Source: a virus. Taken from it: a DNA stretch of 57,080 bases. Location: positions 1-57,080 of the IMG/VR virus record IMGVR_UViG_3300034104_001340; one strand, 5' to 3'. A program made the position numbers and the translations under genes. Position 1 is the stretch's first letter. The number at the start of each line of letters is the position of its first letter. The notes below the pieces were generated by a model. It was given only the letters and a program-made list of their open reading frames with translations, did no database searches and was not told where the DNA came from. This document shows positions 1 to 57,080 of the stretch, in pieces.

Positions 1-109
1 GACCAGAGACTAGTGCAATGACCATGACTAGGACAGAGACACACAGCGTGGCGGAAACCATCAGCGTTACGGCGAATGTCAATTTGCCTTTGATGTCACT
101 TTCGTTCAT
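1..109 (-). CDS. Small membrane protein, 3' end cut by the window edge
   Basis: An ATG at 109 opens a reading frame that runs off the left edge (36 codons visible). It begins MNESDIKGKLTF and continues with about 24 almost entirely hydrophobic residues, so a single membrane span is expected. It starts 4 bases after the stop of the 114-590 gene, with a GGGG-type ribosome site, so it belongs to the same operon. Three consecutive small membrane proteins at the end of the tail-fibre operon suggest a lysis or host-takeover cassette, but no holin family is recognised and no endolysin is visible. Confidence 0.6.
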   Translation of the reverse strand, partial: MNESDIKGKLTFAVTLMVSATLCVSVLVMVIALVSG

Positions 110-113
110 CTAT

Positions 114-590
114 TTACCCCAGATTTAAAATTATGCCGATACCGAAAGCGACTATTGCCGCAACGAGGCCAAGAATCGCAGTAATTGTTAGGACGTTAGC
201 AATAAGCTTTCTCATCTTGCGCCGTTGGTTTTGGATGGCCTTGGCGCGGGTGTCTTTAATCCTTGTGCGATCTCGCATCATTGCTGTGTATTCTTCAACG
301 CCCCACCGCCAGACGATAAGCTCACGCAGCTCTTTCTCCTGCTGCTCAATTTTCTTGCGAGCCAAGAGTGCTTGCATAGCCTCCTGCTCAACACTGCCGC
401 TGGAGATCAGCTTCCTGAATAGCGGCGGGTCGTTGGCTTCTTCCTCTGCGGACTTGACATCACTGACTGCGCCGAACCACGTTCCCAGTTGGCCTGCCAT
501 GTCTTCCAATTCTCGACCTGCGGATATTCCCTTTTTTAGCAGATTAAACGCAGACGTAGCTATGGCTAAGGCTGAGACCGGATCAAGCAT
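114..590 (-). CDS. Hypothetical protein with C-terminal membrane span
   Basis: 158 aa. The first 20 residues are mildly hydrophobic (LDPVSALAIATSAFNLLKKG). The middle is charged and helical, with a basic stretch around residues 105-128. Residues 130-156 form one strong transmembrane helix ending NLG. It overlaps the upstream gene by one base, so the two are probably translationally coupled. The shape (cytoplasmic helical domain plus tail anchor) and the place beside two other small membrane proteins fit a lysis-associated or inner-membrane phage protein. This is inference from context; no family is assigned. Confidence 0.6.
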   Translation of the reverse strand: MLDPVSALAIATSAFNLLKKGISAGRELEDMAGQLGTWFGAVSDVKSAEEEANDPPLFRKLISSGSVEQEAMQALLARKKIEQQEKELRELIVWRWGVEEYTAMMRDRTRIKDTRAKAIQNQRRKMRKLIANVLTITAILGLVAAIVAFGIGIILNLG

Positions 591-835
591 TACTCGCTAC
601 CGCCACCATTAAATTTGCCCCATGCACCGAGCATCAGCAGGCCAAGGACGAACAACGTGCCAGCTTTCGCCAGCGTGTTCAGGACAGTTTTCTTGATGCC
701 CCGCCAATCGGTAATTAGACTACGCAAGTCGCGTACATCGTCACCGGCCTCTTCATCGTGCAGACCGACTTCCTTCAGAGCCGACTTCATTTCTTCTCTG
801 ATGATCTTGCGTAACGCGAGTTCGTCTATGTCCAC
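590..835 (-). CDS. Small membrane protein, holin-like topology
   Basis: 81 aa. Residues 1-45 are acidic and helical. Residues 55-73 (NTLAKAGTLFVLGLLMLGAW) are one membrane span, followed by a short Gly-rich tail. It overlaps the next gene by one base. Proteins with one C-terminal span and a charged N-terminal domain are frequent in phage lysis regions, but the sequence alone does not prove a holin. Confidence 0.6.
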   Translation of the reverse strand: MDIDELALRKIIREEMKSALKEVGLHDEEAGDDVRDLRSLITDWRGIKKTVLNTLAKAGTLFVLGLLMLGAWGKFNGGGSE

Positions 836-843
836 GATTCACT

Positions 844-1113
844 TCACTCTGGTTTTGGATACTTGGCTTTTACGGCCAAGCAAGCATCAATGTATGCCTG
901 CACCTGAGCTAGGTCGCCCTTAACAACACCGTCAAGGTAGTCGGTGATGGGTGGGTACTCGGCGGCTCGTTGGCGCTGGTACGCGGTTGCTGCAAGTTCA
1001 GCATCTTTAGCGTCTTGAATTGCTTTCGCTTGAGCAAATGCCGCTAACTCAGCTTCAGTTAAAGGTGTTTGAGTTACTTCGCCTGTGGTGACATTTACTG
1101 TAGTGGTATGCAT
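844..1113 (-). CDS. Tail-fibre accessory protein
   Basis: 89 aa. Starts with MHTTTVNVTTGEVTQ, has an Ala/Gln-rich helix in the middle, and ends YIDACLAVKAKYPKPE. The C-terminal pattern (YPPITDYLDG ... VKAKYPKP) is common in small proteins encoded directly after phage tail-fibre genes, where they resemble XkdW or fibre-assembly proteins. It sits immediately downstream of the 238-aa fibre gene. A role in fibre assembly or decoration is inferred from this. Confidence 0.6.
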   Translation of the reverse strand: MHTTTVNVTTGEVTQTPLTEAELAAFAQAKAIQDAKDAELAATAYQRQRAAEYPPITDYLDGVVKGDLAQVQAYIDACLAVKAKYPKPE

Positions 1114-1122
1114 GGTAAATCC

Positions 1123-1839
1123 TTAAATGTAAGCAATGTTGGCTTTGCCATCGTCAAAAGTCCCGCCCGATATAGATATTCTGTCAAGTACTTGTGTCAA
1201 CGATTTTCTACCCCCTACAAAAGTTCCATAATCTACGGACGACAGACCAAATACCCCGCTATATGAATATGTATTAGTAGCAGATTCAAGCAAAGTAAGC
1301 GTAAGCACCCCACTATAAGTTGTTCCTGCTGTTGCACCACTACGCAACAACTTTATGTTGTTTGTGCTGTCAATAGTTAACGCAAGAGAATTATCGTATA
1401 CCTGCCCGCCATAGCTTAAATAGCCACTTGTCTCCAATCCACCTGCATCACCAATGGTTATTAGCAGATCCACTCCTCCAGTAAAACTTACGTTTGCCAA
1501 AGACAAGAAAATTACTTTAGCCGAACTAGGGATTCCAGTAAAAGTAAATGAAGTACCAGAAGTTGTTGCAACGGCAGTGCCGAGCGTAAATCCGCTTGCT
1601 GGCAAAGCGTATTCCAACGCCGTAGCACCAGAGTTAACAGTAAGCACCTGACCAACAGTGCCAAGTGCCGTCAATCCTGTACCGCCGTTAGCGACAGGTA
1701 GTGTACCCGTCACACCCGTACTCAAAGGCACGTTGGTGACTGTGTTGCTAGCTGCGTTAATCGTCTTATTCGTCAGCGTAGCCGTACTCGTTGCTGTAAG
1801 CACATTCGACGGGGTGATAATTCCAGATAGTGTTGCCAT
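1123..1839 (-). CDS. Tail fibre-like protein
   Basis: 238 aa. The N-terminus contains LTNKTINAASNTVTNVPL and [11 protein letters not shown], short motifs shared with the large fibre at 3961-5979 and found in many phage fibre shafts. The C-terminal 150 residues are beta-rich and Gly/Ser/Thr-rich, consistent with a trimeric receptor-facing domain. The start at 1839 has a good GAGGAGT ribosome site. It overlaps the 3' end of the DUF2061 gene by about 74 bases, a long overlap that suggests the DUF2061 tail was extended into it. Confidence 0.75.
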   Translation of the reverse strand: MATLSGIITPSNVLTATSTATLTNKTINAASNTVTNVPLSTGVTGTLPVANGGTGLTALGTVGQVLTVNSGATALEYALPASGFTLGTAVATTSGTSFTFTGIPSSAKVIFLSLANVSFTGGVDLLITIGDAGGLETSGYLSYGGQVYDNSLALTIDSTNNIKLLRSGATAGTTYSGVLTLTLLESATNTYSYSGVFGLSSVDYGTFVGGRKSLTQVLDRISISGGTFDDGKANIAYI

Positions 1840-2035
1840 GTTTTACTCCTCTGACTCTGTTCCAAATTCGTTCATGTACATAATATAAAAGGGTGTTGGA
1901 GACTATCTGTACTACCGCGATTGCACCCGCTGCCGAAAAACTGCCAGAGACAACATAGGATATCAAAAAAGTTGCTGTGCTACCTGTTATTCGCCATGTA
2001 ATCGTTTTAATGATGCTGCGTTTCTTAGACTCCAT
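1766..2035 (-). CDS. DUF2061 membrane protein
   Basis: 89 aa. Residues 1-62 (KKRSIIKTITWRITGSTATF..., then NTLLYYVHERIWNRV) match what I know of the DUF2061 family: two short hydrophobic segments and a conserved HERxWNR end. In bacteria this family is often encoded beside sulfate-activation genes (CysN/CysC). Here it overlaps the 3' end of a sulfotransferase gene by 11 bases, so the two are probably translated together. The last 27 residues, after NRVRG, are not typical of the family and overlap the next gene. A role in sulfation is inferred from the neighbour only. Confidence 0.75.
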   Translation of the reverse strand: MESKKRSIIKTITWRITGSTATFLISYVVSGSFSAAGAIAVVQIVSNTLLYYVHERIWNRVRGVKHGNTIWNYHPVECAYSNEYGYADE

Positions 2036-2858
2036 CGTAGGCGTAACCCGTCTTTACCGCAAAGTCAGGCTCCGGCTCCGCTGGAACACGCCAAAACTCT
2101 TTATCTGCGTACTTCTCCCAGACTGATCTTGGCAGTATGGTGGGTCGCTCTTCCCACGTTACCTTGCGTCTTACGGTGTGCAGGCTCTTCATGTTCAGCG
2201 CCCTGTCAAACACCTCGTTCTCGTACTCCACGTTGTCAAAGTCGTGGTCAAAGTACGGCTTGCCGATAAACTGGTAAATCTCGCGCAAGACGCTCTCAGG
2301 CTTTTTACACAGCGACTCATACTCCATCAACATAATCATGTCGGGGTTAAGCAGCATACCCTCTTCAAGGAAGTAGTACGGCTTGACTACCTGTCCCTCT
2401 TTCTTAACATCCATCAGCGCATCGCAGCGTGTGGTTACCGTCTGTCTTGCCTCATCATCAGTCAGGGCAGCGTTGTACAGCGTGTTCTTGGCAGCAATGC
2501 GCTCAAAGCTGTCTAGTATCCACGGCAGGTCGCGCACACAGCAGATAATCTTGGTTTGCGGGTAAAGCTCTTTTAACAGCGAGGTTTTGGCCGTCCAGCC
2601 TCGGCTTGTGTCAAACACGGTTTGGGGCGCAACTGCGTCATAATAGGACTGCACTAATGCTCGTAAAATGTGCTTCCTGCGCGGCTCATCAATCAGGTGG
2701 TTGCTCTCGCTGCCGGTGATGACGTTAATGGTCGATGCCACCAAGCCCTGAACCGGAGAGGAGATGTCCGCGTAAAAGTCAGGGTTCTGCCGCAGAATAG
2801 CCGACAGAAGTGTAGAGCCTGATCTAGGCAGCCCTGATATAAAGAAAAGCTCCTTCAT
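2025..2858 (-). CDS. Sulfotransferase
   Basis: 277 aa. Residues 9-16 (GLPRSGST) form the 5'-phosphosulfate loop of PAPS-dependent sulfotransferases. A conserved segment IICCVRDLPWILDSF follows near residue 105, resembling the 3'-phosphate-binding region (RDP...S). The length fits a complete single domain. The enzyme should move sulfate from PAPS to a hydroxyl or amine acceptor; the acceptor is unknown. It lies among tail-fibre genes and is coupled to a DUF2061 membrane protein, so a glycan of the host surface or a virion glycan are both possible targets. Confidence 0.85.
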   Translation of the reverse strand: MKELFFISGLPRSGSTLLSAILRQNPDFYADISSPVQGLVASTINVITGSESNHLIDEPRRKHILRALVQSYYDAVAPQTVFDTSRGWTAKTSLLKELYPQTKIICCVRDLPWILDSFERIAAKNTLYNAALTDDEARQTVTTRCDALMDVKKEGQVVKPYYFLEEGMLLNPDMIMLMEYESLCKKPESVLREIYQFIGKPYFDHDFDNVEYENEVFDRALNMKSLHTVRRKVTWEERPTILPRSVWEKYADKEFWRVPAEPEPDFAVKTGYAYDGV

Positions 2859-3292
2859 GCCGCAGTCTCTTGTGGAACCCAGTTAACGGTTGCCTCATCC
2901 CACTGGTAGCGCACATTACCGCCGTTCATCACAGCGTCAGCAGGTCTTGCTACAGGGGCAGCCCAGCTCATGGTGTCCAAATAACCGATCCATGATGGGT
3001 AGGGCCTACGCGCCTCAAGCTCTGCCGCTTTAAGTGCCATCCAAGCAGCCTCGGTCAACACCTCCAACACGCCAGCTATGGTCGTGTCAGCGTCATCGTC
3101 GCAGGTGCAGTAGTACTTAGCCGCCCGCAGATACCTGCCTTCTGAGTCAGTGCTGACAGGCCATGTTGATCGCTCGTCCCAACTGTACGCCAGACCCTTA
3201 ACATTGGGCATGGATGGCCCCGTGCGCTGCGGCTCTTCGGTGCAGGGTATCTTGGTGACGGCATCTACTTCGGTTACACATATGTATTGCAT
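2855..3292 (-). CDS. Hypothetical tail-region protein
   Basis: 145 aa, overlapping the sulfotransferase start by four bases. No membrane span or known motif is seen. The C-terminal part (SWAAPVARPADAVMNGG ... YQWDEATVNWVP) is aromatic and resembles short proteins often found beside phage tail fibres. Function unknown; a virion-associated role is suggested by position. Confidence 0.6.
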   Translation of the reverse strand: MQYICVTEVDAVTKIPCTEEPQRTGPSMPNVKGLAYSWDERSTWPVSTDSEGRYLRAAKYYCTCDDDADTTIAGVLEVLTEAAWMALKAAELEARRPYPSWIGYLDTMSWAAPVARPADAVMNGGNVRYQWDEATVNWVPQETAA

Positions 3293-3310
3293 TGTTGCCT
3301 CCTTGTTAAA

Positions 3311-3964
3311 TTATACGGCAACACGGCGGATGGCTCGGACTTTAAGTGCAGTGGTTTTATTGAAAACGCCGTAAGTACCCTGATAGCCAGTATCGAAATT
3401 TTGCCCACGGGCCCGACCTGCGGAAAACTCAGTACTAGTCCAGTAATTATCAGCATTAAACGCTTCTGAACCTCCAGACTGGAACGCAACCACGGATGTT
3501 TGTGCAGGGTTTCCACTGGTGTAGACACTTGCCCTAGCCGGTACGGCATTAGGATTTATGCCTGAGCTACCATTGTTGCTTGTCGTTGTAGGTTTGAGAT
3601 TGAAGTAACATACATCTAGCTCGTTTTTCGCGGGCATGTACCAGTCCGTTTGACCGCCCGTGGATAAGTCGTTGCAGAAGTGAGCGCAGGGGAAAACTGT
3701 TGCGTTACCGGCAGCGACCATATCCGCAGTATTTTGAGGGCCATCTATGTCGCTATCTGTACCGGGAGTTGTCGTGGCATCGTTTTTCCACGCAAGAGTA
3801 GATTGAGCCGTGGACAGTGGACCGACGACTAGGTCGTGGGTGGCAATGCTGTTTGCTGTTGTTGAAATTTGACCCGCATAGAAACCACCGCCAAACGCTG
3901 CCCCAATAGCAGGTGGCCCAAACGACCTTTGATTCATAAATGTAACTTGACCAACACCACTCAT
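3311..3964 (-). CDS. Tail protein with DUF1566-like C-type lectin fold
   Basis: 217 aa from the ATG at 3964. That start overlaps the stop of the upstream fibre as ATGA and has GGGAG before it, so I prefer it to the ATG at 3991. Characteristic positions are [14 protein letters not shown], then [13 protein letters not shown], then a C-terminal VRAIRRV. This is the pattern of DUF1566/Fib_succ_major domains, which have a C-type lectin fold. In phages such domains can be receptor-binding. It is the same fold class used as the variable protein of diversity-generating retroelements, but no reverse transcriptase or template repeat is seen in this window. Confidence 0.7.
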
Positions 3965-5979
3965 GTTAAGCCACTCCCGCTGATCAGCCATTGGGTAGAA
4001 GTAATCTTGATGCAGGTTGCAGAGCCGTTTGTAGCCAAGGTTCGTGAACCTGTTGTCCCCGCCGATGACAAAGTTAATGTGTCAGACGTTATGGCAATCG
4101 TGACGTTAGCCACTGCCATGTTGATGAACGTAATAGCCGTACCGATAGGGAAAGCCACTGAACTGTTTGCAGGGATCGTAAATGTCCGTGCATTGTTGTC
4201 CCCAACAGGGTGAAAGATATGTTTGCCAGCGTCTGCCAGAACCAGTGTGTACGCCGCAGACTGCGAGTTTTGCGGTACGTTCCTAAAGCCCACAGCGTCT
4301 GTGCCGTCTACAGTACAAGATGAGAGTGTGCCGCTAGAAGGTGTGCCTAATACTGGAGTAACCAGCGTAGGAGATGTGGCAAATACCAAAGCACCTGAAC
4401 CTGTCTCATCAGTCACCGCCGCCGCCATTTGTGCAGATGTAGCTACAAGCGTGTTAGAGGTTAAGTTGATGGTCTTATTCGTCAGCGTTTGTGTACCATC
4501 CAGCGTTACAACTGTGCCGCCGTTACCACCTACCTGAGCGTAGACTTCCCATGTAGAGCCGTCATAGACAAACTGCACACTTGCGCCGGTAATGTCGCAG
4601 ATCAAGTTTTCAGCCAAGCCGCCGATGGTAGAGCCGTTTCGGCCAACCGTGAGGTTATTCGTACCCCAGTTTGCCCCTGCGTCAGCAACGACTACCTGTG
4701 CGCCTGTTGCCGGAGTTGCCGGTAGAGTAACGGTAAACGCACCACCAGAGGTGTCAGCAAGTACGCCTTCTTTGTCGAAAGTCGTGTAGTTGGCTGTCTT
4801 AACAACGTAGGTCAAACCACCCGCCGGAAGCACCGCAGAAGCCCACGTTGTGCCGTTTGATGTCAGGACGTTACCGTTTGAGCCGGGTGCTACAAACAGC
4901 GGGGCTGATGTGCCGTTGCCCAAGATCACGTTGTTCAGAGTCAGCGTTGTCGCGCCTGTGCCGCCGTTGCCGACGGGTAGAGTACCCGTGACGCCTGTTG
5001 TAAGAGGCAATCCCGTAACATTAGTAAGTACACCCGAGGCGGGTGTGCCCAAGGCGGGAGTGACCAGTGTGGGGCTTGTTGCAAAGACAGCCGCACCCGA
5101 GCCTGTTTCATCTGTAAGCGCACCCGCTAGGTTGGCAGAAGTGAACGATCCGAGAACAGTTGCATTACCCGTGGAGGTTACCGCACCCGTCAGGTTGGCA
5201 TTTGTTGTGACGTTTCCTGCCGTTAAGCCTGCTGCGGTGCCAGTGATGTTTGTACCGACCAGCGCGGAGGGCGTCCCCAGCGCGGGGGTAACCAGAGTAG
5301 GTGAATTAGCAAATACCAGAGCACCTGTGCCCGTTTCATCTGTAACTGCGGAAGCCAAGTTTGCGCTTGAGGGAGTGCCGAGGAACGTAGCTACACCAGC
5401 GCCCAACGAGGTAATACCTGTACCGCCATTTGCTACTGGGAGCGCAGTGCCAGAATAAGTAAACGCCAATGTGCCAGAGGACGTAATTGGACTGCCAGCA
5501 ATGCTTAGAAGACTAGGGACTGTCGCCGCTACGCTTGTCACCGTGCCGCTTGTAGTGGTTGGGTTGGCGCTAAACACCGCCGCACCTCCACCCGCGCCAT
5601 CAGTTACTACCATCACTTTCGTGCCTGTCGCAATGGTTACCGTGGCACCTGAGCCCTGCGCAATTGCAATAGACTGACTGCCTGTAGTGGCGTTCTCAAT
5701 GATCCAGACCTTGGACACCGTGTTAGGCCCAAGCGTTACCGTGCGCGTCGCAGTTAGTGATACAGCCGAGGTGATCTTCAGGTACAGCGAGCGCGTACCG
5801 TCAGCCGACGCATCCGGCATCGTGAAGGTCTCGTTGGCGTCCGCAGCCATCTGCTTGGTGCCAAGGCTGAACGCGTCAGCAATCAGAGACAGGTTGGTGT
5901 TGGTGCTTGTGCCCCAAGTGCCTGATTCGTCACCTGTGCCAATCTCCTTTAGCCGGAGGTCGTTCGTGAAAGTTGCCAT
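3961..5979 (-). CDS. Large tail fibre protein
   Basis: 672 aa. The N-terminal 140 residues ([20 protein letters not shown]...) form a domain seen at the start of many podovirus-like fibres and probably attach to the virion. The shaft contains at least four copies of a repeat built from [20 protein letters not shown] and several [11 protein letters not shown] motifs. The C-terminus is beta-rich. It is expected to be a host-recognition fibre. The stop overlaps the start of the DUF1566-like gene, suggesting coupled expression. Confidence 0.8.
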
Positions 5980-5989
5980 GCTTCAGCTC

Positions 5990-7327
5990 CTACGCTGCCT
6001 TGTTCACATCGACCCACGAGGGGGTTTGCGTGTCTGTTACGTTAATCCAATTCGGGTTCTGGGCGTCGTTGATATTGGTCCACCCGGCTATTCTAACGGT
6101 TCCCACTGCGCCAATACTAGCTACACCGGTAGGTATGACGGAGTCGCTTACTTTAAAGGCTACAGTGCCAATGCTACCCGTGCTGGACACGCCTACAAGT
6201 AGGATCGTTGCCCCTATGCCTATACTAACAGAACCTACAGCACCGGTACCGGCTACACCAGACACAGCCGTAGTAGCGTCATAGGAGACTACCGGCGTAC
6301 CTACCTGCCCCGTACCTTGCACTCCGACGGGCAGCACGGTCAAATTTATCTGGATGTTCGGGGTACCTATTGCACCCGTAGCGGACACCCCGGTGGGTAT
6401 TTCATCGTGGCCTATGGAGAATGCAACGGCACCAACGGCACCTGTCCCAGCTACACCGGTCACCAGCACCGTTTTACTTATGCTGGCAGTAACGATACCC
6501 ACTGCGCCAACGCCCGCAACACCCACCGGAGTTATTGTATCGCTGATAGCTAGGGCTACGTCCCCTACGGCACCTGTCCCGGATACGCCCGTGGGCACCA
6601 CAGTGTCGTTAACCGATAGTGCTACATCACCAACGGCACCTGTCCCAGCTACACCGGTCACCAGCACCGCTTTGCTTATGCTGGCAGTAACGATACCCAC
6701 TGCGCCGACGCCTTCAACGCCTACGGGGGTTATTGTATCGCTGATAGCTAGGGCTACGTCCGCTACGACACCTGTCCCGGATACTCCGGTGGGGGCTTCA
6801 ACGTGGCCTATGGAGAACGCAACGGCACCAACGGCACCTGTCCCAGCTACACCAGTCACACTGACAATTTTTGCAGTGGTGATGGATACGGTACCTATCT
6901 CGCCGTTAGCGGACACACCAACAGGAATAACAATATCGTCTACTTGGACGATAAACCCGCCTATCTCGCCAACGCCTTCTACGCCAGTTGGGACAACTAC
7001 CGCGCTAACTGAGAACGAAACAGAACCCACTTGCCCCGTGCCCACGACGGACACCGAGTCTGTACCCCAGCGCAACTCACCCCACCCTGCGCGGCCCCAG
7101 CCGTCAAGGGGTACTAATTTTGAGGAAGATATTACTGGGGAAACGGTCCCAACAGCCCCAGACGCGGAAACGCTGGGCGCTACTTTTGTCGTAGATATGG
7201 CAAGCGCAACGCTACCGACAGCCCCAGACGCGGAGACGCCGGTTACCTCCACCTCTACGTTTATTACGGTGGATGTACTGGGTACAGCGCCAAAAGGCGT
7301 CTCCGCAAAGCTGCTAAAGCCAAACAT
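5990..7327 (-). CDS. Repeat-built tail protein (22-residue repeats)
   Basis: 445 aa made almost entirely of about 17 tandem 22-residue units with the consensus PTGVSGTGAVGDVALAISDT. Each unit has a fixed GV.G.GA.G core followed by an alternating hydrophobic strand, suggesting a beta-solenoid or beta-helix fibre. One unit is interrupted by a Trp/Gly segment (GWGRAGWGELRWG). The C-terminal 30 residues break the pattern (WTNINDAQNPNWINV). Units group in threes, giving a 66-residue (198-bp) super-repeat. It lies between two fibre genes and is most likely a structural shaft. Confidence 0.75.
   Translation of the reverse strand: MFGFSSFAETPFGAVPSTSTVINVEVEVTGVSASGAVGSVALAISTTKVAPSVSASGAVGTVSPVISSSKLVPLDGWGRAGWGELRWGTDSVSVVGTGQVGSVSFSVSAVVVPTGVEGVGEIGGFIVQVDDIVIPVGVSANGEIGTVSITTAKIVSVTGVAGTGAVGAVAFSIGHVEAPTGVSGTGVVADVALAISDTITPVGVEGVGAVGIVTASISKAVLVTGVAGTGAVGDVALSVNDTVVPTGVSGTGAVGDVALAISDTITPVGVAGVGAVGIVTASISKTVLVTGVAGTGAVGAVAFSIGHDEIPTGVSATGAIGTPNIQINLTVLPVGVQGTGQVGTPVVSYDATTAVSGVAGTGAVGSVSIGIGATILLVGVSSTGSIGTVAFKVSDSVIPTGVASIGAVGTVRIAGWTNINDAQNPNWINVTDTQTPSWVDVNKAA
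6432..6870. repeat. 198-bp direct repeats inside the repeat-protein gene
   Basis: Near-identical DNA blocks begin CCAACGGCACCTGTCCCAGC at 6432 and again at 6630, exactly 198 bp apart, and part of the block recurs near 6828. They encode the three-unit super-repeat of the 445-aa protein. High DNA identity points to recent duplication or ongoing unequal recombination. Confidence 0.8.
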
Positions 7328-7406
7328 CAGTGCACCACCTCAGACTCACCCTTGGGCGGCGTTATTGGATTTTCGTACCCGTTGGTTGTAAACGTCTGTC
7401 CATGAT

Positions 7407-7664
7407 CTACTCCGTGCCGGTGGTGGCGTCAGGTTCTTCCCATGCCGGGTTGAGTTCCCAAGCAGTGTCTTTGTAAAAATACTTACCGCCTACCCAATCT
7501 TCTGGAGGAGTTACATTCTCATGGAGAACAGTGTCATTACCGCTACAGTCTCCGATAACAAACCACAGTGGCGCTCCAACTTCTATCGTGGTATCGCCCA
7601 GCACAATCGGCGTATTATCCGGCACTACATACAGGGAAATATCATCTCTAGTCAGCGTCTTCAT
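7407..7664 (-). CDS. Hypothetical tail-region protein
   Basis: 85 aa, acidic, with several aromatic residues (APLWFVIGD, GGKYFYKDTAWELNPAW). No known motif or membrane span. It sits 4 bases downstream of the 647-aa fibre-like gene, so it is likely cotranslated. Function unknown; possible fibre chaperone or virion accessory protein. Confidence 0.55.
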   Translation of the reverse strand: MKTLTRDDISLYVVPDNTPIVLGDTTIEVGAPLWFVIGDCSGNDTVLHENVTPPEDWVGGKYFYKDTAWELNPAWEEPDATTGTE

Positions 7665-7668
7665 ATAC

Positions 7669-9612
7669 TTACTCAGCCCCTACTATAAGTTGTGATGCTG
7701 ACGCCGATATTCCCGCAGTTATTAACGGGGGTGTCCCTGTGGGGGAGGGGCTAGTAAGGTTCGCGTCTATAGTTCCGTCCAACCTACGTACATAATACTT
7801 ACGCCCGGGGATAAATACGCCTCCATTATAAATGGCTAGCGTCGGTGTGGAATACTCTACTATCCCCCCTACGGATGTAATGGTCGCTGTAGCGCCGTCT
7901 GCCACGGCTGTACTACTAATCCCAGCGAAACTACCAAGTGCTCCTCGCGCTCCATTGTTTGACTGGATACGTACGAACCGAGCAGCTGTGCCTAGCGTGT
8001 TATCGTAGTAAAGAATGGAACCCTGCCCAATTGCGGTGTCACCGGAATTTGTTTGCCCCAGCGGATTAGCGTTAAGCGCCGCAAAGGGCCCAAACGCGCT
8101 TATAGTGTTACTGCTAAGTGTGTACAGTGTGGTACCTGTTCTAAATGGCTGAAATGTTACCGTAAGACCACTAATCGTAAACCGGAATACATAGCCAAGA
8201 TTATCAGAGGTGCTGCGTATAACCGCGTATGTGGTTCCGCTGAGTGGATCACAAAATGCCCCCAGACCGCTGTTGTTAACGATTTTACCCGTAGATACGG
8301 TCGAATCCGTAGTTCCCGCAGTTATCGCGTTGGTCGCTGCATTTATAGATATTGCGGTATAGTTTGTATACCCGGCGTTAGTCAGCACAAGCATTCGATT
8401 GGAAACCGCATCGTATACTGTTTCTGTTTGATAGAAAGTGAACCCAGTTAGGCTTTGCACAACTACCGCCGTGCCTACTGTGAAGCTAGAAGATGTAGGT
8501 TGCAAAACAACTGCTTTAACACTAGGGCCGGCTACCCCGTAGGTTACGATTACCCGTCCTGTACTCGGGTCTGCCGTGGCAAATGTCTGACCGCTAACTG
8601 CAGACGCCGTATCAATTACTGTCTGAATACCGGGTACTTCTGGTACTAATGTAGGGGGTACTCGCACAGGTACTGCAGCAGGGCGATAGTCAGAAGTACC
8701 TGACCTAAAAAACTGCCCACCTACTACTGTAAATTGCGCAGTGCCACCTGCGCTAGTAGAGGGTTCAGTGTTATCGGGGTCCTGCCCTAAAAGAATGGAT
8801 GGGGCCGCAGATATTTGGCCTTGGAAAGTACCCAGTGCGCTAACAGCGAGAGCACTTCCCAGAGTGATTACACCACTGGTGTTGATGGTCCCTGCTTTAA
8901 CAGTTATAACACTACTAGCCGCAGTATTTATGTAGGCGAACAACAATACTCCACGGTATGTTGTCACCACAAGTTCACTTACAGCATGCGACGCTATAAC
9001 TATGGTAGATACCGACCCACTTCCAGAACTTACGATGGCTGTCGGATAGTTACTATTAGATGTATTGCGGTATACAAACACAAGCCGCTGACTATACGGC
9101 TCGTAAACATATCTCTGATGTTTGTTGGTCGTACTATCGTTAGTAGTGATTGCAAAGTCGTAAATGCCTGTTGTACCCAAACTCGAAGTCCCCATTGTAG
9201 CGGGGGACGTCGGTCGCATTGTCGATACGGTGCCGGTAGCATTTACTACTACGGGATCACCGGCTGCGATAGCCCCACTAGCCGTTGCAGTAAACGCGGT
9301 TGGCGCTGCTGCTCGTTCTGCGGGGTAAGTGACAAATACGTCCTTGGCACCCGCCGCAAACGAGACGGCGGTGCCGCCGCTACTAGACTCAAGAATAGTA
9401 TCGCGGGACAGCGTAGTACCGCTCGACGTGTAGGTGCCGATGCCGACTTCCCACGTGTTCGCCGTGGAATCGACGATGGTGTAGTAGGTAGTGTTCGCGT
9501 TCCCGATAACAGAAAACGATTGGAACCCAGCAACCGCTCCGGCCAGCGTTAGGGTGCCAGTCCCGGTAGTCGTAGATGTCTCTTTGACTCGATCTTTCAG
9601 GACCAGCGCCAT
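7669..9612 (-). CDS. Tail fibre/appendage protein
   Basis: 647 aa. Residues 1-95 (MALVLKDRVKETSTTTGTGT ... FVTYPAERA) are a conserved N-terminal domain that I know from many aquatic phage fibre or appendage proteins and that probably docks on the tail. The rest is Ser/Thr/Gly/Val-rich beta sequence with no catalytic motif. The C-terminus (GGVFIPGRKYYVRRLDG) resembles small beta domains at the ends of such proteins. Likely an adhesion or structural tail protein. Confidence 0.7.
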   Translation of the reverse strand: MALVLKDRVKETSTTTGTGTLTLAGAVAGFQSFSVIGNANTTYYTIVDSTANTWEVGIGTYTSSGTTLSRDTILESSSGGTAVSFAAGAKDVFVTYPAERAAAPTAFTATASGAIAAGDPVVVNATGTVSTMRPTSPATMGTSSLGTTGIYDFAITTNDSTTNKHQRYVYEPYSQRLVFVYRNTSNSNYPTAIVSSGSGSVSTIVIASHAVSELVVTTYRGVLLFAYINTAASSVITVKAGTINTSGVITLGSALAVSALGTFQGQISAAPSILLGQDPDNTEPSTSAGGTAQFTVVGGQFFRSGTSDYRPAAVPVRVPPTLVPEVPGIQTVIDTASAVSGQTFATADPSTGRVIVTYGVAGPSVKAVVLQPTSSSFTVGTAVVVQSLTGFTFYQTETVYDAVSNRMLVLTNAGYTNYTAISINAATNAITAGTTDSTVSTGKIVNNSGLGAFCDPLSGTTYAVIRSTSDNLGYVFRFTISGLTVTFQPFRTGTTLYTLSSNTISAFGPFAALNANPLGQTNSGDTAIGQGSILYYDNTLGTAARFVRIQSNNGARGALGSFAGISSTAVADGATATITSVGGIVEYSTPTLAIYNGGVFIPGRKYYVRRLDGTIDANLTSPSPTGTPPLITAGISASASQLIVGAE

Positions 9613-9620
9613 AACCTACC

Positions 9621-10076
9621 TCACGAAATACGGATGATAGCCGTCGATGCTGCAGCTGCAGGGAACTGAATCTGGAAATCACCAGAACTCACCTGCTGGT
9701 CACCACCAAAGCTCAGTACTGCGCAAGCTGCGCCAGCATCGGTGTCGTTGTAGATCAGAGCACCACAGGAGGTGAAGGTAGCCGAGGACCACGTGGTATC
9801 CGCAAAGTCACACACGGCAGTAGTGCCGTCTGCAACGGGGGTTACTGAGGTCAGCGTGTTGCCGCCCGTGGTGTAGCCGCTGCCGCTACCAAGCTCATCG
9901 GTGCTCAAGTTGCTGTAGTTGGTCGTGGCGGCGCCGAACGTGCCGGAGCCCGCAGCGGTAGCCTTGAGCAACGCGATCTTGAACGTATCGCCGGTAGACG
10001 CGGTGAAGTTGTGTACGCCCTTGAACAGCTCAACTTTGAAGCTGGTGGGCATTGCCGTAGTGATTGTGATAGCCAT
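9621..10076 (-). CDS. Virion structural protein (tail-associated)
   Basis: 151 aa, beginning MAITITTAMPTSFKVELFKG. The sequence is Ala/Gly/Thr-rich with the pattern IALLKA ... YSNLSTDELGSGSGYTTGG ... FQIQFPAA. I know similar short beta-rich proteins beside head-tail adaptor genes in phages, where they are annotated as structural proteins. No catalytic residues are seen. Role inferred from this resemblance and the operon context. Confidence 0.6.
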   Translation of the reverse strand: MAITITTAMPTSFKVELFKGVHNFTASTGDTFKIALLKATAAGSGTFGAATTNYSNLSTDELGSGSGYTTGGNTLTSVTPVADGTTAVCDFADTTWSSATFTSCGALIYNDTDAGAACAVLSFGGDQQVSSGDFQIQFPAAAASTAIIRIS

Positions 10077-10077
10077 A

Positions 10078-10365
10078 TTAGCTCTCCAGTAAGGTTACAA
10101 GTTCCGGGTGCCCAGCGGCGCGGAATTTATTTGCTAAGGTGGTGTGGTTAGACCGCACCGCTTGTTTCATGTAATGCACCAGCACCCCACGAATTTGGTC
10201 TTTAAACGCTTCGGCTTGGTCACGGATGACCGGGTGGCAGTTACCGCCCACTGAGACGATCTTGGTAAGCGCTTGCTCAGCTATTTCCTCGGGGGTGAAG
10301 CCGCGACCCGAAACGGAGGATGCTTTGATGAGGCCGAGTGCTGCGCCGCCTGATGTGCTGAACAT
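10078..10365 (-). CDS. Hypothetical protein between adaptor and tail genes
   Basis: 95 aa, mostly helical. It has a Gly-rich start and ends HPELVTLLES. It abuts its neighbours with a one-base overlap upstream and two bases downstream. No motif is recognised. Its position between the adaptor and tail genes suggests a minor virion or assembly protein. Confidence 0.5.
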   Translation of the reverse strand: MFSTSGGAALGLIKASSVSGRGFTPEEIAEQALTKIVSVGGNCHPVIRDQAEAFKDQIRGVLVHYMKQAVRSNHTTLANKFRAAGHPELVTLLES

Positions 10366-10994
10366 TAGAACACCCTCACTTTGACTTGACCATCGCGGTA
10401 CATATCCTGACGCAGCTTGCCGTCGCCAAGGTTCTTCAGCAGCTCAATAGCCTGCACGTACAGCTTCTCATAGTTTGCCACCACGTCAGGCTCGCCTTTC
10501 TGGAAGCGGATGGCTTCTACCAACGCACCGTTGAGTAGTGCTGAGTCGAACTCATCGCCCAGCCACGTAGTACCTGCAGTCACAATAGACTCGGGGTAGT
10601 ACCCGAAGTGAATCTCTGAGGCGTAGTTGGCGTTGGGTGTCGGCCCTACAAGAAACGTGTTCTGGTCAAATATAGCGTAGTGCTGTGGCTGCCCCGTGGA
10701 TGCTGCACTTGGGTATGCCTCACGGATAAAGTTCACATCTTTGTTCAGGAGAAATATGTAGTCCCCGTCACCGTCGATCACTGCCAGTGAGTACACGTAC
10801 AGCATGTTTGAAGGCATCGTCAGGTACTTGTTACCCAACGTGAACGAGCCCGTCTGATTCTTACGCAGCGCCGGAAGCTCTACAGTCGCATACAGCTTCT
10901 GTTCGGCTTGCTTAGTGAACATCGCAAGCTGATCTTCCGTGAACGTTTGCTCACAGATATCTTGGATGTTCTGCTTCAGCTCAACATAGTTCAT
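10365..10994 (-). CDS. Head-tail adaptor/connector protein
   Basis: 209 aa. The N-terminal helices (MNYVELKQNIQDICEQTFTE, then LAMFTKQAEQKLYATVELPA) followed by a beta-strand region (NKYLTMPSNMLYVYSLAVID) and a C-terminal helix resemble phage head-tail adaptor proteins of the P22 gp4 / tail-tubular type. It lies downstream of a second adaptor-like gene (11519-12223). Together they probably form the connector below the portal. Assignment is from fold-like pattern only. Confidence 0.6.
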   Translation of the reverse strand: MNYVELKQNIQDICEQTFTEDQLAMFTKQAEQKLYATVELPALRKNQTGSFTLGNKYLTMPSNMLYVYSLAVIDGDGDYIFLLNKDVNFIREAYPSAASTGQPQHYAIFDQNTFLVGPTPNANYASEIHFGYYPESIVTAGTTWLGDEFDSALLNGALVEAIRFQKGEPDVVANYEKLYVQAIELLKNLGDGKLRQDMYRDGQVKVRVF

Positions 10995-10997
10995 ACG

Positions 10998-11195
10998 TTA
11001 TGCCATGGGGCCCATAGCCATAGTGCCCTTGGTAGCTGCACCGGTGCCGCGAATTTTCACGCCGCCACCTTTCTTCATGCCGTGCATGCGCTTCTCGTGT
11101 GCCTTGACCTCAGTCTTGGCAATCTTCTTCGCGCCGACGTCGCCGCCTTTCTTCATCTTGACCATCTTGGTGCCACAGCTGGACTTGCCTTTCAT
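10998..11195 (-). CDS. Small Lys/Gly/Met-rich protein
   Basis: 65 aa and very basic, with 16 Lys. It contains CGTKMVKMKKGGDVG and a C-terminus GGGVKIRGTGAATKGTMAMG. The C-terminal RGTG..TKG element is a variant of the motif that ends the proteins at 12717-12980 and 12982-13233. I know proteins of this type from aquatic phage structural operons but not their function. DNA or scaffold binding is a guess from composition. Confidence 0.6.
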   Translation of the reverse strand: MKGKSSCGTKMVKMKKGGDVGAKKIAKTEVKAHEKRMHGMKKGGGVKIRGTGAATKGTMAMGPMA

Positions 11196-11203
11196 GGTGC
11201 CTC

Positions 11204-11515
11204 CTAAGTGATAACTATCTTTACCGAGCCAATTGCCGGGATAAGCGCAGGGGTCGATACCGGCAAAGTAAGCTCTCTACTCTGCGGGTACCCAGTGAAA
11301 TCGGGTCTTGGGTTACGAATAGCTTGCGGATCACTGACCGGATACTCACCTAAATGCAGCTGAGGGTGGTCGGGGTTCCAGCATTCCGTACACGCGAGTA
11401 TGTTCGTATTTTTGCCCTTGATAATCAAGGCTTGCAGGTCGCGCAGCTTGTATCGGAAGCCGCACACATCGCACTCCGATATTGCCTTTTGACCTGAGGC
11501 GAACCTATTGGTCAC
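11204..11515 (-). CDS. Zinc-ribbon virion-region protein
   Basis: 103 aa. CDVCGFRYKLRDL near residue 15 and CTECWNPDHPQLHLGEYP near residue 42 form a CxxC...CxxC zinc ribbon, followed by an extended Pro-rich tail. Proteins of this form lie among head-tail genes in many marine and freshwater phages. It precedes the 65-aa basic gene and follows the 234-aa adaptor at a 3-base gap. Probably a minor structural or assembly protein. Confidence 0.7.
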   Translation of the reverse strand: MTNRFASGQKAISECDVCGFRYKLRDLQALIIKGKNTNILACTECWNPDHPQLHLGEYPVSDPQAIRNPRPDFTGYPQSRELTLPVSTPALIPAIGSVKIVIT

Positions 11516-11518
11516 GGC

Positions 11519-12223
11519 TTACCTCGGGAACATGACACGCGGGACGAAGCGAACCGCTGCCTTTTCACGATCTTCGCCAGCAGCCAGTTCAAACTGACGT
11601 TCATACTCGGTCTGCAGCATCGGAATGCGCTGCATCAAATCAGGCTCTTTCTGGGCGATATAGTACGCCAAACCCGCCACGAGGGCAGGGAAGAACCTGA
11701 AGTTCATATCCGGCGTCTGCACCCCTGCCCCAGCATCCTGAATACGCCGTAGGCGCCAATAGATCATCTGGTAGTATGGGGCGAGCAGGGTGCCTTGGTC
11801 AGGCACCGGCCATACGGTGACAGTGGGGTTGTCCCGGCCTCGGTCAATATAAACCTGAATCGGGCGCCCCTGCGTCTGCTTGTTGGGGATGCTTGAGTAC
11901 GTGGACACGCTGATACGCGAGATACTGAGGTCAGACTGCGTTGAGTAGTTACCCGCGCCCGTACGTATCACGTGCTCTAGCAGGTCGATGGTGTTGTCCG
12001 GGAGGTTATATGTGGCGGTGCCTTGAACAAGGTTAATAGACCCCTGCTCGATGGTCCACATGTTGATGCCACGGTTCTGCCACTCGATCGTCAGCAGGTT
12101 CATCGAACGACGCGCAGTACGCAGGTCGTAACCACTGCGCATTTCCCGTCCAGCACGCTCCCACGCTTCCTCGGCTATTTCCGTGAAGTCCATGTTGAAT
12201 GCGTATGTGCCGGACGTCGTCAT
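11519..12223 (-). CDS. Head-tail adaptor / tail tubular-like protein
   Basis: 234 aa. Features include an N-terminal helix with FTEIAEEAWERAGRE, then a helix RTARRSMNLLTIEWQNRGIN, a strand region with YNLPDNTIDLLEHVI, and a C-terminal helix. This helical-then-beta layout matches the phage adaptor/tail-tubular family (P22 gp4-like). It is adjacent to a second adaptor-like protein and follows the small basic genes. It should bind below the portal ring. Confidence 0.65.
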   Translation of the reverse strand: MTTSGTYAFNMDFTEIAEEAWERAGREMRSGYDLRTARRSMNLLTIEWQNRGINMWTIEQGSINLVQGTATYNLPDNTIDLLEHVIRTGAGNYSTQSDLSISRISVSTYSSIPNKQTQGRPIQVYIDRGRDNPTVTVWPVPDQGTLLAPYYQMIYWRLRRIQDAGAGVQTPDMNFRFFPALVAGLAYYIAQKEPDLMQRIPMLQTEYERQFELAAGEDREKAAVRFVPRVMFPR

Positions 12224-12225
12224 CG

Positions 12226-12462
12226 CTATTTCCTGTACGCCGCAGTCTTCTTGGCGACCTTCTTGGGCTGTGCTACAAACTGCTTACCCTGCTTCTTGCC
12301 TTCTCGCTTCGCTTTCGTAGTGGCTGCGTATTCCGCAGGACTCAGCGCCTTGATGGCCGCCTCAGGCAGGTACCGCTCACCAGTCTTACTGGACGGCTTA
12401 CCAGACTTGGTAGTCCACTTCTGCTCGGTCCATTTCTTCAGGGACGCTTGCGGCTTCTTCAT
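12226..12462 (-). CDS. Small basic protein, conserved in aquatic phages
   Basis: 78 aa and strongly basic: LKKWTEQKWTTKSGKPSSKT, GERYLPEAAIKALSP, then a Lys-rich tail KKVAKKTAAYRK. I recognise it as a conserved family in aquatic phages and some giant viruses (possibly the DUF5872 group; number from memory and unverified). It overlaps the next gene by one base. No function is known. Its charge suggests nucleic-acid or acidic-protein binding inside the virion. Confidence 0.65.
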   Translation of the reverse strand: MKKPQASLKKWTEQKWTTKSGKPSSKTGERYLPEAAIKALSPAEYAATTKAKREGKKQGKQFVAQPKKVAKKTAAYRK

Positions 12463-12713
12463 TAGTCTCGGTACCCGCCACCTGCAGCTTTGTACTTCTT
12501 AGCCAGCAGCTGTGCCTTGCGGGCTGACCACTGCCCTGCCTTTGTACCTTGCGTGGCCGCGCCTTTCACTTGATTAAACAAGCTTTTGCGGAGCTCGGGC
12601 TTGGTGTAGTTACCGGCCTCATTGACCTTCGACTTCACCTTGCCCCCCTTCTTGAGTGCAGCGCCCGGCAGCTTCTCGGGGTTAGTGGCCCCCATGCCTC
12701 GGCAGGACATCAT
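12462..12713 (-). CDS. Small basic protein (GQWSARKAQ family)
   Basis: 83 aa. After a Lys/Gly-rich start it has GNYTKPELRKSLFNQVKG and GQWSARKAQLLAKKYKAAGG, a C-terminal pattern I know from small proteins in cyanophage and other aquatic phage structural operons. It is highly basic. It sits in a run of five small basic genes between the adaptor and the structural genes. Function unknown. Confidence 0.65.
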   Translation of the reverse strand: MMSCRGMGATNPEKLPGAALKKGGKVKSKVNEAGNYTKPELRKSLFNQVKGAATQGTKAGQWSARKAQLLAKKYKAAGGGYRD

Positions 12714-12716
12714 GGC

Positions 12717-12980
12717 TTACACCATCTTGCCTTTGGTGTGGCCTTTCTTCACACAGCCATCTGCACGGGTTACGCTACCGCCTTTTTTGTAGGCTTTGGC
12801 CATGCCGCCACCCATCATGCGCTTGGTACCGCAAGACCCACCCGTGGCGTACTTCTTACCTTTATCAGCTTTCATGTACTCTTCTCCTACAGACTTGGAA
12901 ATGCCCAGACGCTTTGCAGCTTTGGGGTCGTTTGCCACCATCGCCATCAAGTTGTGCTGGGCTTTGCTCTTGGATGGCAT
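12717..12980 (-). CDS. DUF3008-like small basic protein with KGHTKG tail
   Basis: 87 aa from the ATG at 12980. It starts MPSKSKAQHNLMAMVANDPK, the signature of DUF3008-type proteins. An upstream ATG in frame (13031) would overlap the previous gene by 50 bases, so the internal start, one base after that gene's stop, is preferred. The middle is Lys/Gly-rich with CGTKRMMGGG, and it ends ADGCVKKGHTKGKMV. The tail is shared with the next gene upstream. Function unknown. Confidence 0.65.
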   Translation of the reverse strand: MPSKSKAQHNLMAMVANDPKAAKRLGISKSVGEEYMKADKGKKYATGGSCGTKRMMGGGMAKAYKKGGSVTRADGCVKKGHTKGKMV

Positions 12981-12981
12981 A

Positions 12982-13233
12982 TCAAACCATGCGGCCCTTG
13001 GTGTGGCCTTTAGTGCAGATACCGTCGCCACGAATCACGCCACCTTTGGCCTTGCGCTGGACTTTACCGGAGTACTCGGTATTCATCTCCATGCGATCCT
13101 TCGGCTTCATTTTTGCCCGCATGGCTTCGATTTCTTCGCGGGTCATGGCACGCTTAGGGGCGTTCCTGCTCGGGGGCGGGGCGGTATCGGGCAGTGCTTC
13201 CATGTTTACTGCGTCACTCGGTCGTCTCGGCAT
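12982..13233 (-). CDS. Small basic protein with KGHTKG tail
   Basis: 83 aa. The N-terminal half has Pro-rich PDTAPPPSRNAPKRAM and a charged helix (TREEIEAMRAKMKPKDRMEM). The C-terminus is GGVIRGDGICTKGHTKGRMV. The last 20 residues closely match the end of the adjacent 87-aa protein although the N-termini are unrelated, so the tail behaves as a module. Function unknown. Confidence 0.6.
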   Translation of the reverse strand: MPRRPSDAVNMEALPDTAPPPSRNAPKRAMTREEIEAMRAKMKPKDRMEMNTEYSGKVQRKAKGGVIRGDGICTKGHTKGRMV

Positions 13234-13243
13234 TGTCTAATCC

Positions 13244-13504
13244 TCAGCAATTCCAAGCCCTAAGGCTTTTATTTATGCGACTATTCGGGTCATTCTTGGT
13301 CTTCTCACTAGTGTTCTTGGCCTTCATCCCAGACATCCGGGCACAGAATGACTTCCTGCGTCCAGCGTCTTTCTTGGTTTTGGGCTTCGGCGCGGGGGGT
13401 TTCAGGTTCATACCTTCTGCCTTAGCAGATGCACGACCCTTGGCGTTCAAGCCGCCCTTGGGGTCTTTGCCTTCCTTCCTAGTCCACGCCGGAGACTTAG
13501 CCAC
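13244..13504 (-). CDS. Small basic protein (DUF6321-like)
   Basis: 86 aa. Conserved blocks are SPAWTRKEGKDPKGGLNAKG, LKPPAPKPKTKKD, RRKSFCARMSGMK and NDPNSRINKSLRAWNC. I recognise this arrangement as the DUF6321 family of short phage proteins (number from memory). The start overlaps the end of the upstream structural gene by 8 bases. Function unknown; the two Cys and the basic charge are conserved features of the family. Confidence 0.7.
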   Translation of the reverse strand: MAKSPAWTRKEGKDPKGGLNAKGRASAKAEGMNLKPPAPKPKTKKDAGRRKSFCARMSGMKAKNTSEKTKNDPNSRINKSLRAWNC

Positions 13505-14090
13505 AGAACACCGTTATCTTAGTAACTTCGGTCAACGTCAACACCGCGAAGTCGGTTACGCCGCTACGTGTAGTGAGCACCCCGTCCGCCGGAACAAACA
13601 AGCTGTCGGCAAACGCAGCGGAGCCCGCAGGGGTGTCCAGTTGGAGCAACGTAATACCCGACGGCCCGTTCAGGTTGAACTTGATACTTCCTGCGTTGGT
13701 TGTGCCAACGTAGTACAGGCTTCGTATACGAGTGCGAGGGAACGCAATAGCCCCCGTCGTACCAATACTCACGTTACCCGCTGAAGCCCCACTTGCGGTG
13801 ATGCTCTGTACGGCAGTGTAGAAATTGGTAGACGATGCTGTGGTCGCGTTAGCACCGGTAACCACTTCAGTTGTAATAGCCCCTGTGAGGTCGCCTACTT
13901 TTACACCGCGAATAGTAAACGTAATACCGCTATCGTTGCCTGCGGAAGTGAAGAGTAGCTTATACCCCGTGCCACTAATTGACACGTCGTTGATAAGCAA
14001 CGTTATTGCACCAGCAGCCGCGATACTTGCAGCGGTTCTGAGCAGTGTAGCACTTGTAGAGGGCGTAATAGCCCAGATATCACCCTGCAT
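13497..14090 (-). CDS. Virion structural protein
   Basis: 197 aa, beginning MQGDIWAITPSTSATLL. It is rich in Ala, Thr, Ser and Gly with alternating hydrophobic strands and no charged catalytic clusters, as in phage decoration or tail proteins. It is the second gene after the promoter at 14717-14745. Role inferred from composition and position. Confidence 0.55.
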   Translation of the reverse strand: MQGDIWAITPSTSATLLRTAASIAAAGAITLLINDVSISGTGYKLLFTSAGNDSGITFTIRGVKVGDLTGAITTEVVTGANATTASSTNFYTAVQSITASGASAGNVSIGTTGAIAFPRTRIRSLYYVGTTNAGSIKFNLNGPSGITLLQLDTPAGSAAFADSLFVPADGVLTTRSGVTDFAVLTLTEVTKITVFCG

Positions 14091-14112
14091 AACCTACCTC
14101 CTCAAGTGGACC

Positions 14113-14625
14113 TTACTGGTCAGCAAAGGTCGGTGCGGTTGTGCTAACGACGGTGCCAAACACCTGATAGGTCGTTGCGCTCGTACCAACAAACGTGATG
14201 TTCATGGCAGCGGGCAAGTTAACCTGCAGCTTGCTGTTGGAGTTACCATCGGAAAACACCATCGCCGGTTGCGCGGTAGTGTCGGTATCGAAGAAGGTTA
14301 CTCCGCCTACGAAAAACAGCAGGTCAGAACCAGTGGTAAAGATAGCGTCGTGGCCATCAGCTGCGCCACCGCCGTAAATGAAGTTGAACGAAGAGCCCGC
14401 GACCGGGGTCGGAAGGGTGTAAGTGCGATCAGCCGAAACGTCAGCAACGATGTTCAATACGCCAGAGTTAGCGGCAGTAGTGATAGTGACGTTCTCGTTA
14501 GGCAGGGCTACGGGAGCCAGACCTGCGTTGTTCAGTACAGTAACAGCGCCGGTAGTGGAGTTGACCGAGATGTTCTGGAAGCCGTTCTGAGACCGGACGG
14601 GACCCGAAAATGTAGTATTCGACAT
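14113..14625 (-). CDS. Virion structural protein
   Basis: 170 aa, beginning MSNTTFSGPVRSQNGFQNIS. The middle (VSADRTYTLPTPVAGSSFNF) is a beta-rich segment common in phage surface or decoration proteins. It is the first gene downstream of a dedicated promoter and a 5' hairpin, so it heads a separate transcript from the capsid gene. A good GAGAGGAA ribosome site precedes the ATG. A capsid decoration protein is plausible. Confidence 0.6.
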   Translation of the reverse strand: MSNTTFSGPVRSQNGFQNISVNSTTGAVTVLNNAGLAPVALPNENVTITTAANSGVLNIVADVSADRTYTLPTPVAGSSFNFIYGGGAADGHDAIFTTGSDLLFFVGGVTFFDTDTTAQPAMVFSDGNSNSKLQVNLPAAMNITFVGTSATTYQVFGTVVSTTAPTFADQ

Positions 14626-14650
14626 TGCAAATTCCTCTCATGCGAGTTTG

Positions 14651-14694
14651 GGGAAGCAGTCTGCATGACGTCGGCCCGGAGCCGTCTGCTTCCC
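14651..14694 (-). promoter_or_regulatory. Hairpin in the 5' leader of the tail-gene transcript
   Basis: GGGAAGCAG (14651-14659) and CTGCTTCCC (14686-14694) are exact inverted repeats of 9 bp, with an inner CGGC/GCCG pair. The hairpin lies between the promoter and the ATG at 14625, and no T-run follows it in either direction. It would protect or process the mRNA leader, or bind a protein. It is not a terminator. Confidence 0.55.
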
Positions 14695-14716
14695 GGGTTG
14701 TTCCGGGGTTGTGGTC

Positions 14717-14745
14717 TTTATATCAGGGTGTTGCAGCTACGTCAA
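14717..14745 (-). promoter_or_regulatory. Sigma70-type promoter for adaptor and tail genes
   Basis: On the minus strand TTGACG (14745-14740) and TATAAA (14722-14717) are separated by exactly 17 bp. The site lies between the capsid-gene terminator and the 170-aa structural gene. The two elements together divide the late block into separate transcription units. Confidence 0.7.
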
Positions 14746-14752
14746 CGGACAT

Positions 14753-14776
14753 AAAAAAGGGCCCCGAAGGGCCCTT
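14753..14776 (-). terminator. Rho-independent terminator after the capsid gene
   Basis: On the minus strand AAGGGCCC, loop TTCG, GGGCCCTT, then a run of T. The stem is eight base pairs closed by a stable UUCG tetraloop. It begins 17 bases after the capsid stop codon and ends transcription of the TerS-to-capsid unit. Confidence 0.9.
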
Positions 14777-14792
14777 AAGCATCGTGCTGTAT

Positions 14793-15710
14793 TTAGTTTG
14801 CGCCGGGGGAGCCGAAGATACCCAGAGAATCAGAAACTCCGAAACTGTATCTTTCTCGTGCCTTGTAACGAGCGTTGCCCGTATCGAAGTCCGCGTCCAT
14901 CCCAGTCTGCATCGGGGTACGAACGAAGTGCTTCAGACCGTTGGGCACGTCAGTCGTCAGGAACCAAGCGTTGTTATCAGTCAGGTAGTGGTTGACTGTA
15001 TAACCTTCGGGGATGGAACCGTTTGACTTGAGCGCGTTCAAGTCGTTGTCGGCGGTGCCAACACGCAGCTCAGTTTCAAGCAGGCGGGTAGCAACGAACA
15101 TCAGCGACGGAGGCACGATCATCTTGCGGGGCTGGGCTGCAATCAGCAGGCCACGTTCATCCGTCCAGCCAGCGATCTGAATAACGGCGGCTTCCAAGGA
15201 AGTCTCGTTAAGGTCAGCGCCAGTGGTCGGGCGGTTGCTGTTGGTACCACCGGACACCAGCGGGTGCGCAGTGGAGAACAGAACCTGACCGTCACCATAG
15301 GTCGGGTTGCCCGAGCCGGTGAAGCCTTGGTTCAGGATAGCTGCAGCCTTGACCTGTTTGGTATAAGCCATACCACGGGCCAGTGCCTTGGTGTAGCGAG
15401 CCGACAGACTGTCGTACAGGTTGTCTTCCATGGCCTCTTCGGTCAGGGAGAAGCCCATAGCGATGGTCTGGTGCGTATAGCGCGCCGTCCAAGCTTCCTG
15501 AGCGTTGTCGTAAACCATGGCAGAACCCTCGTTTTTCACGGGGGCGGCGCCAAAGCCGGACAACTTGGTTTCTTCTTCGAAGGAACGCTCGGAGGTTTCA
15601 GTCTCGAAAATCTCTTTGTGTTCTTCACGATATGTAGCGTACTCAAGGCCGAACAGGGCGTTGAGGCCCGGGAGCAGTTCCTTGAGGAGTTGAGCGCGTG
15701 AAATAGCCAT
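14793..15710 (-). CDS. Major capsid protein
   Basis: 305 aa. The N-terminus has LLPGLNALFGLEYATYREEH, followed by FETETSERSFEEETKLSGFG and the helix AMGFSLTEEAMEDNLYDSLS. This matches Mu gpT-like / HK97-fold major head proteins. Placement right after scaffold and a small virion protein, and before a strong terminator, supports a highly expressed capsid gene. The protein should form the icosahedral shell. No cleaved propeptide is evident, in keeping with a separate scaffold gene. Confidence 0.8.
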   Translation of the reverse strand: MAISRAQLLKELLPGLNALFGLEYATYREEHKEIFETETSERSFEEETKLSGFGAAPVKNEGSAMVYDNAQEAWTARYTHQTIAMGFSLTEEAMEDNLYDSLSARYTKALARGMAYTKQVKAAAILNQGFTGSGNPTYGDGQVLFSTAHPLVSGGTNSNRPTTGADLNETSLEAAVIQIAGWTDERGLLIAAQPRKMIVPPSLMFVATRLLETELRVGTADNDLNALKSNGSIPEGYTVNHYLTDNNAWFLTTDVPNGLKHFVRTPMQTGMDADFDTGNARYKARERYSFGVSDSLGIFGSPGAN

Positions 15711-15723
15711 GTCTCAGTTCTCC

Positions 15724-16335
15724 TTAAATACCGGTGTTCACAGTCATGCTGTGGAAGCCGAGGTTGATTTTCACCAGTACATCGGGATAAGCGTCGCTGA
15801 TGGGCGAAGCAAAACCGAGGATGCGGAAGGCGGCGGGGACAGTAACTACAGTTGCGTCAAGCGCACTGGTGGAATTGCCGGTCGAAGTGCTGCCAGTAGA
15901 AGTGCTCTGGGCAGCAGCGAAGAACGTATTCGCGCCAATGACAGCCTGAGTTGCAGTGCCGTCCAGCTGGGCTTGGAAAAGCACCATCGGGTCGTCTACA
16001 ACAAGCGCCTGCACTACGCCAGTGGTGCCCGAGGGGTAGTACTGACTGAAGATCAGCTGACCCTGAGCGTTAACGTAGTTGCAACCAACGAACACACCAA
16101 GACCACCGGTTACGCTGGTAGAACCAGTCGGCCAGTCATTGGTAGTGGCGTCAGCGCCGGTACCGGTAACAATGTTGATATAACCGCTGGCGTTTATGTA
16201 CACAACACTTCCGAAGAAGATGTTGGTAGAGTAGCCAGCCGGGTCGATCAAGTACGTGGAAGTGGCACCCGCGTAGGGCATGCCGTCCACGCGCTTAACG
16301 GGGCGAAGCCCGTAAGGTGATGCGGTGGTAGCCAT
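15724..16335 (-). CDS. Virion structural protein (capsid decoration-like)
   Basis: 203 aa, beginning MATTASPYGLRPVKRVDGMP, a start I know from phage proteins encoded beside the capsid gene. The remainder is beta-rich with Tyr, Gly and Ser and a Ser/Thr-rich linker near residue 150. It ends LGFHSMTVNTGI. It lies 13 bases upstream of the capsid gene in the same operon. A head decoration or minor capsid role is likely. Confidence 0.6.
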   Translation of the reverse strand: MATTASPYGLRPVKRVDGMPYAGATSTYLIDPAGYSTNIFFGSVVYINASGYINIVTGTGADATTNDWPTGSTSVTGGLGVFVGCNYVNAQGQLIFSQYYPSGTTGVVQALVVDDPMVLFQAQLDGTATQAVIGANTFFAAAQSTSTGSTSTGNSTSALDATVVTVPAAFRILGFASPISDAYPDVLVKINLGFHSMTVNTGI

Positions 16336-16352
16336 TTTTAGCTCCTAAAAAG

Positions 16353-16799
16353 TTAACGTTTTCCGAAAGTTACCTTGGTTGACTGCTCGTTAAAAAGCGG
16401 CATCCGAGGGTCATTCTCGCGCATAAAGTTGTTGTTTACTGACGTCATCTGGCTCTTAGCCATATTGCGGTAATACTCATTCCGCTCGTCAACCATCTCA
16501 ACTGGGGCTTTGCAAAGCATCAGCCCACCCATAACGATGTTGTCCTTGAAGCGCTCGCTTTCGACGCCTACCAGCACAATCTCGGGGTGATCCGTGGCTT
16601 TTACGGGTTCCCAACCCTCACGCAGTTTCGAGGATACGTTAGTAGGATCAGCTGCCCCACGAGTGCTAAGGCGCACCCAGTGATACACATACCCCGGTTC
16701 TGGAGTAGGTGACGGAAGAAGCTCGGGACGTACCCACGATTTCGTGCGGGTGGTCGTTTCCCGGGACTCCAGTTCACGGCTCAGTCTGTTCGCAGTCAT
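16353..16799 (-). CDS. Conserved phage head-region protein
   Basis: 148 aa. The N-terminus is basic and charged (RELESRETTTRTKSWVRPEL), followed by GYVYHWVRLSTRGAADPTNV, KLREGWEPVKATDHP and MGGLMLCKAPVEMVDERNEY. I know this pattern as a protein that regularly lies between scaffold and capsid genes in aquatic phages. It overlaps the scaffold stop by four bases. Exact function unknown; an assembly or internal head protein is likely. Confidence 0.65.
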   Translation of the reverse strand: MTANRLSRELESRETTTRTKSWVRPELLPSPTPEPGYVYHWVRLSTRGAADPTNVSSKLREGWEPVKATDHPEIVLVGVESERFKDNIVMGGLMLCKAPVEMVDERNEYYRNMAKSQMTSVNNNFMRENDPRMPLFNEQSTKVTFGKR

Positions 16800-17830
16800 T
16801 TCGTATTCCTCAGTTCAGCAACCTGTTTGGCGTATAGTTCGAGCGGCACTCCCAGCCGTTTGGCTATGGCGACCTGTGTTTGCGTTAAAGTGACCTTTCT
16901 AGGGGCCGTGCTCCGCGTAGCGGGTGCAACCACATTAGGTGCCTTGGCCTTAGCCTTGGGCGGTTCATGCTCTTCCCCATCGTCATCGTCAAACGACTCC
17001 GGGAACAATTTGCGCATACGAGAGTTAATCTTCTCGTAGTATTCGTCTGATCGAGGGTCTACACCCTCTTTCACTAGCTTGCTGTGGTATCCCAGTGCTG
17101 ATGCGGTCATCTCGTCATCTGCACCAAACCACGAATTTTCTTGTCTCCAGTTCTCTGCACGTTCATCCACTGTGGGAGCTTGCGTGGGTCGAACAGGAGC
17201 CGTTGGAGCCTGTTGTACAGGAGTTTCTCTTTCTTGTAAAGACTTGGGTTTTAGCCCAGCCACCTTGTCGCCCCTGATCTTAGCCGAGGTTAAGGCTTCC
17301 TGCGCCGCCAACAGTTGGTCAGCGTCGCCAGCTTCATACGCTTCTTTGTAGCGTTTCTTGGCGGCATCAAGCTCTAACGTAACCTGCTGCTTAGCCTGCT
17401 CAATGAGCGTGTTATGGCTACGGTCAGTCGTATTCTGGAGCTGTTTGTTTTCCTCCACCAGCTTGCGAGCGTAGGCTTCCAACTCCTGCCGTTCACGCAA
17501 AGCCTGTTCTTTGGCCCGGCGTTCGTCGTGGTAGCCCTTGCTGAAGTGCTGAAGGCGCTTCTTAACCTTGTCGGAATACTCCGCAAGCTCGTCGTCAGAA
17601 ACTTCCGCCGGAGGGTCAGATTTCTTACGGTTGCGATCCTTAGGCGGCGTATCGTCTGCTATCTCGATCTCAAACTCGTCGGTCTCTACACCGGGCTTTT
17701 CTGGCTTCTTGGTTACTTCATTGCGGCCTTTTGGCGGCTCAAGCTCAATCTTGAGCTCCTCCATCTGCTCTTGCTTGCTTGAGTCTTCTGCCTCGTGGGG
17801 GAACTCGAATGTCACTTCTTGTCTGGGCAT
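16796..17830 (-). CDS. Head scaffolding protein
   Basis: 344 aa. It has an acidic, Pro/Lys-rich N-terminal region up to residue 90, a long charged coiled coil at about 95-200 (KKRLQHFSKGYHDERRAKEQ), a Pro-rich linker (PVQQAPTAPVRPTQAP), and a C-terminal basic segment (KVTLTQTQVAIAKRLGVPLE). This layout, with a coiled coil and a small basic C-terminal domain that binds capsid, is typical of phage scaffolds. It lies between the portal/GroES-like genes and the capsid. No protease domain is seen. Confidence 0.75.
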   Translation of the reverse strand: MPRQEVTFEFPHEAEDSSKQEQMEELKIELEPPKGRNEVTKKPEKPGVETDEFEIEIADDTPPKDRNRKKSDPPAEVSDDELAEYSDKVKKRLQHFSKGYHDERRAKEQALRERQELEAYARKLVEENKQLQNTTDRSHNTLIEQAKQQVTLELDAAKKRYKEAYEAGDADQLLAAQEALTSAKIRGDKVAGLKPKSLQERETPVQQAPTAPVRPTQAPTVDERAENWRQENSWFGADDEMTASALGYHSKLVKEGVDPRSDEYYEKINSRMRKLFPESFDDDDGEEHEPPKAKAKAPNVVAPATRSTAPRKVTLTQTQVAIAKRLGVPLELYAKQVAELRNTK

Positions 17831-17843
17831 ACGCTGTTACTCC

Positions 17844-18275
17844 TCAGATAGCACGTGCAATAGCACGGGGGTTGGGGACGATGGCCTGCACGGAGTCGTC
17901 GTTGAGCAGTCGATACTCAGTAGCACCAATGCGGAATCTTGTGCCACTGTTTGGACGGAACATCACGTAGTCCCCAGTTTTGCACCAAGGGCCCGTCGGG
18001 AACCGGGTCTGGTCCGCGTAGGCTTGGTCACCCATGTCCAACACAAGACCTATCGACGACAGAATCAACTCCTCCCGCATGGTCTTTGTAGCTTTTAAGA
18101 TACCGCCATCGAACTCCTCCTCAACTTCAGGGAGTGCGATCAGCAGGTGGTATCCGGTGGGGGTGGGGATAGCTGCTTCCAGCTCCGCCAAGGCTCTCTC
18201 CTGCTCTGCATACAGCGCAGCTCGCTTCTGCTCCAGCTCAACCATAGCTGGGGTTTTCTCCGCTACTTCAGTCAT
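17844..18275 (-). CDS. GroES-like co-chaperonin
   Basis: 143 aa from the ATG at 18275. It overlaps the upstream stop by 8 bases and has GAGAG 7 bases before it; an in-frame ATG at 18302 is possible but has no ribosome site. After an acidic helix the rest follows the chaperonin-10 plan: PTPTGYHLLIALPEVEEEFD, GGILKAT, GLVLDMGDQAYADQTRFPTG, GDYVMFRPNSGTRFRIG, and a C-terminal strand. Like T4 gp31 it may cap host GroEL to fold the capsid protein. The mobile loop and roof are atypical. It sits between portal and scaffold. Confidence 0.75.
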   Translation of the reverse strand: MTEVAEKTPAMVELEQKRAALYAEQERALAELEAAIPTPTGYHLLIALPEVEEEFDGGILKATKTMREELILSSIGLVLDMGDQAYADQTRFPTGPWCKTGDYVMFRPNSGTRFRIGATEYRLLNDDSVQAIVPNPRAIARAI

Positions 18276-18465
18276 CGTCATTCTCTCGATAGTGTCGCGC
18301 AAGGTCTGATACTTCTCGCCGTGCGGTCGCTAGACCTCGAATGACTCCGCACGTATGCCTGTACTCGTCGAAGCTTTTGGCGGCTCCTTCGGTCAGGGAT
18401 TCTTCTGAGGCCCGCTGCGCTGCAGCCAGCTTTTCTTCCAGCACGTCAAAGACGGTTTTAGCCAT
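18268..18465 (-). CDS. Conserved small helical protein near the portal gene
   Basis: 65 aa, beginning MAKTVFDVLEEKLAAAQRAS and continuing DEYRHTCGVIRGLATARREV. It is one amphipathic helical hairpin with an acidic end (ENDDD). Similar short proteins lie between portal and scaffold genes in many aquatic phages. It starts one base after the stop of the preceding 50-aa gene. Function unknown. Confidence 0.65.
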   Translation of the reverse strand: MAKTVFDVLEEKLAAAQRASEESLTEGAAKSFDEYRHTCGVIRGLATARREVSDLARHYRENDDD

Positions 18466-18466
18466 G

Positions 18467-18619
18467 TTATCGACCCTGACCTCTGTAGGCTTTGTGGGAG
18501 CGCTTTTGCGCCTTATTCATAGAGCTACGTTTAACGGCACCGTCACCGATGCTCGTCCCCTTCTTAGCCTTGTGGGCCAGCTGGTCGCTGAGGCTGTTCT
18601 GACTGAACTGTTTGACCAC
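18467..18619 (-). CDS. Small basic protein, GTG start, overlapping the portal gene
   Basis: 50 aa from a GTG at 18619, preceded by AAGGAGAGAGCAA, a strong ribosome site. It overlaps the portal 3' end by 56 bases in another frame. The sequence is basic (KQFSQNSLSDQLAHKAKKG, then SSMNKAQKRSHKAYRGQGR). The ending SSMxKxxKRxxKxYRGQGR recurs, from memory, in small genes next to phage portals. It ends one base before the next gene's ATG. The good ribosome site, tight spacing and recognisable tail support a real gene; function unknown. Confidence 0.7.
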   Translation of the reverse strand: MVKQFSQNSLSDQLAHKAKKGTSIGDGAVKRSSMNKAQKRSHKAYRGQGR

Positions 18620-21035
18620 TTGCTCTCTCCTTCGTTTGCTCCTTGGCCATGCCGAGAAGCTCTTTCGCTGTTTCAAGCTGCAACTTCTGCGCAGCCTGCT
18701 GTTGTTGAGACTGAATGCGCGCAGCCTCGCTGGCGGTCTGTGCGGCGATGCGCTGACGCTCGACGTCCACTTTCTCCTGTGCCAAGGCGTTGTCGGCTGC
18801 ATCTTTTGCTGCTTTGCGTTGGAGCTCGGCGCCCTTGAGCTGAAGCTCCTGCTGCTGCATCTGAATGACCGGGTCCTGCTGTTGCTGCTGGGCCGCCTGT
18901 TGCGCTGCCATAGCCTGCTTCTGCTGCGTAAGCTGCATACCCGCCTGCGACATAACCTGCGACAGCAGTACTTCGGCTTCCTCCGGCATCTCTTTGCCCG
19001 GCTCGGCCAGCGACACACCCAGCTTTTCTTCTATCTGCTTGCGGTAGGCGAAGGCCATATGCTCGGCAATGTGGGCGCTGAGGGCTGACATAATCTGCTG
19101 CGCCGCCGGATTCTGTCCGATGAACGCCGCGATCTGCGGGTCCTGCATGAACGCTTGGTGAGTCGCAATGTGGGCGTCGTGATCCTGATACATAAACGCC
19201 TTGATGGGTTTGCCCACCAGCGCTGCCATGTTCTCGCTGACCGGATCGGAGGGTTTGATGTCGTCCTTGGTCGGGACGAGCTTGTCGGCGTTCTTGATGC
19301 CCAACACCTCGATCATCTGGCGATGCAGCTGCGGCAGGTCGTATATCTGCGGGGCGTTCTGGGCCATTTGCAGCACAGCTTGGTACTGCACTACACGCTG
19401 CGCCATGGTGCTGCTGTTGGGGTCGCTGACGGGAATGACCTCGACCATCGCATAGTCCTCCTGCCTTGCACGGGCTTCCCCGCGCTCAGGTACATAGAGG
19501 TACTCAGTCGGAGCGTACTCAGCAATGATAGAGCGCAAGAGTTTGAACTCCTGCTTCATCGCGTAATGCACCCGGGCCTGCACAGCCGCCATCGGTTTCA
19601 GCGTGCGTTCCAGCAGGGCAAGTGTGGTCCCCACTGGCGCGTTGGCGCTCATATCACTGATTTTCATATCGCTGATGGCGCCGAGCCTGCGACCTTCCTC
19701 GGTGATCTGATTCAACAACGCCAGCAGGGTCTGGCTCGGCTCCTTGTAAGGCAGCGTCATGATATTGTCGCGGATCGACCCACTGGCCACGTCCACGTCG
19801 CGGAACTCGCCCGGCGGGATGGGGGTGTCGTCACCCTTGATGCGCAAGCCACGAGTCTTGAGGCCCCCGGGCAAGTTAGCCAGCGTACCTGCGTCAACTA
19901 ATTGACGGATCAGCGAAGTGCCTGCACGGGCGTAGCCACCCACGATGTGGATCAGACCAAGTCCGTAAAAGCCAAACCCCGGCACATACACGTAGTGCAC
20001 GAAGTACTGGCGCTTTAACATCAAAGCGTCATCAGGGTTCCAGTTGCGGCGTATCGCCAGCACCTTGCTCGTACCCCGGTCGATCGTCACCACGTAAGGT
20101 TTGGCGATCTCGTCGTCTTCTTCCTCATCCAAGCCCTCTATCACGAGCTCGGCATGCACCTCGTACAAGGTATAGCGATCGTCGTCGGTCAGGGTGTAAC
20201 CACCCTCCTCAGCCTTCTTCTCCTCAATGTCGGAGTGATACGGCGTCGGCTCACCAAGGTCTACGTCGATGTAGAAGCCCGACTGCTGGAGCTTCTTGAT
20301 CTCGTTCTTGGTCTTGCGCATCACGTGAGTCACACGTTCCGCAGTCTCAATGTGGGACGCACCGTAAGGCACGATCACGTCTTCCGGCGGGATAAAGAGT
20401 GCCACTTGGCGCCCAATGGCGGGGTCGTAGTAAATCTTCTTAAACGCCGAACCAGCAAGGCCGAGGGTGTACAGCATGCGCTCATGCTCGGGGCGGTACT
20501 CCACCATGACGTCGGTGAGCTCGTAGTTCATGTCACCTTTGACACGTAGCGCTGCATCCTCCTTCTCCCGGGTGGCTTCGCCCAGAATCTTGGTCTTCAC
20601 CGGACCTGCGGCGGGAAACGTCTCGCTCATGGTCTCAGCTTGGAACCTGATAGCCGCCTCAGCCAGCACGGTGCTGTACACGCCACATGCGCCCTGCCAC
20701 GGATCACTACGCTCCTCATAGCGGAAGCCCAGCACCTCAAGACCCTTGACGAACGTATCCGCCCAGTCTTTCCGGCTGTTGCGATCGGCGTCGATGAGCC
20801 CAATCAGGTCGTCGGCCAAGCCACTCATCACGCCCTCATCGAGGTACTCAGCGAGGTTGGCATCGAACGGCGCACCGGCGGCCTCATCCAACTCAAGCTC
20901 CGGCATTATCGTGATCTCCACGCTACCGTCAGCCAACGTGACCATCTCAGGGTTCACGATATCAATTTCGAGCGCCTCACCGGGCTCGCTTTCCAGCCCC
21001 ATGGGGGCGGCGTACAGACCTTTTTCAATTGCCAT
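18564..21035 (-). CDS. Portal protein (P22-type)
   Basis: 823 aa from the ATG at 21035 (GGAG seven bases upstream); an in-frame ATG at 21056 lacks a site and overlaps the previous gene. Diagnostic stretches are WADTFVKGLEVLGFRYEERS, DPWQGACGVYSTVLAEAAIR, RPEHERMLYTLGLAGSAFKK and PPEDVIVPYG, as in large P22-like portals. The last 150 residues are a long Gln/Ala-rich coiled coil (about 670-800) that would line a barrel into the capsid. It follows TerL and precedes the scaffold, as expected. It forms the dodecameric DNA channel. Confidence 0.85.
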   Translation of the reverse strand: MAIEKGLYAAPMGLESEPGEALEIDIVNPEMVTLADGSVEITIMPELELDEAAGAPFDANLAEYLDEGVMSGLADDLIGLIDADRNSRKDWADTFVKGLEVLGFRYEERSDPWQGACGVYSTVLAEAAIRFQAETMSETFPAAGPVKTKILGEATREKEDAALRVKGDMNYELTDVMVEYRPEHERMLYTLGLAGSAFKKIYYDPAIGRQVALFIPPEDVIVPYGASHIETAERVTHVMRKTKNEIKKLQQSGFYIDVDLGEPTPYHSDIEEKKAEEGGYTLTDDDRYTLYEVHAELVIEGLDEEEDDEIAKPYVVTIDRGTSKVLAIRRNWNPDDALMLKRQYFVHYVYVPGFGFYGLGLIHIVGGYARAGTSLIRQLVDAGTLANLPGGLKTRGLRIKGDDTPIPPGEFRDVDVASGSIRDNIMTLPYKEPSQTLLALLNQITEEGRRLGAISDMKISDMSANAPVGTTLALLERTLKPMAAVQARVHYAMKQEFKLLRSIIAEYAPTEYLYVPERGEARARQEDYAMVEVIPVSDPNSSTMAQRVVQYQAVLQMAQNAPQIYDLPQLHRQMIEVLGIKNADKLVPTKDDIKPSDPVSENMAALVGKPIKAFMYQDHDAHIATHQAFMQDPQIAAFIGQNPAAQQIMSALSAHIAEHMAFAYRKQIEEKLGVSLAEPGKEMPEEAEVLLSQVMSQAGMQLTQQKQAMAAQQAAQQQQQDPVIQMQQQELQLKGAELQRKAAKDAADNALAQEKVDVERQRIAAQTASEAARIQSQQQQAAQKLQLETAKELLGMAKEQTKERASGQTVQSEQPQRPAGPQG

Positions 21036-21037
21036 AA

Positions 21038-21247
21038 TTACTCCGTTGGGACCCACTTACCCAGTGGGCAGCCTGCACTTTTACGAAACACTTTTACCGG
21101 CATTATGCAGCCGCATTCTTTGCACTGACCAGTGAGCTGGATGAGCCTCGGACACTGCTTGCACACTTCCAAGCGTGCTTTAGCCATCTGTCTCACCTCT
21201 AGGGTTAAGCCCGGCACATGCTGCTGCAGCCACTCAACCGCGCTCAT
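21038..21247 (-). CDS. Zinc-finger protein between TerL and portal
   Basis: 69 aa. Cysteines are arranged as CKQCPRL...GQCKECGCIM...SAGCPLGKW. The CxxC / CxxCGC / CPxGKW pattern is known from small zinc-binding proteins beside terminase genes in T4-like cyanophages and other aquatic phages. It overlaps the terminase stop by one base and ends two bases before the portal ATG. It may help packaging or late transcription; function is not established. Confidence 0.7.
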   Translation of the reverse strand: MSAVEWLQQHVPGLTLEVRQMAKARLEVCKQCPRLIQLTGQCKECGCIMPVKVFRKSAGCPLGKWVPTE

Positions 21248-22791
21248 CAGTAGTAACCTTCTCTCCGCCGTTTGTAGTAGCGCTGCTCTTCGGGCTCGTC
21301 ACTGGGCAACCGGAGGAACCCTCCCTGCCTGAACCGCAGCAACGCCATAATGCACGTATCCACATAGTCATCGTGCTCACCAGCCGGAAAGCTCGCCACC
21401 TCGTCGATGACCGCCTCCGCCCACGAGGTATTTGGTGCCCATACTATACCAGATGCAAATAGGTCTGATACTGCGTTGAGTCGGGCCATCTTGTTGTTGG
21501 GGTTGTTTGTCGTACCACGCACCGGTGTGTAGTCCTGTGCCGGTATACCCATGGCCCGCAGTTCGTAAATAAGGGGGGCACCGGAAGCTTTCTTCTCCAC
21601 GATGAGCGAGTCGGGCTTGTAGGCGTCGTACTGCTCTACTACCAGCCGCTTAAGTGTAGGGAACTCTGCTCGCTCCTTGATGGCGTTGAGCAGGATGAGG
21701 TTGGCTTGTTTCTCACCCTTGTCGTTGTTCTGGTAGAACACCCCCCACGTAGTACACGCCGAGAAGTCAGCCCGGTTGTTGGCCTCAAACGCCGTATCCC
21801 ATGCCTGCAGGATGTAGTCACAGTCCGGCGGGTCCTCTTCCTCCCACTGCTTCCACCACTCGCGCTTGATAATAGCGGAGGCATCCGAGGTGGGATTCTG
21901 CTGATACTGGGCCGTCCACTTGGCATTAGACAGGGTCTCCTTGAGCTTCTGCATGTCGTCGAGGGTCCAAAACTCGGGCCACAACGCGTTGCCAGAGGGC
22001 AAAATCGCCGGAAATTCAATGACTTCCCACGTATCCCCACCCCTCTGGGCCTCTGCTTTAAGCACTTGGGCTGTTAAGTCCCGCTGACTCCATCGGGTCA
22101 TGACCACGACTATGGCCCCGCCCGGCTGCAGACGCTGCCTTGGACCTGAGGTGTACCACTCATACACCTTATCGTAGACCTCTGGGTTAGTCTCAGCAGC
22201 CACAGCCTCCGCTTCCGAGTGCGGATCGTCGATTATCATGAGGTCGGCACCGCGACCGGTCATCGTACCGCCTACACCGATGGCAAAGTAGGTACCTTGC
22301 TTGTTGGTATCCCATCGCCCAGCAGCCTTGGAGTCTGCGGACAGCACCAACTCAGGGAAAATCTCCTTGTAAGCCTCGGAATCCACCAAGTTTCTTACTT
22401 TTCGACCGAACGTCTGTGCCAGCTCTGCCGTGTTGGACGACTGGATGACCTTTTTGTGCGGAAATTGCCCCAAAAACCACGCAGGCAGGATGTAGGAGGC
22501 AAATTCTGACTTGGTATGCCGGGGTGGCATGTTGATAATGAGGCGTTTCAGCTCTCCTCTGGCCACCCGCTCGAAGGCATTTGCCATGATGGCGTGGTGC
22601 CTACCGTGTATAAACGTAGGCCAGACGTGCTTGACGAAGGTGAGGAACCGATCTTTGCACTGCCCCTTGTGTTTCAAGGCTTCCAGCTTGGTCAACTGGG
22701 CTAGTAACAGCTCCTGCTCAGGCACGGAGAGTAACGAGAGGATGCTCGGGATGTCTTTTAGCGATATGTCGTTTAGTCGCTCAGACGTCAT
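21247..22791 (-). CDS. terL: Terminase large subunit
   Basis: 514 aa from the ATG at 22791, which overlaps the TerS stop and has GAGGAC upstream; a longer frame to 22926 reads out of frame through TerS and is not supported. The ATPase domain has an atypical Walker A at 88-96 (MPPRHTKSE), as in this terminase group, and Walker B at 184-190 (LMIIDDP). The RNase H-like nuclease has QAWDTAFE, VEKKASG and GEHDDYVDTC with its acidic residues intact. It cuts and pumps DNA into the procapsid through the portal. Confidence 0.92.
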   Translation of the reverse strand: MTSERLNDISLKDIPSILSLLSVPEQELLLAQLTKLEALKHKGQCKDRFLTFVKHVWPTFIHGRHHAIMANAFERVARGELKRLIINMPPRHTKSEFASYILPAWFLGQFPHKKVIQSSNTAELAQTFGRKVRNLVDSEAYKEIFPELVLSADSKAAGRWDTNKQGTYFAIGVGGTMTGRGADLMIIDDPHSEAEAVAAETNPEVYDKVYEWYTSGPRQRLQPGGAIVVVMTRWSQRDLTAQVLKAEAQRGGDTWEVIEFPAILPSGNALWPEFWTLDDMQKLKETLSNAKWTAQYQQNPTSDASAIIKREWWKQWEEEDPPDCDYILQAWDTAFEANNRADFSACTTWGVFYQNNDKGEKQANLILLNAIKERAEFPTLKRLVVEQYDAYKPDSLIVEKKASGAPLIYELRAMGIPAQDYTPVRGTTNNPNNKMARLNAVSDLFASGIVWAPNTSWAEAVIDEVASFPAGEHDDYVDTCIMALLRFRQGGFLRLPSDEPEEQRYYKRRREGYY

Positions 22792-23416
22792 CAACGTCGT
22801 CCTCTGACACCGCAGGGATGTCGAGTTCTTCCTTAAGCTGGTACAGGGACTCGTTGGGGTGCTCGAACACTCCAAGCTCCTCATCCAGCGCCGCCCCGTT
22901 AGGCACGGTCTCCACCACGCTGGCATTCATCAACCGCTTCACACGCTCTTTTATCTCATTTTCGAGATGAGCCGGGTCCTTATAGTTGATCGTAATCTCA
23001 CTACGGTCGGTAAACAGGCTGATGTCTTTGTGCTTACCGAGCAGCTCAAGCGCCTTAAGCTCGTACTTGGGGTCCCCGCAGTTGGCAAGCTCCATCAGCT
23101 TGTTGGTAATGGCAGCCCTAGCAGCGGCTACATCAAGGGCAAGTTGCGCACCGTACGTACGCAGGAAGGCCCCGGCAGCAAAGGCCGTGTTGGGCTGTGT
23201 AAGATTCTTGGTTTTGCCCTTCTCAACCACTTCTTTAAGCAGGGCTTGCTCGCGGGCAGTGTCTTCAGGACCAAGCGTAAGGGGTGCACCGAGTGCGTTC
23301 TGCAGCTCCGCCGTATTGGCAGCAAGAGTCATCTCGTCAAGCAGTGTGTCCACTGTTTCAGCAGAGAGGTCGTACGGGACCGGATGGTCCTTGGTGGGTG
23401 TGATGCTTACAGTCAT
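22781..23416 (-). CDS. terS: Terminase small subunit (probable)
   Basis: 211 aa from the ATG at 23416 (MTVSITPTKD). The centre is helical with ALDVAAARAAITNKLMELAN and KYELKALELLGKHKDISLFT, followed by RSEITINYKDPAHLENEIKE. I know this pattern from the gene before TerL in aquatic phages. It overlaps TerL by 11 bases. TerS recognises packaging DNA; its own promoter region is the G-run tract. No strong ribosome site is seen at this start, so the start is less certain. Confidence 0.7.
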   Translation of the reverse strand: MTVSITPTKDHPVPYDLSAETVDTLLDEMTLAANTAELQNALGAPLTLGPEDTAREQALLKEVVEKGKTKNLTQPNTAFAAGAFLRTYGAQLALDVAAARAAITNKLMELANCGDPKYELKALELLGKHKDISLFTDRSEITINYKDPAHLENEIKERVKRLMNASVVETVPNGAALDEELGVFEHPNESLYQLKEELDIPAVSEDDVDDV

Positions 23417-23448
23417 ATGCGCAAGTACTGGGTACTGATGGCGCGCAG

Positions 23449-23476
23449 TGTATATGGGGGGTGGGGGGCTTTGCAA
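23449..23476 (-). promoter_or_regulatory. Possible weak promoter for the late operon
   Basis: On the minus strand TTGCAA (23476-23471) and TATACA (23454-23449) are spaced 16 bp, 33 bp upstream of the TerS ATG. Both hexamers match the consensus only partly. It is the only sigma70-like pair I see between the G-run tract and TerS. An activator or phage-modified polymerase would be needed. Confidence 0.35.
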
Positions 23477-23700
23477 GCGCGGGTCCCTTGACGGGGGGTG
23501 TTTGCTGAGTTGAGGGGGGTGGGGTCTGGTGGAAAAAAGTGAGTTAGTGGGGGGAGGGGGGTTGCGTTGTAGCTACAAGAGGCTTGGCTTTGTAAAGTTA
23601 ACTTGGGGGGTGGGGTGGTGTGAGTGGGATAGTATGATAGATGGCGGGGGGGCTTTTGTCTGGGCAAAGGGGGGTGGGGTATGGGTGGGGTAAGCGCCCC

Positions 23701-23715
23701 CCTAACATTGTTATG
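23701..23715 (+). promoter_or_regulatory. 15-bp palindrome, copy 1 (imperfect)
   Basis: CCTAACATTGTTATG, with the core TAACATTGTTA intact and the right arm broken by one base. It lies 97 bp upstream of the first early gene. Confidence 0.7.
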
Positions 23716-23811
23716 GCGGAATCTACCAAAGCGCATATTGAATTACGATATGTGCTATAGTGGTTACGTCATCAAGTCGATGGCATCCAGCAACTAACTA
23801 AGGGTAAGCAC

Positions 23812-24387
23812 ATGAAAGCAGATAAGAAAGTAGTAGCAGCAGAACAGGCCGCCGTTGCACTTAGCACCATCCTTATGGCCACGCGTGAGGCGGCAATCAA
23901 TGAGGCGGCGAATCAGTATGGCGCGCTCCGCAAGTATGCAGCTGCATGCAACGAACTGTTCGGCATCCTGCCAACCTTTGATGGTAAGTATTGGTTTAAC
24001 GTGGACGGTAATGCTAAAGGTTCAGAGTTTACCGCCATTCATGCTGAATGGGCCTTGTTTCGCGAGGGACTGGTAAACAATAAGTGCAAGAATGTTAGCG
24101 TATACCGCAAGCGCCTCCGCGAACTTGCCTATGCTGAATCCGGCCTTGCACCTGAAACCACCACCGAAATTGAAGGCGCTGAGGGTGAAGGCGCTGAGGG
24201 TGAAGGCGCCGGAGACAAGGCCCGTCCCATCAAAGGCCGTATGCTTGAGGAGTTGGGCAAACTGTACAAAGCCCGCTTCAACGAAAAGTATGCTAGCGAG
24301 ATCACGGATGAAATCCGCGCCGCAACCAAGCACATTGAACAGGCGCTGCTGGCACTTGGCGCCAACCTGAATGATCTGGTGAAGTAA
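23812..24387 (+). CDS. First early gene, unknown function
   Basis: 191 aa, start supported by AAGGGTAAGCAC before the ATG. The N-terminal half is helical (VVAAEQAAVALSTILMATRE) with WFNVDGNAKGSEFTAIHAEW; an acidic linker repeats EGAEGEG; the C-terminal helix is ITDEIRAATKHIEQALLALG. No family is recognised. It is the first gene of the plus block and is followed by its own terminator, so it may be an abundant early product. Confidence 0.65.
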   Translation: MKADKKVVAAEQAAVALSTILMATREAAINEAANQYGALRKYAAACNELFGILPTFDGKYWFNVDGNAKGSEFTAIHAEWALFREGLVNNKCKNVSVYRKRLRELAYAESGLAPETTTEIEGAEGEGAEGEGAGDKARPIKGRMLEELGKLYKARFNEKYASEITDEIRAATKHIEQALLALGANLNDLVK

Positions 24388-24394
24388 CCACACC

Positions 24395-24420
24395 GGGGCC
24401 ACGGATGGCCCCTTTCCTTT
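24395..24420 (+). terminator. Rho-independent terminator after the first early gene
   Basis: GGGGCC (24395-24400), loop ACGGAT, GGCCCC (24407-24412), then TTTCCTTT. It begins 8 bases after the stop codon. The T-tract is interrupted, so termination may be partial. Confidence 0.7.
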
Positions 24421-24423
24421 ACC

Positions 24424-24438
24424 CCTAACATTGTTACC
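24424..24438 (+). promoter_or_regulatory. 15-bp palindrome, copy 2
   Basis: CCTAACATTGTTACC, intact core with the last two bases changed. It lies between the terminator and the next ATG (24456), in the short leader of that gene. Confidence 0.7.
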
Positions 24439-24455
24439 CCATTGGAGTTATACCC

Positions 24456-24872
24456 ATGTTTACACTTAACCAACCTGTATACGATAGCAGCTATAACCTT
24501 GTTACAGTCGAAGGCGCTACCGTTGATCTTTCCACCGTTGCCGCATGGTTTGCCGACTATGGCATCGACCGTTTCATGGTTTGCTTTGATGGCCACTTGG
24601 CGCAGGTTGAAGTATCTACCCACCCCAGTGTGCAAACCTGCTTGCAAGTAACTGTGCGCCGGGATGATACCGGGGAACCGATTGTAAGCATCAAGTACTA
24701 CATGGAGCTTCCTGTATCTCAGGCGCGCATTGAGTCTGCGCAGCACATTGCGCAGCATGCCGCATACATTGGTAGGTACTTTGCCACGCCGCCCACCGCT
24801 GAGAACCTCGACTCCATCGCGTACCACGCCCGCAAGATTGCGCACCTGCTTGACCAAATGCCCGCCAAGTAA
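24456..24872 (+). CDS. Early protein of unknown function
   Basis: 138 aa. The N-terminal half alternates strands (MFTLNQPVYDSSYNLVTVEG, FMVCFDGHLAQVEVS), and the C-terminal half is two helices (QARIESAQHIAQHAAYIGRY, LDSIAYHARKIAHLLDQM). No motif is recognised. A GGAG ribosome site precedes the ATG. The gene is bracketed by copies of the 15-bp palindrome and by terminators on both sides, so it forms its own transcription unit. Confidence 0.6.
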   Translation: MFTLNQPVYDSSYNLVTVEGATVDLSTVAAWFADYGIDRFMVCFDGHLAQVEVSTHPSVQTCLQVTVRRDDTGEPIVSIKYYMELPVSQARIESAQHIAQHAAYIGRYFATPPTAENLDSIAYHARKIAHLLDQMPAK

Positions 24873-24878
24873 CCCACC

Positions 24879-24893
24879 CCTAACATTGTTACC
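24879..24893 (+). promoter_or_regulatory. 15-bp palindrome, copy 3
   Basis: CCTAACATTGTTACC, identical to copy 2, lying between the stop codon at 24872 and the terminator hairpin. Confidence 0.7.
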
Positions 24894-24900
24894 CCTTCCA

Positions 24901-24926
24901 GCCCGGCCATTGTGCCGGGCTTTTTT
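24901..24926 (+). terminator. Strong Rho-independent terminator
   Basis: GCCCGGC (24901-24907) pairs with GCCGGGC (24914-24920), followed by six T. Seven GC-rich base pairs and an uninterrupted T-run make this the clearest terminator of the plus block. Confidence 0.9.
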
Positions 24927-24956
24927 GTGCCTGCGATTTCCTTACGTTGTACTCGC

Positions 24957-24971
24957 CCTAACATTGTTAGG
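24957..24971 (+). promoter_or_regulatory. 15-bp palindrome, copy 4 (perfect)
   Basis: CCTAACATTGTTAGG. With flanks it is the 19-mer GCCCTAACATTGTTAGGCC, whose exact reverse complement lies at copy 5. Confidence 0.75.
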
Positions 24972-24993
24972 CCTTGCGCCATGCAGCCCGCGC

Positions 24994-25061
24994 GCAGAGA
25001 CCAGTGACTTCGCAGGTGAGTGGGTTTCGGTGCTGCATGGTGTGCAGAGACCAGTGACTTC
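24994..25061 (+). repeat. 18-bp direct repeat
   Basis: GCAGAGACCAGTGACTTC occurs at 24994-25011 and 25044-25061, 50 bp apart, nearly five helical turns. Both copies lie between the inverted palindromes at 24957 and 25088. No reading frame crosses them. Confidence 0.75.
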
Positions 25062-25087
25062 ACCCGTGGTAGGACTGCGCAACGAGG

Positions 25088-25102
25088 CCTAACAATGTTA
25101 GG
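25088..25102 (-). promoter_or_regulatory. 15-bp palindrome, copy 5 (perfect, opposite orientation)
   Basis: CCTAACAATGTTAGG, the reverse complement of copy 4; the identity extends to 19 bp. It is followed at once by GCTTGACA. Confidence 0.75.
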
Positions 25103-25152
25103 GCTTGACAATGACGACCCACACACCCCTTTTACATAGTGCAAATCAAGGA

Positions 25153-25503
25153 CTTACGCGAAGTTTGCGAATCGTTCTCACCTAGGCGTAAGAAAGTTAG
25201 GAAGCTAAAAACGGGTTCTTACGCGCTAAGTTGTTGATTTGGCTGAGGAATTGGTAATGTTAGAATGTAAGACAAAAAAAAGGGTATGAAACCTTACGTG
25301 TCAAGTTGTGCAACTTAGCACTGTCAATATATACAGTGTAAAGTCTCGCAGGGGGGTTATATACTTTTATCTTAAAAAGATGACATTCTAACATTACACA
25401 TTTTTACATAAGTAAATCAACAACTTGCAACCGAAAACGACGTAAGAAAACGCGTAGATTTTGCCCTCTTTTTCTTACACTATTACGCAAATTCTCTTAC
25501 GCG
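25153..25503. repeat. Nested inverted repeats sharing one centre (candidate replication origin)
   Basis: Six pairs of inverted arms share nearly the same centre (25,325-25,333): CACTGT/ACAGTG (25319, 25333), a 15-bp pair GTAATGTTAGAATGT at 25254 and its complement at 25383, a 13-bp pair AAGTTGTTGATTT at 25228 and 25414, TTCTTACG/CGTAAGAA (25216, 25441), GTAAGAAA/TTTCTTAC (25188, 25471), and TTTGCG/CGCAAA (25164, 25486). The 15-bp arms contain a half-site of the 15-bp palindrome. The region is non-coding and AT-rich. Such a long dyad fits an origin or a protein-assembly site. Confidence 0.65.
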
Positions 25504-25625
25504 CACTCCTGCCTCCACCTCGAACCCTATTCCTTACGTTGTAGTCTGATATACTGATTCACTTCCTTACGTTGTACTACACCGTAAGCTTTTTCCGTAT
25601 TCTGCAAACCGACCTCACAGAACAC

Positions 25626-25654
25626 TTGATCCATTCAGCTTTTTAGAGTATAAT
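25626..25654 (+). promoter_or_regulatory. Sigma70-type promoter of the early operon
   Basis: TTGATC (25626-25631), a 17-bp spacer, then TATAAT (25649-25654), a perfect -10 box. It lies about 90 bp upstream of the first gene of the long early operon, and palindrome copy 6 falls in the transcribed leader, where bound protein could block elongation or initiation. Confidence 0.75.
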
Positions 25655-25707
25655 ATACAAAATGGAGTTATATCTGTACAGAACGCGATCTACCCAGTGC
25701 CAACCCC

Positions 25708-25722
25708 CCTAACAATGTTAGG
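25708..25722 (-). promoter_or_regulatory. 15-bp palindrome, copy 6 (perfect)
   Basis: CCTAACAATGTTAGG, about 55 bp downstream of the TATAAT box and 22 bp before the ATG at 25745. An operator position. Confidence 0.75.
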
Positions 25723-25744
25723 CCCAACAACGAGGAGCAACGAG

Positions 25745-25894
25745 ATGAGCAACGACAAGACACTAGCAGAGCAGCTGCTGTTCCAACTGCAATTCATGGG
25801 CATGATGCTGATGGTTGGCAGACAAGAGGAGGCCGACACGGCATACCAGAAAGCACTCACTCTTGCAAAAGAGCTTATCAAGGCGGGGCACTAA
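25745..25894 (+). CDS. Small early helical protein
   Basis: 49 aa from the ATG at 25745, which has GAGGAG upstream; the in-frame extension to 25697 would read through the palindrome and has no ribosome site. The sequence is a helical hairpin (LAEQLLFQLQFMGMMLMVGR, then a second helix ending LAKELIKAGH) with a short Met-rich hydrophobic run. No family is recognised. First gene after the early promoter. Confidence 0.6.
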   Translation: MSNDKTLAEQLLFQLQFMGMMLMVGRQEEADTAYQKALTLAKELIKAGH

Positions 25895-25896
25895 CC

Positions 25897-26112
25897 ATGA
25901 ACGACAACAGCACAGCAGTGTGCAGCGACTGCGGCGACACCTACAGCAAGGAGCGCTGGAAGCTTGGGTACTACACCTGCCACCCATGCGGCGAGGAGCA
26001 TGCAGTCAACGTGCGAGCCGGGTGGTGCATAGCGCCGATGAACAAGAGCAACTACATCCTGATAACCGACAGAGCAGTGCTGGCACAACTCAACCCCAAG
26101 AGGACAACGTGA
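25897..26112 (+). CDS. Small zinc-binding early protein
   Basis: 71 aa. CSDCGDTYSKERWKLGYYTC, then HPCGEEHA, give two CxxC pairs of a zinc ribbon. The C-terminal half (SNYILITDRAVLAQLNPKRT) resembles a short alpha/beta segment common in small phage proteins of this type. The stop overlaps the next start as TGATG. Likely a nucleic-acid- or protein-binding accessory; not identified further. Confidence 0.6.
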   Translation: MNDNSTAVCSDCGDTYSKERWKLGYYTCHPCGEEHAVNVRAGWCIAPMNKSNYILITDRAVLAQLNPKRTT

Positions 26113-26375
26113 TGAAAGTATATGTACTGCTCGAAAGTAAATACGGAGGCTCGCTGGAGTTAGCAGGTGTCTACGCCACCCGAGGTGCAGCCGGTGAGGC
26201 TGTGATTGACTCGGTACAGGAGATGCGAGGTTGCGAATACAACTGCGAGGTGCAAGAGCGCGAGGTAGTCGAAGAAAAAGACCGTTGTATAGAGTGCGCG
26301 GTTGAGTTGGTTGACGGCGGGGGTTGGGGGTACTGCCCCACATGCGCGCCTCCGTGGAGGAAGTGTGATGAGTAG
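26112..26375 (+). CDS. Small early protein with C-terminal zinc ribbon
   Basis: 87 aa from the ATG at 26112, overlapping the previous stop. The N-terminus (MKVYVLLESKYGGSLELAGV) is a strand-rich segment, and CIECAVEL ... YCPTCAPPW forms two CxxC pairs. The alternative, longer frame upstream overlaps two genes and is not supported. Function unknown; it is the third small gene of a coupled trio. Confidence 0.6.
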   Translation: MKVYVLLESKYGGSLELAGVYATRGAAGEAVIDSVQEMRGCEYNCEVQEREVVEEKDRCIECAVELVDGGGWGYCPTCAPPWRKCDE

Positions 26376-26432
26376 AACAAAACAACGCGAGATTCGGTAA
26401 ACCGAAACTAACTAACCAAGAGGAGCAACAAC

Positions 26433-27296
26433 ATGGGCTTTGGAATAGACGGACGTGACCTACCACTACTGCGTAGCTATGCGCGGGCGAAAGTGCAGTA
26501 CGACAGCATCGTGCCGATCAGGGGTACTAACAATGTTAGGCCACTAGGTGACAGGCGCAAGCATCACCAGCGCATAGAGGTAGCCAAGCGCAACGGAGCA
26601 GGTGCAGCAGGGTTGGCGTGCGTGCTGTACAGCACGGCGTGTGTGACTTACTACGAGGACGGGACGCTACATCTTGCACACGGCGGCTACATATCGCAAA
26701 GCACCTGCACATTCATCAACCGTGTAGCACCTGTCTCAGGTGTGCGGATGGACAAGCAGCGAGACTGCCTCGTGGTGCGCATCAATGGCGGTGAGTACAA
26801 GTGCGGCAAGGATGGGCTGTGGCTTAAGTATGACGAGACAGCCACGGGTTACAAGCCAATAGACCCCGAGCCGTTCAAGGTCACACTTGTCAACCGCGTT
26901 GCTATGCGCGAGGTGAAGAAGCAGTACGCTGCCTTCATGCAGTATGCCGTAGGTCTGGGCAAGCTGACGCAGTGGGACAGGCCTGAGAAGGAGGGCCACC
27001 GTTGGATAGATGAGGGGGACTTGCTCAACTGTATGCGGGGTGAGGACATAGATCAGTGGGCGTGGGCATACCCGAGACTCTTGCTGTCAGCAGGCTCGTA
27101 CCGCCAGAGCTTCGACTACCAAGCGGGGTACTGGAGGCGCGGGGACTCCCTGTGGGTGTGTGACAAGAAGCGACTCGATGCCCAGCTGACCCACATGGTG
27201 AAGAAGGCATATGCAAGCGAAGTGCTCGTGCGTGAGACGCTACCACTAGGTGTGCATAAGAAAGATGCAAACTATAGGTACAACCGGGAGGTGTGA
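26433..27296 (+). CDS. Early protein of unknown function, 287 aa
   Basis: Start supported by AGAGGAGCAACAAC. The N-terminal 35 residues (DLPLLRSYARAKVQYDSIVP) are followed by a beta-rich middle with GTLHLAHGGYISQSTCTFIN and several Cys, and a Trp-rich C-terminal half (GHRWIDEGD, QWAWAYPRL, GYWRRGDSLW). No known domain is recognised. A copy of the 15-bp palindrome lies inside the gene and encodes TNNVRP. Confidence 0.6.
   Translation: MGFGIDGRDLPLLRSYARAKVQYDSIVPIRGTNNVRPLGDRRKHHQRIEVAKRNGAGAAGLACVLYSTACVTYYEDGTLHLAHGGYISQSTCTFINRVAPVSGVRMDKQRDCLVVRINGGEYKCGKDGLWLKYDETATGYKPIDPEPFKVTLVNRVAMREVKKQYAAFMQYAVGLGKLTQWDRPEKEGHRWIDEGDLLNCMRGEDIDQWAWAYPRLLLSAGSYRQSFDYQAGYWRRGDSLWVCDKKRLDAQLTHMVKKAYASEVLVRETLPLGVHKKDANYRYNREV
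26526..26540 (-). promoter_or_regulatory. 15-bp palindrome, copy 7 (inside a gene)
   Basis: ACTAACAATGTTAGG, one arm base changed. It lies in codons 32-36 of the 287-aa gene. Confidence 0.7.
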
Positions 27297-27297
27297 G

Positions 27298-27426
27298 ATG
27301 AGCAACTGGAAACTGATAGCCCTAACATTGTTAGTCAGTATGGCGTTAGCGGCGGGCATTGCATGTGCAGTGTTCGTACTGTTCGCATTGGGTGACAGCA
27401 TCTTTGCTGTAGGGAAGGGGATGTAA
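27298..27426 (+). CDS. Small single-span membrane protein
   Basis: 42 aa (MSNWKLIALTLLVSMALAAG, then AVFVLFALGDSIFAVGKGM). After WK it is a continuous hydrophobic helix, so it is an inner-membrane peptide with a short N-terminal tail. It starts two bases after the previous stop with GGGAGGTGTG upstream. The palindrome copy at 27321 encodes ALTLLV in a different frame from the other genic copies. Function unknown; it directly precedes the MoxR/VWA cassette. Confidence 0.6.
   Translation: MSNWKLIALTLLVSMALAAGIACAVFVLFALGDSIFAVGKGM
27321..27335 (+). promoter_or_regulatory. 15-bp palindrome, copy 8 (inside a gene)
   Basis: CCTAACATTGTTAGT, last base changed. It is read in a different codon frame from copies 7, 9 and 10, so protein constraint does not explain it. 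Confidence 0.7.
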
Positions 27427-27460
27427 CGGGGAGTTAAGTAGTAAAAGCAGTACCTAAACC

Positions 27461-27480
27461 AATGTAGGGTTTCCTACATT
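27461..27480. promoter_or_regulatory. 8-bp inverted repeat upstream of the MoxR gene
   Basis: AATGTAGG (27461-27468), four-base spacer GTTT, CCTACATT (27473-27480). It lies in the 74-bp gap before the MoxR-like gene, 20 bp from the ATG. No T-run follows in either direction, so it is more likely an operator or a leader hairpin than a terminator. The sequence differs from the 15-bp palindrome. Confidence 0.6.
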
Positions 27481-27500
27481 CAACCAACGAGGATACAAGC

Positions 27501-28577
27501 ATGACCGCACAATCAATCGCAACTGAGCGTTACACCGTAACTCTGGCACAGGCAGCGAGCCTTATCCTTGCTTGCCCGGGCAACAGATACTTCCTGCGTG
27601 GCGAGCCGGGCATCGGCAAGTCGAGCATCATCAAGGAGCTTCAAGCCAAGACAGGATATCGCGCAGCATACATCGACTGCCCCAACATGGACTTGGGTGA
27701 CATAGCAATGCCGGTGATCGACCATGAGAGTAGGACAACCAAGTACTACCCCAACGGGCGCTTTCAGCTGCAACACGGCGAGCCAGTCATCATCATGCTG
27801 GACGAGTTCACCAAGGCCGCTGACCCGGTGAAGAACATGCTGCACCCACTACTCGAAGTGCATAACCCGCGCTTGGGTGATGTGAGTCTGCCCGCAGGTA
27901 GCATCGTGTTCCTGACTGGTAACTTAGACAGTGACGGCGTGGGTGACTCCTTGCTTGCACATAGCAAGATGCGCGTAACCGAGGTAGAGGTCGGTAAGCC
28001 TGACTCCGACCAATGGTTGCAGTGGGCCTCGGGCGCTGGCATCGACCCGGCTGTGATGGCGTGGGTGTACCGCAACCCCCATGCGCTTGCTTCATACCGT
28101 GACGGTGACCAAGACGGCAACCCCTACATCTTCCATCCGAACAAGGTGCAAGGTGCTGTAGTCACGCCGCGTACGCTGGAGCTTGGGTCTAACATTGTTA
28201 GGGCACGTGAGAACTTCGATGCGGGGGCATTGCAGGCTGCGCTTGTGGGTACGATCGGTGCCGCAGCTGCGGGTAGCTTGGCTGCCTTCATTGCACATCA
28301 GGACTCACTGCCGCCGTACGAGCAGATCATCAAGCATCCTGATACGACCAAGGTGCCCGAGGAGCCGGGTGCGCTTAGCGTTCTTGTCTTTGGTGCCATC
28401 GAGAGGATCAAGCATAGAGACGAGGTCACGGCGCTGCTCAAGTACTTCGGGCGTGCAGATGTCGAGTGGCAGACTATCTTCAACGTGACGCTGGTGCGCA
28501 ACAAGACCAAGGCTAGCTTCGGATACAACTGCAAGGCGTTTGCTGATTGGGTCACCAAGAATCAGGACTTGCTGTAA
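27501..28577 (+). CDS. MoxR-like AAA+ ATPase
   Basis: 358 aa. Walker A at 34-41 (GEPGIGKS), Walker B at 97-102 (IIMLDE), sensor-1 Asn at 141 (VFLTGN). The order and the FTKA after DE fit the MoxR branch of AAA+ proteins, which act with VWA-domain partners as chaperone-like remodelling machines or in metal insertion. The partner follows directly (28600). A palindrome copy lies at codons 230-234. The dyad at 27461 and ACGAGGATACA precede the start. The target is unknown. Confidence 0.85.
   Translation: MTAQSIATERYTVTLAQAASLILACPGNRYFLRGEPGIGKSSIIKELQAKTGYRAAYIDCPNMDLGDIAMPVIDHESRTTKYYPNGRFQLQHGEPVIIMLDEFTKAADPVKNMLHPLLEVHNPRLGDVSLPAGSIVFLTGNLDSDGVGDSLLAHSKMRVTEVEVGKPDSDQWLQWASGAGIDPAVMAWVYRNPHALASYRDGDQDGNPYIFHPNKVQGAVVTPRTLELGSNIVRARENFDAGALQAALVGTIGAAAAGSLAAFIAHQDSLPPYEQIIKHPDTTKVPEEPGALSVLVFGAIERIKHRDEVTALLKYFGRADVEWQTIFNVTLVRNKTKASFGYNCKAFADWVTKNQDLL
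28188..28202 (+). promoter_or_regulatory. 15-bp palindrome, copy 9 (inside the MoxR gene)
   Basis: TCTAACATTGTTAGG, first base changed, encoding SNIVR. Confidence 0.7.
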
Positions 28578-28599
28578 CCACAACTACGAGGAACAAAAC

Positions 28600-29874
28600 A
28601 TGAACGCAGCGGTTGAGCTGGACAAAGTAGAACGCAAGTACAAGCGGGTGCGCATCTCCATCATGCGTGATGCAACCTTCATGGCGGTAGGGCCGGTGAT
28701 GCGGCTCGGCAAGCAGTACATCGTGGATGACTTCCCGACAGCGTGTACTGACGGTGTGAACGAGAGATACGGGCGTGCCTTCGTGCGCGCATTGGAGGAG
28801 AAGCCCCTCGGGTTTGTGATATTGCATGAGACTTACCACAAGCTGTGCAGGCACATCAGTATCTATCGCAAGCTGTGGGAGGAGGATGCATGGCGAGCCA
28901 ACATGGCGACTGACTATTGGATCAACCTGAAGCTGGACAAGCTGAGCAAGACCTGCAACCTGCTCGAGATGCCACGCTACACCGAGGCACTGCTGGCACT
29001 GCTCACACCCAAGCAGCGGGCTGCGCTTGATGCAGAAGGTAAGGGGCTGGGGGATTACTTCGGCTTACTTGACTACAAGTATGACGGCATGACTGTGGTT
29101 GAGATATTTAGGGCACTGAAAGAAGAACAGAAGGAGCGCGGGGAGGGTGGTGAAGGCGAAGGCCCGAGCGGCTTCGATGACCACGACTGGGAAGGTGGTG
29201 ACTCCATACCCAAGGAGGAGCAGGAGAAGATGCGCGAGGAAGTTGAGCGTGCTATCCGTGAGGGCCAGATGCTTGCCAAGAAGTACGGCGCAGACTCGGC
29301 AGGTGCAGAGTTGGGCTTCGATGATCTGCTTAAGCCCAAGGTGGACTGGCGTGCGCAGCTGCGTGACTTCGTGCGTAGCACATGCCGCAAGATGGAGCAG
29401 AGCACATGGCGTAGGCCCAACAGGCGCTTCCTGCACCAAGGCATCATCATGCCCACCATGCAAGGCAAGCAGATCAAGTCGCTCGGTGTATGCGTGGATG
29501 CGTCAGGCTCGATGTTCTGTGGTAGCCCTACGCCGTTCAAGCGTGTGATGAGCGAGATTGATGGGCTGACCAAGCAGTTGGGTATCGACACGCTGCACTT
29601 GATCTACTGGGATGGTGCTGTGTGCGCACATGAGACGTACACGCCGACATCGGTAGGTGGCTGGCTCAAGGCAACGCAGCCGCGTGGGGGTGGGGGTACT
29701 GACCCCGCGTGTATCTCCCCGTGGCTTAAGGAGAAGGGCATCAAGCTGGATGCAGCTGTGGTGCTGACTGATGGCGAGGTGCCGGGTTGGGGGCAGTGGA
29801 CGGTGCCGGTGCTGTGGCTCATTACGGGCAAGGCAACGGCGAGTGTGGGTAAGACTATTCGTGTGGAGGACTGA
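28600..29874 (+). CDS. DUF2201-type protein: metallopeptidase-like plus VWA domain
   Basis: 424 aa from the ATG at 28600 (ACGAGGAACAAAAC upstream). Residues 76-80 are HETYH, an HExxH zinc site, with RANMATDYWINLKL as the usual following helix. After an acidic Glu/Gly-rich linker, a VWA-like domain begins near 292 with the MIDAS motif DASGS at 300-304 and later TDGEVPG. This is the DUF2201 arrangement. With the MoxR ATPase it forms the classic MoxR-VWA pair. Whether it cleaves a substrate or only binds metal cannot be seen. Short gap (22 bp) implies one operon. Confidence 0.85.
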   Translation: MNAAVELDKVERKYKRVRISIMRDATFMAVGPVMRLGKQYIVDDFPTACTDGVNERYGRAFVRALEEKPLGFVILHETYHKLCRHISIYRKLWEEDAWRANMATDYWINLKLDKLSKTCNLLEMPRYTEALLALLTPKQRAALDAEGKGLGDYFGLLDYKYDGMTVVEIFRALKEEQKERGEGGEGEGPSGFDDHDWEGGDSIPKEEQEKMREEVERAIREGQMLAKKYGADSAGAELGFDDLLKPKVDWRAQLRDFVRSTCRKMEQSTWRRPNRRFLHQGIIMPTMQGKQIKSLGVCVDASGSMFCGSPTPFKRVMSEIDGLTKQLGIDTLHLIYWDGAVCAHETYTPTSVGGWLKATQPRGGGGTDPACISPWLKEKGIKLDAAVVLTDGEVPGWGQWTVPVLWLITGKATASVGKTIRVED

Positions 29875-29876
29875 GT

Positions 29877-30128
29877 ATGAAAGTGAAGATGAACATAGGT
29901 GGGCGTAGCTTGGTGGTGCCAATGGAGACCGCCGAGGAGATCATGGAGCTTGCGTTCCGTTACGGAGAGGAGTGTGAGCAGAAGTGGAACCGCGCTGTGG
30001 ATGGCGTAGAGGCTTACTACTCCACGCATGTGTACGAGATCAACCCATCGGAGTTCAAGTTCTCGCTGGACGTTATTACAGAAGGGCAGTATCAGATGTA
30101 CAAGTTGGCAGGCAAACCTAAAAACTAA
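29877..30128 (+). CDS. Small protein in the MoxR/VWA cassette
   Basis: 83 aa, starting two bases after the VWA gene stop. MKVKMNIGGRSLVVPMETAE is a strand-helix start; the middle is acidic and the end is VITEGQYQMYKLAGKPK. No family is recognised. Tight spacing suggests it works with, or is coexpressed with, the VWA protein. Confidence 0.6.
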   Translation: MKVKMNIGGRSLVVPMETAEEIMELAFRYGEECEQKWNRAVDGVEAYYSTHVYEINPSEFKFSLDVITEGQYQMYKLAGKPKN

Positions 30129-30142
30129 ACGAGGATACACGT

Positions 30143-30490
30143 ATGAAAGACGGTCGCAAAAACAAGACGTTCAAAACTGTATGCAGTCAGAACATGAAGT
30201 CCCTGTGGAGCACTATGGCACCAGAGGAGCGAGCTGTACGGCTGGAGAAGATGCGCATAGCAAGAGACGTTGCACGCGCAGCGAGGAAAGCTGCGAAGCA
30301 AGAGGTCGCAGTTGTTCAAGTAGAGCAGCTGGCGTTGCCGTTGGTGCAGCAGGAGTACACGCCATCCACTCACGCGATGGAGGAAGCAATGGCAGCACTA
30401 GACATCCTTGTACAGGTAACGAGTACCGTGCTTGGGGTGACACTGAACCAACAACAGGCCGCTGAGTTCTGGGCCAACAGACTGAAGTAA
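30143..30490 (+). CDS. Small basic helical protein
   Basis: 115 aa. The first 65 residues are basic (GRKNKTFKTVCSQNMKSLWS, then VARAARKAAKQEV) and probably bind nucleic acid; the rest is a helical pair ending LNQQQAAEFWANRLK. The leader AACGAGGATACA is identical to those of the MoxR gene and the 283-aa gene. Function unknown. Confidence 0.6.
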   Translation: MKDGRKNKTFKTVCSQNMKSLWSTMAPEERAVRLEKMRIARDVARAARKAAKQEVAVVQVEQLALPLVQQEYTPSTHAMEEAMAALDILVQVTSTVLGVTLNQQQAAEFWANRLK

Positions 30491-30500
30491 GGAGAAGCAC

Positions 30501-30890
30501 ATGGGGTACAGAAGTAGCATCAAAGCGGCGTTCTACCCGCAGAAAAACGAGGACTTTGCGCTTATCAAACTGTGGGTGGACGAGCACATCATGAGGACGC
30601 AAGACTTTTGGCCCTACCGCATAGCGAAGCGGAGTGGGTCTAGGTTCATCTTGTTCGAGATTGATGACGTTAAGTGGTACGACAACTTCCCAGAGGTGAT
30701 TGCTTTCAACAATGCGTTAGTCGAGTTCGAGGATATGTTCGGAAATGGAAAAGACACTGACGCACCTAGGGCTTTTATGGAGTTTATCCGACTTGGTGAA
30801 GACCCTACTGATGTAGAAGAACGCAGCTCGGATAGCTTTGAAGTGCTGCAGCTGGTGCGGCACATGAACGTAGACGAAGACGTAGAGTAA
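30501..30890 (+). CDS. Conserved phage protein of unknown function
   Basis: 129 aa. It begins MGYRSSIKAAFYPQKNEDFA and has FILFEIDDVKWYDNFPEV and ALVEFEDMFG, an alpha/beta pattern I have seen in phage proteins without a known role. The C-terminus is acidic (MNVDEDVE). It has a GGAG ribosome site and no membrane or metal motif. Confidence 0.6.
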   Translation: MGYRSSIKAAFYPQKNEDFALIKLWVDEHIMRTQDFWPYRIAKRSGSRFILFEIDDVKWYDNFPEVIAFNNALVEFEDMFGNGKDTDAPRAFMEFIRLGEDPTDVEERSSDSFEVLQLVRHMNVDEDVE

Positions 30891-30915
30891 CAACCAACTA
30901 AACGAGGATACACAT

Positions 30916-31767
30916 ATGAGCATTGCAGCAAGCGCAGTACTGGTAAAGCTGTCCATTAGCACGTGGACGGCCAACAAGATCGACCGGGTGCAGACTGACC
31001 GTGTACTGGCAGACAACAACGCCAGCAACAGGGCAGCGCAGGTACGCAAGAACCTCATGGCAGGTACGCAGAAGATCAAAGGCCTAGTGGACTTTGCGCA
31101 GCACTGTCGAAATGAGAATTACAGGCTCACGTTGCCATGGGAGGACAGGGGCAACCGCCTGCTGCCAACCAGCTTGTTCCTCGACTACAAGGCCAAGATG
31201 AATGGGTACAAGAACCAGTTCATCCAGATGCGTGGCGACATCGCGTACAACTACGATGCCTTGCAGCAGACGGCGCGCAACTACCTCGGGGATATGTACG
31301 ATGCAGCAGACTACCCCGGTGTGGACGAGGTGATTAGTAAGTACGATTGGCAGCTGACGTTCAGCCCGGTGCCCGATGCAGGCCACTTCTACCTCGACAT
31401 CCCGGCCAGCGAGCTGGAGGAGGTGAAGCAGTCACTCAACGTGGAGAACGACCTGCGACTTAAGGACGCAACGCGCACGGCGTGGGACAGACTGCACACA
31501 CTGTTGGAAGGCATGACGGGCAAGCTGGCTGAGACTGACGAGGGCAAGACCAAACGCTGGCACGATAGCTTTGTGACCAACGCATCGGAGTTGTGCTCCA
31601 TGCTTACGCACCTCAACGTAACCCGAGACCCGGAGCTTGAGCGTGCAAGACGTATGCTTGAGGCTTCCATTGCTGGCGTGCAAGTTGATACACTCAAGGT
31701 ATCGCCTGTCGCAAGAGAGAACCTCAAGGGCAAGGTGGACGACATCATCAAACAGTTCGAGTGGTGA
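30916..31767 (+). CDS. DUF3150-like protein
   Basis: 283 aa, mostly helical. Recognisable stretches are LVKLSISTWTANKIDRVQTD at the start, LVDFAQHCRNENYRLTLPWE, and a C-terminal region with many charged helices. I associate this with the DUF3150 family, which in bacteria and mobile elements is often encoded with MoxR and VWA genes. Here it lies 3.4 kb after the MoxR gene in the same strand run, with an AACGAGGATACA leader. Assignment is from memory of the family's pattern and is moderately certain. Confidence 0.6.
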   Translation: MSIAASAVLVKLSISTWTANKIDRVQTDRVLADNNASNRAAQVRKNLMAGTQKIKGLVDFAQHCRNENYRLTLPWEDRGNRLLPTSLFLDYKAKMNGYKNQFIQMRGDIAYNYDALQQTARNYLGDMYDAADYPGVDEVISKYDWQLTFSPVPDAGHFYLDIPASELEEVKQSLNVENDLRLKDATRTAWDRLHTLLEGMTGKLAETDEGKTKRWHDSFVTNASELCSMLTHLNVTRDPELERARRMLEASIAGVQVDTLKVSPVARENLKGKVDDIIKQFEW

Positions 31768-31771
31768 GTAC

Positions 31772-32230
31772 ATGATGGAGTATGAGTTCGTAATACAAGA
31801 CATAGACACTGTGATGGGGGGCTTGAAAGCAACGCTCCCTGACGACTTCCACCGCGCTATGGACATGCGCGTGGTGCAGATGGCTGAGCACTTCTACACC
31901 GTAGCTGAGCTACTGGAGTTACCCGACAAGGATGTCGAGGCGCTGGCTGAGCAACTAAGTATCGCACTACTCAACAAGCAGGTGAAGGATGCGTGGTACT
32001 CAGGCAAAGGCAAGGTGTTCATCCGTGGGCCTGAGCTGTGGAGTGTGTATATACCAAGAGCACCCACTAGCAGGCAGGCTATATACAAGCCAGACGAGGT
32101 GCCGACTGAGTGGCGCAGGCAGTTGGGTATGCTACAGCTATTGGAAGGGCGGCGTACTCTGCTGAAGGACTGTGGCTACCGACATGACGACAAGGTGTTT
32201 TACTTACTGGAGGCAGAAGATGGAGCTTAA
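31772..32230 (+). CDS. Early protein of unknown function, 152 aa
   Basis: Starts at the first of two adjacent ATG codons at 31772, after GGTGAG; a longer frame from 31637 overlaps the DUF3150-like gene and is not supported. Helical N-terminal half (VVQMAEHFYTVAELLELPDK) and a basic C-terminal half with PTEWRRQLGMLQLLEGRRTL. No family recognised. The stop overlaps the next start by 11 bases. Confidence 0.6.
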   Translation: MMEYEFVIQDIDTVMGGLKATLPDDFHRAMDMRVVQMAEHFYTVAELLELPDKDVEALAEQLSIALLNKQVKDAWYSGKGKVFIRGPELWSVYIPRAPTSRQAIYKPDEVPTEWRRQLGMLQLLEGRRTLLKDCGYRHDDKVFYLLEAEDGA

Positions 32231-32468
32231 GAACAGTGCAGGGTACTCAGTTAATGTGGGTTCGCTGGTCAGAGATACGGCGGGCGTGGAGTATCGAGTT
32301 GAGGATATAACCGCTACGCAGGTGCACGTAGTGACAACTAATCCCCCGCGCAGACAGCGCAGGTGCAAGCCAGCTGAGTTGGGGTTGGTAGTGGCGTCAC
32401 ACACCGCAGACAGGACTAAGTTTGACTTAGCGCGGCAGAAGCTGCGCAGTTATTGGGAGAGCGAATAA
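32220..32468 (+). CDS. Small early protein
   Basis: 82 aa from the ATG at 32220, preceded by GGAGGCAGAAG. It has an SH3-like small beta pattern (YSVNVGSLVRDTAGVEYRVE, then VHVVTTNPPRRQRRCKPAEL) that would fit a KOW-like or chromo-like barrel, then a helical basic tail. This is only a shape comparison. It is one base upstream of the ribbon-helix-helix gene. Confidence 0.55.
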   Translation: MELKNSAGYSVNVGSLVRDTAGVEYRVEDITATQVHVVTTNPPRRQRRCKPAELGLVVASHTADRTKFDLARQKLRSYWESE

Positions 32469-32469
32469 C

Positions 32470-32664
32470 ATGGCGCGAGGTAAGCAGAAGGAGCCAACGT
32501 GGGTGCATATCAACATCCGCGTTCCACAAGGGGTGTACGAGTACTTCTCGCAGTCTCCGAATATGTCCGAGGCTATACGTGAAGTACTAAGCGCATACGT
32601 TAATACCCCTAACAATGTTAGGGGGCCCACACAACAGGAGGCAGAAGATGGCGACGACACCTGA
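32470..32664 (+). CDS. Ribbon-helix-helix DNA-binding protein (candidate regulator)
   Basis: 64 aa. THVHINIRV-type strand (WVHINIRVPQGVYEYFSQ) is followed by a helix, a turn at PNMSEAIREVL and a second helix, the layout of Arc/MetJ/CopG repressors, with alternating strand residues that would contact the major groove. A perfect copy of the 15-bp palindrome lies within codons 47-51. RHH dimers bind inverted repeats, so this protein is a reasonable ligand for the palindromes. The fold assignment is by eye. Confidence 0.55.
   Translation: MARGKQKEPTWVHINIRVPQGVYEYFSQSPNMSEAIREVLSAYVNTPNNVRGPTQQEAEDGDDT
32608..32622 (-). promoter_or_regulatory. 15-bp palindrome, copy 10 (inside the RHH gene)
   Basis: CCTAACAATGTTAGG, perfect, followed by GGGG. 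It is the last copy on the map and encodes PNNVRG. Confidence 0.75.
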
Positions 32665-32944
32665 AGGCAAAGTAAAAGCCAAGGTGGTCAAGCTACTCAA
32701 GGAGCGGGGGGTGTACTACTTCTTCCCCGCTACCTTTGGGATGGGGCGATCCGGTGTGCCCGATGTAGTGTGCTGCCGAGGAGGGTGGTTCCTTGCTGTT
32801 GAGTGCAAGGCTGGTAAGAACAAACCCACGGCGTTGCAGGAGAGGGAGATAGAGGCGATACGCGCAGCAGGTGGCACGGCGCTTGTTATCAACGAGGACA
32901 ACTTACATGAACTGGAGGCACACTTAGATGAACCAAGGTATTGA
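32648..32944 (+). CDS. VRR-NUC nuclease
   Basis: 98 aa from the ATG at 32648 (ACAGGAGGCAGAAG upstream, overlapping the RHH gene by 17 bases). The signature GVPDVVCCRGGWFLAVECKA carries the PD and ExK catalytic residues of the VRR-NUC branch of PD-(D/E)XK nucleases, followed by ALQEREIEAIRAAGGTALVI. It is a stand-alone minimal domain, as found in phages near polymerases. Likely processes branched DNA during replication or recombination. Confidence 0.85.
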   Translation: MATTPEGKVKAKVVKLLKERGVYYFFPATFGMGRSGVPDVVCCRGGWFLAVECKAGKNKPTALQEREIEAIRAAGGTALVINEDNLHELEAHLDEPRY

Positions 32945-33170
32945 GATATTGCTGGCCCGCATGGACAGCCACCCGCAGGAGTTTGACAGCGAGGCTATGA
33001 CCGGACGCTATGGGCGCTGGACGCATACCGTAGACCTAGTGCTTGCCATAGGTGGTAGCTTCACTGACGAGGAGAGGAACGCGCTTAATAAAAAACTACG
33101 TGAGTTGGAGCGTGAGCGGTTCACACGGCGGGTGATGAAGAAGCTGTTGGACGAGCCGGAGGGTAAATGA
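32928..33170 (+). CDS. Small protein between VRR-NUC and polymerase
   Basis: 80 aa. MNQGIEILLARMDSHPQEFD is followed by a charged helical C-terminus ending KKLLDEPEGK. It overlaps both neighbours (17 and 4 bases), so it is translated with the polymerase. It is probably a replication accessory; I know similar small proteins before phage PolA genes but not their role. Confidence 0.6.
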   Translation: MNQGIEILLARMDSHPQEFDSEAMTGRYGRWTHTVDLVLAIGGSFTDEERNALNKKLRELERERFTRRVMKKLLDEPEGK

Positions 33171-34993
33171 ACATACTGACCATCGACTTCGAGACCTACT
33201 ACGACAAGCAGTTCAGTCTCTCCAAGCTAACAACCGAGGAGTACCTCCGTGACACGCAGTTCGAGGTGATCGGTGTGTCGGTGCAGCTCAATGACGGTGA
33301 GCCTGAGTGGTTCTCCGGCACTATGGAAGATACGAGCGAGTGGCTGCGCAAGTTCGACTGGGCCAGCAGTATAGCTATAGCGCACAACGCTATGTTCGAC
33401 CTAGCCATACTTAACTGGCACTTCGACCTGCGACCCAAGCGCATTGTGGACACGCTGTCTATGGCAAGGGCTATTCACACGATAGAAGTAGGCGGGAGCC
33501 TCGCTGCGTTGGTGGAGCATTACAAGCTTGGGAAGAAGGGCACCGAGGTAATCAACGCGCTGGGTAAGCGGCGACTGGGCTTCACACCCGAAGAGCTTGA
33601 TGCCTATGGTGAGTACTGCAAGAACGACACAGCCCTGACCTATAAGCTGTTCTGCAAGTTGATGGAGCCGGGCTTCTCGGTTGATGAGCTGCGCTTGATT
33701 GACGTGACGGTGCGCATGTTCTCGGAGCCGGTGTTGCAGATAGATACACCACTGTTGGAAGCCCATTTGATCGGGGTCAAGGAGAAGAAGGAGAAGCTGC
33801 TGAGTAAGGCGCTGGTGGACAAGGACGACCTGATGAGCAACCCGAAATTTGCGGCACTGCTGACTCTGCTTAGCGTAGTACCACCAATGAAGACCAGCCT
33901 GACCACGGGCAAGGAGACCTACGCCTTCTCCAAGCAGGACGAGGAGTTCATGGTGTTACTGGAGCATCCAGATGTGCTGGTGCAGTCGCTGGTATCGGCT
34001 CGGCTGGGGCTGAAGTCTACGTTGGAAGAGACACGCACTGAGCGGTTCATCAACATTGCAAAGCGTGGGTCGCTCCCTATCCCGTTGAAGTACTACGCAG
34101 CGCACACCGGACGCTGGGGAGGCGATGACTCGGTGAACATGCAGAACTTGCCGCGTGGTGGGACGCTGAAGAACGCACTGATGGCACCGCCCGGGTATGT
34201 ACTGGTTGACTCTGACTCCTCGCAGATTGAGGCGCGCACGCTGGCGTGGTGGGCTGGACAAGACGATCTCGTTGCCGCATTCGAGCGTGGTGACGATGTG
34301 TATAAGATCATGGCGTCTGCTATCTACGGCAAGGTGGAGGCAGACATATCCAAGGATGAACGGTTCGTAGGTAAGACCACTATCTTGGGCGCGGGGTATG
34401 GGATGGGGCACAAGAAGTTCCATACGCAACTGAAAAACTTCGGCGTTGATTTTCCCCTTGCTGAGTGCAAGCGCATCATCAGTGTGTACCGTAGTACCTA
34501 CGAAGCTATACCGGAGCTGTGGGAGCAGGCGCAGTCAGTGTTGTATGCGATGCTCGAAGATAAATCTGCACCGCTCGGTAAAAAAGGGGTAGTTTTTGTT
34601 GAGGGTAAGCGCGGAATTCGCTTGCCTAACGGGCTTTACATCAAGTACCCTAACCTTCGGCGCGTCAAGAACGATGAGGGTAGGTCTGAGTTTGTATACG
34701 ACACCAAGAGGGGTCGAGCGGTCATACCAAACAGGATATACGGCGGTAAAGTTGTAGAGAACGTAGTGCAGGCGCTGGCTCGTATTGCTGTAGGTGAGCA
34801 GCTGCTGCGCATTGCCAAGAAGTACAAAGTTGTGATGACGGTACATGACGCAGTTTGTGCGTTGGTGCCTGAAGTAGAGAAGGAGCGCGGCCTTGAGTAC
34901 GTTGAGCTGTGCATGAAGATACGCCCCCAATGGGCACCAGATTTACCACTGAATTGCGAGGCTGGCGCTGACCCGCGTTACGGGCAGTGTTAG
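33167..34993 (+). CDS. polA: Family A DNA polymerase with 3'-5' exonuclease
   Basis: 608 aa. The exonuclease has D7 and E9 (IDFETYYD), HNAMFDLAI and the YCKND motif. In the polymerase, motif A has D348 (LVDSDSSQIEAR), the O-helix reads RFVGKTTILGAGYG, and motif C has D561 (TVHDAV). R399, K403 and Y411 of the O-helix are intact. The residue at the position of E. coli Phe762 is Leu407. There is no 5'-3' exonuclease domain. It should copy the phage genome with the AEP/DUF927 primase-helicase at 43795 and the SSB-like protein at 42639. Length is typical of T7-like phage polymerases without long insertions. Confidence 0.95.
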   Translation: MNILTIDFETYYDKQFSLSKLTTEEYLRDTQFEVIGVSVQLNDGEPEWFSGTMEDTSEWLRKFDWASSIAIAHNAMFDLAILNWHFDLRPKRIVDTLSMARAIHTIEVGGSLAALVEHYKLGKKGTEVINALGKRRLGFTPEELDAYGEYCKNDTALTYKLFCKLMEPGFSVDELRLIDVTVRMFSEPVLQIDTPLLEAHLIGVKEKKEKLLSKALVDKDDLMSNPKFAALLTLLSVVPPMKTSLTTGKETYAFSKQDEEFMVLLEHPDVLVQSLVSARLGLKSTLEETRTERFINIAKRGSLPIPLKYYAAHTGRWGGDDSVNMQNLPRGGTLKNALMAPPGYVLVDSDSSQIEARTLAWWAGQDDLVAAFERGDDVYKIMASAIYGKVEADISKDERFVGKTTILGAGYGMGHKKFHTQLKNFGVDFPLAECKRIISVYRSTYEAIPELWEQAQSVLYAMLEDKSAPLGKKGVVFVEGKRGIRLPNGLYIKYPNLRRVKNDEGRSEFVYDTKRGRAVIPNRIYGGKVVENVVQALARIAVGEQLLRIAKKYKVVMTVHDAVCALVPEVEKERGLEYVELCMKIRPQWAPDLPLNCEAGADPRYGQC

Positions 34994-35166
34994 CCGCTTG
35001 GGGTGCCTAGCGCCCCGTGCCCCAGCCGGAGGTGGGCATCGTGTGAAAAACACCGGCAGTGTGCGATGTTATGCCCTCGTGGTCACTTAGGTGACCTGCA
35101 TATAGACAGGCGCACACCGACTAGCCCACGTCACGGGCCCCTTTTACTTAACTGACGAGGTGCACT
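34994..35166 (+). other. 173-bp non-coding gap with short hairpins
   Basis: No gene is seen. It contains GGTCAC/GTGACC (35081-35096) with a four-base loop and a weaker GC-rich stem around 34998-35013. No T-run follows either. The GC-rich start contrasts with the flanking genes. It could be a small RNA, a processing site or a weak terminator; it does not resemble a tRNA. Confidence 0.4.
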
Positions 35167-35421
35167 ATGACCGACGACCGCAACATTCTTATAGTCAACG
35201 AGTCCTTCACTGTGTTTGATGAGGTGCAGTTCGCACTCGAAGAGGCCGAGTTCCTCACCAAGACAACCAACCGACCGCACAGTGTAGTAGGTACAGCCAC
35301 GCCCGATGGGGTGATAGCTCAGTACCTTGTGATGGAGCGTAGTCGCGCTATGGCTACCGCTGCGTTGATACTTGAAACCTTTCGTGCGATGGACGAAGAA
35401 CCTGCAAGGGGGATCAACTGA
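35167..35421 (+). CDS. Small early protein
   Basis: 84 aa. MTDDRNILIVNESFTVFDEV opens an alpha/beta pattern; the second half is a long helix ending EEPARGIN. GACGAGGTGCACT precedes the ATG. One-base overlap with the next gene. No family recognised. Confidence 0.55.
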   Translation: MTDDRNILIVNESFTVFDEVQFALEEAEFLTKTTNRPHSVVGTATPDGVIAQYLVMERSRAMATAALILETFRAMDEEPARGIN

Positions 35422-35633
35422 TGGACTGGCCTACAGCAGTAGTACTAATCGCAGGTATGGGGTGTTTCGCATACGTATGGGCAACTCGGCACCAGAAGGA
35501 CGAACTCAGGGTCGCAGAGATAAAACACTTGTCCGCAATGCTGTTCGATTTGCGCTCTCAAGACATCTTAGAGACGAACTACCGGAAAACAGTATTAGCC
35601 CGTATAGAACACCTGATTGGTAGAGGCAACTGA
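35421..35633 (+). CDS. Small membrane-anchored protein
   Basis: 70 aa. Residues 3-20 (WPTAVVLIAGMGCFAYVW) are a single N-terminal membrane span, followed by a charged cytoplasmic helix. It overlaps both neighbours by one base. Function unknown. Confidence 0.55.
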   Translation: MDWPTAVVLIAGMGCFAYVWATRHQKDELRVAEIKHLSAMLFDLRSQDILETNYRKTVLARIEHLIGRGN

Positions 35634-35803
35634 TGGTACTGAAAAAGATAAGTGAACATTTTTGGATGCTCCAGTCGGACGATGGTCTCGTGAAGCTCAC
35701 GTGGTTTGGGGCCACGCGAGGTGAAGTATTGGGTAGGTTTAACGCCTACATCCGCAGCGTTGATCTGGACAAAATCCGTTACAAGCCGAGGGTAAGTGTA
35801 TGA
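35633..35803 (+). CDS. Small early protein, 56 aa
   Basis: ATG at 35633 overlapping the previous stop as TGATG; stop TGA at 35801 overlapping the next ATG as ATGA. It begins MVLKKISEHFWMLQSDDGLV and is basic and aromatic in the middle. The gap-free overlaps on both sides are good evidence for translation. Function unknown. Confidence 0.6.
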   Translation: MVLKKISEHFWMLQSDDGLVKLTWFGATRGEVLGRFNAYIRSVDLDKIRYKPRVSV

Positions 35804-36108
35804 AAACAGTACAGGCCCCAAGACTTAGTCGGAGCGACTACGACTACCAGACTTCATACAAAATAAAAACTGGGGCGGCGACCATATTTTTTACAGTGTA
35901 TTTTTCACTGGATGAGTTCCAGCTTGTGCAGTTCGCCATTGCGAAGCTACCAAGGCTTGGGATGCTACGTACACCACCAAGACCTTACAACTACTATACC
36001 GTGACTATAGGACTTTTGGGCGCGGGGTTAGCATTCTGGTTTTGCCCGACAGGCGCGGGTGAAACGAGCAGCAGTTGGTATGTGAAGCGAGTAGGGGGTG
36101 GCGAGTAA
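35800..36108 (+). CDS. Small early protein with hydrophobic C-terminal segment
   Basis: 102 aa. The N-terminal half is beta-rich and aromatic. Residues 69-83 (TIGLLGAGLAFWFCP) are hydrophobic but short for a span. It continues the chain of overlapping small genes. No family recognised. Confidence 0.5.
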   Translation: MKTVQAPRLSRSDYDYQTSYKIKTGAATIFFTVYFSLDEFQLVQFAIAKLPRLGMLRTPPRPYNYYTVTIGLLGAGLAFWFCPTGAGETSSSWYVKRVGGGE

Positions 36109-36136
36109 TGAAACCAAACGAACAGGAGAAAGGGGT

Positions 36137-36358
36137 ATGACAAGACGCGAATCAGCAATCATCAGTGCATTTACTGGCATCCTCTGCGGGCCTTTTGACG
36201 CCCTCCATGAGTACGTAGAGGAACTTATGGGGCGCCCTGTGTTCACGCACGAAATGGGTGATGGGAGGATAGCACAGAGAATTAAAGAGCTGGCAAAGCC
36301 TGATTTCATTGCGTTAGCAAATTCAGTGGCCGAACTTGAGAAAGAGGTGCGCGCATGA
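36137..36358 (+). CDS. Conserved phage protein (TRRESAIISAFTG family)
   Basis: 73 aa from the ATG at 36137, with AGGAGAAAGGGGT upstream. Conserved pattern: RRESAIISAFTGILCGPFDA, LHEYVEELMGRPVFTHEMGD, then a helical KPDFIALA. I recognise it as a widespread small family in phages of Proteobacteria with no known role. It overlaps the next gene by four bases. Confidence 0.7.
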   Translation: MTRRESAIISAFTGILCGPFDALHEYVEELMGRPVFTHEMGDGRIAQRIKELAKPDFIALANSVAELEKEVRA

Positions 36359-36582
36359 GCATAGACAATTGCCAACGCTGTGACAAAAGGCTTGATACTG
36401 ACTTTGTTGAATACCAGCCTGACGGGAGCCTGTATTGCGGAGCGTGCGAGGATCAAAACGCTTGGAACATGGACGACCCCGGCGAGACTGCCGCGAGAGT
36501 TATACGCGCCATGATTAAGAGAGGTGAGAGCGATGGAAGTACAGGGTTAAAGCGGCACCCTTTTAAGCCGCGATCTATGTGA
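36355..36582 (+). CDS. Small zinc-ribbon protein
   Basis: 75 aa. CQRCDKRLDTDFVEY ... LYCGACEDQ gives two CxxC pairs. The rest is acidic then basic. ATGA overlap with the previous gene. Function unknown. Confidence 0.55.
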   Translation: MSIDNCQRCDKRLDTDFVEYQPDGSLYCGACEDQNAWNMDDPGETAARVIRAMIKRGESDGSTGLKRHPFKPRSM

Positions 36583-36593
36583 GTTAAAACCAC

Positions 36594-36737
36594 ATGAAAG
36601 AAGTAAACGATGCAATGGCTAAAGTTTTGGCTGAAATCAAGGAAGGGGTAAAGGGAGACGAGGCGCTTAAGCTGTCGCAGGCTGCGCTAAATCTCGCGCA
36701 TGTGCAGTCCGTTCTAAGCAAGCTGAAAGACAAGTAA
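36594..36737 (+). CDS. Small helical early protein, 47 aa
   Basis: ATG at 36594, stop at 36735. It begins MKEVNDAMAKVLAEIKEGVK and is amphipathic helix throughout, ending HVQSVLSKLKDK. It continues the tandem of tiny genes in the same strand. Function unknown. Confidence 0.5.
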   Translation: MKEVNDAMAKVLAEIKEGVKGDEALKLSQAALNLAHVQSVLSKLKDK

Positions 36738-36785
36738 CCAATACAGGCACACGGATGTGCCACTAATTTATGGAGGGCAACGACA

Positions 36786-36863
36786 ATGCAGGCTGAAACG
36801 GCAGTGAAGTGGCCGCAGCAAGGCCACATCAAACAACTGCGGGCGCTGCTGCCCGAGGAATAA
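36786..36863 (+). CDS. Tiny early protein, 25 aa
   Basis: ATG at 36786 with GGAGGGCAACGACA upstream, ending LRALLPEE. The good ribosome site is the only support. It may be a real micro-protein or the remnant of a longer gene disrupted at this insertion-prone spot. Confidence 0.4.
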   Translation: MQAETAVKWPQQGHIKQLRALLPEE

Positions 36864-36865
36864 CA

Positions 36866-36901
36866 ATGAAAGCATACGACAAGCGGCTAGTGGAGAGGTG
36901 A
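36866..36901 (+). pseudogene. Truncated second copy of the DUF3310 gene start
   Basis: Eleven codons reading MKAYDKRLVER then a stop. The DNA matches the first 29 or so bases of the DUF3310 gene at 37352 (MKAYDKQVGG) with few changes, including a silent TAC/TAT. The HNH endonuclease gene lies between the two copies. This is a footprint of insertion next to, and partial duplication of, the gene start. Confidence 0.65.
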
Positions 36902-36923
36902 GAAGCGATGCGAGTGTATAGCA

Positions 36924-37355
36924 ATGACAAAAATAAAAAACAAGTTTCAACTTAAACAGTATATGCACTACAACCAGTATACGGGACAATTTACTAGGAT
37001 TCAGGCTGCTACTGCCGGCAGAGACGCCCTCGGTACCGTCAGCGGTCCAAAGGCAAAGCAGGGTCAAATACGCTTGCACGGGGTGTGGTACGAACTAAAC
37101 AGACTTGCGTTTTTATACATGACAGGGGAATACCCCAAAGGCATTGTCCGCCACATTGACGGTAGTAAAGAAAATTTAGCATGGAGTAACTTGAAGGATG
37201 TTGTGCCAATTGGTGGGCGTATAGCATGGATAGAGAGACGGGGCAGGTACCAAGTCTATTCTGGTAAAAAGTATGTCGGTAGTTACAAGACAAGGCCGGA
37301 AGCAGAGGTGGCACTTAATGTATATCTAAATTGTGACGCGGGTACAGACGCATGA
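36924..37355 (+). CDS. HNH homing endonuclease with AP2-like domain
   Basis: 143 aa. The N-terminus YNQYTGQFTRIQAATAGRD and the core RLAFLYMTGEYPKGIVRHID, GSKENLAWSNL form an HNH_3 nuclease. The C-terminal GRYQVYSGKKYVGSYKTRPE resembles an AP2 DNA-binding domain. It is AT-richer than its neighbours and has a poor ribosome site, as expected for a recent arrival. Its stop overlaps the DUF3310 ATG. It is a selfish endonuclease that probably cuts phage genomes lacking it. Confidence 0.8.
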   Translation: MTKIKNKFQLKQYMHYNQYTGQFTRIQAATAGRDALGTVSGPKAKQGQIRLHGVWYELNRLAFLYMTGEYPKGIVRHIDGSKENLAWSNLKDVVPIGGRIAWIERRGRYQVYSGKKYVGSYKTRPEAEVALNVYLNCDAGTDA

Positions 37356-37615
37356 AAGCATATGACAAGCAGGTAGGCGGATCGCACTACAAGAAGATGA
37401 AGATTCAGCCTATGCAGTACAGCATGGCGAACGAGCTGGACGCGTGCCAGCACACGGCGATCAAGTACATAACGCGGCACGAGGACAAGGCAGGCAAGAA
37501 GGACTTGTACAAGTCGATACACACTGTGCTGCTGTTGATCGAAGAGAAGTACGAGTGGACTGATAAAGACAGCGCGATACTTGAGGCGGTGATGGGAGCG
37601 ATGAGTGATGAGTGA
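37352..37615 (+). CDS. DUF3310 protein
   Basis: 87 aa. KQVGGSHYKKMKIQPMQYSM, then ACQHTAIKYITRHEDKAGKK and DLYKSIHTVLLLI are the defining segments of DUF3310 (SaV-type), a small helical family common in phages near replication genes. The exact role is unknown, though a nucleotide-related function has been proposed. ATGA overlap with the HNH stop and an 8-base overlap with the next gene. Confidence 0.8.
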   Translation: MKAYDKQVGGSHYKKMKIQPMQYSMANELDACQHTAIKYITRHEDKAGKKDLYKSIHTVLLLIEEKYEWTDKDSAILEAVMGAMSDE

Positions 37616-37784
37616 GGACTATGCGTTTATGGACTGTGCCAAATTTCTGGACGCACTGGAGAAGAACGCCATGTACGAAACGCTGTATGAGGACTCGGAG
37701 GGCCGGATGATTCTGGTGATAACCCCGTTTGACCTATACAGCTTTGTTAACAGACTGTGGAGAGAGCGGAATGAAACGTCCTAG
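37608..37784 (+). CDS. Small acidic early protein, 58 aa
   Basis: ATG at 37608 overlapping the DUF3310 end. Begins MSEDYAFMDCAKFLDALEKN and ends VNRLWRERNETS; a strand pair (RMILVITPFDLYSF) sits in the middle. Short but tightly coupled. Function unknown. Confidence 0.55.
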   Translation: MSEDYAFMDCAKFLDALEKNAMYETLYEDSEGRMILVITPFDLYSFVNRLWRERNETS

Positions 37785-37879
37785 CGACACCCCAGACCGA
37801 GAGGACCGCACCCTGCTTGCGGGCAAGAGCCGTAACTACATTATTGGTTGGAACAGAGTTAAACACAGAGGAGACAAGC

Positions 37880-38047
37880 ATGAACCTGAACGAACTGCTG
37901 AACCCGTGGGCCGCGCTGCGCCGGGCAAAGCTCGAAGTGGATACACTAAGAAGAGAGCAAGCCCTGCTGGTTGAGGAGCTACGTAAGGCACAGAAGAACG
38001 ACAACAGAGGTACGGATGGCAAGTTCAAGAAGGGGGAAGGGAAATGA
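37880..38047 (+). CDS. Small coiled-coil early protein
   Basis: 55 aa from the ATG at 37880, with AGAGGAGACAAGC upstream. MNLNELLNPWAALRRAKLEV leads into a heptad-rich helix (RREQALLVEELRKAQ) and a basic tail (GTDGKFKKGEGK). The upstream in-frame extension to 37817 is not supported. A small coiled-coil dimer is likely; function unknown. Confidence 0.6.
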   Translation: MNLNELLNPWAALRRAKLEVDTLRREQALLVEELRKAQKNDNRGTDGKFKKGEGK

Positions 38048-38301
38048 GAGTCTCAACGATGGTCATAGCACGTTCGTTCAAGCTGCCCCCCGATGCGCCG
38101 CATGACGAGGTGGAGAAGTTCAAGATAGCTTGCGAGACATACTTCGAGGCGGACCTGAAGCGCTACGTGGTACTGGGTTGGCACATTGCCCCGGACTGGA
38201 AGTTGCAGCTTGAGGATGGTATGCACCTGCACAAGTTTCACGGGCGTCCGATTGTGCAGATAGATGACAACGGTGATCCGGTTGTGGGGGAAGGAAAATG
38301 A
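38044..38301 (+). CDS. Small early protein
   Basis: 85 aa, ATGA overlap with both neighbours. Begins MRVSTMVIARSFKLPPDAPH and has EKFKIACETYFEADLKRYV, then VVLGWHIAPDWKLQLEDGMH. No family recognised. Confidence 0.55.
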   Translation: MRVSTMVIARSFKLPPDAPHDEVEKFKIACETYFEADLKRYVVLGWHIAPDWKLQLEDGMHLHKFHGRPIVQIDDNGDPVVGEGK

Positions 38302-38546
38302 CGGAAGAACAATACGCGAAGTTGTATTTCGGAGATGTGGAGTTGAACCGTAACGCATTCAACCCCGTGCTGCACTGCGAGATGCAAATACGGGCACTCG
38401 CGCAAATCGCCTACGACATTGGGTACTCTGCCGCGAGTCTTGGGGAACCAAGAACTGTAATCGACGGATGGGACAAAATGCCAACGCGATACATACAAGT
38501 TGCGGATGCTTACCAACTAACAAGTAAACCGGGAAACAAGAGATGA
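38298..38546 (+). CDS. Small early protein
   Basis: 82 aa, overlapping neighbours by four bases on each side. Helical in the middle (EMQIRALAQIAYDIGYSAAS). No known motif. Confidence 0.5.
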   Translation: MTEEQYAKLYFGDVELNRNAFNPVLHCEMQIRALAQIAYDIGYSAASLGEPRTVIDGWDKMPTRYIQVADAYQLTSKPGNKR

Positions 38547-38713
38547 ACTACATTGCGAAGCTGCTTTGCCATTCGTTTGCCCATGACTACCAAACGATGA
38601 AAGTGGAGGGGCTTGTGTCCACGAACGTATGTAAGCGGTGCGGTGAAACAATGATTTACCGCTCTATGCTAAAGCCCCATATATTTGGTTCCTCGCTGGA
38701 GAAAAACAAATGA
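38543..38713 (+). CDS. Small zinc-binding early protein, 56 aa
   Basis: ATG at 38543 overlapping the previous stop as ATGA. It reads MNYIAKLLCHSFAHDYQTMK, then VCKRCGETMIYRS: a Cys-His pair and a CxxC pair that could hold one zinc, as in small phage proteins with a 'CxHxW...CxxC' layout. Function unknown. Confidence 0.55.
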   Translation: MNYIAKLLCHSFAHDYQTMKVEGLVSTNVCKRCGETMIYRSMLKPHIFGSSLEKNK

Positions 38714-38871
38714 TCTGCAAATGCGAAGAAGGTACGTGGGGGTCTGCTAACAAGAACCCCATCTGCCGCAACCCTGTGTACACAGAGGGCGTGCTGTGCT
38801 TGAACTGCGCGCATGACAAAGACTGCCACGAGAATACCGATGCCAAAGACCCTAAGCCCAAAGCAAATTGA
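38710..38871 (+). CDS. Small Cys-rich early protein, 53 aa
   Basis: ATG at 38710 overlapping the previous stop as ATGA. Seven Cys (MICKCEEGTWGSANKNPICR, LCLNCAHDKDCH) probably hold one or two metal ions. The gene ends inside the start of the next gene. Function unknown. Confidence 0.55.
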   Translation: MICKCEEGTWGSANKNPICRNPVYTEGVLCLNCAHDKDCHENTDAKDPKPKAN

Positions 38872-39103
38872 CGCACGCAAGTACTCACGTCTGACAGACA
38901 GCAAAAGTGAGGAGAGGGAGCTACTACGCGCTAGGTTGGTTGGAGAGGTAGCGAAGTGGGAAGCCGCAGGTAATAAAGTAACCGAAGTGCCTATAGGCGT
39001 GAGTGGTATAAAAGGTAGTGTGCTTCCGTCCTACGCCAAGGCACAGGCCAGTGGGTTGAAGAAACTCAACACAGTAAAAAAGGAAGTACCCAAAGATGAG
39101 TAA
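38840..39103 (+). CDS. Small basic early protein
   Basis: 87 aa from the ATG at 38840; a start at 38813 is possible but overlaps the previous gene further. The sequence has a charged helix (KSEERELLRARLVGEVAKWE) and a basic tail ending KKEVPKDE. It overlaps the nuclease gene by eight bases. Function unknown. Confidence 0.5.
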   Translation: MPKTLSPKQIDARKYSRLTDSKSEERELLRARLVGEVAKWEAAGNKVTEVPIGVSGIKGSVLPSYAKAQASGLKKLNTVKKEVPKDE

Positions 39104-39773
39104 GCCGTCACAAGCGTGGTCCTACAGCAGCATCAAGACCTTCGAGCAGTGCCCGAAGAAGTACTACCACCTCAAGATCGCCAAGGACGTTAAGGACGAA
39201 GGAGGACAGGCCAGTATCTACGGTAACTTGGTACACAAAGCCGCTGAGGACTACGTGCGTGATGGCACGCCGATGCCACCAGAGTACAGCTATATGGTGC
39301 CCGTCCTCGACGCGCTGTTGCGCATCCCCGGGGAGAAGCACTGCGAGCTTAAGCTGGGCGTAGGCTATGAGGACAACAAATACTACCCAACCGACTTCTC
39401 TGACCCTGATGCATGGTGGAGGGGCATTGCCGACTTGCTCGTAGTAGACAGTCATACTGCATACTTAGTTGACTACAAGACCGGGAAGAACGCCAAGTAC
39501 GCGGACCCCACGCAGTTGGACATGCTGGCCGGGGCGGTGTTCACCCATATGCCGTGGGTCACCAAGATCAAGTCGGGGCTGCTGTACGTGGTGAGCGGGG
39601 AGTTCATCAAGAAGGAGCACACGGCCAAGAACCGTACATCTTACTTGGCTACCTTCGATGACGCGCTGGAACGCTTGGTAGTTGCAGAAAAGGTAGGAGT
39701 ATGGAATCCTGTGAGCGGGCCATTGTGCAAGTTCTGCCCAGTGGTTTCATGTGCCCATAACCGAAAGAGGTGA
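39096..39773 (+). CDS. PD-(D/E)XK exonuclease, Cas4/RecB-like, with Fe-S cysteines
   Basis: 225 aa. YSSIKTFEQCPKKYYHLKI gives the first Cys (C19); GNLVHKAAE carries the GxxxH motif with H47; GIADLLVVD has D113; VDYKTGK has D126 and K128; the C-terminal CKFCPVVSC supplies C211, C214 and C219. This is the four-Cys iron-sulfur nuclease layout of Cas4/AddB/RecB-like enzymes. Likely a 5'-3' ssDNA exonuclease for recombination. It lies two genes before the SNF2 helicase. Confidence 0.85.
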   Translation: MSKPSQAWSYSSIKTFEQCPKKYYHLKIAKDVKDEGGQASIYGNLVHKAAEDYVRDGTPMPPEYSYMVPVLDALLRIPGEKHCELKLGVGYEDNKYYPTDFSDPDAWWRGIADLLVVDSHTAYLVDYKTGKNAKYADPTQLDMLAGAVFTHMPWVTKIKSGLLYVVSGEFIKKEHTAKNRTSYLATFDDALERLVVAEKVGVWNPVSGPLCKFCPVVSCAHNRKR

Positions 39774-39776
39774 GCT

Positions 39777-39821
39777 ATGCCGTATGTAAACAAACCCAGA
39801 CCATATAACGGAAGACGATAA
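39777..39821 (+). pseudogene. Truncated second copy of the 91-aa gene start
   Basis: Fourteen codons, MPYVNKPRPYNGRR, then a stop. The first ten codons are identical in protein to those of the gene at 40046, and all four base differences within them are silent third-position changes. A ribosome site (AGAGGTGAGCT) is present. The unknown gene 39823-40062 is inserted between the two copies. Confidence 0.65.
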
Positions 39822-39822
39822 A

Positions 39823-40062
39823 ATGATTAATCACAGCAAAGAAACACTGCTTCATCGGGTCGGAATTTTTAGCGACTCTAAAGTTATTGCCATGGAGCTT
39901 TCTCGTATAGCGGAGGATATGGGGGCCGAGGACGAGCACAACTACTCATACTGGCTAAAAGAAGCTGAAGTACATATCCTAGGGCTGCACGACTTAGTTT
40001 TAGAGCTAGCCAAAATACTTAAGCAAGAGGAGGCGAAAAAATACTATGCCATATGTGAATAA
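39823..40062 (+). CDS. Inserted gene of unknown function
   Basis: 79 aa, helical throughout, with VIAMELSRIAEDMGAEDEHN and a second long helix ending KKYYAICE. It is AT-richer than its neighbours and lies between the truncated and complete copies of a gene start, which marks it as an insertion. It overlaps the next gene by 17 bases. No endonuclease motif is seen. Confidence 0.55.
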   Translation: MINHSKETLLHRVGIFSDSKVIAMELSRIAEDMGAEDEHNYSYWLKEAEVHILGLHDLVLELAKILKQEEAKKYYAICE

Positions 40063-40321
40063 ACCCAGACCGTATAAAAAAGAATACTCCCAGCAAGTAG
40101 AGCGTGGTGAGCACGATAACCGCATGGAGCGACAGCGTGCGAGGCGAGCGGTGGATAAGAAGGACACCGGTACTATCACGGAGAAGTCCCCACGTCGCAG
40201 CGGTAAGGACGTCAGCCATAACAAAGCCCTTGCTAAAGGTGGTAGCAACGCTGATGGCTACAAGCTCGAAGCCCCAAGCAAGAACCGTGCGCGTAACGGG
40301 CACACTAAGAGCAAGAAGTAA
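40046..40321 (+). CDS. Small basic protein, HNH-like C-terminal segment
   Basis: 91 aa, highly basic. The N-terminus is MPYVNKPRPYKKEYSQQ; the C-terminal part KDVSHNKALAKGGSNADGYK, then LEAPSKNRARNGH resembles the ending of HNH proteins (H...GG.N...L......N) with the first catalytic His region missing. It may be a degenerate HNH or a DNA-binding protein. One-base overlap with the SNF2 gene. Confidence 0.6.
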   Translation: MPYVNKPRPYKKEYSQQVERGEHDNRMERQRARRAVDKKDTGTITEKSPRRSGKDVSHNKALAKGGSNADGYKLEAPSKNRARNGHTKSKK

Positions 40322-41880
40322 TGCAGATTATCGACAACAAAGCTCTGGTGCTGAAGACGCGCACGCCGCACAAAGTTACTGAGGTGATCGAGCGATCCAA
40401 AGACCTCGGGGCGAAGGACGGTATGCACGAAGTCGCTGTGCACTGGGGGCTTAGCGAAGCGCAGGCATTGGTGCGTGTAGGAGCCATTGAAGTACCCTCG
40501 CCCATCCTGCGTGACTATAAGTGGACGGGCAAGCTGACACCGTTCGAGCACCAGCGCATCACATCGTCCTTCCTGACACTACGTAAGAGAGCGTTCTGCT
40601 TTTCAGAGGCTGGCACAGGCAAGACTGCTTCTGTTATCTGGGCGGCTGACTACCTGATGTCCCTCGGTATTATTAAGCGCGTGCTGGTGGTGTGCCCGCT
40701 GTCCATCATGAAAGCAGCGTGGCAGAAGGACTTGTTCAAATTCGCCATGCACCGTAGCTGCGATGTAGCACACGGAGATGCCAAAGCACGCAGGAAAGTC
40801 ATCGACTCCAACGCTGAGTTCGTCGTTATCAACTTCGACGGCGTGGCGGTGGTGAAAGAGGAGCTCATCAACGGCGGGTTTGACCTTGTGGTTATTGACG
40901 AGGCTACAAGCTACAAGAACCCGCAGACCAACCGTTGGAAGATCATGAAAGAGCTATCAGGGATGATCGACTGGCTGTGGCTCCTTACTGGTACACCTGC
41001 TGCGCAATCTCCGCTGGACGCCTATGGACTAGCCAAGCTCGTATGCCCCGACCGCGCACCTAAATACTACGGACAGTACCGCGACATGGTGATGTATAAA
41101 GTCGGTCAGTTTATATGGAAGCCGAAGACCAGCGCAGAGAAGACAGTGCACTCAATACTGCAACCTGCGATCCGCTTCGAGAAGAAGGACTGCCTTGATC
41201 TACCCCCAGTAGTTATCGTATCCCGCGATGCCCCACTTACTGCGCAGCAGCAGAAATACTACAAGCTGCTCAAGAAGCAGATGACGATGGAGGCCGCAGG
41301 TGAGTCTGTAACATCGGTCAACGCAGCAGTCAACCTGAATAAGCTACTACAAGTATCGTGCGGCGCGGTGTACTCGGACACTGGCGAGGTGGTGGAGTTC
41401 GATGTAAGTAACAGACTAAACGTAGTGCTTGAAGTAATTGAAGAGTCGAACCACAAGATATTGGTGTTCGTGCCGTTCACACACACTATAGAACTACTCC
41501 GTAAATTTTTGATTGCCAACGGTATTACTTGTGAGGTTATATCTGGCGCTGTGTCGGCCAACAAACGCTCGGATATCTTCGACGCGTTCCAGACGCAACC
41601 AGACCCGCGAGTGTTGATTATCCAGCCGCAAGCCGCTGCACATGGCGTAACTTTGACTGCTGCGGATACCGTGATCTGGTACGCACCTGTAACAAGCGTA
41701 GAGACTTACCTGCAAGCCAACGCCCGCATCGACCGCCCGGGGCAGAAGCACAACATGACTGTGGTAAACATTACTGGTAGTGACGTGGAGGAGCGGTTGT
41801 ACACCATGCTCCAAAGCAACATCACCAACCACATCAAAATTGTTGAGCTGTATCGACAAGAGCTAGATAAATCTAGTTGA
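40321..41880 (+). CDS. SNF2-family DNA helicase
   Basis: 519 aa. Motif I EAGTGKT near residue 97, motif II VIDEAT near 197, motif III LTGTPA, motif VI QANARIDRPGQ near 470. These and the LTPFEHQRI Q-motif place it in the SNF2/RapA-like superfamily 2 group common in phages with PolA and an AEP primase. It should remodel or translocate on dsDNA during replication. It is a full-length two-lobe enzyme. Confidence 0.92.
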   Translation: MQIIDNKALVLKTRTPHKVTEVIERSKDLGAKDGMHEVAVHWGLSEAQALVRVGAIEVPSPILRDYKWTGKLTPFEHQRITSSFLTLRKRAFCFSEAGTGKTASVIWAADYLMSLGIIKRVLVVCPLSIMKAAWQKDLFKFAMHRSCDVAHGDAKARRKVIDSNAEFVVINFDGVAVVKEELINGGFDLVVIDEATSYKNPQTNRWKIMKELSGMIDWLWLLTGTPAAQSPLDAYGLAKLVCPDRAPKYYGQYRDMVMYKVGQFIWKPKTSAEKTVHSILQPAIRFEKKDCLDLPPVVIVSRDAPLTAQQQKYYKLLKKQMTMEAAGESVTSVNAAVNLNKLLQVSCGAVYSDTGEVVEFDVSNRLNVVLEVIEESNHKILVFVPFTHTIELLRKFLIANGITCEVISGAVSANKRSDIFDAFQTQPDPRVLIIQPQAAAHGVTLTAADTVIWYAPVTSVETYLQANARIDRPGQKHNMTVVNITGSDVEERLYTMLQSNITNHIKIVELYRQELDKSS

Positions 41881-41904
41881 CATTGTAAACATCCCGATTA
41901 TACT
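41877..41904 (+). promoter_or_regulatory. Sigma70-type promoter for the replication genes
   Basis: TTGACA (41877-41882), 16-bp spacer, TATACT (41899-41904). The -35 is a perfect consensus and overlaps the SNF2 stop codon. It lies 29 bp before the ATG at 41933, so it could drive the SSB-like and primase genes independently. Confidence 0.75.
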
Positions 41905-41932
41905 TATGTTCCCCAACCGAAAAGGAGGAGCT

Positions 41933-42340
41933 ATGGATTCCCTGCCCACTAAAGAAACACAAACCGCAGACAAGCTCGTGTCTGCCTACATCAACATACG
42001 CAACGCTGTTGCCGACAAGGAAGAAGAGATCAAGACGCTGAAGAAAACGCAGGAGAAGATGGCTGCAGCACTGCTTGCGCTGTGCGCTGAGCAGAACATC
42101 GACAGTATCCGCACGCCGTTCGGCACAGCGTCACGCAGAATAAGTACCAACTACTGGACTAACGACTGGCACGAGATGTACGAGTTCATAAAAAGGCATG
42201 ACGCGCTGCATCTACTCCACCAGCGTATCCACAGCACGCACATGAAAGAGTTCTTAGAAGAGAACCCGGGTAACGTACCCCCCGGACTACAAGCTGACCG
42301 TAACTACGCAATTACGGTGTATAAACCAACCAACAGGTAG
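41933..42340 (+). CDS. Conserved replication-region protein (Gp157/Gam-like architecture)
   Basis: 135 aa from the ATG at 41933, preceded by AAAGGAGGAGCT. A coiled coil (DKEEEIKTLKKTQEKMAAAL) is followed by NIDSIRTPFGTASRRISTNY, TNDWHEMYEFI and HMKEFLEENPGNVPPGLQAD. I know this protein from many phages directly before the SSB-like gene. Its architecture recalls Gam- or Gp157-like proteins, but the function is unproven. Confidence 0.7.
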   Translation: MDSLPTKETQTADKLVSAYINIRNAVADKEEEIKTLKKTQEKMAAALLALCAEQNIDSIRTPFGTASRRISTNYWTNDWHEMYEFIKRHDALHLLHQRIHSTHMKEFLEENPGNVPPGLQADRNYAITVYKPTNR

Positions 42341-42348
42341 GAGGAGCT

Positions 42349-42639
42349 ATGAGCGAAGCAACACAGACTGAAGTAGTAGTTAAGAAGTCGAGAGGGCGCC
42401 CTAAAGGTGCAACGAAGAGAAAAATCGTGGTGGTTACAAGGCGCAAAGAGTGGGACGTAAAGCACTTCATTAGCATTAGTGACGCTATGGGTAAGCGCGT
42501 TACTGAAGTGAAGAACGAAACGACCGCATTGCGTAGCGACCTGTACCAGCGACTGGCTAGGGTAGAAGACTCTCTAGCACTAGCGAACGACCACATCCAT
42601 ATCATGGCCCGATACATTGACAAACTGGAGAACAAGTAA
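42349..42639 (+). CDS. Small basic protein with AT-hook-like motif
   Basis: 96 aa. KKSRGRPKGATKRK near residue 12 contains the RGRP core of AT-hooks. The rest is a helical coiled coil (LYQRLARVEDSLALANDHIH). It probably binds the minor groove of AT-rich DNA, such as that in the candidate origin, though that link is only a suggestion. One-base overlap with the SSB-like gene. Confidence 0.6.
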   Translation: MSEATQTEVVVKKSRGRPKGATKRKIVVVTRRKEWDVKHFISISDAMGKRVTEVKNETTALRSDLYQRLARVEDSLALANDHIHIMARYIDKLENK

Positions 42640-43568
42640 TGAGTAACGACGTATCTATCTTTAACAACCGCAACGCAGTCGGTGTGCGTTCTGAGCAGCG
42701 CCTGACTAAACTGGGTCAGACCCTCGCGTCCTCATCCACCTCGCGCCGCATCCAGTGCAACATCAACGGCACGTTCAAGAAGCTGGTGAATGGCGAGCAG
42801 ATCGGTAACTCGGTGCGTGGCACCATCAACGTCATCATCATCGCTGCGCAGCCCAAAGTATCCCGCGTGTACTACGCTGGTAAGTACGACCCGAACGCCG
42901 AGGCTACGATGCCCAACTGCTGGTCCAACGCAGGTGATGTACCAGAAGCTTCAGCTACTGACAAACAACATGACAACTGTGCTGAGTGCCCGATGAACAT
43001 CAAGGGTTCCGGTGACAACGGTGGCCGCGCCTGCCGCTTCCAGCGCCGTGTCTCTGTGCTGCTTGAGGGCGACACTACGGGCGACATCTACCAGATGAGC
43101 ATCCCGTCCAAGTCGCTGTTCGGTAAGGGATCAGGCAACGTGCACCCCTTCGAGGGCTACGTGAAGTTCCTCGTCGCCAACGGCGAGTCCCCGGATACTG
43201 TAGTGACCACAGTGGCGTTTGATGATGAAGTCGAAGGTATGGAGCTTGTGTTCTCCCCCAGCCGCCAAGTAGAGGACGTGGAGTTTGCGCTGGTGCAAAA
43301 AGCACAGGCCCGTCCGGAAGCTGAGATGTACACGCGTATCACAGTGGCGCAGGTAGACGGCGCTACCAAAGAACCTAAGCCCCGCGCTGCAGCTGAGCCT
43401 GAGCCGAAACCAGAGCCCAAGGCAAAGGTGCAACGTTCGGACGACCCTGATGACGCCATTGAAGAACCGAAGAGGCGCGCAGGTAGGAAGCCCACTGAGG
43501 AAGCCCCTGTTACCCCTGCACCCAAGGCCGACCTTGCTGCTGCTATCGCTGAGTGGAGTGATGACTAA
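42639..43568 (+). CDS. SSB-like DNA-binding protein
   Basis: 309 aa. The first 200 residues are beta-rich (IQCNINGTFKKLVNGEQIGN, RGTINVIIIAAQPKVSRVYY) with a Cys cluster (PNCWSNAG, CAECPMNI, ACRFQRR), in an OB-fold-like domain known from phages. A Pro/Lys-rich disordered linker follows, and the end is acidic with an aromatic (AAIAEWSDD), the hallmark tail of SSB proteins. It sits between replication genes. It should coat ssDNA and recruit partners. Confidence 0.7.
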   Translation: MSNDVSIFNNRNAVGVRSEQRLTKLGQTLASSSTSRRIQCNINGTFKKLVNGEQIGNSVRGTINVIIIAAQPKVSRVYYAGKYDPNAEATMPNCWSNAGDVPEASATDKQHDNCAECPMNIKGSGDNGGRACRFQRRVSVLLEGDTTGDIYQMSIPSKSLFGKGSGNVHPFEGYVKFLVANGESPDTVVTTVAFDDEVEGMELVFSPSRQVEDVEFALVQKAQARPEAEMYTRITVAQVDGATKEPKPRAAAEPEPKPEPKAKVQRSDDPDDAIEEPKRRAGRKPTEEAPVTPAPKADLAAAIAEWSDD

Positions 43569-43792
43569 TGGCAGCCGGATACAGCATCACGTTGCTGCGT
43601 AAGGTGAAAGCTGCGGACCCCAAGCTACTTGGGGTTCAGCTGGGCCGGTTCTGTATCAACAACGACATTCCCGTAGCAACTGTTGCCGAGAAGTTCGGTG
43701 TATCTCGCGCTGCGGTGTATTGCTGGTTTGTGGGGGGCTATGCTCCAAACAAGACACTCCATGACAGGATCACCAAGTTCATCAGTAGGTAA
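43568..43792 (+). CDS. Small HTH DNA-binding protein
   Basis: 74 aa. LGRFCINNDIPVATVAEKFG, then VSRAAVYCWFVGGYAPNKTL is a helix-turn-helix of the Cro/XRE type with an SRAAVYCW recognition helix. One-base overlap with the SSB-like gene; starts two bases before the primase. Likely a transcription regulator or a replication-site binder. Confidence 0.7.
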   Translation: MAAGYSITLLRKVKAADPKLLGVQLGRFCINNDIPVATVAEKFGVSRAAVYCWFVGGYAPNKTLHDRITKFISR

Positions 43793-43794
43793 GC

Positions 43795-46653
43795 ATGGAC
43801 AACTTCGACTTGTTGGAGGCGGTGCAACCAGCCGGGGGGTGGTTCTGCGTCGCTGGTATAGGGGCTGATGGGTCAATCAGGCCCAAGTTTGTAGAGACCC
43901 GGGGAGAGGTTACGCAGGTCGCAGAGCGCCTCATGGCGCAAGGCAGGAACGTATTCTTCGGTGTTGCGAAGTACGCAACGGGTGAGAACCGCACCAAGGA
44001 CAACGTGCTCGCGCTTAAGGCATTCTGGCTGGACATAGACTGCGGCCCGGACAAAGCACTGCTCAACCCCAAGACCGGTAGGCCCGCTGGCTATGCTTCA
44101 CAAGCGGAGGGACTAACTGCGCTGCGTGCGTTTGTGCAGGCGGTCGGGCTCCCCGTGCCTACCTTGGTCAACTCCGGGCGCGGCGTGCATGTGTACTGGC
44201 CGCTGACTGAGGCAGTGTCACGGGAGGACTGGGAGCCTGTAGCTTCTAAGCTACGTGGTCTGTGCAATGCACATAGGTTATACGTTGATGGCTCGGTGTT
44301 TGAAGTATCTCGCATACTGCGAATACCCGGCACGTTGAACTTCAAGGAAGACCCGCCGCTTCCGGTTACTGTACTGAAGGTAGGCAAACCCACGCCGTTG
44401 GAGCATCTCAAGACTGTGCTAGGGGTGGAGGAAGTACCGCAGTTAGCCCGCCCCAAACGTGAGTTAACTGCGCTGGGCAAGGCTATGCAGTCCAACGTAG
44501 AGTCCAACTTCACTACCATAATGCGTAAGTGTGGGAAGGGCGAAGGATGTACTCAGCTACTCAGCTGCTACATGGAGCGGGCTGAGCTTGCCGAGCCACG
44601 GTGGTTCGATGCGTTGTCGATCGCCAAGTTCTGCTCTGACAAGGACACGGCAATACATAAGCTGTCCGAGGGGCACCCCGATTACGACCCCGGGGCAGTG
44701 GAACGTAAGACTATGGGCATCAAGGGCCCACACTCCTGCGCTGAGTTTGAGAAGAACAACCCGGGCGGCTGCGACGGCTGCCCACATTACGGCAAGCTCA
44801 CTAGCCCTATCTCACTAGGCAAGACGATCGCACGTAGCGCACCAGAGCCGATTGAAGTAGTGGAGGAGCCTGATGAGGAGAGCGACGAGGAGCCGGTGGT
44901 ACACACGGTGCCGGCCTACCCCGATCCGTTCTTCAGAGGTAAGCATGGCGGGGTGTATTTCCTAAGCCCTTCAGAAGATGACGCTGAGCCGGAGCTGGTG
45001 TACGAGCATGACCTGTATGTCGTGAAGCGTATGCGAGACCCGATTCAGGGTGACGTGGCTTACCTCAAGGTGCACATGCCTATGGATGGGGTGAAGGAGT
45101 TTGTATTGACCAACGTGCAGCTGGCTGACAAGGCCGAGCTGCGTAAGCACTTAGCCGCACAGGGTGTAGTGTGCCCTGAGAAGCGGTTTCAACTACTGGC
45201 AATGTACCTAATGACTGCGGTGCGTGACCTACAACAACGGAAAAAGGCAGAACTCATGAGACTACAATTCGGCTGGGCCGACAAAGACAGCAAGTTCATC
45301 ATAGGAGACCGCGAGATTACCCGCGATGGCATATTCCACAGCCCGGTCTCCCTTAGTACAGCAGACGTAGCGCAGCACATGTTCCCAACCGGTACGCTGG
45401 AGAAGTGGAAAGAGGTGTTCAGTCTCTACGGGCGCGAAGGGCTTGAGCCCCATGCGTTTGCCACGCTCACTGCGTTTGGTGCCCCGCTACTAAAGTTCCT
45501 CGGGCAGAGCGGTGCGATCGTCAACGTCATCCACCCAAGCTCGGGCACTGGCAAGACCACCATCCTGCATATGTGCAACAGCGTCTACGGCCACCCCCAG
45601 AAACTCTGCGCCACGTGGGCAGACACGCTCAACGCCAAGCTGATGAAGCTGGGTCTGCTGAACAACCTGCCGTTCTGCGTGGACGAGATGACCAACATGA
45701 CTCCGCAGGACTTCTCGACACTTGCCTACAGCATGTCACAAGGCAGGGGTAAGGACAGAGTCAAGTCGTCAGCCAACGAGCTGCGCGCCAACCTCACCAC
45801 GTGGGCTACCACATCTTTGTGCAGCTCCAACTCTGCATTTACTGAGAAGATGCTGACCCTCAAGAACAGCCCGGACGGCGAGCTCATGCGCCTGATAGAG
45901 TACAAGATCGAGTTCTCCGGGGCCATCGCAACAGACTTGGCAAAAGAGATGTTCGACCATCAGCTGATGGAAAACTACGGACACGCTGGGGATATCTATG
46001 CTCGCTGGCTTGTATCCAACCTTGAAGAAGCTATGCAGACTTGCCGTGACGTGCAGCGCAAGCTGGACTCTGAGCTGCGCCTGACTCAGCGCGAGCGGTT
46101 CTGGTCCGCAGTGGTTGCCTCCAACATAGCAGGTGGCTTGATAGCCAAGGCACTCGGGCTTATCGACTGGGACATGAAGCGCATCTACGCATGGGCTACC
46201 AGCATGGTGCTTGCACTGCGCACCGAGGTTACGCCGCCTGTATCAGAAGTCAGCTCGGTCGTAGGCGACTTCGTGAACCGCCATATGCAGAACATCGTGG
46301 TAGTCAATGAGCAGACAGATGGACGTGGGGGTATGGCCAAGCTGCAAGCAGCACCGATTCTGGAGCCACGTGGTCCGTTGCTTATCCGCTACGAGCCGGA
46401 CACCAAGCGCATGTATATCAACGCCAAGGCATTCAAGCGCGACTGCGTAGACATGCAGATCAACTACAAGGACACACTAAAGCAGTTGGAGACCAAGGGT
46501 ATCTACCTTGGCGCGGGCACCAAGCGTATGTCGAAGGGCATGAGCGTTGCGTCCCCCGGTGTACATGCCATAGAGCTTGACTGCTCCAACCCGGACTTCA
46601 TCTCGCTGAGCGCACTTATACCGGGACAACCTAGTGTTAGTGGAGCGAGTTAG
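43795..46653 (+). CDS. AEP primase fused to a DUF927-type helicase
   Basis: 952 aa. N-terminal archaeo-eukaryotic primase: FWLDIDC with D80 and D82, NSGRGVHVYWPL, and VSRILRIPGTLNFK. A Cys/His cluster (CDGCPHYGK) near 322 resembles the zinc element of such proteins. After an acidic linker, the DUF927-like helicase has Walker A HPSSGTGKTT near 582 and Walker B FCVDEMT near 627. Primase and helicase in one chain replace separate DnaB and DnaG. It is the last large gene of the plus block. Confidence 0.88.
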   Translation: MDNFDLLEAVQPAGGWFCVAGIGADGSIRPKFVETRGEVTQVAERLMAQGRNVFFGVAKYATGENRTKDNVLALKAFWLDIDCGPDKALLNPKTGRPAGYASQAEGLTALRAFVQAVGLPVPTLVNSGRGVHVYWPLTEAVSREDWEPVASKLRGLCNAHRLYVDGSVFEVSRILRIPGTLNFKEDPPLPVTVLKVGKPTPLEHLKTVLGVEEVPQLARPKRELTALGKAMQSNVESNFTTIMRKCGKGEGCTQLLSCYMERAELAEPRWFDALSIAKFCSDKDTAIHKLSEGHPDYDPGAVERKTMGIKGPHSCAEFEKNNPGGCDGCPHYGKLTSPISLGKTIARSAPEPIEVVEEPDEESDEEPVVHTVPAYPDPFFRGKHGGVYFLSPSEDDAEPELVYEHDLYVVKRMRDPIQGDVAYLKVHMPMDGVKEFVLTNVQLADKAELRKHLAAQGVVCPEKRFQLLAMYLMTAVRDLQQRKKAELMRLQFGWADKDSKFIIGDREITRDGIFHSPVSLSTADVAQHMFPTGTLEKWKEVFSLYGREGLEPHAFATLTAFGAPLLKFLGQSGAIVNVIHPSSGTGKTTILHMCNSVYGHPQKLCATWADTLNAKLMKLGLLNNLPFCVDEMTNMTPQDFSTLAYSMSQGRGKDRVKSSANELRANLTTWATTSLCSSNSAFTEKMLTLKNSPDGELMRLIEYKIEFSGAIATDLAKEMFDHQLMENYGHAGDIYARWLVSNLEEAMQTCRDVQRKLDSELRLTQRERFWSAVVASNIAGGLIAKALGLIDWDMKRIYAWATSMVLALRTEVTPPVSEVSSVVGDFVNRHMQNIVVVNEQTDGRGGMAKLQAAPILEPRGPLLIRYEPDTKRMYINAKAFKRDCVDMQINYKDTLKQLETKGIYLGAGTKRMSKGMSVASPGVHAIELDCSNPDFISLSALIPGQPSVSGAS

Positions 46654-46828
46654 TTACAACATCAACTGGACGGAGTTTAAGGTGGGGGCGTCGTTCTTTG
46701 TCCCCTGCCTTCACCCACCCTCTGCTTGGCAAGAGATGCTCCCCACCCTCAGACGCTTGCGTTACAAAACTGTACACAAGGTAGTCATTGAGGGCGGGGT
46801 GCGAGGCATCCGGGTGTGGCGGGTTTAG
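46634..46828 (+). CDS. Small early protein at the convergent point
   Basis: 65 aa, GTG start at 46634 or 46640 within the primase 3' end. The pattern WTEFKVGASFFVPCLHP, then ending VRGIRVWRV is one I know from short proteins after phage replication genes (W...GxSFFxP...GxRVWR). It ends inside the stop codon region of the opposite-strand 2041-aa gene, so the two transcription blocks meet tail to tail with a four-base overlap. Confidence 0.6.
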   Translation: MLVERVSYNINWTEFKVGASFFVPCLHPPSAWQEMLPTLRRLRYKTVHKVVIEGGVRGIRVWRV

Positions 46829-49800
46829 TCTTCTCGGAACTCACCGGGGCGCAACATTGGGTACAAGAACGGCGCCAACCTGTCAGTCATATCCACCCCA
46901 AGTATCGACATAGCTCTGACGCGGGCTTTACCATCCACTGACTTGAGTATAGTGTCGTTTTCGATTGGGAAGAACGCATTTACTAGGTTGAACTCTGTTA
47001 TCTCTCGTGCGTACTCCTCCCATGCAGTGCGCTTGGCTGTGTCCAGAGGGGCGTCAACGTAAGCGCGGAGTACACGATCCGCCTTAGCTATAATGCGGTT
47101 GCGCTCCCCCTCTATCTCTTGCTTCATCTGGTTGGCAAGAATACCAGCTTTCTGCAACTCCGCCTCAGTTGTACTCTGGAACCCTAACCCACGGAACAAC
47201 AACTTGGTCGTAGTATAGAACTCACGATCCATGATGACGTCACCTTGGCGCGTGAGCTGCCCTTCTTGGCTTTGGCGGTAGGAGCTGAGTAACCCACGGA
47301 ACATAGCAGGGGAGAGTTTCTCCCACCCGCGCAAGGTCTGCCCCTCCTCGAAGTCGTCCATCGCTGCAGCTATGTTGCTGCCCATTGAGAACAACGGGCC
47401 ACCGAACTTCAACGCAAACGCTTCAAACGCGCCGCGAGCCGTGTCCGAAGGAGTATCATCTGAAAACCACAGCCCGTTCAACTCGGTGGAAACTGCAACG
47501 TTCAAGTCCGTCAGAGCAGATATAGGCCCAAACTCCGCTCCCCGACTAAGCGCCTCTGCTTGTGTGCCGGACAATCCGAGTGCATTGGCAAAGTCGCTCC
47601 CCGGACCGAAGTACTGGTTAAGGAACCAGCTGCGGAACCATAGGTCAGAATTCATCCTACCAAGGGGATTAGATGGGTCGTACAAGTCGCGGAAGGCTTC
47701 CATGTCATCATCGTCTTCCATGTCAGCGCGAAGTGATTCTTTATAGGCGTCGAGTAGCCCCATCATGGCCCCGTACAACGGCAAACCAGTCGCACCAGCA
47801 AACAGCGCAGTCATCCCGACCGTACCAAACAGCAGCTGCGCGCTCTCTTTACGCGTACTACCCGGGCTGGCTTTAATCAGCCCCCACGAGTTGCGTATCA
47901 AGTACGACGTCATCTGCAGTGGGAACGTCATGAACTGAAACGCTATGCGACCCAACGGCGCCCGGAATAGACTAGGCTTATTGAACTGGGAGTAGTTGAA
48001 CAGGCCTTCTTTGATGAGCTTTTCGGCCTCTACCACGGCACTGCGGAACGCGTCCTTGGGGTCCATCTTCTTGGCGATAGCTGCGTCATAGGCGAGCTCA
48101 AACGCTGACATGCCCATAACCTCACGCGCCAGTCGCTCCGTGTGATGGAACAACCCAGACATAAAGTTAGTGACAGTGCGTAAGCTGAACAGCCCGTCTT
48201 GACTTGCTGTGGGGGCTCGACCGCGTTCGGTAAGGTCGCTGATGTACGTCTGCATGTATACACCGCGATTCTCCAACTCCTCCCACGCGTCTGCCAATAC
48301 CTTACGCTTGTTGGCGTCGGGGTTCTTCGTGATGTAGTCGGAGTTCTGTATGGACGGCGCGCCCCACTCGGTGACAACCCTGCCGTTTTGGTCAGACCGC
48401 GTAGTGCTCAAGGTCTTGAACACATTCAGGTGCTTAACTGCCATGGCCATGGACTTACCCCAGCCGTACTTGCGGGCCAACACAGGTAATCCTACGATCG
48501 GCAGCTGCGTGAACTGAATCAACGCCGTCTTAGGGGACGTCATCATGTAGTAGAACACCAGCTTGTTACCCATCGAGGCAAACTGATCTACGATGTCATC
48601 GGGAGAAGCAGGGTTCATCTCTAGCTGCACCCTACGGCGTACCTCATTTACGACGGTCTGCAAGCGCATGTCGTCCTCACCGCGCCCTTTTAGCTCGCCT
48701 TGCGCGCTGGAGAGCGCCAACTCGATAGCGTCACGGTACTTGAGCCGCGCCAACTGGTTTATCGCCGTAGTCTGAGTGGAGGCGTAGTTGCGCAAGGCGT
48801 CAGTGTTAAAGCCTGTCTTAGCCTTACGGCGGATGAACCTGCGCCGCATGGAGGAGTCGGGCAGTGTATACAGGTAAAGCTGGTACACATCACTTTTCAG
48901 CTGGGCTACGTCCTGCGTGCCGCCTTTGCCGATGAGATCGAATATGTTTTTCAACATGCTACTGGATGCAGTACCTGTGGCGGACTCTTTGCGCAAAGAC
49001 TCCAGATCATTACCGCGATCCATTTCCTCATCGGTCAACAACTCACCAAGGGTCTTACCCTGCTCGCGGGCCAACCGCTTGGCAAACACGTCCCGATCTA
49101 CACCAGACTCGAACATGTAGAACGCACCCTTTTTCCCCTTACCCACCCGCAGCCAGTAGTTGCCGTAACGAACCAGCGGGAAGTACACCCCGATCTTCTT
49201 GGCTTCAGCAAAGTCCGCGTTGATTTTAGCCAGCAACTGCGACTTGCCCGCAGCATCCATGGAAGAGTTTGCGATCATCTGCTCAAGTGTAGCGAGGCTT
49301 TCATCCAACATACGGACGTAGTCATCCCGCGCCATCTGGAATATCTCGATGCCGCGCTTGCCGCCCTGCTTCTCCAGTTTATCCTTCAGCTGGTACACAA
49401 ACTTGAAGTCGTTCTCACGCTTGGTGATGTTGCCTTTGACCACAGCTTTCTGCGCTTTGGACAGTGTGGGGTCCTGCAGCTTCTTCTGTAACTTATCCAT
49501 CTCCTCGTCGGCAGCAAGGGCGGCGGTAATCGTCGTATGCACCGTAGGGTCCGCGTTCAGTAGTGTAGTGGCGTACATCAAGTTTCCCAGTGTGCGCCCC
49601 GCTTCTGGCTTTTCTTTCTGCCACGTAGCCCACCCGTTGACCCGCTCAAACAACCCACGCATCTCCTTGTTACGGAACGCGTGCATATCATCCACGCGGT
49701 CAGGTACGTTCTTGAGATTATTGAGCCTATTTCCTGCGATACGGATAACATCGTCAGTGGTGAACACCCGCAGGATAGCGTTGAGGGAGCCGACTGCAAT

Positions 49801-52800
49801 GTTGTCAAACCTGCTAGTGAGTTTGTCCAGCACTTCGTTCTTACCCTTGCGCGTACCGTTAATGCCCGCGCCTATGGCAGAGGTAGACTCCGTAGCGCTT
49901 CTGGACTTGAGAAACTTGTCTTGCACAGCGTCCTGCTTGGTTTGCTTTCTGCTCGCGGCGGCAACAACGCTGGCGGGTATATCAGCCTCCGCAGCTATAA
50001 GTAGTTCGTCAGTGAGCACGATAAGATCGGCAAACGCATTGTTGCTGTCACCACCAAGACCGAAAAGCCTGCGCAGCAGCCGCACAAACGACGATAGCAT
50101 ACTGGGGCTATCCGGCGTGCCAATACCCGTGGGGGAGTCAATACTAAGCAGTATGCGCTGCATAGCCGGGTGGGTCATGCCGTACGTAACGAACTCGCGG
50201 GGGTCACTGAACGCCCCAACCTCAAAGAACGCTTTCTCCGCATCCGTAGCAGTGCCGGACAGAATTTTGTTTTTTACGTGCGTGGCAGCGTGAGCCCTGA
50301 GCGCCATGAAGTCATCAAGCACAGCACGCTGCGCTTCTGTTAGCGACTCAGGGCTGTCGTAGTACTGCTCAATCAAGCCAATCGTCGCTGCGTGCAGGGC
50401 TTCGTGCAGGAAAGTCAGGTTGTCTACGCCTTCTTCACCGGCAATGTTGTTCAGGTAAATGACTCTACGCCCATCACTCAGTACAGCGTACAGGCCGGCA
50501 GCATTGATGCCATCACCGGCAAACTCCGTCCGGGCTTCTTCCGGTATAACGCTAGGGTCAGTGACAATAACCAGCTCTACGCCACGCAGGAACTGCTTGA
50601 GCCTGTTAGCCAAGGCTCGTTCAAACTTATTGCCAGTGCGGGCTATGCTGTCTACCGCCTGCGTGGCGCTGCGCAAAGTAAGCAGTGTGGGGTTGGGCTC
50701 TGCACTAGCAGCTATAGGGATGCGATCTGCGCGGGCTGCTTTGCCCTTGGTGCGCGCCTTAGTTGCCTTTTTAGTCTCTAGAGTCTCGATGGACGTAAGT
50801 TCTTTGGCTCGCGCTTGGGCTGTAGTGCGCTCTTTATCAGTAACTGAAGGATGCGCAATCGTCTCTTGTGCAAGCTTACCTGCTTTAGTTTTGGCCTGTG
50901 GGTCTTGCTTCTGGATGCGGTACGCGTTGGCCAACCCAACACTGCGTTTATCGCGGGCTTCTATTACTGCCGTTGGAGTCGGGTCTGCAGCTACGTCTGC
51001 CTGCACAAACTTAAGCGCATTCGTAGCCGCATCAGTGCGCTCTTTAACAGCCCGCTTCGCGGCGTTAGCTTTATCCTCGACGGGTGCAGCTTCTGGTTGT
51101 GCCTCGTTTGCCGGGGCTACCGCCTCTGTACGACGGAACCCCTGCTTTACTACTGTGACCTTGGGTTGCGCTGGGCCTGCAGGTGCTGGCTTTGCTTTGC
51201 CTTTTAAGGTGAGCTTAGCTCTAGGCGCTGTGACTTCTGGTGCAGTGGGAGTTTCATCTACAACCTGCGTAGAGATAGTAGCTTCCGTAGGGGTTGACAC
51301 CTCAGCTGCTGGTGCGACTTCAGTGGCAGCGGGCTTCTTGGCCCGAGTGCGTTTTTTAGGCGTCGTAGCTTCTGGGGTAACCGGCGCTGCCTCCTGTACA
51401 CTTTCCGGCGTTTCTTCGACACGCTCTACAGTCGTGTCTACGGTGGCTTCACGTGCAGCGCCCTCGGCTTCGCTGCGCTCCACTTCTCTCCTCAGTGTAT
51501 CTAGCTCTTCTTGCGGGGTAGGCCCAGCTGGCGCCGTTGGTGTAGCAGGTGCAGCTTCTTCTGCTGCAACGTCTTCCTCCGCAGCGGCGCGTATGGCATC
51601 AGCTTCTTCTTGGGCGGCGGCTACGCGGAGTGCTTCCGACACATCCTCATCGGCCATATCTGGTGCAGCTGGTGCGACTTCGGGTTTTGCGGTAGGGGGA
51701 GTTTCAGCTGTAGGTGCTTCCTCCTCCACGTCTTCTTCGTCCCTAGCTTGCGCACGAGCCCTGAAGTCCGCAGCGATATCGGTCATCCCAAGTGCTTCTG
51801 CGTCGTTTGCCAAATCATCCAGCGCGTCCGCACTGCTTGGGCCCGTACCTTCCGACTCTACCTCAAGCGCACGTCGCGCACGTCCCGGCTCCGTAACTCC
51901 GGCAACTCCACCTAGTCCAGCAGCTGCAAGGCCTTCGAGCGCCGCCGCCCCAGCTACCCCGCGCATGGTGGGTACGTCGATGCCTTCACGCTGCAGCGCT
52001 ACGTTTGCTGCGTACTGTTCTTGCCCGCCTTGAGCAGCCTCTGTAGCAGTTTCAGCAGCCGCAGTGGTAAGGCCCTGACGCACTCGACCGCGCCCAGCCA
52101 TCTCAACCATTTCTCGCCGGGTCTGTGCTGCTACCGCATCTTTGGCGGCAGCGCGGCTTGCTGCTTTACCTATGGTGGTGCGGAGCAGCGAAGGCTCAAG
52201 ACCGGTACGTGAAGCAAGCGCACCCAAGGCGGTGCCGCTAAGAATGAGCCCGAGGTTTTCCCCACCGTAGGATTGCGCTTCTTCAGCCACTTGTGCAGCT
52301 TGCTCTTCAGGCACGCCGGCTTTGGTAAGCTCCTCTTTGACCGCATCATAGATGGAGCTTTTAACCACACCAGTACCTTGGGCGGCACCAAGTCCAAGCG
52401 TAGCGGCGGTGGCAGCAAGAACTGGAGCTGCAGGGGCAAGATAAGTAGCACCAATACCGCCCAAAATAGCGGGGACTGCAGTGCCCAAAGCTTGGGTGGT
52501 AAAATCAAGCGGTGCGACCATGAAAGCTTTTGCGGCGGCTTTGACCTGCTCACCAAGCCCAGCGTCCTCTACTTCGGCCATGATGCGGGCAACTTCTTGT
52601 GAGTCCTGCTTGGACTGCGCCGACATCAAATCACCGAGGTAGTCCTCCGCTCCACGCAGTGCTGTGGACACACCAGACTCTGCACCAAAGACGTCAGAGA
52701 CAAGCCTTGTGCCAGTTACGGCCCCACGGGCTAAGCCGAGCGGGAGGTCAAGGGTCTCGCGCAGTAGGTTGGATTCTACTTGAGGCTCGGGAGGCGTGTA

Positions 52801-52950
52801 GGTAGACAGGAACGCTGCTACTTCTTCTGGTTTATACCCAGACTCCAGCGCTGTCTGCACGTTGAAGTTGTACTGCTGCCCGAGAAACTCCGCGATCTCG
52901 GCATCGGAGTACCCAACGCTTTTTGCTTTAGCGTAGTCGAACTGCGCCAT
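46825..52950 (-). CDS. Giant polyvalent virion protein with zincin motif
   Basis: 2041 aa. Segments: a UBA-like start (VGYSDAEIAEFL and SGYKPEEVAAFL), hydrophobic helices at about 160-190, a 350-residue Ala/Glu/Pro/Thr-rich disordered stretch (about 370-720), a metallopeptidase-like region with HEALH at about 849-853, helical charged regions, and a conserved C-terminal region with LFGTVGMTALFAGATGLPLY. The layout matches large polyvalent proteins of podovirus-like phages that enter the host with DNA. The HExxH may allow a processing or toxin role. Longest gene in the window. Confidence 0.75.
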   Translation of the reverse strand: MAQFDYAKAKSVGYSDAEIAEFLGQQYNFNVQTALESGYKPEEVAAFLSTYTPPEPQVESNLLRETLDLPLGLARGAVTGTRLVSDVFGAESGVSTALRGAEDYLGDLMSAQSKQDSQEVARIMAEVEDAGLGEQVKAAAKAFMVAPLDFTTQALGTAVPAILGGIGATYLAPAAPVLAATAATLGLGAAQGTGVVKSSIYDAVKEELTKAGVPEEQAAQVAEEAQSYGGENLGLILSGTALGALASRTGLEPSLLRTTIGKAASRAAAKDAVAAQTRREMVEMAGRGRVRQGLTTAAAETATEAAQGGQEQYAANVALQREGIDVPTMRGVAGAAALEGLAAAGLGGVAGVTEPGRARRALEVESEGTGPSSADALDDLANDAEALGMTDIAADFRARAQARDEEDVEEEAPTAETPPTAKPEVAPAAPDMADEDVSEALRVAAAQEEADAIRAAAEEDVAAEEAAPATPTAPAGPTPQEELDTLRREVERSEAEGAAREATVDTTVERVEETPESVQEAAPVTPEATTPKKRTRAKKPAATEVAPAAEVSTPTEATISTQVVDETPTAPEVTAPRAKLTLKGKAKPAPAGPAQPKVTVVKQGFRRTEAVAPANEAQPEAAPVEDKANAAKRAVKERTDAATNALKFVQADVAADPTPTAVIEARDKRSVGLANAYRIQKQDPQAKTKAGKLAQETIAHPSVTDKERTTAQARAKELTSIETLETKKATKARTKGKAARADRIPIAASAEPNPTLLTLRSATQAVDSIARTGNKFERALANRLKQFLRGVELVIVTDPSVIPEEARTEFAGDGINAAGLYAVLSDGRRVIYLNNIAGEEGVDNLTFLHEALHAATIGLIEQYYDSPESLTEAQRAVLDDFMALRAHAATHVKNKILSGTATDAEKAFFEVGAFSDPREFVTYGMTHPAMQRILLSIDSPTGIGTPDSPSMLSSFVRLLRRLFGLGGDSNNAFADLIVLTDELLIAAEADIPASVVAAASRKQTKQDAVQDKFLKSRSATESTSAIGAGINGTRKGKNEVLDKLTSRFDNIAVGSLNAILRVFTTDDVIRIAGNRLNNLKNVPDRVDDMHAFRNKEMRGLFERVNGWATWQKEKPEAGRTLGNLMYATTLLNADPTVHTTITAALAADEEMDKLQKKLQDPTLSKAQKAVVKGNITKRENDFKFVYQLKDKLEKQGGKRGIEIFQMARDDYVRMLDESLATLEQMIANSSMDAAGKSQLLAKINADFAEAKKIGVYFPLVRYGNYWLRVGKGKKGAFYMFESGVDRDVFAKRLAREQGKTLGELLTDEEMDRGNDLESLRKESATGTASSSMLKNIFDLIGKGGTQDVAQLKSDVYQLYLYTLPDSSMRRRFIRRKAKTGFNTDALRNYASTQTTAINQLARLKYRDAIELALSSAQGELKGRGEDDMRLQTVVNEVRRRVQLEMNPASPDDIVDQFASMGNKLVFYYMMTSPKTALIQFTQLPIVGLPVLARKYGWGKSMAMAVKHLNVFKTLSTTRSDQNGRVVTEWGAPSIQNSDYITKNPDANKRKVLADAWEELENRGVYMQTYISDLTERGRAPTASQDGLFSLRTVTNFMSGLFHHTERLAREVMGMSAFELAYDAAIAKKMDPKDAFRSAVVEAEKLIKEGLFNYSQFNKPSLFRAPLGRIAFQFMTFPLQMTSYLIRNSWGLIKASPGSTRKESAQLLFGTVGMTALFAGATGLPLYGAMMGLLDAYKESLRADMEDDDDMEAFRDLYDPSNPLGRMNSDLWFRSWFLNQYFGPGSDFANALGLSGTQAEALSRGAEFGPISALTDLNVAVSTELNGLWFSDDTPSDTARGAFEAFALKFGGPLFSMGSNIAAAMDDFEEGQTLRGWEKLSPAMFRGLLSSYRQSQEGQLTRQGDVIMDREFYTTTKLLFRGLGFQSTTEAELQKAGILANQMKQEIEGERNRIIAKADRVLRAYVDAPLDTAKRTAWEEYAREITEFNLVNAFFPIENDTILKSVDGKARVRAMSILGVDMTDRLAPFLYPMLRPGEFRED

Positions 52951-52963
52951 GCGTTACGTACTC

Positions 52964-54664
52964 CTACTGTTTGAACATAGACTCTAGGGGCGGTCTTTGC
53001 CCTTGCGGCACTGTGCTTTGGTCCTGCTCTGGGTCCATACCCGCCGCTATCAGGAGCGCTTTGTACTGCCTGTTAGTCTCTGTATCTATCTCTTGGCTAG
53101 TAGGCCTAAAATTACCTTGGCCACTAAGGTATTCAAGCGCGCTCTCCTGCGCCTGAGTGCGGAGGTCTGTAAGAAGCGTAGACTCCTGTAGGGGGAGCCG
53201 CGTACCAGCAGCTGCCCGTGACTGTGCCATTGCGTTGGCTTGGATATACTCACGCGCCTTAAATCTAGCCTCCACTTCCGACATCTCGGGGTTCTCTGCC
53301 ATGAAGTAATTAACATAGTCGTCAACCGTCAGTGCAGTGTCAGTCGGACGCTGCTGGTTTTGACTCTGGACCCTAGCCACGGCCAACTGATTCTCGCGGC
53401 TCAACCTTGCCTGCTCGTCTTCGGACGCCATCTTCTCGCGCTCCAACTGCAGCGTCTCGATGTTTTTAAGCGTCTGAGTCATCTCATCTCTAATACGGGC
53501 GTCACGAGCTTGAATGCCTGAGCCACCACCCAGCAGCGTTGCACCAAGGTTAGTACCACCACTTGCGCCAGCACCCTGCAGGAACGCAATCAACGCACCG
53601 AGCTTGTCCGTCTCCTCTGCCTCAAGGCGAGCCAGCTGGGCTTCATAGCGGCTCATGCGTGGGTCTTGGGGTGCTTCGCGTTGTGCAGTGCGCATCGGGG
53701 TTACATCTTCCCCGAGCATGGAGGCTAGGTCTTGGTCAGTGCCTTGGCGCATAGGAGCCACACGGGGTGCGACAAGGGCCCCAAGTCCTGCGGAGGGCTC
53801 CTCTCTGCTACGCGCAAGTGACGCATCGGGACCAAGGGGTGTATAGGGCCTCTGCGCCGGGGGCTCCTCTCTGCTACGCGCAAGTGAAGCATCGGGACCA
53901 AGGGGTGTATACGGAGCTCGCGGGGTACTGCCGATACGATCCATCTGCGCTCGCAGCTCAGCTATATTAGCCGGGGGGTTAGCCCCCTCCCTGCGCTCAT
54001 CAAATCGACGAAGCGCATCCATAGACACGGGGATATCGCGGGCGGGAGTGCCTTCGCTTAAAACAGACGCAACCCCAGTTGGGGCTTCACTGGGCATGTT
54101 ACGGACGTTCATGGTACTGCGCAGTACGTTCTGCGCACTGGCGGGGTCTTGCGCTAGAGCCCTTGCCTCTTCTTCGGCCAAGCCAGCAGCTCTAAGCTCT
54201 TGCTCCAACCGGCGACGCTCATCAAACGCACGCAGTGCATTCATGGAGTACGGGACTTCTTTCGCCTGTACATCCCCACCCGGTGCATAACCAACAATCC
54301 CACCGCGAGCCATGCCGACCATGTTAGGTGCGGGCTGGGATGCTACACCACCACCCATAGCTTGCTGCATCTGCTGTGCTTGCATCATCTGACCTTGCTG
54401 CTGGAGACCCGGAGCGAGCGAAGCTGCTACTTCCTGCTTGGTAGCCTGCATCATCTGGCCTTCGAGCTGGTCCTTCACGGTGCCGGACTCAGGCTGCATC
54501 TGCATCTGCAGACTACGCTGCGCAGCTTCCTTGTCCTTCTTCAGCTTCTGCAAGGCGAGCAGGTCCAGCAAATCTTGATTCATGGCGTAACGCTGCTGGA
54601 GCCCCTGCGGGTTCGCAGCAAACATATCAGCGCGGGAGTTTACGAGGGAGTCGATGCCTGCCAT
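52964..54664 (-). CDS. Internal virion protein
   Basis: 566 aa from the ATG at 54664 (MAGIDSLVNSRADMFAANPQ); a longer start at 54712 overlaps the upstream gene and lacks support. It has helical Met/Gln-rich N-terminal parts, GMARGGIVGYAPGGDV, two copies of a 22-residue block (YTPLGPDASLARSREEP), long coiled coils at about 380-460, and a helical C-terminus. Such proteins are known next to portal-region or ejection genes in aquatic podovirus-like phages. Probable DNA-ejection or internal core protein. Confidence 0.65.
   Translation of the reverse strand: MAGIDSLVNSRADMFAANPQGLQQRYAMNQDLLDLLALQKLKKDKEAAQRSLQMQMQPESGTVKDQLEGQMMQATKQEVAASLAPGLQQQGQMMQAQQMQQAMGGGVASQPAPNMVGMARGGIVGYAPGGDVQAKEVPYSMNALRAFDERRRLEQELRAAGLAEEEARALAQDPASAQNVLRSTMNVRNMPSEAPTGVASVLSEGTPARDIPVSMDALRRFDERREGANPPANIAELRAQMDRIGSTPRAPYTPLGPDASLARSREEPPAQRPYTPLGPDASLARSREEPSAGLGALVAPRVAPMRQGTDQDLASMLGEDVTPMRTAQREAPQDPRMSRYEAQLARLEAEETDKLGALIAFLQGAGASGGTNLGATLLGGGSGIQARDARIRDEMTQTLKNIETLQLEREKMASEDEQARLSRENQLAVARVQSQNQQRPTDTALTVDDYVNYFMAENPEMSEVEARFKAREYIQANAMAQSRAAAGTRLPLQESTLLTDLRTQAQESALEYLSGQGNFRPTSQEIDTETNRQYKALLIAAGMDPEQDQSTVPQGQRPPLESMFKQ
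53795..53911. repeat. 51-bp tandem direct repeat (66-bp period)
   Basis: Copies at 53795-53845 and 53861-53911 differ by one base in 51. They encode two copies of YTPLGPDASLARSREEP within the internal virion protein, a recent in-frame duplication. Confidence 0.85.
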
Positions 54665-54680
54665 GTTATTTAGTCTCTTA

Positions 54681-55553
54681 TTAACCTGTTTTAGCGCCGC
54701 CGCTGGTAACAACGGGTTTCGTGCCGTCGCCGGTACCGCCCAAACCTTTCAGCTTACTAAGCAAGTCCAATATGCCCCCCGCACCACCCATCAACGAGCT
54801 CAACCCGGTAGGTTCTTGGTAGCTGTAAGACTGGGTGGCCAGAGGCAGCCCTTGGAGCAGGGACTGCATGTACTGGACTTGCTTGTAGGGGTAGTCGCGC
54901 TCCTGCTCAAACTGCGTGATATCAGCACCTATGCCTTCGCTCTCAATGCCACGCTGCGTTCCACCTGCACCAAGCTGCGCACCCAATCCTGCAAGCCCAT
55001 ACTGCTGAGCTTGCCCGGTAGCCGCCATGCGACGTGCTTCTTCGGTGTTGAACTGGTTCTGCGCGGCAGTGAACGCATCTTGGTATCCACGGCCCGTGAT
55101 GTCAGCAAGGTTACGGGTCAGGTTCCGATCCATCTCGGACTCCATAATCGCTTGGCGCCCACCACCGTACGCACCTGCACGAGTCATGCGGCCTGCATTG
55201 TTCACACGACTTATCTCTGCCTGCCTACGTGCTTCGGCCATCTGGGGTTCCAGTGCTGCCGTAAGATATGGTGACATGTAGGAAGCTGCAGTGCCCGCCG
55301 TAGTGAAGGAGCCCGGAGTGTACGAGGTCTGCGCCGTAGTAGGCAAAGTAAGCCCTGCCAACCCCGAGAACGCTTGGTTCTGCAGGTTGCTTGCACCCGC
55401 AGTGAGGGGGCCGGAGTATTGCTGGTAAGGCATCTGGGCAAGTGCTTGGCCCTGCCCCAACATTTGGGTTACGTAAGGGCCCGCCCACGACGAAAGGGAA
55501 GACTCCGTGCCGGTTTGATTACCTGCCATGGGGTCTACATAGGGATCAGCCAT
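54681..55553 (-). CDS. Internal virion protein
   Basis: 290 aa. N-terminal Pro/Gln/Tyr-rich region (PYVTQMLGQGQALAQMPYQQ, YSGPLTAGASNLQNQAFSGL), helical middle (EAQ-rich with RVNNAGRMTRAGAYGGGRQA), and a Gly-rich C-terminus. I recognise this arrangement from virion proteins of aquatic phages, encoded with the 'MAGIDSL' gene. Probable ejection-associated protein; no enzymatic motif. Confidence 0.65.
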   Translation of the reverse strand: MADPYVDPMAGNQTGTESSLSSWAGPYVTQMLGQGQALAQMPYQQYSGPLTAGASNLQNQAFSGLAGLTLPTTAQTSYTPGSFTTAGTAASYMSPYLTAALEPQMAEARRQAEISRVNNAGRMTRAGAYGGGRQAIMESEMDRNLTRNLADITGRGYQDAFTAAQNQFNTEEARRMAATGQAQQYGLAGLGAQLGAGGTQRGIESEGIGADITQFEQERDYPYKQVQYMQSLLQGLPLATQSYSYQEPTGLSSLMGGAGGILDLLSKLKGLGGTGDGTKPVVTSGGAKTG

Positions 55554-55561
55554 TACTCACC

Positions 55562-56341
55562 TCACGCGGGGGTATATTTATTGGGGTTTATCTGTCGCCC
55601 TTGCTCCGGGCGTCCGGTGCGTGCTCTGCGCACTCGGTCCATCATGTCATACAGAACTTTAGCCCCAGCTTCGGAGTTACCGTTACCGAGGTGGCTCACA
55701 ATATCTGCAGGCATGACGAATTCACCGTCTGACAATGCAGCTTCCTGTGCGCCGTCGATTCTAGCAGGAACCTTGTCTGCCATGCCATCAGTGGGGCCAC
55801 CGAGGTAGTAACCACGGGACTCGGGCAACGACATCAGGCCACCTTGTGCGGCTTTAACTACGGGCTCGTAAGTAACGTCAGAGAAATAACGGCGTCCACC
55901 AGAACCGGGACGACGGGAAGGCATAGCGGCCTGTGGGGTGTAGGGCTTTTTGTTCTGCGCAGCGTACCCCATCAGCTGATCGAAGCTCGTACCCTGACTC
56001 ATAGCCTTCTGCGCCTCAGCCAACTGGATATCGGGGTTCATACCGTACTGGGTAGCCCAGTCCCGAATCTGCGAGTTTTGCAGGTTAGTGTCCACCATAG
56101 GCAGTGCGGTACGTTTAGCCGTGTACTCCGGGATGCCACCTTGGTAACCACGAGGCTCGTTAGTATTGGCTCCGCCGATACCTATAAACTTTTTAACATC
56201 ATCGTTGCCTAGTAAACCGATAAGCCCAGCAGCCCCAGCGCCAGTACCGAGGATTTTGGACCAGTCAAAAGTGCCGTCTTTGTCTTTCCAGTCGGTGAAG
56301 AAGTCTAAAAAACCGCTACTCAGCTCTTTAATTCCAGCCAT
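55562..56341 (-). CDS. Internal virion protein with Gly-rich N-terminal helix
   Basis: 259 aa from the ATG at 56341, preceded by GAGG. Residues 24-45 (ILGTGAGAAGLIGLLG) are a hydrophobic Gly-rich helix. The C-terminal half has GYYLGGPTDGMADKVPARID, GAQEAALSDGEFVMPADIVS and HLGNGNSEAGAKVLYDMMDR, a conserved block known from phage virion proteins. It starts just after the stop of the Cys-rich gene. Probable minor structural or ejection protein. Confidence 0.65.
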   Translation of the reverse strand: MAGIKELSSGFLDFFTDWKDKDGTFDWSKILGTGAGAAGLIGLLGNDDVKKFIGIGGANTNEPRGYQGGIPEYTAKRTALPMVDTNLQNSQIRDWATQYGMNPDIQLAEAQKAMSQGTSFDQLMGYAAQNKKPYTPQAAMPSRRPGSGGRRYFSDVTYEPVVKAAQGGLMSLPESRGYYLGGPTDGMADKVPARIDGAQEAALSDGEFVMPADIVSHLGNGNSEAGAKVLYDMMDRVRRARTGRPEQGRQINPNKYTPA

Positions 56342-56342
56342 A

Positions 56343-57080
56343 TCAACCTCGCAGGAGCTGCATAGCCAGCTCAACAATATCTACTTGCCCACCTTGTGCG
56401 TATCCTACACCACGTAGGTTCTTGATCCTAGCCAAGTTCTTGTCCTCTTCGCTCTCGGGTTCCATCTTTGGTGCAAAGATACTCTCGCCACCGATATCAA
56501 ACAGGTAGTCGATCTCGGCCAGCTCGCCCGGAGTAGTTGTCACGGTGCGGTACTGGGGCTGCATAGAAAGCAGGGCATCGAGGTTGAACCCACCACCCCC
56601 GCCGTTTTCGGGTGGCGGAGGTGGCGGAGGTGGTTGCGTAGTTTTGCATTTCTCCGGGTTGTTCATGGCATACACCGGATCGCTGCAGTTCTCAACCACT
56701 AGACCGCACTTAGCCGGGTTCTGAGCGGCGTAGGCGGGGTTGTCGCAATTCTGAGGCGGAGGTGTAACTATCGGCACGCAATTACCAGCCGCGTCGCGCT
56801 CATAGCCATCTTGGCACCGAGTAACTACCGGTACGCATTTACCACCTGCATTACGAACATACCCCGCGTCGCAAGGCTTAGGCGGCTCAGGGTCCACAAC
56901 TACCGGTACGCATTTACCAGCCGCGTCACGCTCAAAACCCGCGTCGCAAGGCTTAGGCGGCGGAGGTGTACTTAAGCACTCTTCCGGATGTTGAGCTGCA
57001 TAAACTGGATCGCTGCAATCCTGAGGCGGAGGCGGCGGAGGTGTACTTAAGCACTCTTCCGGATGTTGAGCTGCATAAAC
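56343..57080 (-). CDS. Cys-rich repeat protein, 5' end cut by the window edge
   Basis: The frame is open to the right edge, so 245 codons are seen and the start is missing. Two repeat families alternate: CDAGFERDAAGKCVPVV (three variants) and CSDPVYAAQHPEECLST (four variants), each with two Cys, joined by Pro runs. The last 110 residues are a helical acidic domain with DIGGESIFAPKMEPESEEDK. Paired Cys and Pro linkers suggest a disulfide-ladder or extended stalk. It is in the same operon as the internal virion proteins. Confidence 0.7.
   Translation of the reverse strand, partial: VYAAQHPEECLSTPPPPPPQDCSDPVYAAQHPEECLSTPPPPKPCDAGFERDAAGKCVPVVVDPEPPKPCDAGYVRNAGGKCVPVVTRCQDGYERDAAGNCVPIVTPPPQNCDNPAYAAQNPAKCGLVVENCSDPVYAMNNPEKCKTTQPPPPPPPPENGGGGGFNLDALLSMQPQYRTVTTTPGELAEIDYLFDIGGESIFAPKMEPESEEDKNLARIKNLRGVGYAQGGQVDIVELAMQLLRG
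56956..57080. repeat. 75-bp tandem repeat at the right edge
   Basis: A 50-bp block is identical at 56956-57005 and 57031-57080, a 75-bp period encoding 25 residues of the Cys-rich protein. The window stops exactly at the end of the second copy, as short-read contigs often do inside repeats. Confidence 0.85.

Follow-up and report, generated by a model that had tools for sequence, protein, structure and literature searches.

The ten palindromes distributed over the early gene block of the window, by which we mean the whole 57,080-base viral record analyzed here, are best explained as dispersed double-stranded DNA operators of a single phage protein, the product of g191. On the comparisons described below, we place at roughly 0.6 the probability of this explanation, in which the sites would serve as stoperator-like elements over the early operons. 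Among its candidate explanations the original prediction had named dispersed operators bound by a single phage protein, and that choice is well supported by the conserved positions of the sites, by nucleotide-level selection within a gene and by covariation with g191; the silencing or elongation-control system also named there may apply.

Counting the exact core TAACAWTGTTA (W = A or T) across the record returned ten copies spanning 23703-32620 and none outside this interval, and the reversed pattern, used as a control, returned 0 copies. From composition alone, ~0.004 copies of the 11-mer would be expected across the 14 kb that surround the early block. The count confirms the earlier claim of ten exact copies absent elsewhere, with far fewer than one expected by chance, although the positions given then lie 2 lower than the core starts in Table 1 because they included the flanking CC. 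The invariant portion of the ten sites is this 11-bp core, whereas the full 15-bp palindrome CCTAACAWTGTTAGG occurs at only four of them (24957, 25088, 25708 and 32608). Four cores fall within ORFs (26528, 27323, 28190 and 32610), one in a different frame, as had been described. Confinement to the early block also holds, but restriction to the start of that block does not, since the sites cover ~8.9 kb and are densest near the g191 end. Copies with one mismatch are present at 24494-24504 (TAACCTTGTTA) and at 16167-16177 (CAACATTGTTA).

Table 1. Palindromic sites (11-bp cores) and neighboring features of the early block, in window coordinates.
Feature	Position	Strand	Context
Site 1, TAACATTGTTA	23703..23713	+	Upstream of the likely g191 promoter; gap separating the early block from the divergent late block
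Likely g191 promoter, extended -10 TGCTATAGT	23753-23761		Our reading of the sequence
g191, 191 aa	23812..24387	+	First early gene; proposed site-binding protein
Site 2	24426..24436	+	Between g191 and the next gene
Site 3	24881..24891	+	Directly after the end of ORF 24456-24872 (stop codon); closely followed by an intrinsic terminator
Predicted intrinsic terminator	24900..24921	+	g191 unit
Site 4, full 15-bp form	24959..24969	+	Past the terminator
Site 5, full 15-bp form	25090..25100	-	Edge of non-coding region
Predicted sigma-70 promoter, TTGATC-17-TATAAT	25626..25654	+	Main early operon; consensus match only
Site 6, full 15-bp form	25710..25720	-	Ahead of the first gene of the main early operon
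Site 7	26528..26538	-	Within ORF 26433-27296
Site 8	27323..27333	+	Within a small membrane-protein-like ORF (about 27298-27426)
Site 9	28190..28200	+	Within the gene for the MoxR-type ATPase (27501-28577)
Site 10, full 15-bp form	32610..32620	-	3' end of ORF 32470-32664, upstream of a VRR-nuclease-like ORF

The genes of the record include terminase, portal, PolA, primase, an SNF2-type helicase, a MoxR ATPase and a vWA protein, with late genes running leftward of 23.5 kb and early genes rightward from 23.8 kb. Site 6 lies ~50 bp downstream of the expected start of the best predicted early promoter, and a homologous pre-terminator, pre-VRR counterpart of site 10 is present in relatives. The divergent blocks are separated by a strongly G-rich, strand-biased non-coding stretch (23460-23700). 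A second non-coding stretch, AT-rich (24938-25579), carries TTCCTTACGTTGTA at 24938, 25530 and 25563, more copies of TTACGCG and a 25-nt repeat at 24994/25044; these repeats possibly mark an origin or promoter cluster. The MoxR ATPase and vWA genes form a pair at 27501-29874, and distant MoxR homologues occur in cultured N4-like phages. Further away, a 2041-aa protein (46825-52950, minus strand) matches DarB-like antirestriction and LPD39 and, weakly, the part of the N4-type virion RNA polymerase (vRNAP) that follows the catalytic core.

Relatives were sampled through the MoxR protein, which gave 80 IMG/VR loci at 54-59% identity, about half of which carry the 11-mer at 7-20 copies. An exact scan with the 15-mer returned at least 120 stretches, many holding 5-14 copies. 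Inspection of records of 57-66 kb reveals 7-26 copies of the 11-mer, all within the homologous 9-14 kb early block, with no sites in the remaining ~50 kb. Seventeen sites, for example, fall within 28083-40709 of a 62.3 kb record, 44964-53835 of a 60.5 kb record and 17971-28551 of a 63.4 kb record, and the 26 sites of a 65.2 kb record occupy one circular stretch of ~12 kb; this last record, the one with the most sites, also encodes two g191 paralogues. Replication iterons were considered and rejected, as the sites are not tandem copies clustered at an origin but are scattered across about 10 kb with a median spacing of ~620 bp. Megablast of a 14 kb query against INPHARED gave no match, and a literature search found no paper connecting these sequences to a phage. 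A scan of the genome collection for hosts yielded a single MoxR relative, on a contig of 6,951 bases assigned to a Bacillota MAG, which may be phage DNA binned in error.

The sites are spaced more evenly than random placement gives (CV 0.67 versus 0.94), and many identical, evenly spread sites would suit a centromere-like or condensing array, in which the phage genome is compacted or segregated by a protein that bridges them. The dispersed KorB operators of plasmid RK2 provide a precedent for such an arrangement (PMC11790492). Searches of the records of 14 relatives, which may be incomplete, nevertheless found no integrase, resolvase or ParA-type ATPase (PF00589, PF00239, PF13614), the 71 members of the g191 family gave no convincing Pfam match, ParB families included, and the late 50 kb lacks sites. 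The partition-like array entertained in the original prediction is disfavored on these grounds, and we regard a condensing role as unlikely. Site density drops with distance from g191, with spacing widening accordingly, in 27 of 27 genomes.

Loci lacking the 11-mer carry the same half-site with another spacer, or else TGACA half-sites. The forms are TAACA-2-TGTTA at 7-19 copies, TAACA-3-TGTTA (16 copies in locus L088) and TGACA-2-TGTCA at 9-11 copies, each with the same flanking C/G as the 1-bp class and, in whole records, the same confinement to the early block. There are thus four spacer classes, one of which dominates in each genome with 7-19 copies. A few 2-bp genomes retain 2-5 one-bp sites, and L019 and L055 retain three 3-bp sites, as expected of intermediates. 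Homologous sites with differing spacers are found at the same positions: the site at the vWA start codon reads ggagcTAACAAATGTTAGAagaacg in L055, ggggTAACAAAATGTTAGaggaacg in L088 and ggacTAACAATGTTAGAGgaacg in L049, and the same holds at the start of the zinc-finger gene, at the end of vWA and at the pre-terminator site upstream of the VRR gene. Spacers therefore changed in place, through single-base indels at many sites.

The site within the MoxR gene allows selection on nucleotides to be separated from selection on protein. The residues SNIV are invariant in all 81 sequences, yet in all 43 one-bp-class genomes they are encoded as TCT AAC ATT GTT (followed by AGG, AGC or AAG), with the site at the same codon position, whereas in 30 of the 38 other genomes the codons break the site (TCG AAC ATT GTC CGG, for example); the site is kept in seven two-bp-class genomes and one unclassified genome of the 38. 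The codon comparison shows selection at the nucleotide level inside a gene. The sequence comparisons as a whole show sites that are conserved, positionally fixed and confined to the early block, with a spacer length that changes with the version of g191.

A rival reading is an RNA signal, namely a hairpin in early mRNAs that serves as a translational operator or processing site for a phage RNA-binding protein. The sense strand would fold into a stem of 5-6 bp and a loop of 3-5 nt, a start codon just past a Shine-Dalgarno sequence lies within 46 of 394 distinct one-bp sites and 48 of 266 two-bp sites, and AA outnumbers TT on the sense strand in the 2-bp class. Strand bias was set aside as proof of RNA function, being largely explained by the start codons inside sites, with part of the AA excess in the 2-bp class remaining beyond that explanation. 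The pattern of variation points the other way. The 1-bp class comprises 522 exact and 23 distinct one-mismatch sites, and the tolerated mismatches are A to T (positions 5 and 2), which would break the stem, while changes of the G:U type are rare. The central base of one-bp sites outside start codons is nearly balanced (A 182, T 152), the close relatives L030 and L044 carry AA and TT spacers at one place, and sites also occur in mid-gene and upstream of the likely g191 promoter. Because of the A-to-T tolerance, the balanced center and the flipped spacers, duplex DNA is favored, and we consider an RNA-level signal decidedly unlikely. Two observations still count against DNA operators with class-specific spacers: ~12-18% of sites hold a gene's start codon, which a translational role would explain too, and some 2-bp genomes still carry 3-5 one-bp sites.

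The candidate cognate protein is g191, which is present in 98 loci; whenever a site-rich locus extends over the g191 slot, a homologue occupies that position. All 73 loci with type I g191 (..NPSxxWxRVR..) have the 1-bp spacer. Of the 22 loci with type II (WxRVKxASG), 20 have the 2-bp spacer and the remaining two are mixed, and distinct versions accompany the 3-bp and TGACA-2-TGTCA classes. On matched rows, the g191 tree requires three class changes, the minimum for four states, versus 5-7 on each of seven other trees (MoxR, vWA, zf71, RHH, g283, terS and g287), a comparison drawn from only ~4 independent switches, two of them on well supported branches, which is too few for significance in a sign test. 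When all broad ORF families were scanned, no other followed spacer class as well as g191. The combined MoxR and vWA tree, partly unsure because of long branches (the window and L087), rejects a single clade of 2-bp genomes (AU p = 3e-19) and groups L088 (3 bp) with L019 and L055 (2 bp) with full support. The random loss of sites among related phages that would have spoken against the original prediction was not observed: loss of sites accompanies loss of g191, and a differing g191 accompanies conversion of the sites in place. Another protein occupies the g191 slot in four loci, of which L021, L037 and L078 have 1-3 sites and L075 has five. No alternative dispersed motif was found in L020, L021, L037 or L027, all genomes without sites. 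In L075 (1042-1640) and L078 (6512-7075) we observed two clusters of 19-bp tandem repeats (TGCCTATTTTTTAAGCAAC) with few palindromes, which are maybe a different regulator's own sites.

A second candidate binder is the small protein encoded at 32470-32664, whose sequence, in our reading, resembles ribbon-helix-helix (RHH) repressors, and whose gene contains site 10 and is found in nearly all loci. Genomes that lack sites (L020, L021 and L027) nonetheless carry the gene, the presumed DNA-contacting strand TSLRL is constant across spacer classes, and its tree requires 5-6 class changes against three for g191. Because it occurs where sites are missing and fails to track spacer class, this protein was rejected as the binder, a role we judge very improbable for it. 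Scarcely credible is a role for the sites as vRNAP hairpin promoters of the kind used by N4-like phages: the MoxR ATPase is shared with distant N4-like phages, hairpins with stems of 5-6 bp and loops of 3 nt look like N4 early promoters and the 2041-aa protein weakly matches the vRNAP family, but that match spans 2027-2303 of the 3406 profile positions, mostly past the catalytic core known for N4, gene-start signals are the only directional element in the site logo, and both orientations occur inside one operon.

AlphaFold2 models of g191 (pLDDT 81 and 83) predict a mainly helical N-terminal domain, in which a turn joins helices 71-89 and 95-110, followed by an acidic linker and a helical C-terminal domain. 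Judged from this predicted layout of helices only, the pair would be helix-turn-helix-like. Queries by tblastn with the window, type I and type II proteins gave no match to phages in INPHARED, nor did type I to plasmids. The 71 family members had no PHROG match, and nothing convincing was returned by NCBIfam or PADLOC. A profile search against PDB sequences gave chance matches only, and comparison of two models by Foldseek and VIA-align found nothing above the level common for helical proteins.

Given palindromic sites that coevolve with the protein, g191 would very probably bind as a homodimer, each monomer contacting one TAACA half-site, with the geometry of the dimer in all likelihood setting spacer length. 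Once made, the protein would plausibly occupy 10-20 sites that fall within early genes, at their starts and in the gaps between them. Site placement, the density gradient and the analogy to stoperators (PMC6550527, PMC9283540) suggest that bound g191 may damp early transcription, both through promoter occlusion and by blocking elongating RNA polymerase. For a phage that appears not to integrate, the outcome could be to shut off the early genes or to exclude a second phage of like kind; early shut-off or superinfection control during lytic growth is preferred over lysogeny or partition because the 14 possibly incomplete records of relatives yielded no integrase, resolvase or ParA.

Cluster A mycobacteriophages such as L5, Bxb1 and TipsytheTRex carry 20-30 dispersed repressor sites, in and between genes, whose sequence is clade-specific and tracks the cognate repressor (PMC6550527, PMC9283540). 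As in the L5-type system, many identical sites are scattered here in and between genes, and their motif covaries across phages with its putative cognate protein. Whereas stoperators are asymmetric, oriented with transcription and bound by a monomer, the present sites are palindromic, occur in both orientations and would be bound by a dimer, and their classes differ mainly in spacer length. At the sequence level, the PHROG and Pfam results also set g191 apart from the L5 repressor family, and the possibly incomplete records of the relatives contrast with temperate cluster A phages in the integration and partition genes sought above. KorB of RK2 similarly acts as one protein on a short palindrome dispersed over a genome, with long-range control (PMC11790492), but it is a ParB-family CTP clamp acting with KorA, whereas g191 gave no convincing match to a ParB model and ParA was not found. 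MtvA of the Pseudomonas plasmid pPAD8 binds the identical 11-mer, site 1 in Table 1, as double-stranded DNA in EMSA (PMC11826091); it is an antitoxin of AbrB/MazE fold, unrelated to the mainly helical protein predicted for g191, and the shared 11-mer is probably a coincidence.

A fuller reading, which we hold tentatively and at somewhat less than even odds as a whole, is that g191 represents a new family of regulators, in apparently non-integrating phages, that act on dispersed palindromic operators, in which specificity may reside mainly in the length of the spacer (1, 2 or 3 bp), and the whole set of 10-20 sites, start-codon and in-gene sites included, may be rewritten in place upon regulator change. 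Each g191 version is predicted to bind only its own spacer length. If this is true, sister phages would fall into mutually blind regulatory types, and an abundant uncultured phage group would harbor a second, unrelated stoperator-like system. It would also offer a rare natural record of protein-DNA coevolution, in which 10-20 sites at fixed positions shift their spacer with one protein in several lineages.
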